The notes beneath the pieces were generated by a model. It was not told the origin of the DNA. It made no database searches and worked only from the letters and a program-made list of their open reading frames with translations. Shown piece after piece: positions 1-55,285 of a stretch of DNA of 55,285 nucleotides. The DNA is from Cryomorphaceae bacterium (GTDB taxonomy: Bacteria > Bacteroidota > Bacteroidia > Flavobacteriales_D > SKUL01). The stretch's first letter is position 1. Each line of letters begins with the position of its first letter. The stretch covers positions 1-55,285 of the forward strand of contig REDV01000095.1 of NCBI GenBank assembly GCA_007695365.1, in the 5' to 3' direction. The position numbers and the translations under genes are program-made.

Positions 1-1484
1 CCCACGCGATGTGACTGCCAGAAATAGATGCCGGCAAAGGTCTCCGAACCCTCTTTTTCAGTAGGTCGGGCCGGAATCAGCTTGATGGTGTCGGAAGCGC
101 TCAATGGGGTAATGGAGGCAGCTTCGCGCCAGTTTTTAAACGCTTCGCTTTTGTCCAGGCCCTTGATGGCCTTTTGATCAGTTAGGTGGATTTCCGGTGC
201 CTGGTCTTTCATGCGTTCCGAGAAGATGGTATTGGAGAATTCAACCAGTTTCGGTGTTGATCTCCACGACATTTTCAGCAGTTCGATGTTCAGGTTTCGA
301 TTGTCATCCTGCTTTGTAAATTCATTGATTACGCCTTGAATCAGTTGCGGATCGGTGCCGCGAAAACCGTAAATGGACTGTTTGGGGTCACCCACCCAGT
401 AGGAATGTTTTACCAATTCCGAGAGCTTGATGAAAATGCTGAGCTGGATGGGGTTGGAGTCCTGAAATTCATCTACCATCACCAGGTCAATGGTGTGATT
501 GATTTCCTCCATTACAATGGGATTGTCAAGGAGCTGAAGGAAGTAGACTTCCATGTCGGTGAAGTCCACCAGGCCGCGTTCGAGCTTAAACGATTGGTAG
601 GAATCCATCGCCCTCCTGGCCACATCGAAAACGAGCGTGGTGTATTCGAGCACCATTTCGCGGAGCAGGTCGATTTGGGGATAATCGAACTCAGGAATTT
701 GGGTATAGATATCAGTATATTTTTGAGCATTGTAAACACCGCATATACTCTTATACAGCTTCCAGAAATCCCTGATGTCCTTTAAAGTGACTTCCCGGGC
801 ATCCAGTTTGCTCAGGTACTTGTCAAATTCCTGTTTGATTTTGGGATATGTTTTGTTGTCGAGTACATTCTCAAACATCACATTTTTGCACTGTTCTACC
901 ACTTCCGGGAATACACTGCCTTTTAGCGTACCCGAAAAAATTTCTTCTGCTTTCTTGAGGCTGAACTGCTGGCTTTGCTCATCGTTGAGGTCAATGTGAT
1001 TGCTTTGGGCCTCTTCCATTATTTTCAATACATCCTGGCGCCATTTTTCGGGGATGTAATGACCCAGTGGGGTGCAAAAATTAAACGAAAAGTTGAGGTG
1101 CGAAAGCCGGTCTAGTTCCTGATCTGTAGGCACTTCGGCAATGGCTTGTGTAAAGAAAACCTCTTGTTCATTTTCGCTGATTTCGCGCACTTCCGGTGAA
1201 ATGTCCAGCAGGTACCAGTACTTCTTGATAAAAGTGTACCCTACGGAATGTATCGTCCCCATCAGGGCTTCCTGCAATTGGTTGGCCTCGTTAAAGCGCT
1301 GTTCACTGAGCATTCTGCCCTGGGCTTTTTCGCGTATTTCAGCTGCGGCCTTTTTGGTAAAGGTGGTGAGCAATACTTTTTGAGGGGCATTGTTTTTCTC
1401 CACAACCCAGGAGTACAGGTGCTCGATAAGGCTGTATGTTTTACCGCTTCCGGCGCCGGCATTGATAAAGGTGATGTTTTTCAT
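1..1484 (-). CDS. UvrD/RecB-family (AddA-like) DNA helicase, N-terminal part; runs off the window start
   Basis: Superfamily 1 helicase, presumably working with the nuclease encoded just upstream of it to process DNA ends. The minus frame is open from an ATG at 1484 to the window edge, giving 494 residues and no stop. Walker A (GAGSGKT, residues 10-16) sits at the very N-terminus. Motif II is VDEFQDSNPIQ, with DEFQD at about 338-342. It is followed by VGDPKQSIYGFRG, typical of UvrD/RecB enzymes, and by a WRS motif. The long insertion between motifs I and II resembles RecB/AddA more than compact UvrD. The start lies 9 nt after the TAG stop of the nuclease gene, so the two are almost certainly co-transcribed. 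The C-terminal half is not visible, so whether it carries its own nuclease domain is unknown. Confidence 0.92.
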   Translation of the reverse strand, partial: MKNITFINAGAGSGKTYSLIEHLYSWVVEKNNAPQKVLLTTFTKKAAAEIREKAQGRMLSEQRFNEANQLQEALMGTIHSVGYTFIKKYWYLLDISPEVREISENEQEVFFTQAIAEVPTDQELDRLSHLNFSFNFCTPLGHYIPEKWRQDVLKIMEEAQSNHIDLNDEQSQQFSLKKAEEIFSGTLKGSVFPEVVEQCKNVMFENVLDNKTYPKIKQEFDKYLSKLDAREVTLKDIRDFWKLYKSICGVYNAQKYTDIYTQIPEFDYPQIDLLREMVLEYTTLVFDVARRAMDSYQSFKLERGLVDFTDMEVYFLQLLDNPIVMEEINHTIDLVMVDEFQDSNPIQLSIFIKLSELVKHSYWVGDPKQSIYGFRGTDPQLIQGVINEFTKQDDNRNLNIELLKMSWRSTPKLVEFSNTIFSERMKDQAPEIHLTDQKAIKGLDKSEAFKNWREAASITPLSASDTIKLIPARPTEKEGSETFAGIYFWQSHRV

Positions 1485-1493
1485 GGATGGTGG

Positions 1494-4163
1494 CTATTGA
1501 AGTGTTCCTTTCAAGAAGTTAAATCCTGTGTAGGGAATCGTTTTCTTTGTGTTATTTTCTTCGGGCAATGGAATAAGGTTGGGCTCCTGGTGGTATGCCA
1601 GGCTGGAGAGGTCGGGACCCTCGCCAAATTCAACTTTACCCTGCCTGAGTTCGCTCCAGCGAAACTCCAGTGATCGCTTCAGTTTGGAAAGAATTTCGCT
1701 ATTCCCGGCCGTTGATGGTACTTTTTGTACACCTCTCCCCTTGAGGTCAGCAGCAGTGAGGAGTTTACCCTGGTCCAGCAGGAAATAAGCGGTGCGGGCT
1801 TGTTCGCGTTCGTTGAGCGCTGCGGTATACAGCGCCAATTGGATGGCGGCACCGTCCTCAATTTTCTTGATGTATTTTTTGTCCGAATACGTCCACTTCA
1901 TATCGATGATAAAGTGTTGTCCATTGCTGTCTTTGAGCAACAGATCAATATAGCCCCTCACATATCCCAAAGCCTCGTCCACAATGCAATCTTCATCGTA
2001 GCCGAAAGATTGTTCGCAGGCTTCCACCACAAAATTGTTTCCAGTGATGATTTCCTGCAGGTTGCGAACGGATTTCCAGAGTTTGTAACGGAACGCGCTC
2101 ATAGCGAACCGGTTTTCGGGTTGTAAAAATGTAGCTCCTTCTGTATGGATCACGTGGTCAAAAGTAATTTTGAATTCATTTTCGGAAATATTGAAAGTAG
2201 ATTGACCAATGGCGTGTTGAATAAAAAGGTTCTCTACCACTTTATGGGCAATGTTTCCGAGCAGCAGGTTGTCCGAGGGGATGCTCAACCCGCGATTGTC
2301 TTCAAACAGCGCCACGTATTGCAGTACCCAGTCCAAGGGGTATTCGATAAATCGCTCCAATGAACTGACGCTTTCAACAGGCCGTCTGGGGATGATTTTG
2401 AACGTTTGATCCGAGAGCGCTTCAACTTGTTCCTGAAGCGGAAGCATGCGTTGGGTCTCAAAGGCAGATTGAAAGATAGCGCGATCAATGAGCGCGATAT
2501 CGTTTTGGATATCCTGTACAACAGCGAGAATGTTTTCGGTGCTTTCGCCAAAAAGCGATTCCATACGGATGTGTAAGGGGTGCTTATCGACGCCCTCTTG
2601 TTCGATGAAACAAAGCTTGAGTTTGTTTTGCGTGCGCGCAATGCCACGCACCCATTGTTCCAGTTGAAGGTTGACCTGTGCTTCAGGACTGTAATAGGTG
2701 CTGTGATCTTTCAGGAATTCGCGCTCCTCGTGCAGCAAAAATTTCCCCACCGTTGCTTTGAGCGGGTGATCGTAAAAATTCAGGGCAACAACCTCTTTGG
2801 CGGTAGTGGAGGCAACAGCACCGAAATCGTCCACAACGCAAACGCTGTTTTGCTGTCGCTGGTAATTGGTGAAATGCGTCGATTCGTAGATTCCCTGAAA
2901 TATTTTTTCTATTTCCTTTGCGTTGCCTTGCTCCGGAATCAACTGAAGGGTTTGCTGACACAAGCTGTCGAGGTATGTAAACTGTTCCCTTATTTCTGGG
3001 GGCAGTCCGGCCTTGCACTTTTCCTGAATCCATTTTTGTAAAAACTGCAGCAAGCTTTTCGCCCGTTTGCGCACCGTGGCATCGTCGCGTTTTTCAAAAG
3101 TCAGAAACAGTTCAATGATATTTTGGCGCCTTTTGATTTCATGTTCCTCGGGCGCGGCATCTTCGCCTTGGCCGCTCAGGTAATTTTCAATCACCGCATT
3201 CCATTCCGCGTTGCCCACACCGGGTTTGTCGGCCAGGCAGCGGGTAAGTTGGTACGATAGTTTTCTGTCAATGGGGGAGTAGCGCAACTGCAACAACGAA
3301 AGCAACGCGTGAATATTCAACTCCCCGGTAATGCACGGAATAACCAGTTTGTACAGTTGAATGGTCATCGGGTTGGCGGCCAGTTGTTTTGAGCCGCTGG
3401 CGCTTTTGCCAAATGAAACAAGGCTGTAGTCGAAGTTGGCGTTGTCGCGGTTGATGAAAACGTGTTTTTCGGCGTCGGCGCAATAGGCCATGGCGTCGCA
3501 CATTTCCTGCTGGTTGTTGAAACGGATAAGTTGCAGGCTGGGGTCCTCATCTAAAGGAGCCAAAGTTCTTTTTGGTTTTTTTCCGCGCAATGCGGCCTGG
3601 AACATCCCGAGGTTGTTGGTGGGCTCAGGTTCCGCAGAATCCGCTTCAGAAACCCTGTTCCCGAGGGCCTTCAGTACCCGCTGAATCATGGGTGGCAGGT
3701 GTTCGGTTTTGTCGTGCAGCACGATATATTCGAAACAAATTTCCTTCGGATTGGCTTTTTCAATGGCCTGCAGCACATTGCGCCACCGGTCGGGTATGCC
3801 CGTGAAGAATGGAGTTTGCTGAAAGGCCGCTTCAACTGTTGCCAGTTGGCCGAGTCGTTGGGGCTGGTTTTTCATATTGTGCTGCCACCCCATAGCGATC
3901 AGCTCGTCGCGATACCCCAATAATTCCTGGGACACTTTGAGCTCATCCTTTTGCAGTGAATTGTAAAAGAAGTTATCGTCGCCGGATTTTTTCAGGCAAT
4001 CGAGCCAGGCTTTCAGCCGCTCGTCGGGCTGCGGAAAAAAATCGAACAGCCCAAGCTCGCGCTCCAGCAGACTCAGCAAGGTCAACGGCCCCACCGGGCG
4101 GCTGCCATCATCGTTTTCTTTGTACGGGCGTCCGTCGTAGGCAGTAGAAAAAAGTAGTTTCAT
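1494..4163 (-). CDS. AddB-like protein with C-terminal RecB-family PD-(D/E)XK nuclease
   Basis: An 889-residue protein whose last quarter is a RecB/Cas4-type nuclease. The visible elements are GNIAHKVVE (His at about 640), GYID (Asp about 740), IDMKW (Asp 754, Lys 756) and QLALY (from about 775), so all catalytic positions are intact. The central region is rich in helical, divergent sequence, as in inactivated helicase-like AddB/RexB scaffolds. Unlike Bacillus AddB it shows no N-terminal Walker A and no cysteine cluster after the nuclease motifs that could hold an iron-sulphur cluster. It is first in a two-gene operon, followed after 9 nt by the helicase. Known AddAB pairs resect double-strand breaks and degrade foreign linear DNA. 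Whether this pair does repair, defence or both is inference. Confidence 0.85.
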   Translation of the reverse strand: MKLLFSTAYDGRPYKENDDGSRPVGPLTLLSLLERELGLFDFFPQPDERLKAWLDCLKKSGDDNFFYNSLQKDELKVSQELLGYRDELIAMGWQHNMKNQPQRLGQLATVEAAFQQTPFFTGIPDRWRNVLQAIEKANPKEICFEYIVLHDKTEHLPPMIQRVLKALGNRVSEADSAEPEPTNNLGMFQAALRGKKPKRTLAPLDEDPSLQLIRFNNQQEMCDAMAYCADAEKHVFINRDNANFDYSLVSFGKSASGSKQLAANPMTIQLYKLVIPCITGELNIHALLSLLQLRYSPIDRKLSYQLTRCLADKPGVGNAEWNAVIENYLSGQGEDAAPEEHEIKRRQNIIELFLTFEKRDDATVRKRAKSLLQFLQKWIQEKCKAGLPPEIREQFTYLDSLCQQTLQLIPEQGNAKEIEKIFQGIYESTHFTNYQRQQNSVCVVDDFGAVASTTAKEVVALNFYDHPLKATVGKFLLHEEREFLKDHSTYYSPEAQVNLQLEQWVRGIARTQNKLKLCFIEQEGVDKHPLHIRMESLFGESTENILAVVQDIQNDIALIDRAIFQSAFETQRMLPLQEQVEALSDQTFKIIPRRPVESVSSLERFIEYPLDWVLQYVALFEDNRGLSIPSDNLLLGNIAHKVVENLFIQHAIGQSTFNISENEFKITFDHVIHTEGATFLQPENRFAMSAFRYKLWKSVRNLQEIITGNNFVVEACEQSFGYDEDCIVDEALGYVRGYIDLLLKDSNGQHFIIDMKWTYSDKKYIKKIEDGAAIQLALYTAALNEREQARTAYFLLDQGKLLTAADLKGRGVQKVPSTAGNSEILSKLKRSLEFRWSELRQGKVEFGEGPDLSSLAYHQEPNLIPLPEENNTKKTIPYTGFNFLKGTLQ

Positions 4164-4211
4164 GGATATCGTGTTGGTTGACTGTTGGCTCGCTAATCTA
4201 ATTAAATTAAA

Positions 4212-4373
4212 CCCAAATTATGCAGTAGGAGGAGCGATGAGCTCTGAACTATCTGCCTTAGTTGGGTTAACCCCGATCTAGAGAATCACTTTTTCAGTGC
4301 GGCGAAGCGTGCTGAAAATGGTTGATTCTCTTTATCGAATATGCTCTAAGCAAGGCTTATTGCATATTTTGGG
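4212..4373 (+). repeat. 162-bp MITE-like element, left copy
   Basis: Begins CCCAAATTATGCA and ends TGCATATTTTGGG, imperfect 13-bp terminal inverted repeats with one mismatch. The whole 162 bp reappears in opposite orientation at 10097-10258, with about 19 mismatches by hand alignment (roughly 88% identity). It encodes nothing obvious. The flanks TTAAA and ATAAA could be a decayed target duplication. It lies upstream of the nuclease gene and may separate it from the island. Confidence 0.75.
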
Positions 4374-4529
4374 ATAAATGTACCGTGTGTTATGAGCTGC
4401 TGTCACCATATCATTACGTCTGGTCACGGAATCATTGACAAAGTATTTTAAGATATTCTCTTGTTGTCAACGTAAGTCAAACATTTACAAACTGTTGAAG
4501 AATCAATCCTGGCAGGATTAAAATTCGTT

Positions 4530-4568
4530 CCAAATTATGCGATAAGCGGTGCTTATCGCATAATTTGG
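4530..4568. repeat. Perfect 18-bp-arm hairpin related to the MITE ends
   Basis: The arms 4530-4547 and 4551-4568 are perfectly complementary around the 3-nt loop ggt. The arm begins CCAAATTATGC and contains ATAAGC, matching the terminal and internal palindromes of the 162-bp element, so this may be a minimal derivative of it. It is not followed by a T-tract, so it is not a typical terminator. Part of the right arm (4557-4567) is also complementary to 4659-4669, the start region of the next gene. Confidence 0.8.
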
Positions 4569-4586
4569 GTTCATTCCGCTCCGCCC

Positions 4587-4622
4587 TGTCAATCATTTCT
4601 GCAAGCTGCGTATTTATTCCTG
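4587..4622 (+). promoter_or_regulatory. Conserved leader box upstream of A1
   Basis: A segment TGTCAAtcATTTCTGC followed by cTGCGTATTTATTCCTG sits 78 nt before the A1 start. A nearly identical segment lies 79 nt before A2 (5832-5867), and a more diverged one lies 134 nt before A3 (8302 onwards). Conservation of non-coding sequence along with the genes may mark a promoter or RNA leader, or may simply be duplicated with them. The function is not known. Confidence 0.45.
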
Positions 4623-4664
4623 TCGGCAAAGCCAAATCAGTATTCACCATTAAAACCACAAATT

Positions 4665-5201
4665 ATGCGTCAAGACGAAGAGCATGACATGGATGATTTC
4701 GAAGATGATGTACAACCCTACAAAGAGCGGTTCACTTCTACTTTTGCGCGGTACGAGTGGCATTTACATATCCTGACCTTATCAAGCGGGGGTAACACCA
4801 TATCGCCGAAACAGGTGTTTGAATTGCTGGACGAGGCAGTGTTTCATAAAGTTGCGGTTGTGAGTGATTTTACGGGACTTGCATTTCTGCCCGCTGCGGG
4901 TTCCGTATTGTGGGGAGCCATCAACGAAGTGCTCTATCACTATTACAAAGTGAGAGTGTATGCTGTTATACACTCCATGCCTGTCAATCGGCCCGAAGCT
5001 GTTTTTGGTTCAGCGCGTCTCAATGCGGCCGTAGAAGTGATGCGTCCATTTTATCGTGAGATTCGGGGCGAATTGGATTGGTGCAGAATGATGGGGCCGT
5101 TAATGCTGGATATGTATTCGCACGGTGTACCCGATTGGATTGAGGAAATGAAAAATGGACTCGCTGCTGCATGTGAAGCCTGTGAGGTACCAAAGCCATA
5201 A
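4665..5201 (+). CDS. A1: hypothetical protein of the local W...[LF][WF]xx[IV]N family
   Basis: 178 residues, no signal peptide or membrane segment, acidic N-terminus, so probably cytosolic. Visible pattern: WHLHILT (Trp 32), LAFLP (72-76), LWGAIN (Trp 83, Asn 87), then a conserved stretch around FGSARLNAA. A2 shares all of these at nearly identical positions. A3 and both B proteins share the Trp and the [LF][WF]xx[IV]N signature at similar spacing. The alternating hydrophobic pattern suggests an alpha/beta domain. It is followed after 26 nt by B1, and the A1-B1 pair is repeated as A2-B2. The ATG is supported by alignment with A2, where GTG occupies the same place. I do not recognise the family; no function is proposed. 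Confidence 0.8.
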   Translation: MRQDEEHDMDDFEDDVQPYKERFTSTFARYEWHLHILTLSSGGNTISPKQVFELLDEAVFHKVAVVSDFTGLAFLPAAGSVLWGAINEVLYHYYKVRVYAVIHSMPVNRPEAVFGSARLNAAVEVMRPFYREIRGELDWCRMMGPLMLDMYSHGVPDWIEEMKNGLAAACEACEVPKP

Positions 5202-5227
5202 AGAACAAACTGAGATAATAAAGCGAT

Positions 5228-5770
5228 ATGCCGAAAAATGAATTCGATAGATTAGAGGTGAAGGATTACCTGGGAATGGATTGGCGCGAACACGTGTGTC
5301 ATTTTATGAACCGCCCGTGGAATGTTCAGATGGTGTCTTACGAAAAAATGCCTCAGTACCGCCAGGAAATTGAAACTACGCTCGAAGTGGTGATGCGGTC
5401 CGTGGGGTTTACATTTGTACACAGCCTAAACGACCATACTGTGATGGTTTATGGTCCGTTGGTGCGCAGGTCGTTTTGGAGCATGGTGAACCAATACCTT
5501 GAGCGCGAAATTAAAACCACCCTGGTTGTAATCAACATGAATACAGCCATGGAGGATCTTTTTGCAACAGGGCAGGAAAATCCAGCAGGTTTGGCGCTCC
5601 ATCGATTCAAACATTATAAAACTGTAGTGAGCGAGCTGGTAGAAGAAGTATCCGACCATCCGCTTACCATATCAGAAAGAGATTGCTTGCGCAGGAAATA
5701 TGAGTCCGAACACTACGTAAAACGCAGAATGGCCGCAGCGCTTGGCTTGCGTTCGATGGAAGAAGAATAG
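5228..5770 (+). CDS. B1: hypothetical protein, second member of the A-B pair
   Basis: 180 residues, apparently cytosolic. B1 and B2 are clear paralogues. Shared blocks are EHV..F.N..W.[VI]QMVSY (Trp 31 in B1), GF[TS]FVHS, a D.TV.[MV]Y.P strand and FW.MVN (Trp 84, Asn 88). The 53- and 57-residue spacings from the first Trp to the second Trp and to Asn are close to the 51 and 55 of A1, so A and B are probably distant relatives of one fold. The C-terminal third is helical and charged, ending in basic residues and an LGLRS tail (LGLNT in B2). The start ATG is 26 nt after A1; an internal ATG at residue 18 is an alternative. Function unknown. Confidence 0.78.
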   Translation: MPKNEFDRLEVKDYLGMDWREHVCHFMNRPWNVQMVSYEKMPQYRQEIETTLEVVMRSVGFTFVHSLNDHTVMVYGPLVRRSFWSMVNQYLEREIKTTLVVINMNTAMEDLFATGQENPAGLALHRFKHYKTVVSELVEEVSDHPLTISERDCLRRKYESEHYVKRRMAAALGLRSMEEE

Positions 5771-5831
5771 GCGTGCAGCTCTGGTAGCGTGGAGGTTTCG
5801 GAATGGAATGATCATTTGATTCGCCAAAGGG

Positions 5832-5867
5832 TGTCAATGATTTCTGCCTCCTGCGTATTTATTCCTG
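5832..5867 (+). promoter_or_regulatory. Conserved leader box upstream of A2
   Basis: Second copy of the leader segment described before A1, 79 nt ahead of the A2 start. The stretch between box and start is also shared, including GTATTCACCATTAAAACCA immediately before the start codon. The duplicated unit is therefore leader plus A plus B. Confidence 0.45.
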
Positions 5868-5910
5868 CCGGCATGGGGTAAGGCAGTATTCACCATTAAA
5901 ACCAATACTT

Positions 5911-6432
5911 GTGAGTCAAAACAAAACAGACAGAAAGGATGATTTTAATAAGGATGGCAGAAATCGCTTGATGTGCGTTTTTTCGCATCACGAATGGCAA
6001 CTCCATTTGCTGACCTGTGCAGTTCTGGATGATGAAAATCCGCCGCGAAAAGTTTTCGGGGCATTGGAGCAAGCGGGGTTTGCCAAAATTGTATTGGTGA
6101 GTGAACGTACAGGAATGGCTTTCTTGCCTACGGCAGAGGAAGCGTTATGGAAACCAATAAATTACGTGCTTTACAAAAAGTTTAAGGGAAACGTCTATGG
6201 GCTGCGGCATACCCATCCAGAAGACAGACCATTCGCGGCGTTCGGAACTGCCAGGCTGAATGCTGCCTATGAGGAGTTAAAGCCTGTAATACAGGAAACC
6301 AGGGATGAATTGGCCAGGTGCCAGAACAATGCGTCGTTCGCGCCCGACAGGTATGCAGCCAATGTGGAGCATTGGGGTGCTGCTATGCAGGAAAATTTAG
6401 CTGCCGCGTGCGATGAGGTGTTAGAAGAGTAA
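5911..6432 (+). CDS. A2: hypothetical protein, paralogue of A1
   Basis: 173 residues with a GTG start that aligns with the ATG of A1 (GTG AGT CAA against ATG CGT CAA), including the preceding leader. Conserved positions are WQLHLLT (Trp 29), MAFLP (69-73), LWKPIN (Trp 80, Asn 84) and FGTARLNAA. The N-terminal 20 residues are hydrophilic and diverged from A1. There is no export signal. It is followed after 18 nt by B2. Divergence is considerable at the protein level although the architecture is colinear, so the duplication is not recent. Function unknown. Confidence 0.78.
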   Translation: MSQNKTDRKDDFNKDGRNRLMCVFSHHEWQLHLLTCAVLDDENPPRKVFGALEQAGFAKIVLVSERTGMAFLPTAEEALWKPINYVLYKKFKGNVYGLRHTHPEDRPFAAFGTARLNAAYEELKPVIQETRDELARCQNNASFAPDRYAANVEHWGAAMQENLAAACDEVLEE

Positions 6433-6450
6433 TAAATGAAATGAGTCAAC

Positions 6451-6993
6451 ATGTATCAATCACAAATACAGCTAAGTAACTCGTTCACCATGAACAGGTG
6501 TGAACATGTGTATTATTTTGTAAACCATTCGTGGAGCATTCAGATGGTATCGTACGCCGGTCAACCGCAATACCATAAAGAAGCAGAAGCCACATTGGAA
6601 ATTGTTCTGCGGGCTATAGGTTTCAGTTTTGTGCACTCCATTGATGATGATACGGTGCTGATGTACGCTCCAGTCATCCGTCCGTCGTTTTGGGGAATGG
6701 TCAATGATATGATTGAGGAGCATGTCAAAACCCCGATTGTTGTTTCAGACCTGAAATCAGAAATTGATCATCTGACTCCAGTTGGTGAGGAGGAGATGAT
6801 GGCCCGTATTTTTTCCAGGTTGAAAGAATATGAAAGGCTTGTAAAGGAAATGCGTGTCGAAATGGACGCACATCCATTGTCGGAATCAGACAGGTATGAC
6901 CTCGGAAGAAAATGTATGTCCCGATACCCTGTAAACAACAGAATAACAATAGCCTTGGGTCTGAATACCTATGCAAAAGAAGTATGGCCGTGA
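6451..6993 (+). CDS. B2: hypothetical protein, paralogue of B1
   Basis: 180 residues, the same length as B1. It keeps WSIQMVSY (Trp 28), GFSFVHS, TVLMYAP and FWGMVN (Trp 81, Asn 85), with a helical, charged C-terminal half. The start ATG at 6451 lies 18 nt after A2; a second ATG at residue 14 is possible. It is followed after 22 nt by the small C protein, so A2, B2 and C probably form one transcript. Function unknown. Confidence 0.78.
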   Translation: MYQSQIQLSNSFTMNRCEHVYYFVNHSWSIQMVSYAGQPQYHKEAEATLEIVLRAIGFSFVHSIDDDTVLMYAPVIRPSFWGMVNDMIEEHVKTPIVVSDLKSEIDHLTPVGEEEMMARIFSRLKEYERLVKEMRVEMDAHPLSESDRYDLGRKCMSRYPVNNRITIALGLNTYAKEVWP

Positions 6994-7015
6994 TAAACCT
7001 TAAAATACCTTGTTT

Positions 7016-7246
7016 ATGATTTCTGGACCTGAATACTGCTACATGCTCTTTCATCGCGATCCTGAAATTTTAGAGGCTTTGAGCTGGGAGCTTATAACCA
7101 TCCCGGGCAGATCACTGCAATTTGTTAACGACCGCATGCTTCTGATCACCTCAGATTTGGATAGAGAAGATATATTCGGAATTTACAGATCTCTTCATTT
7201 TGTCATCAATGAAAAAGGGCTGTTTATTCTGCAGGCCGAGCCATAA
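7016..7246 (+). CDS. C: small hypothetical protein, possible shortened relative of the A/B family
   Basis: 76 residues from the ATG at 7016. Its central stretch NDRMLLITSDLDREDIFGIY resembles the strand-turn-helix of B proteins (D.TV.MY.P......FW.MVN), with IFGIYR in place of FWGMVN. The first conserved Trp block is not recognisable. It could be a minimal version of the same domain or a remnant of another copy. It follows B2 closely on the same strand. Function unknown. Confidence 0.5.
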   Translation: MISGPEYCYMLFHRDPEILEALSWELITIPGRSLQFVNDRMLLITSDLDREDIFGIYRSLHFVINEKGLFILQAEP

Positions 7247-7271
7247 CCACAAAAGCCGAAAAAATTGGACG

Positions 7272-7373
7272 ATGCACTTGATAAGATATTTGCCAAAAGA
7301 CCCTTATACAGGAATTGATGATATGGATGAATCTGAAAATTCAGTGGTCCAATTTCACGCAAACTCTTCATAA
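7272..7373 (+). CDS. Very short ORF between C and E, doubtful
   Basis: A 33-codon ATG frame (MHLIRYLPKDPY..., ending HANSS) fills most of the gap between the two neighbours on the same strand and in the same direction. It has no homologue known to me and no clear ribosome-binding site. It may be a remnant or chance. Confidence 0.15.
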   Translation: MHLIRYLPKDPYTGIDDMDESENSVVQFHANSS

Positions 7374-7388
7374 AAACTCATTGGATAC

Positions 7389-7622
7389 ATGAAAGAGAGA
7401 GTACACATAGAAGCATTGGAAAATGATGATTTCGCTATAAAGGTAGGCGACAAAATCATAGGAAGATTGCTGCGAACCGCTGAATGGAACGGGTACGATT
7501 GTATTTTGGAATTTGAATCTTCCGAGCCTTTTGATGATTTCAGAGTAAGCTCATTAATGCAGGGTGCGTTCATTATTCGGAATCACTACGAAAAGACTTT
7601 TGGAAAGCAGTTGAATCTTTAG
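7389..7622 (+). CDS. E: small hypothetical protein
   Basis: 77 residues, ATG start, acidic and soluble (MKERVHIEALENDDFAI...). No signal peptide, cysteine motif or membrane segment. The pattern of short alternating hydrophobic stretches suggests a small beta-rich domain. It does not carry the Trp/Asn signature of its neighbours. It lies in the island on the same strand, 142 nt after C, and is followed by a stretch with transposase debris. Not recognised. Confidence 0.5.
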   Translation: MKERVHIEALENDDFAIKVGDKIIGRLLRTAEWNGYDCILEFESSEPFDDFRVSSLMQGAFIIRNHYEKTFGKQLNL

Positions 7623-7720
7623 GAAATGGTGTTTGTTGCTTTTTAGCATCTACATCATGTTGCTGCCCTCTAAATAGCCGGACACGATTACGGAAAAATA
7701 ATTCGTAATCACGAACGTGA

Positions 7721-7838
7721 AAAAGAATGAAAAAGGAACCAAGAAGTTCACCAATAAGAAAAGCTGGCTATCCTGAAGGAAGCTCGTGAAGCAGATGTAA
7801 GGGGTTCACTGGTTAGGTTTTCAGGCATTTTCGTGTGA
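7721..7838 (+). pseudogene. Probable decayed IS3-family OrfA fragment
   Basis: Two overlapping frames together resemble the N-terminus of an IS3-type OrfA. One reads KKNEKGTKKFTNKKS. The other, from 7761, reads KLAILKEAREADVRGSLVR and ends in TGA at 7836-7838. KLAILKEA is a typical OrfA helix. A frameshift near 7755-7765 and an early stop mean nothing functional remains. No terminal repeats are visible. The rest of the gap between E and F (7623-7917) shows no gene. Confidence 0.4.
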
Positions 7839-7917
7839 GCAGTATTGGGTTTATTTAATGACTACTGTCAAAGATTACCCTCCGTATCGTTTATTGTAGA
7901 TAGAAAGACAAAACAAA

Positions 7918-8250
7918 ATGACAACAGCTTCATTTACCATCCTTATGGATATTTCAAGACATGCCGAGAACCTCTTTTTTGATCTGGAAGGAACGGCCCT
8001 TAATCAGAAAGATGTGGATAGGTTGCATTCGGGAATAGCCAAGGCTTTTGAAATAGACACCAGCCAGGTTATTTCCACCTACCATTACTATGAACGACGG
8101 CTGGAATACCTGACGGAACAGGAGTCGTTGATGCGCAATGCGTTGTCAGCTCAGGGTTCGGATTCAACAGCACTGAACCTGGAACAGAAAGTTGAACTGG
8201 ATCAGAGTATGCTCGATTCCATAGTAGAAGAAACAGCCGATGTACATTAG
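7918..8250 (+). CDS. F: small hypothetical protein
   Basis: 110 residues, acidic, no export signal. The N-terminal half begins MTTASFTILMDISRHAEN; the C-terminal half is predicted helical and glutamate/glutamine rich (YERRLEYLTEQESLMRNAL), possibly a coiled coil. It lacks the Trp/Asn signature of the A/B proteins. It lies between the transposase remnant and the leader of A3, on the same strand. Not recognised; no function proposed. Confidence 0.5.
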   Translation: MTTASFTILMDISRHAENLFFDLEGTALNQKDVDRLHSGIAKAFEIDTSQVISTYHYYERRLEYLTEQESLMRNALSAQGSDSTALNLEQKVELDQSMLDSIVEETADVH

Positions 8251-8301
8251 AGCCTGGCAATGTGCAGCAGGAATCTTTTTGAATAAAAACGGCAGTGGGG
8301 G

Positions 8302-8337
8302 TGTCAAGGATTTTTGCCCCTTTGCGTTTAATGAATT
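8302..8337 (+). promoter_or_regulatory. Diverged leader box upstream of A3
   Basis: GTGTCAAgGATTTtTGCC followed by TTTGCGTTTaat matches the leader boxes of A1 and A2, but lies 134 nt before the start rather than 78-79. A second shared patch, aaccaaaaccaatt, precedes the start codon, as in A2. Confidence 0.35.
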
Positions 8338-8435
8338 ACGCAAGGCTTCATCACCGGTGTTTCCGGGCAAATCAACGGGATGATACCGCCTTAATGAGAA
8401 GTGGCTAGAATGATAATAACCAAAACCAATTGCCA

Positions 8436-9005
8436 ATGAGACAAGAAAATCAGAATCCCATAAAGTGTTTCGATATGTTCACACCTTTTATACATCAACA
8501 TCACGACGCAACGTGGACCATTCATTTATTGACTGTTGAAATAGAAGACATCGATAAGTTGCGTGATTTTCAGTCAGATTGCAGCGCGTTCAGTTCACTT
8601 ACCCACTTGCTGAACTGGGCTGGGATTCCTTTTGTAATCGGACTGACCAACTGGAAATGCCTGGCTTACCTTCCGAGTAATGGTGGCCAGCTATTTACCG
8701 ATATCAATGACTTGCTCGGGGATTATATAGGTGTAGAGTTTACAATTCTCGAAGTCTCCGCGGATGCTGTGAATAGCATGAAAGGAGGAGTACAGGATTT
8801 CTGGACGGACAATCAGATAGTCAAGTTCAAAAAAATGATTCAAATGATCGACACCCATTTGTTGAATTATAGTCGCAGGGCGTTGTCGGAGCATGAATTG
8901 AATGAGATCCTCGATGTTATTGCGCGCAAAGGCTTGGATAACCTGCCTTGCCACGCCTATCAATTGCTTTTGAACCACAGCAAATTCCTGCGTCAATCGG
9001 CATAG
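8436..9005 (+). CDS. A3: hypothetical protein, diverged third member of the A family
   Basis: 189 residues from ATG 8436, chosen over an upstream TTG because it begins MRQ like A1 and follows the same AACCA-type leader. Conserved elements are WTIHLLT (Trp 27), LAYLP (76-80) and LFTDIN (Asn 91). An insertion of about nine residues between the Trp block and LAYLP, plus a different C-terminal half, separate it from A1 and A2. No B partner follows; instead G1 starts 56 nt downstream. Soluble, no signal peptide. Function unknown. Confidence 0.72.
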   Translation: MRQENQNPIKCFDMFTPFIHQHHDATWTIHLLTVEIEDIDKLRDFQSDCSAFSSLTHLLNWAGIPFVIGLTNWKCLAYLPSNGGQLFTDINDLLGDYIGVEFTILEVSADAVNSMKGGVQDFWTDNQIVKFKKMIQMIDTHLLNYSRRALSEHELNEILDVIARKGLDNLPCHAYQLLLNHSKFLRQSA

Positions 9006-9061
9006 AATAGGACAGAGACTAAATAACACTAACTTCATTATTCACTTTAACCCCCAATTGT

Positions 9062-10045
9062 ATGAAATACCTGAATTCCGATTTTTCTTTGACCAATGAT
9101 TCGTTAGTAATAAGTGAAGATGGTGAGCACACCACACCCGTCATCAGTGTTTTGATTCGCATGATGCGCGAGGCTCAGGTGAAGACGCTGTATTCGGTGG
9201 AAGACCTGCGCGAATTTATTTTCAGAGTGATTTTATTGTATGGCCGCGACCGTCTCATGTTGGGGGACGCTGGAAGTGAATTTGTTGTGAAGGCCATAGC
9301 AGATGAAAAGCCTGTTGCGATTGACCTGACCACATTGCATGAGTATGTGGGGATCGCTTCAGAGCAAGGAAGTCTCGGGTTTTCAGACAGGGAGGATTTC
9401 ATTGCATACCTCCGAAAAACGCATACGGCATCTGAAGCCCGAAAAGCGGCAGACAAAAACCTTCCTGATAACGTAGTGCGCTATGTTGGCCCTATGCAGA
9501 TTGAAGGAGAGGATTCAGGCATTGATATCAGTGATGACATCATTGAGCGCTGTGCGGCTCTTGCAGAGAAGCTATTTGCGCAAAGCAATGTTGAGGTGTT
9601 TGAGGAGTTTGAGGAAAAACACACTGACACCATCGATGCCTTGAAACAGCGGATTGCGCTGAGGGGGTCTGTGGCCTTCCATATTCAAAAGGTGCCATTT
9701 GAGGTTATGGAGGAGTGCGTGGCCTTTTTGCGCGAGGAATACGGCTACGACAAAGAGCTATTGAAAAAGCGAGATGCGGAGGAGTTCGCGCTGGATTTCG
9801 ATTTGATTGAACTGGCCTGGGCATTTGCCAATGACCTGTGCGAATACGAAATCATGGAATCCGTGCCTGTGGCTGCCTGGCCCAAAGAAATACTCGACCT
9901 GGATATTGATAAGTACCAGGGTTTGCAGGGCGATGAAATTGGCGGCATCAATTTGCTGGACACCATCCATTATTATAAGCTCGCTGAACTGGAGCCTTTG
10001 TTGAAGGGCGTGGAGATGGCAACGGAAAAGGTGAAAGGACAATGA
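9062..10045 (+). CDS. G1: hypothetical protein, paralogue of G2
   Basis: 327 residues, strongly acidic, no signal peptide or membrane segment. G1 and G2 are colinear. Shared blocks include YSVEDL.E[FL].FR..LL near residue 45, [ED]FVVKAIA-like and LHEYVG-like stretches, FHI-type KVPFEV.E.C..FLR near 220, E[FL]...F.LIELAWA.AN near 265, and a C-terminal ELAELEP.LKG.EM-like tail. The region before the ATG, ATTCACTTTAACCCCCAATT, resembles the sequence just before A1 and A2, suggesting shared control. I do not recognise the family. Confidence 0.72.
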   Translation: MKYLNSDFSLTNDSLVISEDGEHTTPVISVLIRMMREAQVKTLYSVEDLREFIFRVILLYGRDRLMLGDAGSEFVVKAIADEKPVAIDLTTLHEYVGIASEQGSLGFSDREDFIAYLRKTHTASEARKAADKNLPDNVVRYVGPMQIEGEDSGIDISDDIIERCAALAEKLFAQSNVEVFEEFEEKHTDTIDALKQRIALRGSVAFHIQKVPFEVMEECVAFLREEYGYDKELLKKRDAEEFALDFDLIELAWAFANDLCEYEIMESVPVAAWPKEILDLDIDKYQGLQGDEIGGINLLDTIHYYKLAELEPLLKGVEMATEKVKGQ

Positions 10046-10096
10046 TTTGAATAGCGAAAGGCAAGTATTACCGGATTAGAAGCAAATAAGTATTAA

Positions 10097-10258
10097 CCCA
10101 AAATATGCAATAAGCACGGCTTATTGCATATTCGATAAAGAGAATCAAACTTTTACAGTCCGCTTCGCCGTACTGAAAAAGTGATTCGCTAGATCGGGGT
10201 TATCCCAACTAATGCAAGTAGTTCGGAGCTTATCGCTCCTCCTATTGCATAATTTGGG
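10097..10258 (-). repeat. 162-bp MITE-like element, right copy (inverted)
   Basis: Inverted counterpart of 4212-4373. It is flanked on both sides by ATTAA (10092-10096 and 10259-10263), a plausible 5-bp target-site duplication. One end contains a near-perfect internal hairpin with arms ATATGCAATAAGC and GCTTATTGCATAT (a 3-nt loop between them). It lies between G1 and G2, 52 nt after the G1 stop and 26 nt before the G2 start, so it may affect G2 expression. It is too short to encode a transposase and would need one in trans. Confidence 0.78.
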
Positions 10259-10284
10259 ATTAACAAACAATAAACATTTAAAAT

Positions 10285-11250
10285 ATGAACTTTATCGTAC
10301 CTGATTTTTCTTTAATGAGTTTCCCCAATAATTTCGCAAAGGCAAGTGAACAGCAACAAGATGAATTGAAATTGTTGTTTCAGCTAATGGCTAAAGTTGG
10401 CGTTTTTTCGATTTTTTCGAAGGAAGATTTACATGAATTATTGTTCCGAACAGTTCTGTTGACCCATTGTAATTCAACGGGAAATAAAGAAACTGAAGGG
10501 CAATTTTTGGTGAAAGGAACAGTAAACGGCAAAGCTGTTTCGCTCGCGTTGGGTAAGTTGCAGAACTTTGTTGGGCTTTCTGCAAAAGAGGGATATATGG
10601 GTTCGACAGAACGAGCAGATTTTACCCGTGATCTGAAGCAAAATGAATTGTCAGCAGACGAGAAAGATGATGCCATGATGATTCTTTCGGAATCCCTTGA
10701 GCGTAAAATAGACAAGGTGCATATTGTTAGAGAAATGTCCATGGGGGAAGTTTCTGAAGCAGTCATTCAGGGCGCTGAGGATATGGCGCAACAGATTATG
10801 GAAAAGTATGACCCCGCAATTTTCAGTAATTTTTTGAACACCCATTCTTCAGCCCTTGGTGATCTTGAGAAGCGCGCAGCCTTGAGAAATTCTATTGTTT
10901 TTCAGATTGAGCATGTGCCATTTGAGATAGTTGAAAAGTGCATTCAATTTTTACGCGGCGATGAATATGATAAGGAAAAATTGCGCAACCTCGATCGGGA
11001 GGAATTCATCATAGAGTTTGTCTTAATCGAGCTGGCCTGGGCGGTGGCAAATGGTTTAGTTGAAATCAGCATACACGAGCCTTTTGAGTGGGTGAGCGAA
11101 TCTTATGCTTTTGATGTCACCAACTACGACGGGTTGCAGACAGATGAGGAGACGTCGGGCGGAATTAATTTGTGGCTTACTTACGACGGCTATGAACTCG
11201 CTGAACTGGAGCCTATGTTGAAGGGCATTGAGATGCCCCGCAAAAATTAA
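10285..11250 (+). CDS. G2: hypothetical protein, paralogue of G1
   Basis: 321 residues, acidic and soluble. It aligns with G1 from the LYSVEDL region (IFSKEDLHELLFRTVLL here) to the C-terminal YELAELEPMLKGIEM tail, including HVPFEIVEKCIQFLR and FVLIELAWAVANG. The extreme N-terminus and the 110-180 region are the most diverged. It is separated from G1 by the MITE. It is the last gene of the plus-strand island and faces the minus-strand secreted operon. Function not recognised. Confidence 0.72.
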   Translation: MNFIVPDFSLMSFPNNFAKASEQQQDELKLLFQLMAKVGVFSIFSKEDLHELLFRTVLLTHCNSTGNKETEGQFLVKGTVNGKAVSLALGKLQNFVGLSAKEGYMGSTERADFTRDLKQNELSADEKDDAMMILSESLERKIDKVHIVREMSMGEVSEAVIQGAEDMAQQIMEKYDPAIFSNFLNTHSSALGDLEKRAALRNSIVFQIEHVPFEIVEKCIQFLRGDEYDKEKLRNLDREEFIIEFVLIELAWAVANGLVEISIHEPFEWVSESYAFDVTNYDGLQTDEETSGGINLWLTYDGYELAELEPMLKGIEMPRKN

Positions 11251-11330
11251 GGGCTGTTATTTTTTGAGATTGACCGGGTGTTTTTGGGTTCCACCCGGTT
11301 GCTCATTGGTTTGTGTTTTGTGGTTCATTC

Positions 11331-11377
11331 GGCAGACCGTATTGGGAGATTTTTTCCCTTTATGGTCTGTCGTTTTT
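11331..11377 (+). terminator. Probable terminator between convergent G2 and the secreted operon
   Basis: The arms GGCAGACC (11331-11338) and GGTCTGTC (11364-11371) pair with one G-T wobble. An inner GGGA/TCCC pair and the T-run at 11373-11377 complete the hairpin. A second perfect 8-bp hairpin (accgggtg/cacccggt, 11273-11299) lies closer to the G2 stop but lacks a T-tract. Confidence 0.5.
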
Positions 11378-11394
11378 CAGGCCTCTGCAATTCC

Positions 11395-12507
11395 TTAGAA
11401 ATACCGCACCGGACGGACGCGGAGATAAGTGGTTTTAGCCGAGAATCCCGATTGGCCTGTGCCAAAATGAATGCTTTTGGCGCTCGCCGCGCCGTCTTCA
11501 CTTGAACTCCAATAGGCAGCACTTTCAAAGTTGCCCATTTCTGCCTCAGCAAGATGTGCATACAGCAATTCCAGTTCATCAATACTGGGCAGAAACCAGT
11601 CGTCATATCCTGCGTTGCTGTAGTCGTTGCAAAGCTGAGCGGCCTGAAAACAACTGCTGCACGAGTTCAGAATCAATTGTGTATTGGATTGCCCCGATCC
11701 GAGTATGTCGGATGTGCCGAATGTTTCCAATTGACAGCACCACGCACCGGTACCGGCATCGTCACTTGCGGCAACAAGTCCGTGGGTTTCGCCCGCAACA
11801 TATCCATTGTCGCCGGGTTGGAAAATATAGGCCAGTATTCCACCATATGCACTGATTCCCGGACTTGCAAAGTCAATATTCACATCATCCTGATGTTGTC
11901 CACACGGCCCGGCAATCGTCCAGCGCAGCGTGTAAGAAGATTCAGGTTGCACGCTCAGGGTGGCGTTCGGGTTGTTGGGGTCGCTGAGGCTTCCGCCCGA
12001 ACCGGAGAGGATGGTCCAGGTGCCACTCTCACCCAAGGCAACCGGGTTTGCCGATAAAGTCACCAGGTTGCTACTGGCTGTATAGAGCTGATCCGGTCCG
12101 GCGTCGGCCACAGTGGTGACGGGCATATTGAGCGCATCTGTTGGTTTGGTGGTCGAGCTTCGCTGAGCACCCGCTACCGCACGAACCTGAAACTTCACTT
12201 CGTGACATTCTTCCAGTTGGCTGTCAGGAATTACAGCCTCGTCTGTCCATTCGGTGCGATGCCCTTCGAGGAAAATGGTTTCCGTTTCACCGCTTGTTTC
12301 CTTGATGATTTCCAGTCCATCAATTCGTGTTTCGTCCTGCTCCCAGCTTAATTTTACTGCGTTGGTGCTTAGAATTTCCACCTGCAGATTGGCGGGCATC
12401 CAGGCTTCAGGTGGTGTTTCGGGGTCGTAGGGGTTGTTGAAGTCTTTCTCACACGCCGTCAATATCACCAGGCAGTACAGCAAGAAATATGTAACGGGGC
12501 TTTTCAT
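11395..12507 (-). CDS. Lipoprotein with fibronectin-III-like region and C-terminal DUF1566 (Lcl) domain
   Basis: 370 residues with a lipoprotein signal peptide (lipobox LTAC, lipidated Cys 19). Residues about 35-120 look like a fibronectin type III domain (LQVEILSTNAVKLSWEQ...). A PKD/immunoglobulin-like middle region follows (VADAGPDQ...). The last 170 residues match the DUF1566/Lcl C-terminal domain: DDWFLPSIDELELLY, AAYWSSSE and the terminal LRVRPVRYF. This domain is related to the FISUMP module of two proteins in the same operon and is usually found on surface or secreted proteins. It is the last of seven genes, starting 2 nt after the preceding stop. Likely displayed at the outer membrane; partner unknown. 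Confidence 0.82.
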   Translation of the reverse strand: MKSPVTYFLLYCLVILTACEKDFNNPYDPETPPEAWMPANLQVEILSTNAVKLSWEQDETRIDGLEIIKETSGETETIFLEGHRTEWTDEAVIPDSQLEECHEVKFQVRAVAGAQRSSTTKPTDALNMPVTTVADAGPDQLYTASSNLVTLSANPVALGESGTWTILSGSGGSLSDPNNPNATLSVQPESSYTLRWTIAGPCGQHQDDVNIDFASPGISAYGGILAYIFQPGDNGYVAGETHGLVAASDDAGTGAWCCQLETFGTSDILGSGQSNTQLILNSCSSCFQAAQLCNDYSNAGYDDWFLPSIDELELLYAHLAEAEMGNFESAAYWSSSEDGAASAKSIHFGTGQSGFSAKTTYLRVRPVRYF

Positions 12508-12509
12508 TT

Positions 12510-13850
12510 TTAAAAGTTGCTGGTGTAACCAATGGCTGCGCCCCCTTCAACAGGTATTGCGGTCAGTCCCCATTCGCGTTTCTGTTTCTGCAGCTTGTTG
12601 TTAAACAGGAGGGAGCCTATGAGCGCAGCGCCTCCGGCCGCAAAGGCAATCGGGTAGATGGTGCGTGCGGTGAGCACTTGCTCGCGCAATGCCGCAGCTT
12701 CAGTGGTGGCGTTTTGGTATTTGTTGTAGTCGTTAATGCCCGAATACAAATAGTATCCTCCGGTACCCACACCCGCAAGACCAACGGTGAGTAATCCCCA
12801 TTTGGCTATTTTGGGTGGATTTAGCGCTTTGCGGTAATTCTTCAACCGGAAATTTTCTTTGGACTCTGCATTTTCATTCACAACAATGCTTTTTTCTGTT
12901 TCAAGGTGCCCACCTTTTTGCAGCTCAATGTGGTATTTGCCAATCAACCGCTGCTCCCTGTACGGAGTATTCCCCACCTGCTGTCCGTCAATTCGTATCG
13001 TTGCACCGCTCGGCTCGCTGTCGATTTGCAGCCAGCCGGTAATGGGCTTTAAATGAATGTTCAATACACTATCCATTCCGGAGGCCAGTGTCAATTGCGT
13101 TTCGAAAGGGTAGTGCTTTTCGAGCTGAACTTTGAGTTGGTAAATTCCCGGATCCAATCCATCTTCCGGTCCGGTTGCTTGATAGTCGCCTTGTCCTTTG
13201 ACCTGTTGATTCAGTACAATCTCACTGTTTTCGGGCATGGCCCGCACGCTGAGATTTGCCCAGATTGGCTTGAGGTTTACATGTAAGAAACGCTCCTGGT
13301 CTTTGTGGATTTGCAACGCAGTGTCCAGTTCAATGTAACGCTCTTTTTGAAGAACTACCCGGTGCGTTCCTGTCGGTAAGCGTTGCGAAAACGGGGTGCG
13401 CTCGGCCAGTTCCAGGTCGTTGAGAATAATGCGGATTTGCGGAGGATTGGAGGTGATGCTCAAAGTGCCGCGCTCGTCTGAAGTGGTGAGTACTTCTTCT
13501 ACTTTGTAGTAAAACACATCTTTGGGTTGTGGGTTGATCGTGGTCACCCGACGTTCCATAAATCCCGGCTTCGCCACAAAAACCATCTGCTTCACCGGGC
13601 TGCAAAACACTTCATAGCGATTGGCAGTGGTATTATAGGATTGTTGATTAATCGCCCCCATCGAACTGCGAAACTGTAGTCCTTCCAGGTCGGAGTATAT
13701 CAACAATAGTGCATTGTCCGGGTATTTTGTATTGGCTTGCACAACGGATGCTTCGGGGGCGGGGAGTTCGGTGACTGAAAACTCGTTGAGTTGGGCTAGG
13801 GTAGCACTGCTAGCCATCAATATGCCCAAAATGATGATTATGAACTTCAT
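12510..13850 (-). CDS. Exported PEGA-domain protein with C-terminal membrane segments
   Basis: 446 residues with an N-terminal signal peptide ending near LAQLNEF. Residues about 20-125 form a domain shared with the next two upstream genes (VVQANT...NALLLIYSDL, QFRSSMGAI, PVKQMVFVAK). Three PEGA-type repeats follow: GTLSITSNPPQIRIILN, ANLSVRAMPENSEIVLN and GWLQIDSEPSGATIRIDG. Two hydrophobic segments near 345-370 and 400-420 could anchor it, with the PEGA domains outside the cytoplasm. PEGA domains are associated with cell-envelope and surface proteins. It starts 11 nt after its upstream neighbour. Unlike its two relatives it lacks a FISUMP domain. Confidence 0.82.
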   Translation of the reverse strand: MKFIIIILGILMASSATLAQLNEFSVTELPAPEASVVQANTKYPDNALLLIYSDLEGLQFRSSMGAINQQSYNTTANRYEVFCSPVKQMVFVAKPGFMERRVTTINPQPKDVFYYKVEEVLTTSDERGTLSITSNPPQIRIILNDLELAERTPFSQRLPTGTHRVVLQKERYIELDTALQIHKDQERFLHVNLKPIWANLSVRAMPENSEIVLNQQVKGQGDYQATGPEDGLDPGIYQLKVQLEKHYPFETQLTLASGMDSVLNIHLKPITGWLQIDSEPSGATIRIDGQQVGNTPYREQRLIGKYHIELQKGGHLETEKSIVVNENAESKENFRLKNYRKALNPPKIAKWGLLTVGLAGVGTGGYYLYSGINDYNKYQNATTEAAALREQVLTARTIYPIAFAAGGAALIGSLLFNNKLQKQKREWGLTAIPVEGGAAIGYTSNF

Positions 13851-13861
13851 TTTCTCTGCTG

Positions 13862-15073
13862 TTAATCTTTGATGCAGCGTACCGAAAGTCCTACACGTTT
13901 TAGATAGGTACCTTTTCTAATTCGCTTTTTGATTCCCCTAACAAAAAGCATATTAGCATGGTGCTTTCCGTGTGAATCTGAAGACCAGAAAAACCCATAC
14001 ATTCGAGCTTTTTGAAATCCAACGGCTCTGCCCGGCTGTCTCAATCCACCTGGCAATGCATTGAAGCCGCTGGAATTGGTTGCTTTTTGGTTTTTTACTT
14101 TCCAAAAAGTTCTATCGGCACTCTTCATTTTTAGACCGGCATTACGATTGCCCCCGAGATATTTGATGAGTAGATTCCATTCCTGATTATTGGGTACGTG
14201 CCAACCTGCAGGGCAGACTCCTCTGCTGTCACCAATTGAATACCAGTTGTAAAGTTTTCCGTACGGATTTTCATATTCGGAGTTGTTGTCATACCAACAC
14301 CATCCACCTTGTTCAGACGTGCGCCACTCCTTTCTCTGTGAAATATTCGGAATTGGGTCTCCATTACGATATCGTCCTGTTTTTAAGTTTTCCGACATCC
14401 AGATTTGATTTCCAATCTTTATCGTTTTGTATTCATTTCCATCAATATCTGTAACTGAGTTTGGGCGCTGGTCTTCTTGCATTTTCAGGTAAACCGATGT
14501 TGCAGCTCCTGCAGATAATGTCACGGCCGTATCAATACTATGATAATCCTGTTTTATGACTCTGATTTTATACGTGGCAGCAGGCAATGCACCTTCGAAC
14601 GGTGTTTTATCACCTAAGGCTATTTCGTTAAGAAATATAGTACAGCCCTCAGGTTGCGTAATAATCTGCAAATTTCCAGGCTCATTGCTTGCGATTTGTT
14701 TACCTGTCACTTTGTAGGTGTGTAATGATTTCGGGTTTGGATTGATGTTTTCTATACGTTGCTCTATAAAATCTTTTTTCGCCACAAAAATTATTTGTTT
14801 CACGGGGCTGCAAAGCACTTCGTATCTGTTAGATATTGAGTTGTATGTTTGCTTGTTAATGGCTCCCATCGAACTGCGAAACTGTAGTCCATCCAGATCT
14901 GAGTAGATAAGCAGTAAGGCATTGTCAGAGAATTGAGTATTCGCTTGAACGATGGTTTCATTTGGGGTTGGAAGTTTACTTATTTCAAACTCATTGAGTT
15001 GGGCTATAGCGGTTTGCCCACCCAATATTAGGAGGAATGTCAATAGGAAAGAATGTGGCCAAACTGTTTTCAT
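13862..15073 (-). CDS. Exported protein: shared N-terminal domain, one PEGA, FISUMP domain
   Basis: 403 residues with a signal peptide. The N-terminal domain (about 25-125) is almost identical to that of the upstream gene. One PEGA repeat follows (GNLQIITQPEGCTIFLN). From about 205 comes a Fibrobacter succinogenes major paralogous (FISUMP) domain: DIDGNEYKTIKIGNQIWMSE, NGDPIPN, GKLYNWYS, GVCPAGWHVPN.QEW and the final GLSVRCIKD. FISUMP domains occur on many secreted Bacteroidota and Fibrobacteres proteins; their ligand is generally unknown. The start lies 4 nt after the upstream stop, indicating translational coupling. Confidence 0.85.
   Translation of the reverse strand: MKTVWPHSFLLTFLLILGGQTAIAQLNEFEISKLPTPNETIVQANTQFSDNALLLIYSDLDGLQFRSSMGAINKQTYNSISNRYEVLCSPVKQIIFVAKKDFIEQRIENINPNPKSLHTYKVTGKQIASNEPGNLQIITQPEGCTIFLNEIALGDKTPFEGALPAATYKIRVIKQDYHSIDTAVTLSAGAATSVYLKMQEDQRPNSVTDIDGNEYKTIKIGNQIWMSENLKTGRYRNGDPIPNISQRKEWRTSEQGGWCWYDNNSEYENPYGKLYNWYSIGDSRGVCPAGWHVPNNQEWNLLIKYLGGNRNAGLKMKSADRTFWKVKNQKATNSSGFNALPGGLRQPGRAVGFQKARMYGFFWSSDSHGKHHANMLFVRGIKKRIRKGTYLKRVGLSVRCIKD
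14840..15004. repeat. 165-bp segment identical to 16311-16475
   Basis: Base-for-base identical by eye to the other copy, 1471 bp away in the same orientation. It encodes residues of the shared N-terminal domain in both FISUMP genes, while flanking sequence is clearly diverged. This points to recent gene conversion or segmental duplication. Confidence 0.85.
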
Positions 15074-15077
15074 CGAT

Positions 15078-16550
15078 TCATTCTTTTATGCATCGAATTG
15101 AGAGTCCATATTCCTTATCAAAAGCTTTCCGAAACAATTCTCCCGATTCAGAATGGACACTTCGATTCCAGGCTTCTACTTCATCAACCGGCGTTGCTGT
15201 CCACCAATAAGCCCCCGTACCTTCAGATTCAAAATACCCTCTAAAATGTCGGCAACCTCCCGGTACCGCCGAAAACTTACTGTCGTTGGTGGCATCGATA
15301 TTCGGTTTATCCCATCCACCTGAAATTCGTTTCATTTTACCTCCGGCAGTGGCACTTTGTAATCCACTTCCGTGCCCCAGGTAATTTATACTTTCGTCTG
15401 GCCTGCCAGCCCTGTGGTCGATATGTACCGCCAGTTCTGTCCATTCCCGATCCGAAGGAATTTTCCATCCTGATGGGCAAACATTGCGTTCGTCATTTAC
15501 CACATACCAGTTGTACAATTCTCCATACTTTTTGGCCATTCTCTTATTGTTTTCATATTGGCATCGGACTGGTTCTTTTGAATCCCATTCGTAGTCGTTC
15601 TTTATTTCCAGAATAGGGTCACCATTGGAGAAACGCTGGGTTTTCAAATTTTCAGCCATCCATTGTTGGTTGCCAATTGTTACCGTTTTGTACTTATTGC
15701 CGTCCGCATCAATACAATCCTTACTCTTTGTTTCCCGCAGACTCAAATTAAATTCATAGGACTTCCCCTTTTGAATTTCAATTGTTTGAACTAAAGGTAT
15801 GTGCTGGCGAGTATTTATTTTAAGCTGGTAGGATCCTACTTCTATTGAATCTGAAAACGGACTGATGCCCATGTATTCGTCATCAATATATATGGAAGAT
15901 CCAACGGGGTTTGTTTCAATTTCAATAAACCCTTTGTGCTTATTAAGTGCAAACCGAAAAACAGCTTTTTCACCGGAATTGAGATACACAGAAGTGTCCA
16001 AAGGGTGGTGGTTTTGCTTTTGGATTCTGATAGTCGCAAGTCCGGAATTCACTTCGGATTCAAATGGAGTCGATTCGGCGGTTTTAATACCGTTGAGCCA
16101 AAGTTCACAATTTGAAGGTTCGGTGAAAATAGAAAGCGGAGTAGGAGTTGAACCGCTCAAAGTTTCAATTTTCTTTTCTACTTTGAAATAGAACACGGCC
16201 TTCGGTTCCGGGTTGATAGTGCCCACCCGTACTTCCATAAACCCTGAACTGGCCACAAAAATTATTTGCTTCACCGGGTTGCATAGCACTTCGTACCGTC
16301 CCGCCCGGCTGTTGTATGTTTGCTTGTTAATGGCTCCCATCGAACTGCGAAACTGTAGTCCATCCAGATCTGAGTAGATAAGCAGTAAGGCATTGTCAGA
16401 GAATTGAGTATTCGCTTGAACGATGGTTTCATTTGGGGTTGGAAGTTTACTTATTTCAAACTCATTGAGTTGGGCATAGGCCGGATTGAGCACAAAAACT
16501 TCAATTGCCATACATACGATGAGATAGGAATTTTGAAGGAGAATATTCAC
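15078..16550 (-). CDS. Exported protein: shared N-terminal domain, PEGA repeats, FISUMP domain
   Basis: 490 residues with a signal peptide ending near AYAQLNEF. After the shared N-terminal domain come PEGA-like repeats: PLSIFTEPSNCELWLNG, then GFIEIETNPVGSSIYIDD with the typical MGISPF turn. From about 280 a FISUMP domain follows (CIDADGNKYKTVTIGNQQWMAE, NGDPI, GELYNWYVV, NVCPSGWKIPSDREW, GLSIRCIKE). It has one more PEGA repeat than its downstream paralogue. It lies 9 nt after the NTF2-like gene and 4 nt before the next gene. Confidence 0.85.
   Translation of the reverse strand: MNILLQNSYLIVCMAIEVFVLNPAYAQLNEFEISKLPTPNETIVQANTQFSDNALLLIYSDLDGLQFRSSMGAINKQTYNSRAGRYEVLCNPVKQIIFVASSGFMEVRVGTINPEPKAVFYFKVEKKIETLSGSTPTPLSIFTEPSNCELWLNGIKTAESTPFESEVNSGLATIRIQKQNHHPLDTSVYLNSGEKAVFRFALNKHKGFIEIETNPVGSSIYIDDEYMGISPFSDSIEVGSYQLKINTRQHIPLVQTIEIQKGKSYEFNLSLRETKSKDCIDADGNKYKTVTIGNQQWMAENLKTQRFSNGDPILEIKNDYEWDSKEPVRCQYENNKRMAKKYGELYNWYVVNDERNVCPSGWKIPSDREWTELAVHIDHRAGRPDESINYLGHGSGLQSATAGGKMKRISGGWDKPNIDATNDSKFSAVPGGCRHFRGYFESEGTGAYWWTATPVDEVEAWNRSVHSESGELFRKAFDKEYGLSIRCIKE
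16311..16475. repeat. 165-bp segment identical to 14840-15004
   Basis: Second member of the identical pair, inside the upstream FISUMP gene. Identity stops abruptly at both ends, at the codon run after the signal peptide and before the RYEVLC block. Confidence 0.85.
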
Positions 16551-16559
16551 TGCTTTGCG

Positions 16560-17513
16560 TTATTTGATAATATCAAAATCACCGAGTTCAATCACGTCTT
16601 CACGAGTGGTATGTTTCTCTGGTTGCCACGATCGCACATGTACCATTGGTCGAGTCTGGTCTTCAAAATCGATCATCAAAAACAAGTAGCCTTCGTCGCC
16701 GTATGTTGAGGACCGCCACTGCTGTCGCAGATTTACGCCATAAATCTCTTTGCGTGCACCATGCCGTATAATGTCGATATTGTCAAAGCGAACATCAATA
16801 AATCGGTTCCGGTTAAAAACCTTTTTCAGATTGTCAATGTATTGGCTTTTGTTGTAGCGAATTAACTCAACCTTTTGTTGCCCCAAAGAAGCCATCATAT
16901 CTGGGCTGTCTGGTTTTACATTAATTACTCTCCCAACAATAATAAGGGCGTTTTCACTAAATGTTTGTTCCAGCAATTCAAGATCTTGCCGGTTGTATGC
17001 TGTTCTAAAGTTTTCGAGAAAGTCAAGTATCATTTGTCGGCGATGAAAGTCGGTGAGATCGCGTCCGTCGGCCATTAATCTACGATATTGGTGCTGCTCA
17101 ATGCCGAAATATAAATCTTCAATATGGCCTTGTTCGTTAATGGTTATCACGGCTTCCTCTGTAGCTTCCTTTTCCAGTTGCAATGGTATATGGCGAATTT
17201 GAAATTGCCCCCCTGGTGTGCGAAGTAGATTTTCTTTCAGCAACGCTTCGGTACAGCGAAATCGAGATGTATTCCAAAGGGTAGAGATACGATTTCGGGC
17301 AGCTTCCGAGGCATCGATATTTTCCCAACGGATGTCTCGCTGATCGACAAATGCCGTATTCATTTCTGTAAGCAATGCGCTTAAATTGTGAGCTATGACT
17401 TGTTGCAGTGCACTGTTGTCTGCATTGCCAAATTGGACCGCTGTTTTGACCTGTGCCGACAAAGCCAGTGACAAATTCATCAAAAAGGCTGCTATTAATA
17501 AAGTTCGACCCAT
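16560..17513 (-). CDS. Exported protein with C-terminal NTF2/SnoaL-like domain
   Basis: 317 residues with a signal peptide ending near LALSAQV. The C-terminal part resembles an NTF2-like fold: ILDFLENFRTAYNRQDLELL and FSENALIIVGRVI, then FNRNRFIDVRFDNIDI, VNLRQQWRSSTYGDEGYLFL and a closing VHVRSWQPE. Such domains bind small ligands or act as scaffolds; no catalytic residues can be assigned. Its start overlaps the end of the LPP20-like gene by 19 nt, and the next gene starts 9 nt after its stop. Confidence 0.72.
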   Translation of the reverse strand: MGRTLLIAAFLMNLSLALSAQVKTAVQFGNADNSALQQVIAHNLSALLTEMNTAFVDQRDIRWENIDASEAARNRISTLWNTSRFRCTEALLKENLLRTPGGQFQIRHIPLQLEKEATEEAVITINEQGHIEDLYFGIEQHQYRRLMADGRDLTDFHRRQMILDFLENFRTAYNRQDLELLEQTFSENALIIVGRVINVKPDSPDMMASLGQQKVELIRYNKSQYIDNLKKVFNRNRFIDVRFDNIDIIRHGARKEIYGVNLRQQWRSSTYGDEGYLFLMIDFEDQTRPMVHVRSWQPEKHTTREDVIELGDFDIIK

Positions 17514-18979
17514 ATGGCTATCATTCCTTTAAGTTCACTTTCAAAATTGGCAAATCGTTTCGATGACTTCAAGTCGATTCGACCGCCATCATTAGGCGCA
17601 AGCGCATGAAGCAGTATTTTGCTTTTGGGTTCAATTAGCAATATCCAGCAGCGATTGGGATTGACAAAATCTGTCTCTTTGCCAAAAATCACTTTTCCTT
17701 GTTGTTTCAGTTTTTTGAGTTTGGCTTGCACCGCATCAAAATCAGTCAATCGAGCAAAACCGTAAGGATCCGCTGGAATTCCGGAGTGGGGCAGAGGCAT
17801 CTCATCCTCAAGTGTGGGTTTGGGCTTTGGCTGGGTGAACGTTCTTGTAATTGGGTGGAGGTTGTTGTTAAACATTTTGCTTACAGTAAGTGATTCTGAG
17901 TTGTTGACGGTCATTCTGATTTCGCCCCCCAAGTCGCTTTTGTCAAGTGTGGTTAACGGCTCTGTACTGAGTACCCTTGCACCGCTTGACCATTGAATGG
18001 AACGGATACTCAAATTTTGTATTTCCGGAGATAAATGCACTGTCTCCATGTCTTCCTCAATAATGAAATCTAAATGTATGACTTCGCGAAAATCGACATC
18101 AATGATTACATCTTTTGAGAAATTGGTTTCGCTACGAATTTCATTTAAATGTGAATCAATAATTTGTGGGTCAAGGGTGATTTTCATTCGCATCTGTTCT
18201 ATTTCAGAAACAGGCTGCATGAGGAGGTTCATTGTGCCTCCCATTTCATTGAGACTAGTTGTGGCGTTGTGCGCCGGACAGTCAATGTGATATACTACTC
18301 CCGGGGAAGTCTTTCCGGCGAAACTCAGGTCAATCTGAATTTGTTCACCGGGAAATTGTGGGTGAGGTTTTACCTTTTCGCAGTACAATCCCAGTCCGTT
18401 CAGGTGATTCCGCAACATGGCTTCCAGGTAGGGTTGTACATTGTGAATGGTGTCATGTGCGGAGTTCCATGAAATAGGACGAGGGCTGTAAAATGAGTGT
18501 AGATAGGCGGCATAAGCTTCTGCGATACCACCAATCTTCAGAGCCTTTTTTTGTTCAGCCAGCTCCAGGTATTGATGAACAATGTTTTTTACAGATTCTG
18601 CGGTTTTTTTCAGATCATCATGACTGATGTATGCCAAAACGGAATAAGTTTGACTATCCTTTTTTCGACCCGGACGCTCGCAAATCTGATATTTAAGGCC
18701 GTCCAATCGGAGCCGGGATACCGTTTCGGTTGAGTTAAAAAAACGCTGGGTAAGCTGATTGTTTTCTTCTAGAGTAGACAGACTGGTGCGGGAAGAAACA
18801 CGCGAAGAGAGTTGATTTGCCAACAGGTCGTAAGCGCTCTTTCTGGCAGCTTCTTCAGTTTGAGCGGTGGCAGTTGCACTCACGAAATTTTCTGAAGAGA
18901 GAATGTCATTGCAATTGAATTGCCCCTGAATATTGAGATGAAAGAGTTGCAACATCGATATGAACAAAATGTACCTCAT
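17495..18979 (-). CDS. Exported protein with LPP20-like N-terminal domain
   Basis: 494 residues with a signal peptide ending near NIQGQF. Residues about 30-125 fit the LPP20/LPP-like pattern in which a repeated Ala/Ser-rich helix (SATATAQTEEAARKSAYDLL) precedes a beta-rich stretch ending in YSVLAYISHDDL. There is no lipobox, so it is periplasmic or surface-exposed rather than a classical lipoprotein. The middle and C-terminal parts are not recognised; the end (CWILLIEPKSKILLHALAP) resembles DUF4384-like stretches seen in exported Bacteroidota proteins, which is weak. The ATG overlaps the upstream stop (ATGA), so translation is coupled. Confidence 0.68.
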   Translation of the reverse strand: MRYILFISMLQLFHLNIQGQFNCNDILSSENFVSATATAQTEEAARKSAYDLLANQLSSRVSSRTSLSTLEENNQLTQRFFNSTETVSRLRLDGLKYQICERPGRKKDSQTYSVLAYISHDDLKKTAESVKNIVHQYLELAEQKKALKIGGIAEAYAAYLHSFYSPRPISWNSAHDTIHNVQPYLEAMLRNHLNGLGLYCEKVKPHPQFPGEQIQIDLSFAGKTSPGVVYHIDCPAHNATTSLNEMGGTMNLLMQPVSEIEQMRMKITLDPQIIDSHLNEIRSETNFSKDVIIDVDFREVIHLDFIIEEDMETVHLSPEIQNLSIRSIQWSSGARVLSTEPLTTLDKSDLGGEIRMTVNNSESLTVSKMFNNNLHPITRTFTQPKPKPTLEDEMPLPHSGIPADPYGFARLTDFDAVQAKLKKLKQQGKVIFGKETDFVNPNRCWILLIEPKSKILLHALAPNDGGRIDLKSSKRFANFESELKGMIAIWVELY

Positions 18980-19836
18980 TTAATTTCAATTGGTAATTGA
19001 TTACTTTTGGCCTGATAGGTGGCAAATCGATTACGGATATTGTGTCTGGGAATATAGCTGTGGAAATGGGCGAGCATCAATTTGGATTTTGGTTGCGGGT
19101 AAATTTGAATCATATGATCAAAGCTAATCAATGGATGGGCCAGCAGTATAAGCAAGGTGTCACCCGAGAATGCACTCCATTTTTCCCAATGGCCACTTTC
19201 GGTAACCAAAATGATATCGGCAATCTTACATTGAAGAGTGTCGGCTTTGTAACCGTAATTGTATGTAATCAACTTGAGTATAACCCCGGGGCAATAGCTG
19301 GTGTCCACTAGCGAACTGAGTATTGATGCAATGGGCGCTGCGGGATGGCAAACCAGAGAGGAGTCTGATGTTTTAAGAAATACTTGTTGTTGCAGGATTT
19401 CATCCCTCTCACCTTCTGCGTGTAAAAATGACCTTTCGGTCAATATGCTATCCGGATATGCTATTGGAGCGGAGGACTGTATGTTCGCCAGTTTCGCATA
19501 CAATTCACTCGTCAATTCACCTTTGTCACGATTAGTCAACAAACTCACATCGTTGGGAAATGATACGAGGTAGCGTTCGTTTTCCAATTGGAATTGCCAG
19601 TGTACCGAGTCTGTTGAAAATGTGTATTGGGCTTCTTGATAATCACCCTTATTGGTGAATTGCACCCAGTCAATTGTTTCTCCATCGCGCTTAACAACTG
19701 CATTTGAGCGAAACCTATCAGAATCAATCAATACCGACCAATCGAACATTTGTTCAATGGCTTGCTGTCCGAAGCAATTTGAGCACATCAGGAAGAGCCC
19801 CGTGGCCAATAGATAGATGAATGAGTGACAATTCAT
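18976..19836 (-). CDS. Exported hypothetical protein, first gene of the secreted operon
   Basis: 286 residues from ATG 19836, chosen over a start 59 codons upstream because it yields a clean signal peptide (hydrophobic core YLLATGLFLMC, cleavage near CFGQQA), whereas the upstream extension is basic and unlike any leader. The mature part is about 265 residues with alternating strands and no motif that I know. A Cys in the signal peptide h-region end (MCSNCFG) does not form a proper lipobox. It heads seven co-oriented genes with overlaps or gaps of at most 11 nt. Confidence 0.65.
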   Translation of the reverse strand: MNCHSFIYLLATGLFLMCSNCFGQQAIEQMFDWSVLIDSDRFRSNAVVKRDGETIDWVQFTNKGDYQEAQYTFSTDSVHWQFQLENERYLVSFPNDVSLLTNRDKGELTSELYAKLANIQSSAPIAYPDSILTERSFLHAEGERDEILQQQVFLKTSDSSLVCHPAAPIASILSSLVDTSYCPGVILKLITYNYGYKADTLQCKIADIILVTESGHWEKWSAFSGDTLLILLAHPLISFDHMIQIYPQPKSKLMLAHFHSYIPRHNIRNRFATYQAKSNQLPIEIK

Positions 19837-19999
19837 GATAAAAGCGACCCTAAATGTAGTACGTTTAAAACAAATATTGTGGACAGCCTTGTTGAGTTGC
19901 CATCGCTCCGCGCAATATATTGAAAATAGATGATTTAATTGACTTTTAGCTTTTCCAGTGGTAAAACGACCTTGTCGTAAACTCGTTTTGTTTAGGAGC

Positions 20000-20152
20000 T
20001 GTAAACTCCGCAAAAACCAGACAGTTAAAAAAAAACATCTTTGAATGCGTATAAAAAAAGCAAGTTTACCCCAGCCCAGATTGTTAAAATTCTCAAGGAG
20101 AGGGAATCTGGAGCAAACATCGCATCGGTTTCACGAGATCACAAAGTGAGTA
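20000..20152 (+). pseudogene. Truncated left end of an IS3-family element with OrfA N-terminus
   Basis: From TTG 20041 the frame reads NAYKKSKFTPAQIVKILKER followed by ESGANIASVSRDHKVS, the characteristic first helices of an IS3-type OrfA. Similarity ends abruptly near 20150, where unrelated sequence follows. The sequence tgtaaactccgcaaaaacca, starting at about 20000, resembles the left inverted repeat of Bacteroidota IS3 elements. The right part of the element, including OrfB, is absent. The remaining bases between 19837 and 20179 show no gene. Confidence 0.7.
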
Positions 20153-20179
20153 CAGCCCCCCAAAACACTCCACCCCCGC

Positions 20180-20659
20180 TCACATATTCCGAAACAATCT
20201 TTCCGCCACATCCATAAACTCCAGAATCTTTTCGCGGTCCAGCCCGAGGTCTTTTCTTTTGATGAGGAGGTTGTTGCATTCTGGTGAAATTACCTTGCCG
20301 GATTCCAGTTGCCGGTAGGTGAGGCACTTGATGTGCTTTTTGGAGAGAATGATAAAGTAACTGTGGTGCCAGGGGTAGAGCCCCGGTAAGTCATCGATGC
20401 TGAACTTTCCCGACCGTCGGAATTTCACTTCCACAAAATGCAGCTTGTGGGTTTCGGGATTTTGAACCACGAAATCGGGCATGGAACTGATTTTGTCCTT
20501 TACAGCGCCGTAGGTTTTGCGCGTAAGGTTTTCTATACCCGGTATGCTGCGTTCCATGCCATAGTGAAACACGTTGTAATTGTGGGCAAGAAACAATTCC
20601 TGGATCAGTGTTTCGGCTACCCGCCCTTTGACGCGGTTGAGTGTTTTCCTCGTATCCAT
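20180..20659 (-). CDS. Small PD-(D/E)XK nuclease-like protein
   Basis: 159 residues. The restriction-endonuclease-like core is visible: an N-terminal helix with Glu 16 (GRVAETLIQELF), SMPDFVV (Pro 61, Asp 62) and HFVEVKFR (Glu 77, Lys 79), together E-PD-ExK. A C-terminal helical part follows. No methyltransferase or specificity gene is next to it, so it is not part of an evident restriction-modification operon. Such solo proteins may act in DNA repair, mobile-element maintenance or defence. It lies between an IS3 remnant and the AbiE genes, on the same strand as AbiE. Confidence 0.7.
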   Translation of the reverse strand: MDTRKTLNRVKGRVAETLIQELFLAHNYNVFHYGMERSIPGIENLTRKTYGAVKDKISSMPDFVVQNPETHKLHFVEVKFRRSGKFSIDDLPGLYPWHHSYFIILSKKHIKCLTYRQLESGKVISPECNNLLIKRKDLGLDREKILEFMDVAERLFRNM

Positions 20660-20917
20660 GTTGGTTGATTTTTCCCGAAAATAAAAAGAAATGCATCAAT
20701 GGTGCGTTCACCCAAACACCGCTATCGCATCACGGACTTTAACATCTCCTCTGTTCCACGGTTTTGAGTTGACCAATACAACATAGCCCCCCGATATGGA
20801 GAACCGAATGCCGCTATTTGCGGAGGCAGCTTGGATGGTGGTACATGTCTCACGTTATCTCACAAACTCCCGGCAAAAGATCTCAGTCCCTGTCACCAAA
20901 CGCTTTCTGAACGGCAG
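20660..20917. other. Intergenic stretch without recognised gene
   Basis: About 260 bases between the nuclease-like gene and the AbiE end. No ORF with family resemblance, tRNA or strong terminator was found. It contains tccacggttttgagttgacc and an imperfect ATGCCGC/GCGGAGGC palindrome, neither of which I can assign. Confidence 0.4.
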
Positions 20918-21061
20918 TTAATTTTTCTTTCGCATGTTCACTTTATCCGTTTCGTACATCACTACTTCGAGACATCTAAGCACGCTGAGTGGCTTCTTCA
21001 GTTGTTTGTGAATCATCCCGGCGATGTCTTTGGCTTCCTTGGTTGAGGCCAGTTCAATCAT
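20918..21061 (-). CDS. Short ORF behind abiEii, doubtful
   Basis: A 47-codon ATG frame (MIELASTKEAKDIAGMIHKQ...) begins 38 nt after the abiEii stop in the same direction and ends in a lysine-rich tail. Its composition looks protein-like (amphipathic helices), and the frame extends upstream to a TGA without an ATG, so it may instead be a decayed remnant of a longer gene. Not recognised. Confidence 0.28.
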   Translation of the reverse strand: MIELASTKEAKDIAGMIHKQLKKPLSVLRCLEVVMYETDKVNMRKKN

Positions 21062-21099
21062 CCTGTTCTGATAAGGCAGGTCGGAGGTGAATGAGGCGA

Positions 21100-21891
21100 T
21101 TAAAGCCGGGCGATTACTTCACTTTTGAGCCATTCAACGGCTTCTTCCTGGTTGTATTCGATTTCCGGTCTGAGTAAACCTTCCATGTCACCAGTGAAAT
21201 TCGGATCATTTTGTTTAGCTTCAATGTTGAGTAAAAACTCCTTTGGACTGGGCGGCTTTTTGTTGGTTGCGAATTCGATATACCGGCGAAAGCAAAGTAT
21301 CATTTCATCCACATTGATTTCCTTGTTGCGTCTGGCATAATCAAGATCAAACAAGTCGCGACCTTTGCTTCTTTGGTATAACGCCCTCAGTTTGGTGCCG
21401 AGCAGCTCATTCATGCTGTATGTTCGTATTTCGCAGTTGCCCGTAAACCAATCGCTGCTAATTTCAAAAGGGAAGTCCACCCAGTCCACCACATTAAAAT
21501 GTTCTCGACAATTGATCTCCAGTTTCAACCGCATCCGAATTGCTTCAAATTCAGAAGTAAACCGGTACAGGGCTTTGATGCCGTGTCCTCTGTTTTCTGT
21601 ATTTCGCCCTTCTTCAAAAAAGGTAATCACCTCCGCAATGCGTTCCATAATGGGCTTGACAGGACCTGGCTTGATCTGTACTAAATCAATGTCTTCCGAG
21701 TATCGCGGCGCTGGTCGCAGATAAAGCTTGTGCAGCGCTGTTCCTCCCCGAAAAGCGAGGTGCCTCCTGAGAAAGTCATCAGAGAATATTTCGACCAATG
21801 TTCTGCTGATGATCAAATCCTGCTCAACCTGAGCGAACTCCTTCCAGGGTGCTTGCTCCTGCCATTTTGCAATATGAGGCCTCGGAATCAT
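21100..21891 (-). CDS. abiEii: AbiEii/AbiGii-family nucleotidyltransferase toxin
   Basis: 263 residues. The start is the ATG at 21891, which overlaps the AbiEi stop (ATGA) and gives MIPRPHIAKW, the usual AbiEii N-terminus; a longer upstream frame was rejected. The nucleotidyltransferase core shows FRGGTALHKLYL (from about 47) and RYSEDIDL (63-70), and the C-terminal part has the family's KGRDLFDLDYA motif. AbiEii is the toxin of type IV AbiE systems that cause abortive infection; related enzymes nucleotidylate tRNA or other targets. Key residues look intact. It is in an operon with the antitoxin gene upstream. Confidence 0.93.
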   Translation of the reverse strand: MIPRPHIAKWQEQAPWKEFAQVEQDLIISRTLVEIFSDDFLRRHLAFRGGTALHKLYLRPAPRYSEDIDLVQIKPGPVKPIMERIAEVITFFEEGRNTENRGHGIKALYRFTSEFEAIRMRLKLEINCREHFNVVDWVDFPFEISSDWFTGNCEIRTYSMNELLGTKLRALYQRSKGRDLFDLDYARRNKEINVDEMILCFRRYIEFATNKKPPSPKEFLLNIEAKQNDPNFTGDMEGLLRPEIEYNQEEAVEWLKSEVIARL

Positions 21892-22742
21892 AAGTCGCTT
21901 TCGAGCTTCTGATTGATGTCCACCTTCCATCGGTTTCGCGCACTGCCAGCCTTTTCGTTTTTCCGCGGACTTAATAGAACGGGATAGTAAGGGGTCTTTT
22001 TTAGCTCGTTATAGATAATGTCGGCCAGCATTTCACCTTTAGGGAATTGTTCAAAAAGAAACCCGGCTCGCTGTAGGGCGCTTTTGTTGGTGTACCATTG
22101 CAGCAATTGAATGAGATCATTTTCCGTAATTTCTTCAGTCAGCTCCTCCAGGGTAGCCAATGTTCGGTTTAGTCCTCCGGTTTTCGAATGGTGATGGATA
22201 AGGTCAACGAAAGTGAGTGCAGGTGAGGATACCTGGTATTGCCCGGCATCAGATTTTTTCAGAACGATATTTTGCTGAGGCCAATTACCAGTCGTAAAAA
22301 ATAGAATGTCAATGTTCTTCTTCTTAATCGAGATGAGCTTCGGCGTTTCCGTTATGATGTAATCTCGCTGAATTTGTTGGTGGCTGGCGCCATGCATTTT
22401 AGCGGCAGAGAAAAGGCCCACATAGTACTTTCGATTCAGGTATTTGAACAGTTTGTTGACATACAGTGGGAGCGGTAGCTTTTTTGCAATAGCATATCGC
22501 GGTGGAATAATCAGGTAAAAACCTTTCCTCAAGTTGATGATTTCACCCTTCGCGACCAATCGGGCTATTTCACGCTTAACAGCAGTTTCGTCTCTCGGCA
22601 CTTGCGCCAAAGCCTCGTCCAGTGAGAAGGAGTATTCTTCATAAGACTGTAACTTCTTGATGTACGCCGAGACCGCCAAGCTTAGTAAAATTTCGAGCAA
22701 GATACGCTTTTCCGGTAATAATCTCGAAAAAATTCTAAGCAA
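21888..22742 (-). CDS. abiEi: AbiEi-family antitoxin (winged-helix transcriptional regulator)
   Basis: 284 residues from a TTG at 22742; a TTG at 22679 (giving AVSAYIKKLQSYEEYSFSLDEAL) is an equally plausible start and fits the family better. The N-terminal part carries the winged-helix with EIARLVAKGEIINLRKGFYL, followed by the AbiEi core (PPRYAIAKKLPLP, YYVGLFSAAKMHGA). In studied AbiE systems the antitoxin represses its own promoter by binding inverted repeats and neutralises the toxin. It is transcribed divergently from fabD, so the 131-bp spacer probably holds both promoters. The stop overlaps the toxin start by 4 nt. Confidence 0.9.
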   Translation of the reverse strand: MLRIFSRLLPEKRILLEILLSLAVSAYIKKLQSYEEYSFSLDEALAQVPRDETAVKREIARLVAKGEIINLRKGFYLIIPPRYAIAKKLPLPLYVNKLFKYLNRKYYVGLFSAAKMHGASHQQIQRDYIITETPKLISIKKKNIDILFFTTGNWPQQNIVLKKSDAGQYQVSSPALTFVDLIHHHSKTGGLNRTLATLEELTEEITENDLIQLLQWYTNKSALQRAGFLFEQFPKGEMLADIIYNELKKTPYYPVLLSPRKNEKAGSARNRWKVDINQKLESDL

Positions 22743-22873
22743 ATTCAGGCCGCTCAGGTGTAACCCGAAGTAATACCCACGTCGATTCTTCCAAATTCCA
22801 ACCCTGCATCTTCACCACCCATCCCCATTTCCCCACCCCTTTTTCCTACCTTCGCGCCCAAAGCACACAACCC

Positions 22874-23755
22874 ATGAAAGCATATGTTTTTCCAGGGCAG
22901 GGCTCGCAATATTCCGGAATGGGGCACACCCTGTACCACCAAAGCCTTGATGCCCGCAACAAGTTTGAGCGCGCCAACGAAGTGCTCGGATTTCGCATTA
23001 CCGATAGTATGTTTGAGGGCTCCGACGAAGACCTCAAACAAACCAAAGTAACCCAACCCGCCATCTTTCTGCACTCGGTTATTCAGGCCCAGGTGCTGGG
23101 TTTTGATTTTGAACCCGACATGGTGGCCGGTCATTCCCTCGGCGAATTTTCTGCGCTGGTGGCTGCCGGTGCCCTCAACTTCGAGGCCGGACTCAAACTG
23201 GTGAGCGCACGCGCCATGGCCATGCAAAAGGCATGCGAACTGGCGCCCTCCACCATGGCCGCCATCCTCGGACTGGAAGACGAAGTAGTAGAACGCATCT
23301 GCACCGAAACACCGGGTGTGGTGGTGCCGGCCAATTACAACTGCCCGGGGCAGCTTGTCATCTCCGGAGAGGTAAAAGCCGTAAAAACGGCCTGTGATAA
23401 ACTCACCGATGCCGGCGCGCGCCGTGCCCTGCTGCTGCCGGTGGGCGGAGCCTTTCACTCGCCGCTGATGGAGCCTGCGCGCCAGGAACTCGCCGCCGCC
23501 ATTGCTGCTACCCAATTCCGCGAGCCGCGCTGCCCCATTTACCAAAACGTGCATGCCAAACCGGAGAAAAACCCCGAAGCTATCAAGGCCAACCTTATAG
23601 CCCAGCTTACCGCACCCGTGCGTTGGACGCAAACCATGCAGAACATGCTGGCAGACGGTGCCAAAGAAGTGGTTGAAGTAGGTCCGGGAAAAGTGCTGCA
23701 AGGTCTTTTCAAAAAAATGGATCGCGCCCTGCCCACAAGCAGTGCAGGCGAGTAG
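22874..23755 (+). CDS. fabD: Malonyl-CoA:ACP transacylase
   Basis: 293 residues, the usual length. It transfers malonyl groups from CoA to acyl carrier protein to feed fatty-acid elongation in the cytosol. The N-terminal FPGQGSQYSGMG oxyanion region, GHSLGEFSAL with the catalytic Ser, and GGAFHSPLM with the catalytic His are all present. QPAIF and the final VVEVGPGKVLQGLF fit the family. It stands alone, with no other fab gene adjacent. TACCTTCG upstream at about 22849-22856 may be its -7 element. A long minus-strand frame opposite it is a composition shadow. Confidence 0.96.
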   Translation: MKAYVFPGQGSQYSGMGHTLYHQSLDARNKFERANEVLGFRITDSMFEGSDEDLKQTKVTQPAIFLHSVIQAQVLGFDFEPDMVAGHSLGEFSALVAAGALNFEAGLKLVSARAMAMQKACELAPSTMAAILGLEDEVVERICTETPGVVVPANYNCPGQLVISGEVKAVKTACDKLTDAGARRALLLPVGGAFHSPLMEPARQELAAAIAATQFREPRCPIYQNVHAKPEKNPEAIKANLIAQLTAPVRWTQTMQNMLADGAKEVVEVGPGKVLQGLFKKMDRALPTSSAGE

Positions 23756-23798
23756 GGCAGCAGGCCCTGCAATCGCTAAACTTTAAGCGGTGCGAAGT

Positions 23799-25169
23799 TT
23801 ACTCTTCGTCGCGGGTTTCTTCGCTGTCTTCTGCTTTGTTCTCAACCGCCTTGGGCTCCTCCCAACGGGTGGGCTGCAGAAAGTCTGAAGTGCTGATCTG
23901 GCTCTCGTTGCCCAGGTACGACCAGTTAATTTTTCGGGCGTACTTGCGAAACACAGCGTTCACCTCTTCCAATGTGGTGTTCATGATGGCGTCGGTTATA
24001 TCGCCCGCCCATCGCCAGTTGCCCGCAACAAAGGCGTGACCCAGGTCGTGGGCCTGTGCATCCACCGTTTCCTTACCCAAATAGTGAAAGGTGAGGAACG
24101 AGGGCTTTTTCTTTTCCAGCTCATCCTTCTCAAAGCCCTTTTGGATGGTTTCGTTCAGGGTCTCCACCATTACCTTGATGGTTGCCACCGGACTGATGGT
24201 ACTCGCGTACAATCCGTTTACGGGATATCGAAGACCCGTTCCCACGTAGGCGTTTGGCCCGAAAGACAGCCGGCGTTTGTTGCGCAGCTCATCGGTAATT
24301 CTGTCAGAAAACATACTCATGGCAAGCAGGTTGGCAAACTTTTCTTCGCTGAATGCGGGGGGTGCAGGCATCAGGCCGAGCACGTGGTTTACATCCAGGT
24401 CCTGGTGCTCAATAGCCACACCCGGAAAGCGCACGGTTCCTGTTTCCACTTCACCGCGGGGAGTACCGGGAGGCAGGTCGCCCATGGCGCTGGCAATTTT
24501 CTGGCGAACATCGGCGGTTTCAACATTTCCCACCACCACGATAAAGATGTTGGACTTGCTCATCATCCAGTCGTAGTATTCGCGAACGTCATCAATGCTC
24601 AGCATCTGTAAGCTTTCCACTGAGCCGAGTGGAAGGTCGTTGTAATCGGTATCGCCAAAAGCGGCGCGGGTAGCAATTTCATCAATGTAGTTGCTGGCAT
24701 TGGCCCGGTGCCGGCGGTTGCGCACAAAATACTCACCCACCAATCGCGAAAAAACGGCTTCATCCAGATTGGGCTGTGTAAGTGCGCGTGAGAACAACGA
24801 CCAGCTTTCATTCCAGTTCTGTTTGAGCGCTGTCATACCCGCATAGCTATAGTCCAGCCCGGCTTTGGTGGCCACTCCCATGCCGAGGTTTTCAGCAGCC
24901 CGGCTAAAACCTTCGCGGTTGAGGTCGCCCGTACCACCCAGCACAGCAAGCTCCAGGGCGAGACTTTCAATGCCTTCCTGTGCTTTTGAGTAGTTGGCGG
25001 TACCCCCGCGCACGTAGAGACGCACGGAAATTACGTCACCGGGAACCTTTTTGAGGATAACCGGAATTTCGCGCACGTCAAATTGTTCGGCGTTGGCCTG
25101 GGCCACAACCTGCTGCGGTGCAAATGCGTAGATGCCTAGAAGAAAAAGAGATATATTCAGGATGCGCAT
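23799..25169 (-). CDS. M16-family peptidase subunit, probably non-catalytic
   Basis: 456 residues with a signal peptide ending near VVAQANA. It has the M16 two-repeat architecture, but the zinc-binding HxxEH is replaced by GIESLALE in the equivalent place, so it is not expected to hydrolyse peptides. The second half retains the Arg/Tyr-type segment RRLSFGPNAYVG seen in the beta-like partner subunits. The C-terminal tail is acidic. It follows the catalytic M16 gene by 12 nt. The two probably form a periplasmic heterodimer, as in other M16B pairs. Confidence 0.88.
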   Translation of the reverse strand: MRILNISLFLLGIYAFAPQQVVAQANAEQFDVREIPVILKKVPGDVISVRLYVRGGTANYSKAQEGIESLALELAVLGGTGDLNREGFSRAAENLGMGVATKAGLDYSYAGMTALKQNWNESWSLFSRALTQPNLDEAVFSRLVGEYFVRNRRHRANASNYIDEIATRAAFGDTDYNDLPLGSVESLQMLSIDDVREYYDWMMSKSNIFIVVVGNVETADVRQKIASAMGDLPPGTPRGEVETGTVRFPGVAIEHQDLDVNHVLGLMPAPPAFSEEKFANLLAMSMFSDRITDELRNKRRLSFGPNAYVGTGLRYPVNGLYASTISPVATIKVMVETLNETIQKGFEKDELEKKKPSFLTFHYLGKETVDAQAHDLGHAFVAGNWRWAGDITDAIMNTTLEEVNAVFRKYARKINWSYLGNESQISTSDFLQPTRWEEPKAVENKAEDSEETRDEE

Positions 25170-25181
25170 GGCTTGTTCGTT

Positions 25182-26549
25182 TTATCGGATGGATTGAATG
25201 GGATTCACCTGGGTCAGGTTCATCATGTTTTTCATTTCTTCGGTAACCAGCAGTCCGGTAACGTTGGGTTTGTCCAGAATATAATCCCGCACAAATTGCT
25301 GCACGTCCGCTTTGGTCACCGAGCGGATGCCATCGAGGTATGCACCGTAAAAGTCCAGGTTGGCCGAGGCCCACCAGTAAGAGATGCCGTGCACTATTTC
25401 TGAAGGTACCTCACGTCCATAAAGTTCCTGATAGGTGAGCATCCGCTTGGCGCGTTCCAGTTGTTCATCGCTAAAGTAATCGGGATTGGCCCATCGGAGC
25501 AGGTGTTTCTGTACAATGTCGCGGGCCTCCTGCAAACCCTGAGGTTTGGCAACCATAAAAATGGTAATCGGTCCGGTGTATTTTTGGGTTGAATAGCCTA
25601 CCGCTACCTGGTACACCAGCTCTTTTTCTGCAAGCTCTTGCTGAAGGGCTCCGTCTCCCTGGCTGAGCATGTAGGCCAGAACCTCGCCTGCGTGGGTTTG
25701 TTTGGGGTTGCGACGGGTGTCGGGTCCCTGAAAAGCCACGAGCATCACCGGTGCCTGGGCGTTTTCATTGGTGGTGAGCACTCCTTGTGAAACCGTCAGA
25801 GGCGCAAACTCCGGGATATCGGCTTCTGTCGGGAGGTTTTTGCCCCGCGTCCAGTCGCCAAAAATTTCGTCGGCCCAGTCCATAACCTGTGATGCCTTTA
25901 CATCGCCCGAAACCAGCAGCAAGGTGTTGTTGGGTACGTACATGCGGTCGTGCATGATACGCAACTGGGCAGGTGTGGCATTGAAGATAACTTCCGGGTT
26001 GCCCAAAGCATTTTTGCGATGATGCTGATCGCCCCACAACTTTTCATATACCTCGTTCACCAAAAAATGTACAGGGTTGCTTTCCGCCCGCTCAATTTTG
26101 GCGTCCATTACATCCAGTTCGGCCTTGACGTCATCTTCGGAAAATAACGGGTAGCGCACAGCTGCATTCATCAGAGCGAGGCCGTCGCGGGTAGAGCGAT
26201 TGCTCAGGGTAATGTGGTAATTGGCGCGCTCGTCGCTGGTGTTGGCGTTAAACACAATGCCCAATTCCTCTATGCGTCCGGTGATATCATCTTCGGTAGG
26301 AAACTCCTGGTTAGTCTTAAAAAAAAGGTGTTCGTACAAGTGAGCGAGGCCATTGGTTTCGGCGGTTTCGGCAAAGGCGCCGTTGCGCACTGCCAGCTTG
26401 ATGGTGGCAAGAGGTGCCGCCGTATGTTCAACCACAAGTACTTCCAGTCCGTTCGACAAAGTGCGGTGATGAAAGTTGGAAGGCAGACCTTTTTGGGCCG
26501 TGGCTCCCAGCGTGGCGAGCATGAATAACAACAAGAGCGATTTTTTCAT
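25182..26549 (-). CDS. M16-family zinc metallopeptidase (insulinase-like)
   Basis: 455 residues with a signal peptide (cleavage near GATAQKG). The inverted zinc motif HLYEH is intact (His 70, Glu 73, His 74), and the downstream Glu in ELDVMDAKIERAE fits the third ligand position. A second, non-catalytic half follows. It is first in a two-gene operon with the HxxEH-less partner. These pairs degrade oligopeptides in the periplasm; substrates are unknown. The 219-bp spacer to the divergent MFS gene should hold its promoter. Confidence 0.92.
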   Translation of the reverse strand: MKKSLLLLFMLATLGATAQKGLPSNFHHRTLSNGLEVLVVEHTAAPLATIKLAVRNGAFAETAETNGLAHLYEHLFFKTNQEFPTEDDITGRIEELGIVFNANTSDERANYHITLSNRSTRDGLALMNAAVRYPLFSEDDVKAELDVMDAKIERAESNPVHFLVNEVYEKLWGDQHHRKNALGNPEVIFNATPAQLRIMHDRMYVPNNTLLLVSGDVKASQVMDWADEIFGDWTRGKNLPTEADIPEFAPLTVSQGVLTTNENAQAPVMLVAFQGPDTRRNPKQTHAGEVLAYMLSQGDGALQQELAEKELVYQVAVGYSTQKYTGPITIFMVAKPQGLQEARDIVQKHLLRWANPDYFSDEQLERAKRMLTYQELYGREVPSEIVHGISYWWASANLDFYGAYLDGIRSVTKADVQQFVRDYILDKPNVTGLLVTEEMKNMMNLTQVNPIQSIR

Positions 26550-26768
26550 GGTTGGGTGATTTTCCGAAAAGTAAAACTATGGAGTGGAGCAATAGACATA
26601 AATCGTGCAAATCGGTTGCAAGTTTAAAACTTTTAACACGGTATGCCGCATCTTGTTTGTAGTAAAGTGATAGAAAAAAATGAAGGATGCTACATGCACC
26701 ACGTGCAACTTTATCTCGCGGTGGAGGTTGTAATGGCGTTGTTTTAATCTTTTCCTTTACACCCGTTT

Positions 26769-27938
26769 ATGGTGGCTCCTGAAAAACGCGTTTACACATT
26801 GCAGTTCTGGTTGTTATGCCTTAGCTTGTTTTTGTTTTTGGGGAGTTTTAACCTGCTGATACCCGAACTTCCTGCCTACCTGCGGGCCATGGGAGGTGAG
26901 CAATATCTGGGCCTCATCATCTCGCTTTTCGCGCTCACGGCAGGTCTTGCCCGCCCGCTCAGCGGTAAACTCACCGACAGAATCGGCCGAATTCCTATTA
27001 TCGTTTTTGGTATTTTCATTAGCGTCATCTCAGGGTTGCTCTACACGGTGGTGACAGGAATTATCGGATTCTTTATCATCCGCTTGCTTCACGGATTGAG
27101 TGCGGGATTTACACCCACAGGGAATACCAGTTTGCTCACTGATATTATACCCGCAGCTAAAAGGGGCCAGGCCATGGGCTATGTAGGTATAGCTACCAGT
27201 TTGGGAATGGCGGTGGGTCCGCCGGTTGGTAGCTGGATATCCATGAATTATTCGCACGATGTGTTGTTCTTTTCATCGTCCGCTTCGGCCTTGCTGGCGT
27301 TGGTTGCCGTAGCCGGTATCAAAGAGACACTCAAAAAGAAGCAGCCTTTCACTGCCAAAATGCTCATCATTCACAAAGATGAGGTGATAGATCGCGATGT
27401 CATGGCCCCTTCGTTGGTGATGCTCATGACCATCTTCAGTTTTGGTTTGTTGCTCACCATTGTTCCGGATTACAGCGAATTTCTGGAAATGGAAAACAAG
27501 GGGGTGTTCTTCACGTACTTTCTTACTGCCTCGCTGTTGGTGCGAGCCACAGCAGGCCATGCCAGTGATCGCCACGGTAGACAAAAGGTGCTGAAGGTGG
27601 GTGTGGCTCTGCAACTTGTTGCGTTGGTGATGATGGCCTTGCTGCCTTTCAAGGCGGCCTTTCTCGCGGCCGGAGTGGTGTTTGGACTGGGCTCAGGGGT
27701 GATTTCTCCCGCGCTTTTTGCATGGACCGCGGATCTTGCCCAGGAACATCAGCGAGGCAAAGCTATGTCAACCTTGTTCCTTGCCCTTGAGATAGGTATC
27801 CTGCTCGGGGCCCTTGGATCGGGTTTTCTGTACAACAACCAAAGTGATCGCTTCCCGGTTACTTTTCTGCTTGGCGCCTTCTTTACTGCCTTTTCGCTGT
27901 ACTACTTGCTTAAACGCTGGCCTGCTTTTCACCGCTAG
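26769..27938 (+). CDS. MFS transporter
   Basis: 389 residues with about 12 hydrophobic segments. The loop 2-3 motif is GKLTDRIGRIPIIV (from about 67). A second Asp/Arg-rich loop (ASDRHGRQKVLK) follows segment 8, the equivalent position in the second half. The pattern and length fit drug or metabolite efflux permeases, but substrate cannot be inferred. Transcribed alone, divergent from the M16 operon, and followed by the MscS gene with its own promoter. Confidence 0.92.
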   Translation: MVAPEKRVYTLQFWLLCLSLFLFLGSFNLLIPELPAYLRAMGGEQYLGLIISLFALTAGLARPLSGKLTDRIGRIPIIVFGIFISVISGLLYTVVTGIIGFFIIRLLHGLSAGFTPTGNTSLLTDIIPAAKRGQAMGYVGIATSLGMAVGPPVGSWISMNYSHDVLFFSSSASALLALVAVAGIKETLKKKQPFTAKMLIIHKDEVIDRDVMAPSLVMLMTIFSFGLLLTIVPDYSEFLEMENKGVFFTYFLTASLLVRATAGHASDRHGRQKVLKVGVALQLVALVMMALLPFKAAFLAAGVVFGLGSGVISPALFAWTADLAQEHQRGKAMSTLFLALEIGILLGALGSGFLYNNQSDRFPVTFLLGAFFTAFSLYYLLKRWPAFHR

Positions 27939-28054
27939 CATAAGCCCGTCAAAAATCAACCAGAACCGCATCACGATAATACATGTTGGCGATGATAACT
28001 GTTTAGCCTGACGCAATTTTTGCTTTTCGAAGTAGCGCAATTTTACCGCGGAAA

Positions 28055-28086
28055 TTGGGCTAATCCCAAGCTATCCTGTACTTTTG
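28055..28086 (+). promoter_or_regulatory. Bacteroidota-type promoter for the MscS gene
   Basis: TTG at 28055-28057 and TACTTTTG at 28079-28086, separated by 21 nt, fit the TTG-N19-21-TAnnTTTG pattern. It lies 44 nt before the ATG. Confidence 0.6.
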
Positions 28087-28129
28087 CCCGCCTTGAACTA
28101 CAAAATCATTAACTAAAACATTGAATGTC

Positions 28130-28936
28130 ATGGAAGAATACGTAGATAAATCAACCGACATGATACTGGAGATTGGCCCGCGCGTTCTGCTTGCCATTGT
28201 TGTTCTGGTGCTGGGTCTTTGGATTATCAAAGCAATATCCAACGCACTGGTGCGCCTAATGCAAAAACGAAATGTAGATCCGAGCCTGGTGCCGTTCCTT
28301 CGCAGCCTGGTGAGTATACTCCTGAAAGTAACCTTGGTTATTTCGGTAGTGAGCATGCTCGGGGTAGAAACCACTTCGTTTATCGCCATACTGGGAGCCG
28401 CGGGTCTTGCCGTTGGTCTGGCCCTTTCGGGTACGCTTCAGAATTTTGCCGGTGGTGTGATGATTTTGATTTTTAAGCCCTTTAAGGTGGGTGATTTCAT
28501 CGATGCACAAGGCCATGCCGGTACGGTAAAGGAGATTCAGATTTTCAACACCATTATGAAATCTCCCGACAACAAGACCATTATCATTCCCAATGGCGGT
28601 CTGGCTACCGGAAGCATGGTGAACTTTTCTACCGAGCCCACACGCCGTGTAGACATGAGCTTTGGCATAGGCTACGGCGACGATATTGACAAGGCGAAAT
28701 CCATCCTGATGCGATTGATGGAAGAAGACGAGCGCGTGCTGAAAGATCCAGCACCCACAGTGGCCGTTGCGGAGCTGGCAGATAGTTCTGTGAACTTTAA
28801 CGTACGCCCGTGGGTAAAATCTGCCGACTACTGGGGTGTGTATCTCGACATGCACGAGAAAGTGAAGAAAACCTTTGATGCGGAAGGAGTTTCGATTCCT
28901 TTCCCGCAAATGGATGTTCATGTCAACAACCAATAA
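28130..28936 (+). CDS. MscS-family small-conductance mechanosensitive channel
   Basis: 268 residues from ATG 28130 (an upstream in-frame TTG was not preferred). Three hydrophobic segments are followed by the pore helix GAAGLAVGLALSGTLQNFAG, rich in Gly/Ala as in MscS, then the beta domain (FKVGDFIDAQGHAGTVKEI, IPNG, TRRVDM.FGIGY) and the final FPQMDVHV. It opens on hypo-osmotic shock to release solutes through the inner membrane. It has its own promoter and is followed after 34 nt by the DUF3078 gene, with a shared terminator after that gene. Confidence 0.95.
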   Translation: MEEYVDKSTDMILEIGPRVLLAIVVLVLGLWIIKAISNALVRLMQKRNVDPSLVPFLRSLVSILLKVTLVISVVSMLGVETTSFIAILGAAGLAVGLALSGTLQNFAGGVMILIFKPFKVGDFIDAQGHAGTVKEIQIFNTIMKSPDNKTIIIPNGGLATGSMVNFSTEPTRRVDMSFGIGYGDDIDKAKSILMRLMEEDERVLKDPAPTVAVAELADSSVNFNVRPWVKSADYWGVYLDMHEKVKKTFDAEGVSIPFPQMDVHVNNQ

Positions 28937-28970
28937 GTTGTATCAGATAACTAACCTAAAATACATTCCG

Positions 28971-29999
28971 ATGAGAAAAATGATGTGTACCCTGGGGCTG
29001 CTGCTAATTGCAGGGTCTGCCTTCACCAATGCCGAAACTGAGGACAAGAAAGACCCGGGCTATCTCGGTACCTATTCCCTCTTTCTGGAAAACAACCGCA
29101 ACAACATGTTTCGCCTGTTTCAGGACAGTGATACCAAAGATACCACGTGGGTATTTGGTGGTGTGATTGGCCTTAACTTCAACCAGGCAGCCTTTATTAA
29201 CTGGGCAGCGGGAGGGGAGAATTCCATCGCTTACACCGCGCTCGGTAGCGCTATGGCCAAGTATGAAAAAGGAAACACCCAATGGGTTACCAGTCTTGAT
29301 CTTGCTTATGGCCAAACCCGGCTAGGTGCGGGGCCTATGCGTAAAACTGACGATCGCATTGAGCTGAATTCGAAGTATGGACACAAAATCAATGATAAAT
29401 TGTTCTGGAGCGGTTTGATGAACTTCAGAACGCAGTTCGACCAGGGTTTTAACCTGCCCAATGACTCGGTTTCAATCTCTGAGTTTATGTCACCCGGTTA
29501 CCTGACGCTTGCACTGGGTATCGATTACCAGCCCACCAAGAATCTCACGTTCATGATTTCGCCGGCTACTTCTAAGATGACCTTCGTGATGAACCAGCGA
29601 TTTGCCGATGCAGGTCAGTTTGGAGTTACGGCTGCCGAGTTTGATGAATTTGGCGTGAAAATCCGCGACGGCGAAAATTTCCGATTTGAACTGGGAGCAT
29701 CGCTGACTGCTGCTTACGCTGCCAAATTTGCTAACGATAATATAGCTTTTTCTACCAGGCTTTTACTGTTTACCAACTACCTCGATCGCCCGCAAAATGT
29801 GGATGTAAACTGGGAAACGTTGTTGAGCTTCAGGGTGAATAAATTCCTGAACGTAAACCTGGCCACCTTGCTCATGTATGATCATGATATTACCATCCGC
29901 GAAGTGGTGGATGCAGATGATCCGAGCCAGGATAAATTTGGCCCCCGTACCCAATTTCGCGAAGTATTGAGCGTAGGATTGACCTACACCATTAAGTAA
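28971..29999 (+). CDS. DUF3078 outer-membrane-like protein
   Basis: 342 residues from ATG 28971, chosen because it starts a proper signal peptide (MRKMMCTLGLLLIAGSAFTNA); upstream codons overlap the MscS gene. The DUF3078 pattern is clear: WVFGGVIGLNFNQAAFINWA, YTALGSAMAKYEKG, WVTSLDLAYGQTRLG and strand-rich sequence to the end (VLSVGLTYTIK). The family is Bacteroidota-specific and thought to be an outer-membrane barrel-like protein. Likely co-transcribed with the channel gene. Confidence 0.9.
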   Translation: MRKMMCTLGLLLIAGSAFTNAETEDKKDPGYLGTYSLFLENNRNNMFRLFQDSDTKDTTWVFGGVIGLNFNQAAFINWAAGGENSIAYTALGSAMAKYEKGNTQWVTSLDLAYGQTRLGAGPMRKTDDRIELNSKYGHKINDKLFWSGLMNFRTQFDQGFNLPNDSVSISEFMSPGYLTLALGIDYQPTKNLTFMISPATSKMTFVMNQRFADAGQFGVTAAEFDEFGVKIRDGENFRFELGASLTAAYAAKFANDNIAFSTRLLLFTNYLDRPQNVDVNWETLLSFRVNKFLNVNLATLLMYDHDITIREVVDADDPSQDKFGPRTQFREVLSVGLTYTIK

Positions 30000-30025
30000 A
30001 GAAACTCTGTTTTTCCTTTTCAAAG

Positions 30026-30060
30026 CCCCTTCGGAAAGCCCGGAGGGGTTTTTCTTTTTT
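30026..30060 (+). terminator. Rho-independent terminator after the MscS-DUF3078 unit
   Basis: The stem ccccttcgg/ccggagggg (30026-30034 and 30040-30048, one wobble) has a 5-nt loop and is followed by tttttctttttt. It lies 26 nt after the DUF3078 stop. Confidence 0.85.
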
Positions 30061-30193
30061 CGCGCCATACAAGATGAGGTTCACAGCATTCATGATAAAA
30101 TCGTGAAGGCACGCAATTTCACCCAATTGGGTGAGCCGTGCCCGATGATGCCGAAATAGATTTGCCAATTGGAAGGTTCACCATTCAGCACCT

Positions 30194-33100
30194 ATGAAAA
30201 CAATTGCTTTACTGCTTCTATCTATTTCATTCGCGCTAGCTACTGCCGGCGCTTTTGCCCAAAACATTGGCATCAACGAAACCGGGGCCAATCCCCATGG
30301 TTCTGCTATTCTCGATGTTAGTTCGACCAGCAAAGGCATACTGGTTCCGCGAATGACCACCGCTCAGCGGATCGCCATAACCGGACCCGCAAACGGGTTG
30401 TTGGTTTATGACGGGAACACTTCATCCTTCTGGTTCTACGACGCAAGCGATTGGGTAGAACTGGTTTCAGGAACTGTGGATGGGAACACGCTCGATGAGG
30501 CTTACAACCAGGGTGGTGCGGGGGCGGGCAGGATTATTACAGCCAACTCAGGTTCGGTATCCGTGCAGGGAACAGATGGGTTTGAGGTCACCGGAACGTA
30601 CAACTCAGGCGCCAACATCGGGGCTCCCGGTGCCGGCACGCGGATGATGTTTAACCCCCGCAAAGCTGCTTTCAGAGCCGGCAGGGCGTCGGGTAATGAA
30701 TGGAACCAGGTCAACGTGGGCGATTATTCAACCGCCACGGGATTTGGCAATACGGCCAGTGGCGAAAGCTCTTTTGCCGCAGGAGTCTTTAACAATGTTT
30801 CAGGAGACTTTGCGGTAGGAATAGGAAACAGCAATCTCGTTTCAGGAGAGGGGGCTGTTGCCTTCGGGGAGTCAAACTTGTCCATAAACGACGGCTCGTT
30901 TGCCTCAGGACGCACATCTTCTGCTGTTGGAGAGGCGTCAATAGCATTGGGTGAGGCCTGCAGTGCAGTGGGAAATTTTTCAGTTGCCATGGGAAACCAG
31001 AGCTTTTCCAACGGAGAAAATTCGGTGGCACTTGGAAATGTCGCGCAGGCCAATGGCCAGAATTCTATGGCATTTGGGTTTAGTTCGGCTGCCAATGGAT
31101 TTACTTCTACAAGCTTTGGATTGAACACCTTGGCCGACGCCCATATGTCATTTGCACTGGGTAGATTCAATGAGGGCGGTGGCAATCCTGGCTCATGGGT
31201 TCCGGCAGACCCGCTTTTCGAGATTGGCAATGGTTCAAACAACGCCAACCGCAGTAACGCAGTAACGGTGCTGAAGAACGGAAATACCGGTCTTGGAACT
31301 TCTACACCTACAGCAACCTTGCATGTGGCGGGATCGCTGCGTATTGTAAACGGATTGCAGGCAGCGGGCAGGATTCTCGTTTCCGACGCGAACGGCAATG
31401 CAACATGGGTTGATGCTCCGACGTCAGGAGGCACACTGGATGATGCCTACGATTTTGGCGGCGCCGGAAACGGAAGAGTAATTACCGCTGATGCAGGAGC
31501 GGTTTCCATACAAGGCACGGATGGGGTTGAAGTTACGGGCGTGTTTGGCTCGGGCGCCTCCATTGGAACTCCCGGTGCCGGAACACGAATGTTCTTTAAC
31601 CCGCGAAAAGCTGCATTCAGAGCGGGCCGGGCTTCGGGTACTGAGTGGAACCAGGTCAATGTGGGCAACTACTCAACTGCCATGGGATATGGTAACACAG
31701 CCAGTGGTGTAAGCTCATTTGCTGCGGGAGAAGCAAATAATGTATCAGGAGACTATGCCGTTGGTCTGGGTGCAGAAAACGTTGTTTCAGGAGAGGGGGC
31801 AATTGCGATCGGTGAATCGAATGTTGCCAGCAACACGGGGTCTTTTGCATCCGGACAAAACTCATCGGCAACTGGTGTAGGCTCCATCGCATTGGGAGAG
31901 AATTGTATTTCATCCGGTGATTACGCCATAGCTATGGGAAACCAAAGCGTGGCCAACGGAAACAGTTCTGTGGCTATAGGTAAAACAGCACTGGCCAATG
32001 GTCAGAATTCCACGGCATTTGGAAATGCTACGACAGCCAATGGTTTCAGCTCATCGGCTTTCGGGAACGCTGTTGCCGATGCGCAGTATGCATTCGCACT
32101 TGGTCGCTTTAACGAGGGCGGTGGAAGTCCAAATTCGTGGGTTCCAACCGACCCCTTGTTCGAAATTGGCAATGGGGTAAGTGCGAGCAACACAAACAAC
32201 GCTGTAACTGTGCTCAAAAATGGAAATACGGGAATAGGGACATCTACACCTACTTCCACCTTGCATGTTGAAGGTTCTGTGCGCTTTGAAAATGGCTCTG
32301 AGGCTGCCGGCAGAATTCTCGTTTCCGACGCAAACGGCAATGCCACCTGGGTTGATGCTCCACCTGCCGGAGGCACGCTGGACGATGCCTACGATTTTGG
32401 CGGCGCCGGAAACGGAAGGGTCATTACCGCTGATGCAGGAGTGGTTTCCATACAAGGCGCCGACGGGGTTGAAGTTACAGGTACGTTTGGCTCTGGTGCT
32501 GCCATTGGTGCTCCTGGTGCCGGTACGCGCATGTTTTTTAACCCGCGCAAAGGAGCTTTTAGAGCAGGTAGGGTTACTGCCGCGCAATGGGATGATGCCA
32601 ACGTAGGAAATTACTCATCGGCATTTGGATACATGAACACAGCCTCGGGTTTGTATGCCGTGGCTTTTGGCTTTAATGCCATGGCCTCTGCGAATGGTTC
32701 TACCGCGTGGGGAAATGCCACCGAAGCAGCGGCAGTATATGCCACCGCATGGGGTCAGGGAACGGAGGCTTCAGGCATACGGGCCACTGCGCTGGGCTGG
32801 AACACTGCTTCCACAGGTCAGCAATCTATGACATGGGGGCAGAATAACCATTCCGGTGCTACCAATAGCACGGCATGGGGTTCCGGAACAAATGCTTCAG
32901 GGGTTCATTCTACAAGTTGGGGACAAACCACAACAGCCAGCGGACTAAGGTCAACAGTGTGGGGCTGGGATAACACGGCTTCCGGGGCCCAATCTACTGC
33001 GTTTGGTGTGCAGAACACGGCTGCATCGTTCGTAGAGACTGTGCTCGGAAGGTTCAGTACTAACTATACTCCAGTATCAGCAACAGGATGGAACAACAAC

Positions 33101-33715
33101 GACCGGCTTTTTGTAATTGGTAACGGAACAAGCAATGCCAACCGCAGCAACGCCCTCACTGTAATGAAGAATGGAAATGTAGGTATTGGAACCGACACAC
33201 CGGAAGCCACAGTTCATATAGACGGTACTTTGCGCTATCAGGACGGGCAGGAAGTGGCAGGTAGAACATTGGTTGCCGACGATGATGGAAACGCCTCGTG
33301 GGAAATCAGTCAGGGTTTCAGTGTGAATTTTTCGGCGAATACCACCTTGAACGCCGGCAACATCATGGTTTTCAATTATGAAAACCACAACAGAGGAAAC
33401 AACTACAACCTTGCAACAGGAGTATTCACAGCGCCTTATGATGGTCTCTATCAATTCTCGTACATAGAGTACACCGGAGCCGGTGCCGGAACTGCTGCGG
33501 GTTTTCAAGTGTTTAAAAACGGACTGGTAAGAAGACATTACCCAACTGTAAAGGCCGTTGCTTCGGCTGATTTTGCAATGCACATTTCATGGACAATGGT
33601 GCTGGAAGCGGGAGACACAGTTGATCTTCGTCTTTTGGGCGCATCTCGCACGGTAGCCGGATCAACCATTTCAAACATCCGGAAAACCTCTTGGGAGGGA
33701 AACTTCATTAAGTAA
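30194..33715 (+). CDS. Large exported protein with YadA-head-like repeats and C-terminal C1q-like domain
   Basis: 1173 residues with a signal peptide (cleavage near GAFAQN). Residues 23-90 show the Bacteroidota leader domain IGINETGANPHGSAILDVSS...LLVYDG. Three modules follow, starting near residues 97, 412 and 726. Each begins [GN]TLD[ED]AY..GGAG.GR and contains runs of short left-handed-roll repeats such as NSVALGNVAQANGQNSMAFG, as in trimeric autotransporter heads. A VIGTxTPxATLHV-like linker closes each module. From about 1042 the C-terminal part (GVFTAPYDGLYQFSY, VFKNGL) is C1q/TNF-like, which typically trimerises. No YadA membrane anchor or type IX sorting domain is visible. Probably a trimeric surface or secreted adhesin-like fibre. 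Confidence 0.85.
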   Translation: MKTIALLLLSISFALATAGAFAQNIGINETGANPHGSAILDVSSTSKGILVPRMTTAQRIAITGPANGLLVYDGNTSSFWFYDASDWVELVSGTVDGNTLDEAYNQGGAGAGRIITANSGSVSVQGTDGFEVTGTYNSGANIGAPGAGTRMMFNPRKAAFRAGRASGNEWNQVNVGDYSTATGFGNTASGESSFAAGVFNNVSGDFAVGIGNSNLVSGEGAVAFGESNLSINDGSFASGRTSSAVGEASIALGEACSAVGNFSVAMGNQSFSNGENSVALGNVAQANGQNSMAFGFSSAANGFTSTSFGLNTLADAHMSFALGRFNEGGGNPGSWVPADPLFEIGNGSNNANRSNAVTVLKNGNTGLGTSTPTATLHVAGSLRIVNGLQAAGRILVSDANGNATWVDAPTSGGTLDDAYDFGGAGNGRVITADAGAVSIQGTDGVEVTGVFGSGASIGTPGAGTRMFFNPRKAAFRAGRASGTEWNQVNVGNYSTAMGYGNTASGVSSFAAGEANNVSGDYAVGLGAENVVSGEGAIAIGESNVASNTGSFASGQNSSATGVGSIALGENCISSGDYAIAMGNQSVANGNSSVAIGKTALANGQNSTAFGNATTANGFSSSAFGNAVADAQYAFALGRFNEGGGSPNSWVPTDPLFEIGNGVSASNTNNAVTVLKNGNTGIGTSTPTSTLHVEGSVRFENGSEAAGRILVSDANGNATWVDAPPAGGTLDDAYDFGGAGNGRVITADAGVVSIQGADGVEVTGTFGSGAAIGAPGAGTRMFFNPRKGAFRAGRVTAAQWDDANVGNYSSAFGYMNTASGLYAVAFGFNAMASANGSTAWGNATEAAAVYATAWGQGTEASGIRATALGWNTASTGQQSMTWGQNNHSGATNSTAWGSGTNASGVHSTSWGQTTTASGLRSTVWGWDNTASGAQSTAFGVQNTAASFVETVLGRFSTNYTPVSATGWNNNDRLFVIGNGTSNANRSNALTVMKNGNVGIGTDTPEATVHIDGTLRYQDGQEVAGRTLVADDDGNASWEISQGFSVNFSANTTLNAGNIMVFNYENHNRGNNYNLATGVFTAPYDGLYQFSYIEYTGAGAGTAAGFQVFKNGLVRRHYPTVKAVASADFAMHISWTMVLEAGDTVDLRLLGASRTVAGSTISNIRKTSWEGNFIK
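30480..33230. repeat. Three large direct repeats within the adhesin-like gene
   Basis: Segments beginning near 30486, 31430 and 32373, each about 0.85-0.95 kb, repeat the same order of sub-domains with high nucleotide similarity in their first ~200 bases. The third copy has a different YadA-type repeat block (TAWG/TSWG instead of VALG). Confidence 0.75.
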
Positions 33716-33874
33716 GCTGGCTTGTCATTCCATTCAGGTTAAAGATGAAGAGTGAATTCAGCTGATGACTCTCATTTCAACCCATTTTTCTGCTGTATTT
33801 TCGGTGAGTTTCTCTGTCGTTTTTATTTCTCCACAATACCCTGTGAAAAATCAGAAATAAAAATGCTTTGGGCG

Positions 33875-33904
33875 TTGGATTGTATTAAAAATCTTATACC
33901 TTTG
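33875..33904 (+). promoter_or_regulatory. Promoter of the ribosomal super-operon
   Basis: TTG at 33875-33877, a 19-nt spacer and TACCTTTG at 33897-33904 match the Bacteroidota consensus. It precedes rpsL by 65 nt. The rest of the 254-bp spacer after the adhesin gene shows no gene. Confidence 0.7.
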
Positions 33905-33969
33905 CAGCCCCAAAAAAATCAAGGATTGGGAAAATTAGATTCGAACACCAAGTAAAATAAGGGATTAGA

Positions 33970-34344
33970 ATGCCTACAATACAGCAGTTAGTAAGAAAGG
34001 GCCGAAAGGTGATCGGTAAGAAGAGTAAGTCTGCCGCGCTCAATTCATGCCCGCAGCGCCGTGGAGTTTGTGTGCGCGTGTACACTACCACTCCCAAGAA
34101 GCCGAATTCAGCCATGCGAAAAGTAGCGCGTGTGCGCCTCACCAACGGAAACGAGGTGAACGCTTACATCGGTGGTGAGGGGCACAACCTGCAGGAACAC
34201 AGTATCGTGCTGGTTCGTGGCGGTCGTGTAAAAGACCTTCCGGGTGTTCGATACCATATCATACGTGGTGCCCTTGATACGGCCGGAGTGGATGGCCGTA
34301 ACCAACGACGATCTAAATACGGAACCAAGCGTCCGAAGAAATAA
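33970..34344 (+). CDS. rpsL: 30S ribosomal protein S12
   Basis: 124 residues at the decoding centre of the small subunit. [13 protein letters not shown] and [12 protein letters not shown] are wild-type at the lysines whose mutation gives streptomycin resistance; the Asp of KDLPGV is the usual methylthiolation site. First gene of the super-operon, directly behind its promoter. Confidence 0.98.
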
Positions 34345-34363
34345 TTGATACATCCGTAAAGCG

Positions 34364-34831
34364 ATGAGAAGAAGAAGAGCTAAAGCACATGTGGTACTGC
34401 CCGATCCAAAATTCAACGACCGGATGGTGACCAAGTTTGTAAACAATCTGATGCTGGATGGCAAAAAGAACGTTGCCTACCAGGTGTTCTATGAAGCCAT
34501 GGACCGGGTTGAAGAAAAAACCCAGGAAAGCAGCCTGGAGGTATGGCGCAAAGCCATCGAGAATATTACACCCCAGGTGGAGGTTCGAAGCCGTCGTGTA
34601 GGAGGTGCTACCTTTCAGATTCCTACGCCTGTTCGCGACAGCCGTAAACTGTCTATGGCTATGAAGTGGCTTATTCTGTTCTCTCGCAAACGAAATGAGA
34701 AATCCATGGGCGAGCGTCTGGCCAACGAGATTATGGCAGCGGCCCGGCAGGAAGGTGCAGCCTACAAAAAGAAAGAAGATACGCACCGCATGGCTGAGGC
34801 AAACAAAGCCTTCTCACACTTCAGATTCTAA
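34364..34831 (+). CDS. rpsG: 30S ribosomal protein S7
   Basis: 155 residues. It nucleates assembly of the 30S head by binding the 3' domain of 16S rRNA and contacts E-site tRNA. The RRRAKAH N-terminus, [15 protein letters not shown] and [14 protein letters not shown] blocks are typical. It starts 19 nt after rpsL, the classic str operon order. Confidence 0.98.
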
Positions 34832-34856
34832 TTCATCACCGATAGTATAAGCAAAA

Positions 34857-36965
34857 ATGGCAAAGAGAGATCTTAAATTCACACGCAACATTGGTATCGC
34901 CGCGCATATCGACGCCGGCAAAACAACTACCACTGAGCGTATCCTTTACTACGGTGGTGTAAGCCACAAGATTGGTGAAGTGCATGATGGTGCAGCTACC
35001 ATGGACTGGATGGAGCAGGAGCAGGAGCGAGGTATTACCATTACCTCGGCTGCAACTACCCTCAACTGGAACTATCGTGGCGATACATACCACGTAAACA
35101 TTATTGATACCCCCGGTCACGTTGACTTTACCGTAGAGGTAAACCGCTCACTTCGGGTACTGGATGGCCTTGTGTTTCTTTTCAGCGCCGTTGACGGTGT
35201 TGAACCGCAGTCAGAAACCAACTGGCGCCTGGCCAATAACTACAACGTGCCCCGAATCGGTTTCGTGAATAAAATGGACCGTCAGGGTGCAGACTTCCTG
35301 AATGTTTGTGCACAGGTGAAGGAAATGCTTGGCAGTCACGCACTGCCCTTGCAGCTTCCTATCGGCTCAGAGGATGATTTTAAAGGTGTGGTTGATTTGA
35401 TCAACTTCCGCGGAATTATCTGGAATGAGCACGACATGGGTATGACTTTCGAAGAGGTGGATATACCTGCCGACATGGTGGATGAAGCCACCGAATTCCG
35501 TGAGAAACTCCTCGAGGCTGTTGCCGAATTCGACGAGTCATTGATGGAAAAGTACTTTGAAGATTCAAACTCCATTACCGAGCGCGAAATCCTCACTGCC
35601 CTCCGCGAGGCCACCATCGCCGGAAAAGTAGTTCCCATGATGTGCGGAACAGCCTTCAAAAACAAAGGCGTGCAAACCATGCTCGATATGGTGATGGAAA
35701 TTCTTCCTTCACCATTGGATGTGGAAGCCATCATCGGAACCAACCCCAAAACTGAGCAAGAAGTGAGCCGCAAGCCTTCACCCGACGAGCCCTTTGCTGG
35801 TCTTGCTTTTAAAATTGCTACTGACCCCTTTGTTGGACGTCTTTGCTTTACCCGCGCTTACTCAGGTATTCTCGAATCGGGTTCGTACGTGCTCAACACA
35901 CGCACAGGAAACAAAGAGCGTATTTCACGTATCTTCCAGATGCATGCCAACAAGCAAAACCAGATTGAGCGTTTGCACTGTGGTGACATCGGAGCACTGG
36001 TTGGATTTAAAGATATTAAAACGGGAGATACCCTTTGCGACGAAAAAGCGCCTATCGTACTCGAGTCTATGGATTTCCCCGATCCGGTAATCGGAATCGC
36101 CATTGAGCCTAAAACACAGGCCGATGTGGATAAACTCGGTGTGGCTCTTTCAAAGCTCAGCGAAGAGGATCCAACCCTCACCATCCACACCGATGAGGAT
36201 TCAGGTCAGACTGTACTCAGCGGTATGGGTGAGCTTCACCTCGACATTATCATCGACCGTTTGCGTCGTGAGTTTAAGGTAGAGGTAAACCAGGGAGCTC
36301 CTCAGGTTGCTTACAAAGAAACCATCACAGGAACCGTTGACCACCGCGAGGTGTACAAAAAACAAACAGGTGGTCGTGGTAAATTTGCGGACATCATCGT
36401 TACCATCGAGCCTGCTTCTGACCCCGAAAAAGAAGGTTTGGAGTTCGTGAACGAAGTAAAAGGTGGTAATATCCCCAAAGAATTTATCCCTTCTGTTGAG
36501 AAAGGATTTAAAGAAGCCATGAAAAACGGTGTGTTGGCCGGTTACCCCGTCGACAGCCTACGTGTGGTTCTTAAAGACGGCTCATTCCACGCTGTTGACT
36601 CGGATCAGTTGTCATTTGAGCTTTGTGCTAAACTGGCTTACCGGACGGCAATGCCGAAAGCGCGCCCCGTGTTGCTCGAGCCCATCATGAAACTTGAAGT
36701 GCTCACCCCCGAAGAAAACATGGGTGACATTGTTGGTGACCTGAACCGTCGTCGTGGTCAGGTTGAAGGTATGGGAGACCGTGCCGGAGCCAAAGTATTG
36801 AAAGCTAAGGTGCCCTTGTCAGAAATGTTCGGATACGTAACAGCCCTCCGAACCATGTCTTCAGGTCGTGCAACTTCTACCATGGAGTTCTCTCACTTTG
36901 CTGAATGTCCCTCGAACATCGCAGAGACCGTGATCGCAAAATCAAAAGGAAAAGTAACCGCTTAA
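34857..36965 (+). CDS. fusA: Translation elongation factor G
   Basis: 702 residues. The GTPase moves tRNA and mRNA through the ribosome. G1 ([15 protein letters not shown]), the switch region [11 protein letters not shown]3 (DTPGHVDF) and G4 (NKMD) are intact, followed by the domain II-V pattern with [10 protein letters not shown] and [17 protein letters not shown]. No tuf gene follows: the next gene is rpsJ after 15 nt, a common Bacteroidota arrangement. Confidence 0.98.
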
Positions 36966-36980
36966 TCATACCATACCAGG

Positions 36981-37286
36981 ATGAGCCAGAAGATCAGAAT
37001 AAAATTGAAGTCGTACGACCACAACCTGGTGGATAAGTCGGCTGAGAAGATCGTAAAAACGGTGAAAACCACCGGTGCCGTAGTAAGTGGCCCCATTCCA
37101 CTGCCCACGCACAAGCGTATCTACACCGTGTTGCGTTCACCTCACGTTAACAAGAAATCACGCGAGCAATTCCAGCTCTGCTCCTACAAGCGAATGCTTG
37201 ATATCTACAGCTCTTCATCAAAGACTGTTGATGCGCTGATGCGTTTGGAGCTTCCAAGCGGAGTTGAAGTAGAAATTAAAGTTTGA
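36981..37286 (+). CDS. rpsJ: 30S ribosomal protein S10
   Basis: 101 residues. Component of the 30S head and, as NusE, partner of NusB in transcription antitermination. [11 protein letters not shown], the [20 protein letters not shown] loop and the final VEVEIKV are characteristic. It joins the str and S10 blocks without a separate promoter that I can see. Confidence 0.98.
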
Positions 37287-37308
37287 TCACTTAAACAATA
37301 GCTGAGAG

Positions 37309-37935
37309 ATGCCCGGTTTAATTGGAAAGAAAATAGGAATGACCAGTATTTACAGTGCGGAGGGGAAAGCCCTTCCCTGTACGGTCATCGAAACAGGCCC
37401 CTGTGTGGTAACGCAGGTTAAAACCCTTGAAAAAGACGGGTACGAGTCTGTACAGCTTGGATTTGGCGACCGCAAGGAGAAAAACACTCCCGCTGCATTG
37501 ATGGGCCATTTCAAAAAAGCTAAAACCACCCCCAAAGCCAAGGTGGTAGAGTTCTACGACTTCAAGAATGAATTCGGCATTGGCGATTCACTGGCGGTTG
37601 GCGACGTGTTTGCCGAAGGTGAGTTTGTGAGTGTCGTGGGTACCTCAAAAGGTAAAGGATTTCAGGGGGTTGTGAAACGACACGGCTTTGCCGGAGTAGG
37701 ACAGGCCACCCACGGCCAGCACAACCGACTTCGTGCACCGGGTTCAATTGGAGCAGCCTCTTTTCCGGCTCGCGTTTTCAAGGGAATCCGCATGGCGGGT
37801 CAAACCGGCGACAAGCAGGTAACCATCGAAAACCTGCAAATTCTTAAAGTGGATGCCGAAAAGAACCTCCTGATTGTAAAGGGAGCAGTTCCCGGAGCTA
37901 AAGGATCATACGTAATCGTAAGAAAATGGAATTAA
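37309..37935 (+). CDS. rplC: 50S ribosomal protein L3
   Basis: 208 residues. It binds near the 3' end of 23S rRNA, and its central loop reaches the peptidyl-transferase centre. [30 protein letters not shown] and [15 protein letters not shown] are diagnostic. Its last 10 nt overlap rplD. Confidence 0.98.
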
Positions 37936-38555
37936 AAGTTCTGAACATAGAGGGTAAGGAAACCAGCAAGAAAGTTAAGCTGGATGATGCCGTGTTCGGT
38001 GTAGAACCCAACGATCACGCTATTTACCTGGATGTGAAACAGTATCTTGCCAACCAGCGCCAGGGTACACACGCAACCAAAGGTCGTAGCGACGTGAAAG
38101 GAAGCACCCGTAAACTGCGCAAGCAGAAAGGAACCGGAGGCGCCCGTGTAGGAGATATTAAGAACCCGCTCTTCCGTGGAGGAGGTCGCATTTTTGGTCC
38201 GCAACCGCGAGACTACAGCTTCAAGCTGAATAAAAAGTCTAAAGCAGTTGCCCGTAAGTCGGCGCTCTCCTACAAGGCAAAAGATCAAAACCTGTTGGTG
38301 GTTGAGGATTTCAAAATGGAATCACCCAAAACCAAGCAGTTTGCCGGTATTCTCGGAAACCTCAAGGTAAGTACTGACAGCACGCTGTGGGTACTTGCAG
38401 AAAACGACAAGAATGTAGTGCTTTCGGCCCGCAATATTCCACAAATCAAAGTGGTAATGGCCAAGGATCTGAATACGTACGACATTCTCAAGTACAAGAA
38501 AATGATAGTTAGCGAGCGTTCGCTGGCTGAGATTCAACAAACGCTTAACAAGTAA
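37926..38555 (+). CDS. rplD: 50S ribosomal protein L4
   Basis: 209 residues. An extended basic loop ([20 protein letters not shown] and the following GTGGARVGD) lines the peptide exit tunnel. In some bacteria L4 also represses its own operon; no leader for this is evident here. The ATG lies inside the rplC end, in another frame, so translation is coupled. Confidence 0.97.
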
Positions 38556-38560
38556 CAGCG

Positions 38561-38851
38561 ATGAGCAGGATATTGATCAAGCCGATTATCACCGAGAAAA
38601 TGACAGACGTTAGCGAACGACTGAATCGTTACGGTTTCGTGGTGGATCGACGCGCCAACAAAATCCAGATCGGAAAGGCCGTGGAAGATGCATACGGTGT
38701 AGTGGTTGACAAAGTGTGGACCATCAACTACGCCGGCAAAAACAAATCTAAATTCACCAAAACAGGAATGGTTAAAGGGCGTACCAACGCCTACAAAAAA
38801 GCCATCGTAACCCTGTCGGAAGGCGAGATTGATATCTACGGCAACATCTAA
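38561..38851 (+). CDS. rplW: 50S ribosomal protein L23
   Basis: 96 residues. It sits at the tunnel exit and docks trigger factor and [15 protein letters not shown] and the [19 protein letters not shown] stretches fit the family. It starts 5 nt after rplD. Confidence 0.97.
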
Positions 38852-38868
38852 AGATAAGACTCAAAGTC

Positions 38869-39693
38869 ATGGCAGTAAAGAAATTTAAACCCACTACCCC
38901 CGGACAACGCCACAAGGTGAATAGCACCTTTGAGGAGGTTACCACCGACAAGCCGCTGAAGAAGTTGCTGAAGGGTACCAACAAATCCGGTGGACGTAAC
39001 AATACAGGTAAAATGACCATGCGCTACATCGGTGGTGGTCACAAGCGTCGGTATCGTGAAATTGACTTTAAGCGCGACAAAGACGGGATTCCCGCACGCG
39101 TTGAAAGCGTTGAGTACGATCCCAACCGCTCGGCGCGTATTGCTCTTTTGGTTTACGCCGACGGAGAGAAGCGTTACATCATCTCTCCCGAAGGCCTGAA
39201 GGTAGGTCAAACCCTTGAGTCGGGAAAAGATGTTGCGCCCGAGCCCGGAAATACACTTTATTTGAGTGATATTCCATTGGGTACTGTGGTGCACAACGTA
39301 GAACTTTCTCCCGGTCGCGGTGGTGCTTTGGCCCGCAGCGCCGGATCATACGCCCAGCTGAACGCCCGCGATGGAAAGTACGCACTGCTGAAGATGCCTT
39401 CGGGCGAGATTCGCATGGTACTCCAAACCTGTAAGGCAACGGTGGGTACTGTATCCAACTCGGAGAGCTTCCTCACCGTGTCGGGTAAAGCAGGCCGCAG
39501 CCGCTGGCTGGGTCGCCGCCCACGCGTACGCGGAGTAGTGATGAACCCGGTTGATCACCCCATGGGTGGTGGTGAAGGCCGCTCTTCAGGAGGACACCCG
39601 CGTTCACGCAAAGGCTTGATGGCTAAAGGTAAAAAGACCCGCGCCCCCAAGAAAGTTACCAGCAAGTTTATCATTGAGAAAAGGAAGAAATAA
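38869..39693 (+). CDS. rplB: 50S ribosomal protein L2
   Basis: 274 residues. Needed for subunit association and peptidyl transfer. Typical stretches are [32 protein letters not shown] and the C-terminal [20 protein letters not shown]. The Met after DHP, where E. coli has His, is usual for this phylum as far as I recall. Confidence 0.98.
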
Positions 39694-39700
39694 TTAGATC

Positions 39701-39970
39701 ATGAGCAGATCCCTTAAAAAACCGCCGTTCGTGCATTACAAATTGATGCGCAGGGTAGAAGAAGCACAAAGCTCAGGCAAGAAAGGTGTAATCAAAACCT
39801 GGTCTCGAGCCAGCACCATTACCCCCGACTTTGTGGGCCTCACCGTAGCTGTTTACAACGGCCGTCAGTTTATCCCGGTGTTTGTTACCGAAAACATGGT
39901 AGGTCACAAGCTTGGTGAGTTCTCTCCCACGCGTCAGTTCCGGGGTCACTCAGGTAAAAAGAATAAGTAA
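39701..39970 (+). CDS. rpsS: 30S ribosomal protein S19
   Basis: 89 residues. It binds 16S rRNA in the head next to S13 and approaches the A-site t[32 protein letters not shown] and [16 protein letters not shown] are family hallmarks. 7 nt after rplB. Confidence 0.98.
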
Positions 39971-39992
39971 TCCAGAATAACCAATTAGCGCA

Positions 39993-40388
39993 ATGGGTTC
40001 TCGAAAACAAAATATGGCAAATGCCATCAAGGAAGAAAAGAAGCAAATCAGTTACGCCAAGCTGCGCAACTGTCCGACTTCACCGCGCAAAATGCGCCTG
40101 ATAGCCGACGTGATTCGCGGAGAGCAAGTGATGCCGGCACTCAATACGCTGCGCCACATGCCTCAGGATGCTGCTCGTCGCATGGAGAAACTCCTGCTGT
40201 CGGCAGTAGCCAACTGGGAGTCAAAAAACGAAGGCCAGCGTGTAGATGATGCCAACCTTGTGGTGAAAGAAGTTTTTGTTGACAGCGCCCGCATGCTGAA
40301 GCGTCTTCGTCCGGCACCACAAGGCCGCGGACACCGCATTCGCAAGCGCTCCAATCATGTAACCATTGTGGTTGACAATACCAATTAA
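39993..40388 (+). CDS. rplV: 50S ribosomal protein L22
   Basis: 131 residues including an N-terminal extension (MGSRKQNMANAIKEEKKQIS) that is common in Bacteroidota, which supports the ATG at 39993 over the later one at residue 8. The core KLRNCPTSPRKMRLIADVIR and the basic hairpin GRGHRIRKRSNH, which enters the exit tunnel near L4, are intact. Confidence 0.97.
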   Translation: MGSRKQNMANAIKEEKKQISYAKLRNCPTSPRKMRLIADVIRGEQVMPALNTLRHMPQDAARRMEKLLLSAVANWESKNEGQRVDDANLVVKEVFVDSARMLKRLRPAPQGRGHRIRKRSNHVTIVVDNTN

Positions 40389-40412
40389 GACTCAAAGAAC
40401 GATCAAAGCAAT

Positions 40413-41123
40413 ATGGGACAAAAGACTAACCCAATCGGAAACAGACTCGGATACATCAAAGGATGGGATTCGAATTGGTACGGAGGCCGCAACTACACGG
40501 ATAAACTTGTAGAGGATGACAAAATCCGCAAGTACCTCAATGCGCGTCTGCACAAAGCCAGCGTGTCGCAAATTATCATTGAGCGCACACTGAAGCTGGT
40601 TACCGTTACCATCAATACTGCCCGCCCCGGTGTAATCATCGGTAAAGGTGGAAGCGAGGTTGACAAATTAAAGGAAGAGTTGAAAAAACTCACCGGCAAG
40701 GAAGTGCAGATCAATATTTTTGAGATTAAGCGGCCCGAGTTGGATGCCCGTTTGGTAGCCGACAGCATTGCCCGTCAGATAGAAGGCCGTATCTCTTACC
40801 GCCGTGCCATTAAAATGGCCATTGCTTCAACCATGCGAATGGGAGCTGAAGGAATCAAAGTTGGTATTGCCGGTCGTTTGAATGGTGCTGAAATGGCGCG
40901 TCAGGAAAGTTTTAAAGAAGGACGTACTCCTTTGCACACTTTCCGCGCAGACATTGACTACGCGCTTTCTGAGGCACACACCAAAATGGGTCGTATCGGA
41001 GTAAAGGTTTGGATTTGTAAGGGTGAAGTGTACGGAAAACGCGACCTATCACCCAACATTGGCCAGGCCAAAGGAAAAGGTGGACCCGCTAAACCTGCCG
41101 GAGGACCACGCAAAAGAAGATAA
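40413..41123 (+). CDS. rpsC: 30S ribosomal protein S3
   Basis: 236 residues. Part of the mRNA entry channel with helicase-like activity together with S4 and S5. The KH-type segment [20 protein letters not shown] and the C-terminal domain with [19 protein letters not shown] and [15 protein letters not shown] are clear. The tail is Lys/Pro/Gly rich. Confidence 0.98.
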
Positions 41124-41155
41124 GAACGCATACTGAGCAAGTAAAAAGATAAGCG

Positions 41156-41575
41156 ATGTTACAACCGAAAAGAACGAAGTACCGCAAGATGATGAAAGGC
41201 CGCATCAAGGGTAATGCTACCCGCGGTGCACAATTGGCCTTCGGAAGTTTCGGACTCAAAACCCTCGATGAGGGCTTCATTACCTCACGGCAGATTGAGG
41301 CTGCACGTATCGCGGTAACACGATACATGAAGCGTGAAGGAAAAGTGTGGATCCGCATTTTTCCAGATAAGCCTATCACAGCCAAACCCGCCGAAGTACG
41401 TATGGGTAAGGGAAAAGGGGCTCCCAGCCACTGGGTAGCGGTTGTACGTCCGGGCAGAATTATGTTCGAAGCGGAAGGAGTTCCTATGGATATCGCCAAA
41501 GAAGCCATGCGCCTCGCAGCTCAGAAACTTCCCGTGCGAACCAAATTTGTAGTACGAACTGATTACGCAGAATAA
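41156..41575 (+). CDS. rplP: 50S ribosomal protein L16
   Basis: 139 residues. It helps position A-site tRNA and completes 50S assembly. [16 protein letters not shown], the [20 protein letters not shown] stretch and the final [12 protein letters not shown] are typical. Confidence 0.98.
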
Positions 41576-41588
41576 ACGCATCCGAATC

Positions 41589-41789
41589 ATGAAAACAGCA
41601 GAGATTGTAGAACTGACATTGGATGAGCTGAAAGACAAGCTCATGGTAGAGTCGGAAGCATTTGAGAAATTGCGCATGTCGCACACGGTTTCGAGCCTGG
41701 AGAACCCCCTGCAAATCCGCAACAAACGTCGCGTATTGGCACGCCTCCGGACCGAACTTCGTAAAAGAGAATTGCAAGCTAACAAGTAA
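41589..41789 (+). CDS. rpmC: 50S ribosomal protein L29
   Basis: 66 residues, two antiparallel helices at the tunnel exit next to L23. The [11 protein letters not shown] start and the [15 protein letters not shown] segment match. 13 nt after rplP and 4 nt before rpsQ. Confidence 0.96.
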
Positions 41790-41793
41790 CACA

Positions 41794-42051
41794 ATGAGCG
41801 AAAGAAATTTAAGAAAAGAGCGCATCGGCATTGTTGTCAGCAACAAGATGGACAAGTCTATCCTGGTATCTGTTGAGAGCAAAGTGAAGCACCCGGCTTA
41901 CGGAAAATTCATCAAGAAGTCGCGTAAGTTCATGGCCCACGACGAAAAGCAGGAGTCGGGAATTGGCGACCGTGTGCGCATCATGGAAACCCGCCCGCTG
42001 AGCAAGTCAAAGTGCTGGCGATTGGTTGAAATTATCGAAAAAGCGAAGTAA
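41794..42051 (+). CDS. rpsQ: 30S ribosomal protein S17
   Basis: 85 residues from ATG 41794. The open frame extends further upstream into rpmC, but the family starts at [20 protein letters not shown]. An OB-fold protein binding the 16S 5' domain; [14 protein letters not shown] and [16 protein letters not shown] are present. Confidence 0.97.
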
Positions 42052-42074
42052 CAACAGGCTAATAAGAATCAGCG

Positions 42075-42443
42075 ATGATACAACAGGAAAGCAGATTAAA
42101 AGTGGCAGACAACAGCGGAGCAAAAGAAGTGCTCTGCATCCGGGTCCTGGGTGGAACCGGTCGTCGCTACGCTTCCATTGGTGATACCATTGTGGTATCG
42201 GTAAAAGATGCGATGCCCAACAGCAACGTGAAAAAAGGAAGCGTGTCGAAAGCCGTTGTGGTACGCACCAAAAAAGAAGTTCGCCGTCCGGACGGATCTT
42301 ATATCCGCTTTGACGAAAACGCAGCCGTGCTGTTGAATAACGCCGGCGAAATGCGCGGAACGCGAATCTTTGGCCCGGTAGCGCGTGAGCTTCGCGACAA
42401 GCAGTTTATGAAGATTGTATCACTGGCACCCGAGGTGATCTAA
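42075..42443 (+). CDS. rplN: 50S ribosomal protein L14
   Basis: 122 residues. It contacts the 30S subunit (bridges with helix 44 and helix 14) and is the docking site of the silencing factor Rsf[19 protein letters not shown], the [16 protein letters not shown] loop and [16 protein letters not shown] are diagnostic. Confidence 0.98.
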
Positions 42444-42456
42444 ATACCGCATCAAG

Positions 42457-42780
42457 ATGACAAAGAAATTGCATATCAAAAAGGGCGACCAGGTGAAGGT
42501 GATGGCCGGAAACGCAAAGGGTGAAACCGGACGCGTTGTATCCGTAGATCGCAAAACCAACCGCGCGCTCGTTGAAGGCCTCAATATGGTTAAGCGCCAT
42601 GTGAAGCCCACCGCTTCCAGCCCGCAGGGTGGTATCATTGAAAAGGAAGCCGGTATCCACGTGTCGAACCTTATGCTCGTTGACCCCGCTACCAAAGAGG
42701 TTAGTCGAATCGGGCGAAAGCAGGACGACAACGGAAAATTAGTTAGGTATTACAAAAAATCAGGGGAGGTTGTAAAGTAA
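42457..42780 (+). CDS. rplX: 50S ribosomal protein L24
   Basis: 107 residues. An early assembly initiator with a KOW motif: [33 protein letters not shown] and [15 protein letters not shown] follow. Its TAA shares one base with the rplE ATG (TAATG). Confidence 0.97.
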
Positions 42781-43328
42781 TGTACACGCCAAGATTAAAA
42801 ACCAAGTACCGCGAAGAAGTAGTTCCTGCTTTGATGAAGCATTTTAACTACTCAAGCGTGATGCAAGTTCCGGTAATCCAGAAAATCTGCATCAATCAAG
42901 GTCTCGGAGATGCCGTAGCCGATAAACGAATTGTTGAACACGCCATCGAGGAAATGTCTTCCATTGCCGGCCAGCGCGCAGTTGCGTCCTACTCGCGAAA
43001 AGACATCTCGAACTTCAAACTCCGTAAAGGTATGCCCATCGGAGCGCGTGTAACCCTTCGCGGTGATCGTATGTACGAATTCCTCGACCGACTTCTGTCA
43101 GTATCTCTGCCACGTACGCGCGACTTCCGCGGGGTGAAAGCAACCGGTTTCGACGGTCGCGGAAACTTCACCATGGGCGTGAAAGAGCAAATCATCTTTC
43201 CGGAGATTGATATCGACAAAGTGAAAAACATCAACGGTATGGACATCACCTTTGTGACTACCGCCCAAACCGATGAAGAAGCAAAAGCATTGTTAAACGA
43301 ATTCGGATTTCCGTTCGCGAAAAAATAA
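42780..43328 (+). CDS. rplE: 50S ribosomal protein L5
   Basis: 182 residues. It binds 5S rRNA in the central protuberance and contacts P-site t[39 protein letters not shown] and [17 protein letters not shown] are typical. Translationally coupled to rplX through TAATG. Confidence 0.98.
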
Positions 43329-43335
43329 TTGAAGC

Positions 43336-43605
43336 ATGGCAAAAGAATCAATGAAAGCCCGGGAGCGTAAACGCCAGAGAATGGTGGAAAAATACGCCGA
43401 AAAACGCGCAGCCCTTAAAGCTGCCGGCGACTGGGAAGGTCTCCAGAAGCTCCCCAAGAACTCATCCAAAGTGCGTCTGCACAACCGCTGTCAGCTCACA
43501 GGCCGTCCGCGCGGTTACATGCGCCAGTTTGGAATTTCACGGGTTACTTTCCGCGAAATGGCAGTTTTTGGCCTTATTCCCGGAGTTACAAAAGCCAGTT
43601 GGTAA
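43336..43605 (+). CDS. rpsN: 30S ribosomal protein S14, zinc-free form
   Basis: 89 residues, the long form without CxxC pairs: only one Cys, in [18 protein letters not shown], so it does not need zinc. It assembles late into the 30S head. The C-terminal [17 protein letters not shown]...ASW is standard. 7 nt after rplE. Confidence 0.97.
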
Positions 43606-43626
43606 ACGAAGTAAAAAGAAACGATC

Positions 43627-44025
43627 ATGTATAGCGATCCAATATCCGACTACCTGACACGCATCCGCAACGCGGTGAGCGCACGTCACAAAGTGGTTGA
43701 AATTCCCGCTTCAAACCTCAAAAAGGAGATTACCAAGATCCTTAAGGAGAAAGGTTATATCCTCAACTACAAGTTTGAAGAGGACGGAAAACAGGGCACC
43801 ATCAAAATCGCCCTTAAGTACAACCCGCGAACCAAGATTCCCGCTATTCGCAAAATTGAGCGCGCCAGCCGCCCGGGATTGCGATACTACGTGGGAGCCG
43901 ATAACATGCCGCGGGTACTGAACGGACTCGGAATTGCCATCCTGTCAACCTCCAGTGGAGTGATGACCGACAAGGAGGCCAAACAACAAAATGTGGGTGG
44001 AGAAGTTCTCTGCCGCGTTTACTAA
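43627..44025 (+). CDS. rpsH: 30S ribosomal protein S8
   Basis: 132 residues. It binds the central domain of 16S rRNA and in E. coli regulates the spc operon by mRNA mimicry; no such mimic could be checked here. [20 protein letters not shown] and the final GGEVLCRVY are characteristic. Confidence 0.98.
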
Positions 44026-44035
44026 ACCAGAAGTT

Positions 44036-44590
44036 ATGTCAAGAATAGGAAAGGCAATCATCAACCTGCCAGGCGGAGTAGAGCTTAAGGTTTCCGACGA
44101 TAACGTGGTAACAGTGAAAGGCCCCAAAGGTGAGCTTTCGCAGCCTCTGGCCGATAACCTGTCTGTAAAGATTGAAGAAGGAGTGGTTACCGTAGAGCGC
44201 GCCAACGAAGAGAAATCTACCCGCTCACAGCACGGACTTACCCGCGCCCTGCTGAACAACATGGTAGAAGGTGTTTCAAATGGCTTCATCATCAAGCAGG
44301 AGCTGGTAGGGGTTGGATACCGTGCCAAAACCACCGGTCAGTTGCTGGAACTCAGCCTCGGATATTCACACCCTATCGTGTTCGAAATTCCGTCTGAAGT
44401 AAAGGTGGAGGCCGTAACCGAAAAAGGTAAAAACCCTGTTATCACACTCGAGTCGCACGATAAGCAACTGGTGGGTATGGTAGCCGCTAAAATCCGCTCA
44501 TTCCGCAAGCCTGAACCATACAAAGGAAAAGGTATTCGCTACGTGGGCGAACAACTGAGAAGAAAAGCCGGAAAATCGGCCTCTAAATAA
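44036..44590 (+). CDS. rplF: 50S ribosomal protein L6
   Basis: 184 residues from ATG 44036 (MSRIGKAIINLPGGVE); the longer open frame overlapping rpsH was rejected because the family starts here. Two tandem repeats bind near the GTPase centre. Typical: VTVKGPKGELSQ, YRAKTTGQLLELSLGYSHP and PEPYKGKGIRYVGE. Confidence 0.97.
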   Translation: MSRIGKAIINLPGGVELKVSDDNVVTVKGPKGELSQPLADNLSVKIEEGVVTVERANEEKSTRSQHGLTRALLNNMVEGVSNGFIIKQELVGVGYRAKTTGQLLELSLGYSHPIVFEIPSEVKVEAVTEKGKNPVITLESHDKQLVGMVAAKIRSFRKPEPYKGKGIRYVGEQLRRKAGKSASK

Positions 44591-44603
44591 CAAACATTGA
44601 GAA

Positions 44604-44957
44604 ATGGCACTAAGTAAAGAACAGCGTCGTATGCGAATCAAGCGCCGGTCACTGGATAAGTCCCGTGGTACCATTGAGCGCCCCCGTCTTTGCGTATTTC
44701 GCAGCAACACCCAGTTTTACGCTCAACTGATTGATGACAGCACCGGAAAAACCCTTGCTTCATGCAACTCACTGGGATTGAAAGAAGCTCAAGGCATCGC
44801 CAAGATTGAGCAGGCAAAGCTTATTGGAAAGGCTATGGCCGAAAAAGTAATCGCTGCAGGTTTTACCAATGTGGTTTTTGATCGCAGCGGATACCTCTAC
44901 CACGGTCGTGTGAAATATTTTGCCGAAGCTGCCCGCGAAGCTGGTCTCAAATTCTAA
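44604..44957 (+). CDS. rplR: 50S ribosomal protein L18
   Basis: 117 residues. It binds 5S rRNA together with L5. A basic N-terminus (RRMRIKRR) precedes [20 protein letters not shown], and the end [25 protein letters not shown] is conserved. Confidence 0.97.
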
Positions 44958-44970
44958 CGAAAGGAAAGTC

Positions 44971-45489
44971 ATGTCAACAGAAAACGTCAGAAGAGTAAAA
45001 TCGAGTGACATCGAGCTGAAAGATAAGCTCGTGGCCATCAACCGTGTTACCAAGGTAACCAAAGGAGGTAGAACCTTCACCTTCTCTGCCATCGTGGTAG
45101 TAGGAAATGAAAATGGTGTGGTAGGTCACGGACTGGGAAAAGCCAACGAAGTAACCTCCGCCATTGCCAAAGGTATTGATGACGCCAAGAAAAACCTCAT
45201 CAAAGTTCCTATTGTAAACGGAACAGTACCCCATGAGCAATACGGTAAGTACGGTGGTGCCTTGGTTTTCCTGAAGCCCGCCGCAAGTGGTACAGGAGTA
45301 ATTGCTGGTGGTGCGATGCGTGCCGTGCTCGAAAGTGTAGGTGTACACGACGTACTTGCAAAATCTCAGGGATCGTCAAACCCGCACAACGTGGTAAAGG
45401 CTACCCTGGATGCACTCCAAAAAATGCGTGATGCCTACACCGTAGCAGCTCACCGCGGAGTTCCACTCGATAAAGTATTCAACGGTTAA
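44971..45489 (+). CDS. rpsE: 30S ribosomal protein S5
   Basis: 172 residues from ATG 44971 ([20 protein letters not shown]); an in-frame upstream extension overlaps rplR and is unlike the family. It ensures decoding accuracy with S4. [32 protein letters not shown] and the [17 protein letters not shown] loop are intact. Confidence 0.97.
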
Positions 45490-45500
45490 CAAAGAGCGTC

Positions 45501-45683
45501 ATGGCCAAAGTGAAAATTGTTCAAGTAAAAAGCGCCATTAAGCGGCCCAAGGACCAAAAGGCAACCCTGGTAGCACTTGGCATCAAAAGAATGAACCGCC
45601 CTGTAGAGAAAGAAGCTACACCGCAGATTCTCGGGATGATTCACAAAGTAAAACACCTGCTTCAGGTTGAAGAGGTAAAGTAA
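45501..45683 (+). CDS. rpmD: 50S ribosomal protein L30
   Basis: 60 residues, the usual length. KVKIVQVKSAIKRPKDQKAT and the GMIHKVKHLLQVEEV end fit the family. It sits between rpsE and rplO as in most bacteria. Confidence 0.96.
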   Translation: MAKVKIVQVKSAIKRPKDQKATLVALGIKRMNRPVEKEATPQILGMIHKVKHLLQVEEVK

Positions 45684-45705
45684 TAACATGCAACAAAAAG
45701 ATATC

Positions 45706-46152
45706 ATGGATCTGAGTAAACTTAAGCCAGCCGAAGGATCTGTTAAGAAGCGAAAGCGAGTTGGCAGGGGCGAAGGCTCCGGACACGGAGGCACATCAAC
45801 ACGCGGACACAAAGGAGCAAAATCACGCTCTGGCTACTCGCGCAAGAAAGGTTTTGAAGGAGGCCAAATGCCCCTGCAACGCCGCGTGCCCAAATTTGGT
45901 TTCAAAAACATCAATCGCAAGGAATTCCGCGGAGTAAACGTGGATACGCTTCAGGGGCTTGCAGATGAGCACAAGCTCACCGAAATTAACCTCGAAACGC
46001 TCATCGAGCGCGGCCTTGCTAATAAAAGCGACCGGGTGAAAATTCTCGGACGTGGTGAAATCAATACCAAACTGACCGTAAAAGCACACGCTTTTTCTGC
46101 TTCGGCCAAAGCGGCCATCGAAAAGCAGGGAGGTGAAGCGGTAATCCTGTAA
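45706..46152 (+). CDS. rplO: 50S ribosomal protein L15
   Basis: 148 residues from ATG 45706 (MDLSKLKPAEGSVKKRKRVG), the customary start; an ATG six codons upstream (45688) is possible. The glycine-rich GRGEGSGHGGTSTRGHKGAK and GFEGGQMPLQRRVPKFGF segments penetrate 23S rRNA. Confidence 0.96.
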   Translation: MDLSKLKPAEGSVKKRKRVGRGEGSGHGGTSTRGHKGAKSRSGYSRKKGFEGGQMPLQRRVPKFGFKNINRKEFRGVNVDTLQGLADEHKLTEINLETLIERGLANKSDRVKILGRGEINTKLTVKAHAFSASAKAAIEKQGGEAVIL

Positions 46153-46157
46153 ACGGC

Positions 46158-47498
46158 ATGAAGAACTTTATCGATACCATCAAGAACATCTGGAAAATCG
46201 AAGACCTTCGGTTCAGGATTCTCATTACCCTGGGTTTCCTGCTTATTTACCGAATCGGATCTTTTGTGGTGCTTCCCGGTGTTGACTCGGCGGCACTCGA
46301 AGTAGCCAATGCCGGTGGTGGAGGAGGTCTTGGCGACCTGCTCTCACTCTTTACCGGAGGAGCTTTCTCTCGTGCGTCTATCTTCGCGCTGGGAATTATG
46401 CCCTACATCTCTGCTTCGATTATCATGCAGTTGATGGGTGTGGCGGTTCCAGCCATCCAAAAGATGCAGAAAGAAGGTGAAAGCGGTCGAAAGAAAATCA
46501 CACAGTACACCCGTTTGCTCACCATCCTGATTACCGTTTTCCAGGCACCCACCTATATCGTGGCTACCGTGCCTGCCGAAGCGCGTCTGGATGATACCGC
46601 TTTCTGGTGGACCATGACAACCATTATCCTTTCTACAGGTACACTCTTTGTAATGTGGCTGGGAGAAAAGATTACCGACAAAGGAATCGGAAACGGAATC
46701 TCAATGATTATCATGATTGGTATCATTGCCGGGTTGCCCACAGCCTTTGCACAGGAAGTAGTAGGGCGCCTCGGCCCAGGTGGTGGAGGCTTGGTAATTC
46801 TCCTCATTGAAATGGTGATTCTGCTCGTGGTAATCGGTGCAACAGTTGCGCTGGTGCAAGCCGTTCGACGTGTACCTATTCAATTTGCCCGCCGAACTGC
46901 CGGACCGGGAGGAGCACAGGTGCAAGGAGCACGTCAGTACCTTCCGCTCAAGGTGAACGCAGCAGGGGTAATGCCTATCATCTTTGCCCAGGCAATCATG
47001 TTCATTCCGCTTTATGTGGCTCAGGCCCTCGAGGCTGAGCCCGGAGCGTTCCTGAATTCGTTGGTGGATTTTAACGGACTCTGGTATAACGTGTTGTTCT
47101 TTGTGGTGATTATTGCATTTACCTACTTCTACACAGCCATTACAGTGAACCACAACGAAATGGCCGATAACCTGAAGCGTAACGGCGGCTTTATTCCCGG
47201 TGTAAAACCCGGTCGTGAAACTGCCGACTTTATTGATACAGTGCTTTCGCGCATTACCCTGCCGGGGTCCATTTTCCTGGGTCTGGTGGCTATCCTGCCT
47301 GCTTTTGCAGTTCAGTTTGGCGTAAAGCAGGGCTTTGCCATTTTCTTCGGAGGAACCTCTCTGCTGATCATGGTTGGGGTAATTCTTGATACACTGCAGC
47401 AAATTGAAAGCCACCTGTTGATGCGTCACTACGACGGATTGATGGAAACCGGCCGACTCAAGGGCAGAAGAGATTCTGTGTTTGGAATGACAGGATAA
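46158..47498 (+). CDS. secY: Preprotein translocase subunit SecY
   Basis: 446 residues with ten hydrophobic segments; the inner-membrane channel through which the many signal-peptide proteins of this window would pass. Segment 2 region [16 protein letters not shown], cytosolic loop [11 protein letters not shown], and [12 protein letters not shown] are typical. A glycine-rich [17 protein letters not shown] plug precedes segment 2. Start 5 nt after rplO. Confidence 0.98.
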
Positions 47499-47506
47499 AA
47501 CAAATC

Positions 47507-47725
47507 ATGGCAAAACAAACATCCATAGAGCAGGACGGCGTAATTGTGGAGGCACTCTCCAACGCAATGTTCAAGGTAGAGCTGGAAAACGGTCATACCA
47601 TCGTTGCGCACATCTCTGGTAAAATGCGAATGAACTACATCCGCATTCTCCCCGGTGATAAAGTGAAAGTGGAAATGTCGCCATACGACTTAACAAAAGG
47701 AAGAATAACATTCAGATACAAATAG
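47507..47725 (+). CDS. infA: Translation initiation factor IF-1
   Basis: 72 residues, OB-fold. It binds the A site during initiation. [39 protein letters not shown] and the final [12 protein letters not shown] are nearly invariant. Confidence 0.98.
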
Positions 47726-47755
47726 GTTCCGGTTGGAACCCCAAAGAAGGAAGCG

Positions 47756-47872
47756 ATGAAAATCAGAGCATCACTCAAAAAACGAAGCGCCGATTGCAAG
47801 ATTGTACGGCGAAAGGGGAAGTTGTACATCATCAACAAGAAAAACCCCAAGTTAAAACAACGACAAGGATAA
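47756..47872 (+). CDS. rpmJ: 50S ribosomal protein L36, zinc-free form
   Basis: 38 residues ([20 protein letters not shown] then [18 protein letters not shown]). It is the usual spc-operon gene after infA. Only one Cys remains, so the CxxC...C...H zinc ribbon is absent. It binds 23S rRNA near the GTPase-associated region. Confidence 0.96.
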
Positions 47873-47889
47873 TTAATACGCACTGAATT

Positions 47890-48267
47890 ATGGCTCGTAT
47901 AGCAGGGATTGACTTGCCCAAAAACAAGAGAGGAGAAGTAGCTCTCACCTACATTTTCGGAATCGGATCGACCACGGCCCGCAAAATTCTGACCGATGCC
48001 AATGTTGGTTTCGAAGTGAAGGTGAACGACTGGAACGATGAGCAGCTTACTGCCATCCGTTCGATCATCAACGATCAAATCAAGGTAGAGGGAGCGCTCC
48101 GTTCTGAAATCCAAACCAACATCAAGCGATTGATGGACATCGGATGCTACCGTGGTATTCGCCACCGTACCGGGCTGCCCCTGCGCGGACAGCGAACCAA
48201 GAACAACTCGCGTACCCGAAAAGGAAAGAGAAAAACCGTAGCCAACAAGAAGAAGGCTACTAAATAA
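47890..48267 (+). CDS. rpsM: 30S ribosomal protein S13
   Basis: 125 residues. It forms the head bridge to the 50S subunit and touches P-site t[23 protein letters not shown], the helix-hairpin-helix region and [20 protein letters not shown] are conserved; the tail is Lys-rich. Confidence 0.98.
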
Positions 48268-48276
48268 GCTTTAAAC

Positions 48277-48663
48277 ATGGCAAAAGCAGCGTCAAAAAAG
48301 AAAAAGCAGGTAAAAGTGGATGCGGTTGGACAAGCCCACATCCAGGCTACCTTCAACAACATCATCATATCGCTTACCAACGCACAAGGTCAGGTGATTT
48401 CATGGTCTTCGGCCGGTAAACAAGGTTTCCGCGGTTCAAAAAAGAACACCCCCTACGCCGCCCAGGTGGCTGCTGAGGATTGCGCGAAAGAAGCCTATGA
48501 ATACGGCCTGCGCAAGGTGAAGGTGTTTGTAAAAGGTCCCGGCTCAGGCCGCGAATCTGCTATCCGCTCCATTCACAACAGCGGTATCGAAGTAACCGAA
48601 ATCGTGGACGTAACCCCGCTTCCTCACAATGGATGCCGTCCTCCCAAGAAACGAAGAGTATAA
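48277..48663 (+). CDS. rpsK: 30S ribosomal protein S11
   Basis: 128 residues on the platform near the E-site m[43 protein letters not shown] and the end [18 protein letters not shown] are diagnostic. 9 nt after rpsM. Confidence 0.98.
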
Positions 48664-48687
48664 TCATCCGCAAGAAAAAGCACAGTA

Positions 48688-49293
48688 ATGGCAAGATACA
48701 GAGGCCCCAAATCAAAGATTGCACGTAAGTTCAAAGAGCCCATCTTTGGGCCCGACAAAGCGCTTGAGCGCAAGAACTACCCCCCCGGAATGCACGGACC
48801 GGACAAACGCCGCTCCAAGCAATCGGAATACGCCGTGCAGCTCGCCGAGAAGCAAAAGGCCAAATACACCTATGGAATCCTGGAGCGTCAGTTCCGCAAC
48901 ATCTTTGAGCGTGCCTCACGCAAAAAAGGTATCACCGGGGTATTGCTGCTCCAGTTCTGCGAGGCACGCCTGGATAACACCGTGTTCCGCATGGGGCTCG
49001 CTAACAGCCGTCGTCAGGCGCGTCAGCTCGTAACGCACCGTCACATCACCGTAAACGGAGAAGTGGTGAACGTACCTTCGTACGAGTTGCGTCCGGGCGA
49101 TAGCATTGCTGTACGCGAGAAATCAAAATCGCTCGAAGTAATTTCATCAGCGCTCGCTTCAAGCAACAAGAAGCACGACTGGTTGTCGTTTGACCGCAAC
49201 ACCATGAGCGGCTCCTTCCTCAACCTTCCTGAGCGCGAGCAAATCCCTGAGAATATCAAGGAGCAGCTCATCGTGGAACTTTACTCGAAATAA
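48688..49293 (+). CDS. rpsD: 30S ribosomal protein S4, zinc-free form
   Basis: 201 residues. A primary 16S binder and decoding-fidelity protein. The N-terminus [20 protein letters not shown] has none of the zinc cysteines found in some S4 types. The S4 RNA-binding domain [20 protein letters not shown] continues with [12 protein letters not shown]. In E. coli it regulates the alpha operon. Confidence 0.98.
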
Positions 49294-49326
49294 TCACTGA
49301 ACAACAAACCGTCAATATAGACCGCC

Positions 49327-50319
49327 ATGGCAATTTTAGAATTCCAGAAACCCGATAAAGTAGTGATGATCAGTTCTGACCACCAATCAGGTCAGTTTGA
49401 GTTCAGACCGCTTGAACCGGGATTCGGTATCACCATCGGTAACGCACTTCGCCGCATTTTGCTTTCTTCACTCGAGGGCTTTGCCATCACTTCCGTGAAG
49501 ATTGAAGGTGTAGATCACGAATTCGCCACCATCAAAGGTGTGGTAGAGGATGTGACCAACATTGTGCTCAACCTTAAACAAGTGCGCTTTAAGCGTCAGA
49601 TTGACGATACCGAAACCGAAAAGGTGAACGTTTCGATTACCGGAAAAGACGTGATTACAGCCGGCGATATCGGTGAATTTACTTCTGCTTTCCAGGTACT
49701 GAACCCCGACCACGTGATCTGCCACCTCGAGCCCAAAGTAAAACTCGAAATGGAACTCACCATCAGCAAAGGTCGCGGTTATGTTCCTGCCGAAGAGAAT
49801 CGCGTATCTAATGCTCCGGTTGGAACCATCTTTACAGATGCCATCTTTACCCCTGTGAAAAACGTGAATTACCACGTGGAAAACTACCGTGTTGAGCAGA
49901 AAACCGACTACGAAAAACTCGTAATCGAGCTTACAAGCGACGGTTCAATCACCCCCAAAGATGCGCTTCAGGAAGCCGCAAAAGTGCTGATTCATCACTT
50001 TATGCTCTTCTCAGACGAGAAAATTACCCTCGACAATGAAGAAAAACTCGAAACCGAAGAGTTCGACGAATCATCGTTGCACATGCGTCAGTTACTCAAA
50101 ACCAAACTGGTTGACATGGACCTCTCGGTGCGCGCGCTCAACTGCCTCAAGGCAGCCGACATCGAAACCCTTGGAGACCTGGTTAGCTTCAACAAGAACG
50201 ACCTGCTCAAGTTCCGCAACTTCGGTAAGAAGTCGCTTACTGAGCTCGAGGACCTTATCGAAGCGAAAGGACTCTCTTTCGGAATGAACGTTTCGAAATA
50301 CAAACTTGACAAAGACTAA
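49327..50319 (+). CDS. rpoA: RNA polymerase alpha subunit
   Basis: 330 residues. The N-terminal domain dimerises and assembles beta subunits ([20 protein letters not shown]). The C-terminal domain contacts UP elements and activators ([20 protein letters not shown] type helix-hairpin-helix, [16 protein letters not shown]). Normal length; located between rpsD and rplQ as usual. Confidence 0.98.
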
Positions 50320-50358
50320 AAACCCATTCAGCAAAGCTGAACATAGTACACCAAGAAG

Positions 50359-51030
50359 ATGAGACACGGAAAGAAAATCAATCCGCTCGGACGTAAGAAA
50401 GGCCACCGCGAACTGATGTTGTCAAACATGGCTTGCTCGCTTATTGAGCACAAGCGCATCAACACCACGCTCGCAAAAGGTAAAGAATTGCGCAAATACG
50501 TTGAGCCGTTGATCACCAAATCAAAAGAAGACTCAACCCACTCACGCCGCGTGGTATTCAGCTACCTGCGCAGCAAGGAGGCGGTAACTGAGCTGTTTCG
50601 CGAAGTAGCTCCTAAAATTGCCGAGCGCCCCGGAGGGTACGTGCGTATCCTTAAAACCGGTCGCCGCCTCGGTGATGGTGCCGAGCTTTGCATGGTTGAA
50701 CTGGTTGACTTCAACGAGCTGTTGCTGAACACCGAGAAGAAAACCAAATCGCGCAGAAGCCGTCGTGGTGGTAAAAAGCAAGGTGCTCCGGAAGCAACCC
50801 CTGCCGCCGAAGCTGAAGTAAAGCAGGAAGAGCCCAAGGGTGAAGCAGCCGCTGCAGAAGCTACTGAGGCAGCACCCGCTGAAACTTCAGCCGAAGCAGA
50901 AGACACAACGAAAAAGGCTACCGACGAGGATCCCGAAGCTTCTGCTCCTGATGCAGCCGCCGGTGAGACTCCCGCCAGCGAAGAGAAGAAAGAAGAAGGC
51001 GACGGCGAAACAAAAAAAGACGAAGCCTAA
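50359..51030 (+). CDS. rplQ: 50S ribosomal protein L17 with long acidic Ala/Glu-rich tail
   Basis: 223 residues against about 120-160 in most bacteria. The core is the normal L17 near the tunnel exit ([60 protein letters not shown]). After a basic stretch ([15 protein letters not shown], near 128-143), about 80 residues of low complexity rich in Ala, Glu, Pro, Thr and Lys extend to the end. Long, charged L17 tails are frequent in Bacteroidota; the function is not known. A terminator follows. Confidence 0.96.
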
Positions 51031-51052
51031 ATTGACAACATTACTCACACCG

Positions 51053-51088
51053 AAAGGGATAATGCCAACCGCATTATCCCTTTTTTTT
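51053..51088 (+). terminator. Rho-independent terminator after rplQ
   Basis: A 13-bp perfect stem, aaagggataatgc (51053-51065) and gcattatcccttt (51071-51083), with loop caacc and a T-run to 51088. It ends the ribosomal part; carA starts 16 nt later, so carA-eno may rely on read-through or a promoter in the hairpin region. Confidence 0.88.
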
Positions 51089-51104
51089 GACCAAATTTGT
51101 ACCC

Positions 51105-52220
51105 ATGGAAACTTTTGACACAACCCTGATGCTCGAAGATGGCACCGTCTTCAAAGGCAGGTCGGTAGGTGCTCGTGGAACCACTACCGGCGAGATCGCT
51201 TTTAACACCGGAATGACCGGATACCAGGAAATCTTTACAGACCCGTCCTACGTAGGGCAAATTCTCGTAATGGCTACCTCACACATCGGAAACTACGGAA
51301 CCTTCAGCGAAGAGGTTGAATCCGAAGGTGTGAAGATATCCGGGCTGGTGGTGAAGAAGTTTTCTAAAACCTACAGTCGCCCCATCGGAGATGCTTCGCT
51401 TCAGGATTATCTGGAACGCGACGGCCTGGTGGGTATTGCCGACGTGGATACACGAGCCCTCGTTCGCCACATTCGCGATAAAGGGGCCATGAATGCCATT
51501 ATCTCCTCTGAAATAGAAGATTTGGATGAACTCCGTAGGCGGCTCGCAGAAGTGCCGTCTATGCAAGGGCTTGAGCTTTCATCGCGTGTTACCACAGATA
51601 AGGCTTACACCGCAGGCGAAGGAAACAACGGTCCGAAGGTGGCTCTGCTGGATCTGGGCGTAAAAACAAATATTGTTCGTTGCCTTACCGAACGTGGTTG
51701 CGTGGTTCGCGTATTTCCCATGCACACAGGTCTCGATGAAATGGAAGCCTGGAAGCCTGAAGGATACATGCTCTCTAATGGTCCCGGCGACCCTGCAGCC
51801 ATGCCCGGAGTGATTGAAACTGTAAAAGGTATCGCAGCCACCGGCCGACCGGTGTTTGGTATTTGTTTAGGACACCAGGTGCTGGCGCTGAGCCAGGGAC
51901 TCAAAACCACCAAAATGTTTAACGGCCACCGTGGTATTAACCATCCCGTGAAGAACCTGATTACCGGAAAATGCGAGGTAACATCGCAGAACCACGGCTT
52001 TGTGGTTGACTACGCCGGCGCTGAAGCACACCCCGAAGTGGAAATCACCCACGTGCATCTCAACGACGGCACCCTGGCTGGGCTGAGACTCAAGGGTCGC
52101 CCGGTGTTTTCGGTGCAATACCACCCAGAAGCCTCACCGGGTCCGCATGACTCACGCTACCTTTTTGATCAGTTTGTAGAGAATATGGCCGGTGTAAAGT
52201 CCGAAATGTTGACGATTTAA
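51105..52220 (+). CDS. carA: Carbamoyl-phosphate synthase small (glutaminase) subunit
   Basis: 371 residues from ATG 51105; an in-frame TTG upstream lies in the terminator and was rejected. It hydrolyses glutamine to supply ammonia to CarB for arginine and pyrimidine synthesis. The N-terminal domain has GARGTTTGEIAFNTGMTGYQE. The amidotransferase triad is visible: FGICLGHQVLAL with the Cys nucleophile, and QYHPEASPGPHD with His and Glu. carB is not in the window. Confidence 0.97.
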   Translation: METFDTTLMLEDGTVFKGRSVGARGTTTGEIAFNTGMTGYQEIFTDPSYVGQILVMATSHIGNYGTFSEEVESEGVKISGLVVKKFSKTYSRPIGDASLQDYLERDGLVGIADVDTRALVRHIRDKGAMNAIISSEIEDLDELRRRLAEVPSMQGLELSSRVTTDKAYTAGEGNNGPKVALLDLGVKTNIVRCLTERGCVVRVFPMHTGLDEMEAWKPEGYMLSNGPGDPAAMPGVIETVKGIAATGRPVFGICLGHQVLALSQGLKTTKMFNGHRGINHPVKNLITGKCEVTSQNHGFVVDYAGAEAHPEVEITHVHLNDGTLAGLRLKGRPVFSVQYHPEASPGPHDSRYLFDQFVENMAGVKSEMLTI

Positions 52221-53516
<1,296 letters not shown>

Positions 53517-53611
53517 GAGTGAGACTCAGGGCTCGCATTATCTCAGAGCCTTCGGTTTCTCGGTGAAGATTCTTTGTCAGACTGGATGTTTTGGCCTTAA
53601 AGCTTTCCATA

Positions 53612-54550
53612 ATGCCTGCGCCTAGTGAAAAATCATCGATGGAATTCATTTCAACACCCTCGCCTCTTCAGGAACTTACATCACCATTGTTTGAGCGCAA
53701 AGGGCTGTTTGTCTGGGTTAAGCGAGATGATCTCATCCACCCGGTCATTTCGGGCAATAAATGGCGAAAGCTGAAATATAATTTGCAGGAGGCCCGGCGT
53801 CGCGGTTGTACGCGTATCCTCACTTTTGGTGGAGCTTATAGCAACCACCTGCACGCCACGGCAGGAGCCTGCGCCATGTTGGGAATGTCGTCGATTGGAG
53901 TGGTGCGAGGCGAAGAAACACTGCCTCTCAACAGCACATTGCGCTTTGCAACAGAGCAGGGAATGCACCTGCAGTATGTGTCGCGCTCTGAATACCGCCT
54001 GCGAAATGAGGAAACTTTTCAGCGTGCTTTGCTGGATGATTATCCCGGTTCATACCTTGTGCCTGAGGGCGGGGCCAACGCGGCCGGAGTGCGCGGTTGC
54101 AAGGAGATTGTTGAGGAAGTGGCCATGCCTTTTGACAAAGTTGCGGTGGCTTGTGGAACCGGAACCACATTGGCGGGAATCGCAATGGCTTTGCAACCCG
54201 GTCAGCAGGCTATGGGCTTTTCGGCACTGAAGAACGGCGCTTTTCTGGATGATGAAGTAGCCGCACTTGTGGCTGCAGAAGGCCACAGTAGCGCTTCGCG
54301 CAATTGGACCATCCAAACGGAATACCATTTTGGAGGATACGCCCGCGTTACTCCTGATCTTATTGCCTTTATGCAGCATTTTTACAGGGAGCACGGTTTT
54401 AAGCTCGATCCCGTGTACACGGCCAAAATGTTTTTTGGTGTGTGGGATATGATCGATAGGGGCGCCTTTGCGCGTGGTACCACCTTGCTCCTTGTTCACA
54501 CCGGTGGCCTGCAGGGATTGCAGGGAATGGAAGAGAGGTGGGGGTGGTGA
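53612..54550 (+). CDS. PLP-dependent ACC deaminase / D-cysteine desulfhydrase-like enzyme
   Basis: 312 residues from ATG 53612; ATG 53639 (MEFISTPSPLQEL) is equally plausible. A fold-type II PLP enzyme: VKRDDLIHPVISGNKWRKLK contains the PLP-binding Lys, and FGGAYSNHLHATAG is the substrate-binding loop, with ACGTGTTLAGIA as the phosphate-cradle glycine/threonine stretch. The family cleaves 1-aminocyclopropane-1-carboxylate or D-cysteine; which one cannot be decided by eye. It follows eno after 95 nt and may have its own promoter. Confidence 0.88.
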   Translation: MPAPSEKSSMEFISTPSPLQELTSPLFERKGLFVWVKRDDLIHPVISGNKWRKLKYNLQEARRRGCTRILTFGGAYSNHLHATAGACAMLGMSSIGVVRGEETLPLNSTLRFATEQGMHLQYVSRSEYRLRNEETFQRALLDDYPGSYLVPEGGANAAGVRGCKEIVEEVAMPFDKVAVACGTGTTLAGIAMALQPGQQAMGFSALKNGAFLDDEVAALVAAEGHSSASRNWTIQTEYHFGGYARVTPDLIAFMQHFYREHGFKLDPVYTAKMFFGVWDMIDRGAFARGTTLLLVHTGGLQGLQGMEERWGW

Positions 54551-54768
54551 GTGAGTGATGGTGAATCGTGAAATCTCATAGCAATCTTCCCATACAATTT
54601 TTCGGTTGAAGTCTCATATTTCAATGGGTTCGCATTTTTTGGCCCAATTCACCATCCCGAAGGGATTGAACCTACATAGCATTGCATGTAGTGGGATAAA
54701 TTCGACCCCGACGGGGTCGTACCTTTTTGTGGTTTGATTGTCTTTATACATTCGACCCTTTCAGGGTC

Positions 54769-54930
54769 TTATTCTATCCATTCGAAAAGGTATTCATCCT
54801 GATGTTCAATCTGGTATTTGGCCAAAAAGTCTTTGTATTCCTCTTTGAACGTTCTTTTTCGATGATGCTCTTTTTGATTCTGAATGTATCTAATCACATT
54901 GTCCAGGGCCGAGTGGGAATAAGAAAATGC
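54769..54930 (-). pseudogene. C-terminal fragment of a REP-associated (Y1/IS200-like) transposase, copy 1
   Basis: 53 codons plus TAA: AFSYSHSALDNVIRYIQNQK continuing EHHRKRTFKEEYKDFLAKYQ and ending YLFEWIE. This is the typical C-terminus of RAYT proteins in Bacteroidota (FS.S.S....V..YI.NQ..HH...TF..EY..FL...). Upstream sequence in the repeat (54931 onwards) does not continue the frame, so this copy is truncated. Located next to palindromes that such transposases are thought to act on. Confidence 0.8.
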
Positions 54931-55123
54931 CTATAGCATTCTTCCCATACAATTTTTCGGTTGCAGCCTCATATTTCAATGGATTCGCATTTTTTGGCCC
55001 AATTCACCATCCCGAAGGGATTGAACCTACATAGCATTGCATGTAGTGGGATAAATTCGACCCCGACGGGGTCGTACCTTTTTGTGGTTTGATTGTCTTT
55101 ATACATTCGACCCTTTCAGGGTC

Positions 55124-55285
55124 TTATTCTATCCATTCGAAAAGGTATTCATCCTGATGTTCAATCTGGTATTTGGCCAAAAAGTCTTTGTATTCCTCTT
55201 TGAACGTTCTTTTTCGATGATGCTCTTTTTGATTCTGAATGTATCTAATCACATTGTCCAGGGCCGAGTGGGAATAAGAAAATGC
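55124..55285 (-). CDS. REP-associated transposase C-terminus, copy 2, cut by the window end
   Basis: Same 53-codon frame as copy 1, 355 bp away, open to the last base. The catalytic HUH motif and Tyr would lie further upstream, outside the window, so it could be either an intact gene or another fragment. Its orientation places the palindromes downstream of its stop. Confidence 0.7.
   Translation of the reverse strand, partial: AFSYSHSALDNVIRYIQNQKEHHRKRTFKEEYKDFLAKYQIEHQDEYLFEWIE

Follow-up and report, generated by a model that had tools for sequence, protein, structure and literature searches.

Five small genes, which we call A1, B1, A2, B2 and A3, form a local amplification of a protein family that matches no known database family. 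A tandem duplication of an A-B operon together with its leader, with a third A copy downstream, is well supported, and A and B are probably ancient paralogues. Our results lead us to favor, tentatively and at somewhat less than an even chance, a reading of the array as a conflict or defense module of paired A/B proteins with which two further genes, F and G, are associated. Each of the five open reading frames was recovered where the initial annotation had placed it in the window, that is, the whole stretch of 55,285 nucleotides that was analyzed (Table 1). For A3, the ATG at 8436 is a more likely start than the TTG at 8430.

Table 1. Features of the array and its surroundings (positions in the window)
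Feature	Position	Strand	Description
UvrD/AddA-like helicase	3..1484	-	cut by contig end
AddB-like PD-(D/E)XK nuclease	1494..4163	-	889 aa; probably accessory; divergent from array
MITE-like dispersed repeat copy	4207..4377	+	inverted partner at 10093-10263
Leader of A1, probably non-coding	4587..4664	+	82% identical to A2 leader
A1	4665..5201	+	178 aa; predicted ferredoxin-like N-terminal domain (~residues 32-105), then helical C-terminal part
B1	5228..5770	+	180 aa; predicted ferredoxin-like domain (~residues 31-103), then helical C-terminal part
Leader of A2, probably non-coding	5832..5910	+	copied with the A-B unit
A2	5911..6432	+	173 aa; GTG start; A1 paralogue (41%)
B2	6451..6993	+	180 aa; B1 paralogue (40%)
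C	7010..7246	+	78 aa; 16 bp downstream of B2
D	7389..7622	+	77 aa; ORFan
E	7918..8250	+	110 aa; ORFan
Shorter leader-related element 5' of A3	8301..8340	+	GTGTCAANGATTTNTGCC core
A3	8436..9005	+	distant A paralogue; earliest possible start (TTG) gives ORF 8430-9005
F	9062..10045	+	327 aa; its N-terminal domain has relatives next to recBCD (G095) and next to an integrase (genus g57)
MITE-like dispersed repeat copy	10093..10263	-	88% complementary to 4207-4377
G	10285..11250	+	321 aa; F paralogue (35%)
Truncated IS3-type transposase OrfA (HTH_Tnp_1) remnant	20044-20166
AbiEii/AbiEi type IV toxin-antitoxin pair	21100-22742	-	12 kb from array

The two A-B units lie 1,245 bp apart and have gene order and leader in common. 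Identity is 41% between A1 and A2 (E 8e-43) and 40% between B1 and B2 (E 2e-46), and A3 is a more distant relative; the earlier suggestion of a local amplification is thus borne out. At the DNA level the A and B coding sequences are 54-56% identical between units, with synonymous sites saturated or nearly so, whereas the leaders of A1 and A2 are 82% identical over 78 nt. A 1-nt frame-shifting difference between the leader copies indicates that this block is probably not coding; from the two full copies compared, it either is functional, as a promoter or regulatory element, or has been kept alike by gene conversion. Differences between the paralogous genes fall mostly at codon position 3, and dN was below dS wherever dS could be computed; these are thus true genes, with purifying selection acting on the A pair, the B pair and F/G. 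The gaps of the array held no remnants of further A/B copies. Gene C is probably in one operon with B2, and it has a weak match to phrog_29504, a family of unknown function (E 0.003). By eye, the strand-helix pattern of C resembles that of A and B; no support was obtained for C, D, E or a 123-aa ORF of G095 as A/B relatives.

Two inverted copies of a 171-nt MITE-like repeat flank the segment from A1 to F. This repeat has 25 full or partial matches dispersed through the genome, many of them partial, and hence the two copies are not enough by themselves to define a transposon. Shortly 5' of A1, at 4530-4567, there is a near-perfect long hairpin (CCAAATTATGCGATAAGC...GCTTATCGCATAATTTGG, -26.9 kcal/mol) that consists of the end sequence of the same repeat.

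The relationship between A and B was assessed with profiles. The initial annotation had noted a Trp motif and an Asn motif in all five proteins; both residues are invariant in a five-way alignment, as are M1 and a Pro between the two (W32, P76 and N87 in A1). The A profile matched A3 with an E of 5e-5 and the B profile with an E of 0.006 at a probability of only 6.5%, and the B profile matched A3 with an E of 0.02. All three alignments bring the Trp and Asn motifs together in the same register, which in the A-B match extends over about 75 residues, beginning at the Trp and ending shortly after the Asn. In 100 column shuffles, no score as high as any of these three arose. Against a null set of 53 unrelated or reversed proteins, the A profile scored 35.6 with A3, 26.9 with B2 and 22.4 with B1 (top null, 17.3), and the B profile scored 20.5 with A3, 19.2 with A1 and 17.6 with A2 (top null, 17.5). 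The similarity of A and B is therefore distinct with the A profile and marginal with the B profile on single A sequences; we regard the link of A to A3 as clear and that of A to B as moderate.

AlphaFold2 models were made separately from A-only and B-only alignments of two or three sequences. The B1 model has a moderate mean pLDDT of 69 (strands 31-38, 63-68, 71-77 and 99-103; helices 42-58 and 81-95), and the A1 model a weak one of 49 (strands 32-41, 63-65, 70-76 and 98-105; helices 48-57 and 79-94). Both give an identical βαββαβ ferredoxin-like order in the N-terminal part, at matching positions, with the Trp beginning strand 1, the Pro closing strand 3 and the Asn within helix 2. The same register and the same element order in separate models support a single predicted fold that was duplicated twice, short of proof where A versus B is concerned; they carry no information on function. 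The proposal that one fold lies behind A and B is supported in this sense; different folds, the outcome that would have spoken against it, did not appear in the models of A1 and B1, and profile searches did not place A and B in known families. It is very unlikely, in our view, that A and B are unrelated and that the Trp/Asn spacing reflects convergence of two alpha/beta proteins. Such convergence would fit the low A-B probability, the B-profile scores on single A sequences (17.6-19.2, barely above the top null) and the commonness of the ferredoxin-like fold, but it would have to produce three comparisons in one register that no shuffle reproduced, a shared fold order in separate models and adjacent genes.

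Structure comparison of the A and B models returned generic ferredoxin-like chains, such as BPSL1038 (7vxr), 1zpv, 1vk8 and Cas2 structures, with a best Z below 7 and identity mostly of 5-15% (one row, 18%). The predicted βαββαβ order is common to the ferredoxin-like superfamily (ACT, Lrp/AsnC RAM, Cas2 and MTH1187-like domains), of which A and B, lacking a conserved ligand or catalytic residue, share the arrangement rather than the membership. Cas2/BPSL1038-like nucleases conserve an acidic residue that ends the first strand, which A and B lack, M1 and the Trp, Pro and Asn being the only invariant residues of the five; the likeness to the ligand-binding ACT and Lrp-AsnC domains is at fold level, with no Pfam match. 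No catalytic or binding motif was found in the array proteins.

Searches for relatives gave little, in keeping with the earlier view of an unrecognised family. No array protein reached the curated cut-offs of Pfam or NCBIfam, matched a known antiphage model of PADLOC or had a convincing match in PHROG, and a search of PDB sequences with the family gave nothing below an E of 0.09. Two Pfam matches, B1 with DUF327 and A3 with DUF6576, lay under the cut-off and were set aside. The five-way profile recovered its own members only among 349 genomes of the order, and among 395 genomes sampled from the phylum it found chance-like matches, which fell in the C-terminal helical half and mostly in short or broken frames; one of these was inspected at its locus (L034). 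Weak matches of the B query in relatives were also judged to be chance; those inspected were mreC in L007 and L012 and unrelated genes in L010. Neither the 84,980 species genomes scanned by pattern (A and F/G) nor the viral contigs (A, B and F/G) yielded relatives, although such scans detect close relatives only and remote homologues could escape them. With tblastn, A2 in phages, B1 and F in plasmids, and the F-like protein of G095 in plasmids and phages gave nothing or matches with an E of at least 0.1. As judged from sequence, the A/B family is apparently lineage-restricted.

To the left of the array lies an operon of a helicase and a nuclease gene, a type of cassette that occurs in anti-phage islands of plasmids. 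The 889-aa nuclease had no relative at an E of ≤1e-10 in 39 relatives, among them a same-genus genome that is 81% complete, and is therefore probably accessory; in that genome, the only other one of the genus that was compared, a contig edge falls at the array insertion site. Among the best plasmid matches listed, homologues of the nuclease (about 24% identity, 88-92% coverage) sit directly before a UvrD helicase gene. The adjacent, probably accessory UvrD helicase and PD-(D/E)XK nuclease genes correspond in gene order and size class to the AddAB-like pairs of plasmids pBb1S5b and pFN9B, a likeness of the neighboring operon and not of the array, with the helicase cut by the contig end here. 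The nuclease matched no PADLOC model. Four plasmid loci that were inspected had ThiF/JAB (CBASS-like), WYL regulator, HipA, DGQHR or SNF2 genes nearby and no A/B/F-like annotation, hypothetical genes being judged by annotation alone.

To the right of the array, F and its paralogue G carry a domain, 74 residues long in F, that recurs in G095, in a protein two genes past recB (E 2e-7). It also occurs in genus g57 (E 8e-5), where an integrase lies beside it and the neighbors vary. In G095 a single contig (L048, 873-12450) encodes RecC, RecB, the 123-aa ORF, the F-type protein, an ECF-like sigma factor and a DnaB-like ATPase, and also a reverse transcriptase close to retron/DRT and other defense RT models. 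In the g57 genomes (L049-L052) an integrase is followed by the F-domain protein, in two of them (L050 and L051) with an excisionase-like HTH gene also ahead of it, and adjoining genes vary among genomes; this locus is possibly a mobile defense island. In the window, the AbiE pair and the IS3 remnant precede fabD at 22.9 kb. An Lcl_C/fn3 protein is encoded at 11395-12507, and next to the array a series of surface-type proteins (PEGA, Fib_succ_major and the like) is encoded on the minus strand (12510-16550).

The helicase-nuclease neighbor and the F-domain relatives make a defense or conflict island plausible, and such a context for the array is likely. The nuclease cassette, the F-domain contexts, the AbiE pair and the IS3 remnant together suggest that the array lies within an accessory, defense-rich stretch with an inferred boundary. 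We consider it quite unlikely that A, B, F and G serve the AddAB-like helicase-nuclease as additional subunits or as regulators, within one multigene defense system. In favor of this, the array adjoins the cassette, and in G095, too, recBCD has an F-type protein after it. Against this, the array is on the opposite strand to the nuclease operon and 500 bp away, the four plasmid cassettes are without A/B/F-like annotation, and the F-type proteins of g57 have no such neighbor in the stretches read. A serious rival, which we nonetheless consider rather unlikely, is that the array is ordinary ORFan cargo of an island, kept locally or neutrally, with no conflict role and the nuclease nearby by chance. 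The lack of family matches and relatives, the divergence of the array from the nuclease operon, and the general plasticity seen in dispersed repeats and an IS remnant all agree with such cargo. Purifying selection on the A pair, the B pair and F/G does not, nor does the presence of the F-type domain near helicase-nuclease or integrase genes elsewhere.

We favor a conflict module because of the tandem units with their leader, the shared register and fold order of A and B, the purifying selection and the neighbors. The case is weakened because no A/B homologues were found outside this genome, because the folds are of low or moderate confidence and generic, and because the proteins have no catalytic or binding motif and match no known defense family. 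In such a module, A and B would be small proteins of the cytosol, each with a ferredoxin-like domain at the N terminus followed by a helical part. As they were duplicated together and retained as adjacent genes, we infer that they act as a pair, probably as a heteromer formed through the ferredoxin-like domains. The variable remainder may bind a fast-changing partner, such as an invader protein, nuclease or toxin, in which case extra copies would widen the recognized range, and F and G would be associated components. A more specific version, in which A, B and F/G are an unrecognised defense module, a heteromeric sensor of ancient paralogues that acts with a RecB-family helicase-nuclease and was diversified by unit duplication with a shared conserved leader, is very unlikely as a whole.

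The initial annotation, which tentatively raised an immunity or variable-defense role, had seen no toxin partner. Indeed, the scanned neighbors contained no toxin domain or toxin-delivery system, with the exception of AbiE, 12 kb off. This bears on another explanation, that the array is an orphan set of immunity (antitoxin) genes in which each A/B protein neutralizes a variant toxin delivered by a neighbor or encoded elsewhere. The form of the array fits such a set: the paralogues are small, soluble and divergent and lie in tandem, and one stretch of nucleotides is conserved better than the genes themselves. We still consider it unlikely, as no toxin or secretion gene was found nearby, two subfamilies strictly alternate and no relatives occur next to toxins elsewhere.

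Should the array prove to be a defense module, its duplication in pairs and its conserved leader would illustrate the growth of a small bacterial conflict array. As it stands, it adds a family without recognized relatives whose genomic setting is a testable lead on function: small proteins by an accessory helicase-nuclease, with an F domain that elsewhere lies close to RecBCD, to an integrase and to a reverse transcriptase. One of the closest parallels is with the immunity strings of type VII secretion (esaG, tsaI and tipC; PMC9484751), which are likewise tandem, non-identical small paralogues. In esaG strings, blocks are better conserved than the genes through gene conversion (PMC9484751); blocks conserved beyond the genes in these strings recall the A1/A2 leader. 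Unlike them, the A/B array has no toxin or secretion system nearby and alternates two subfamilies, and no sequence link between the two was found. Arrays of this type are already known among bacterial conflict genes; the proteins that form the present one match no known family.
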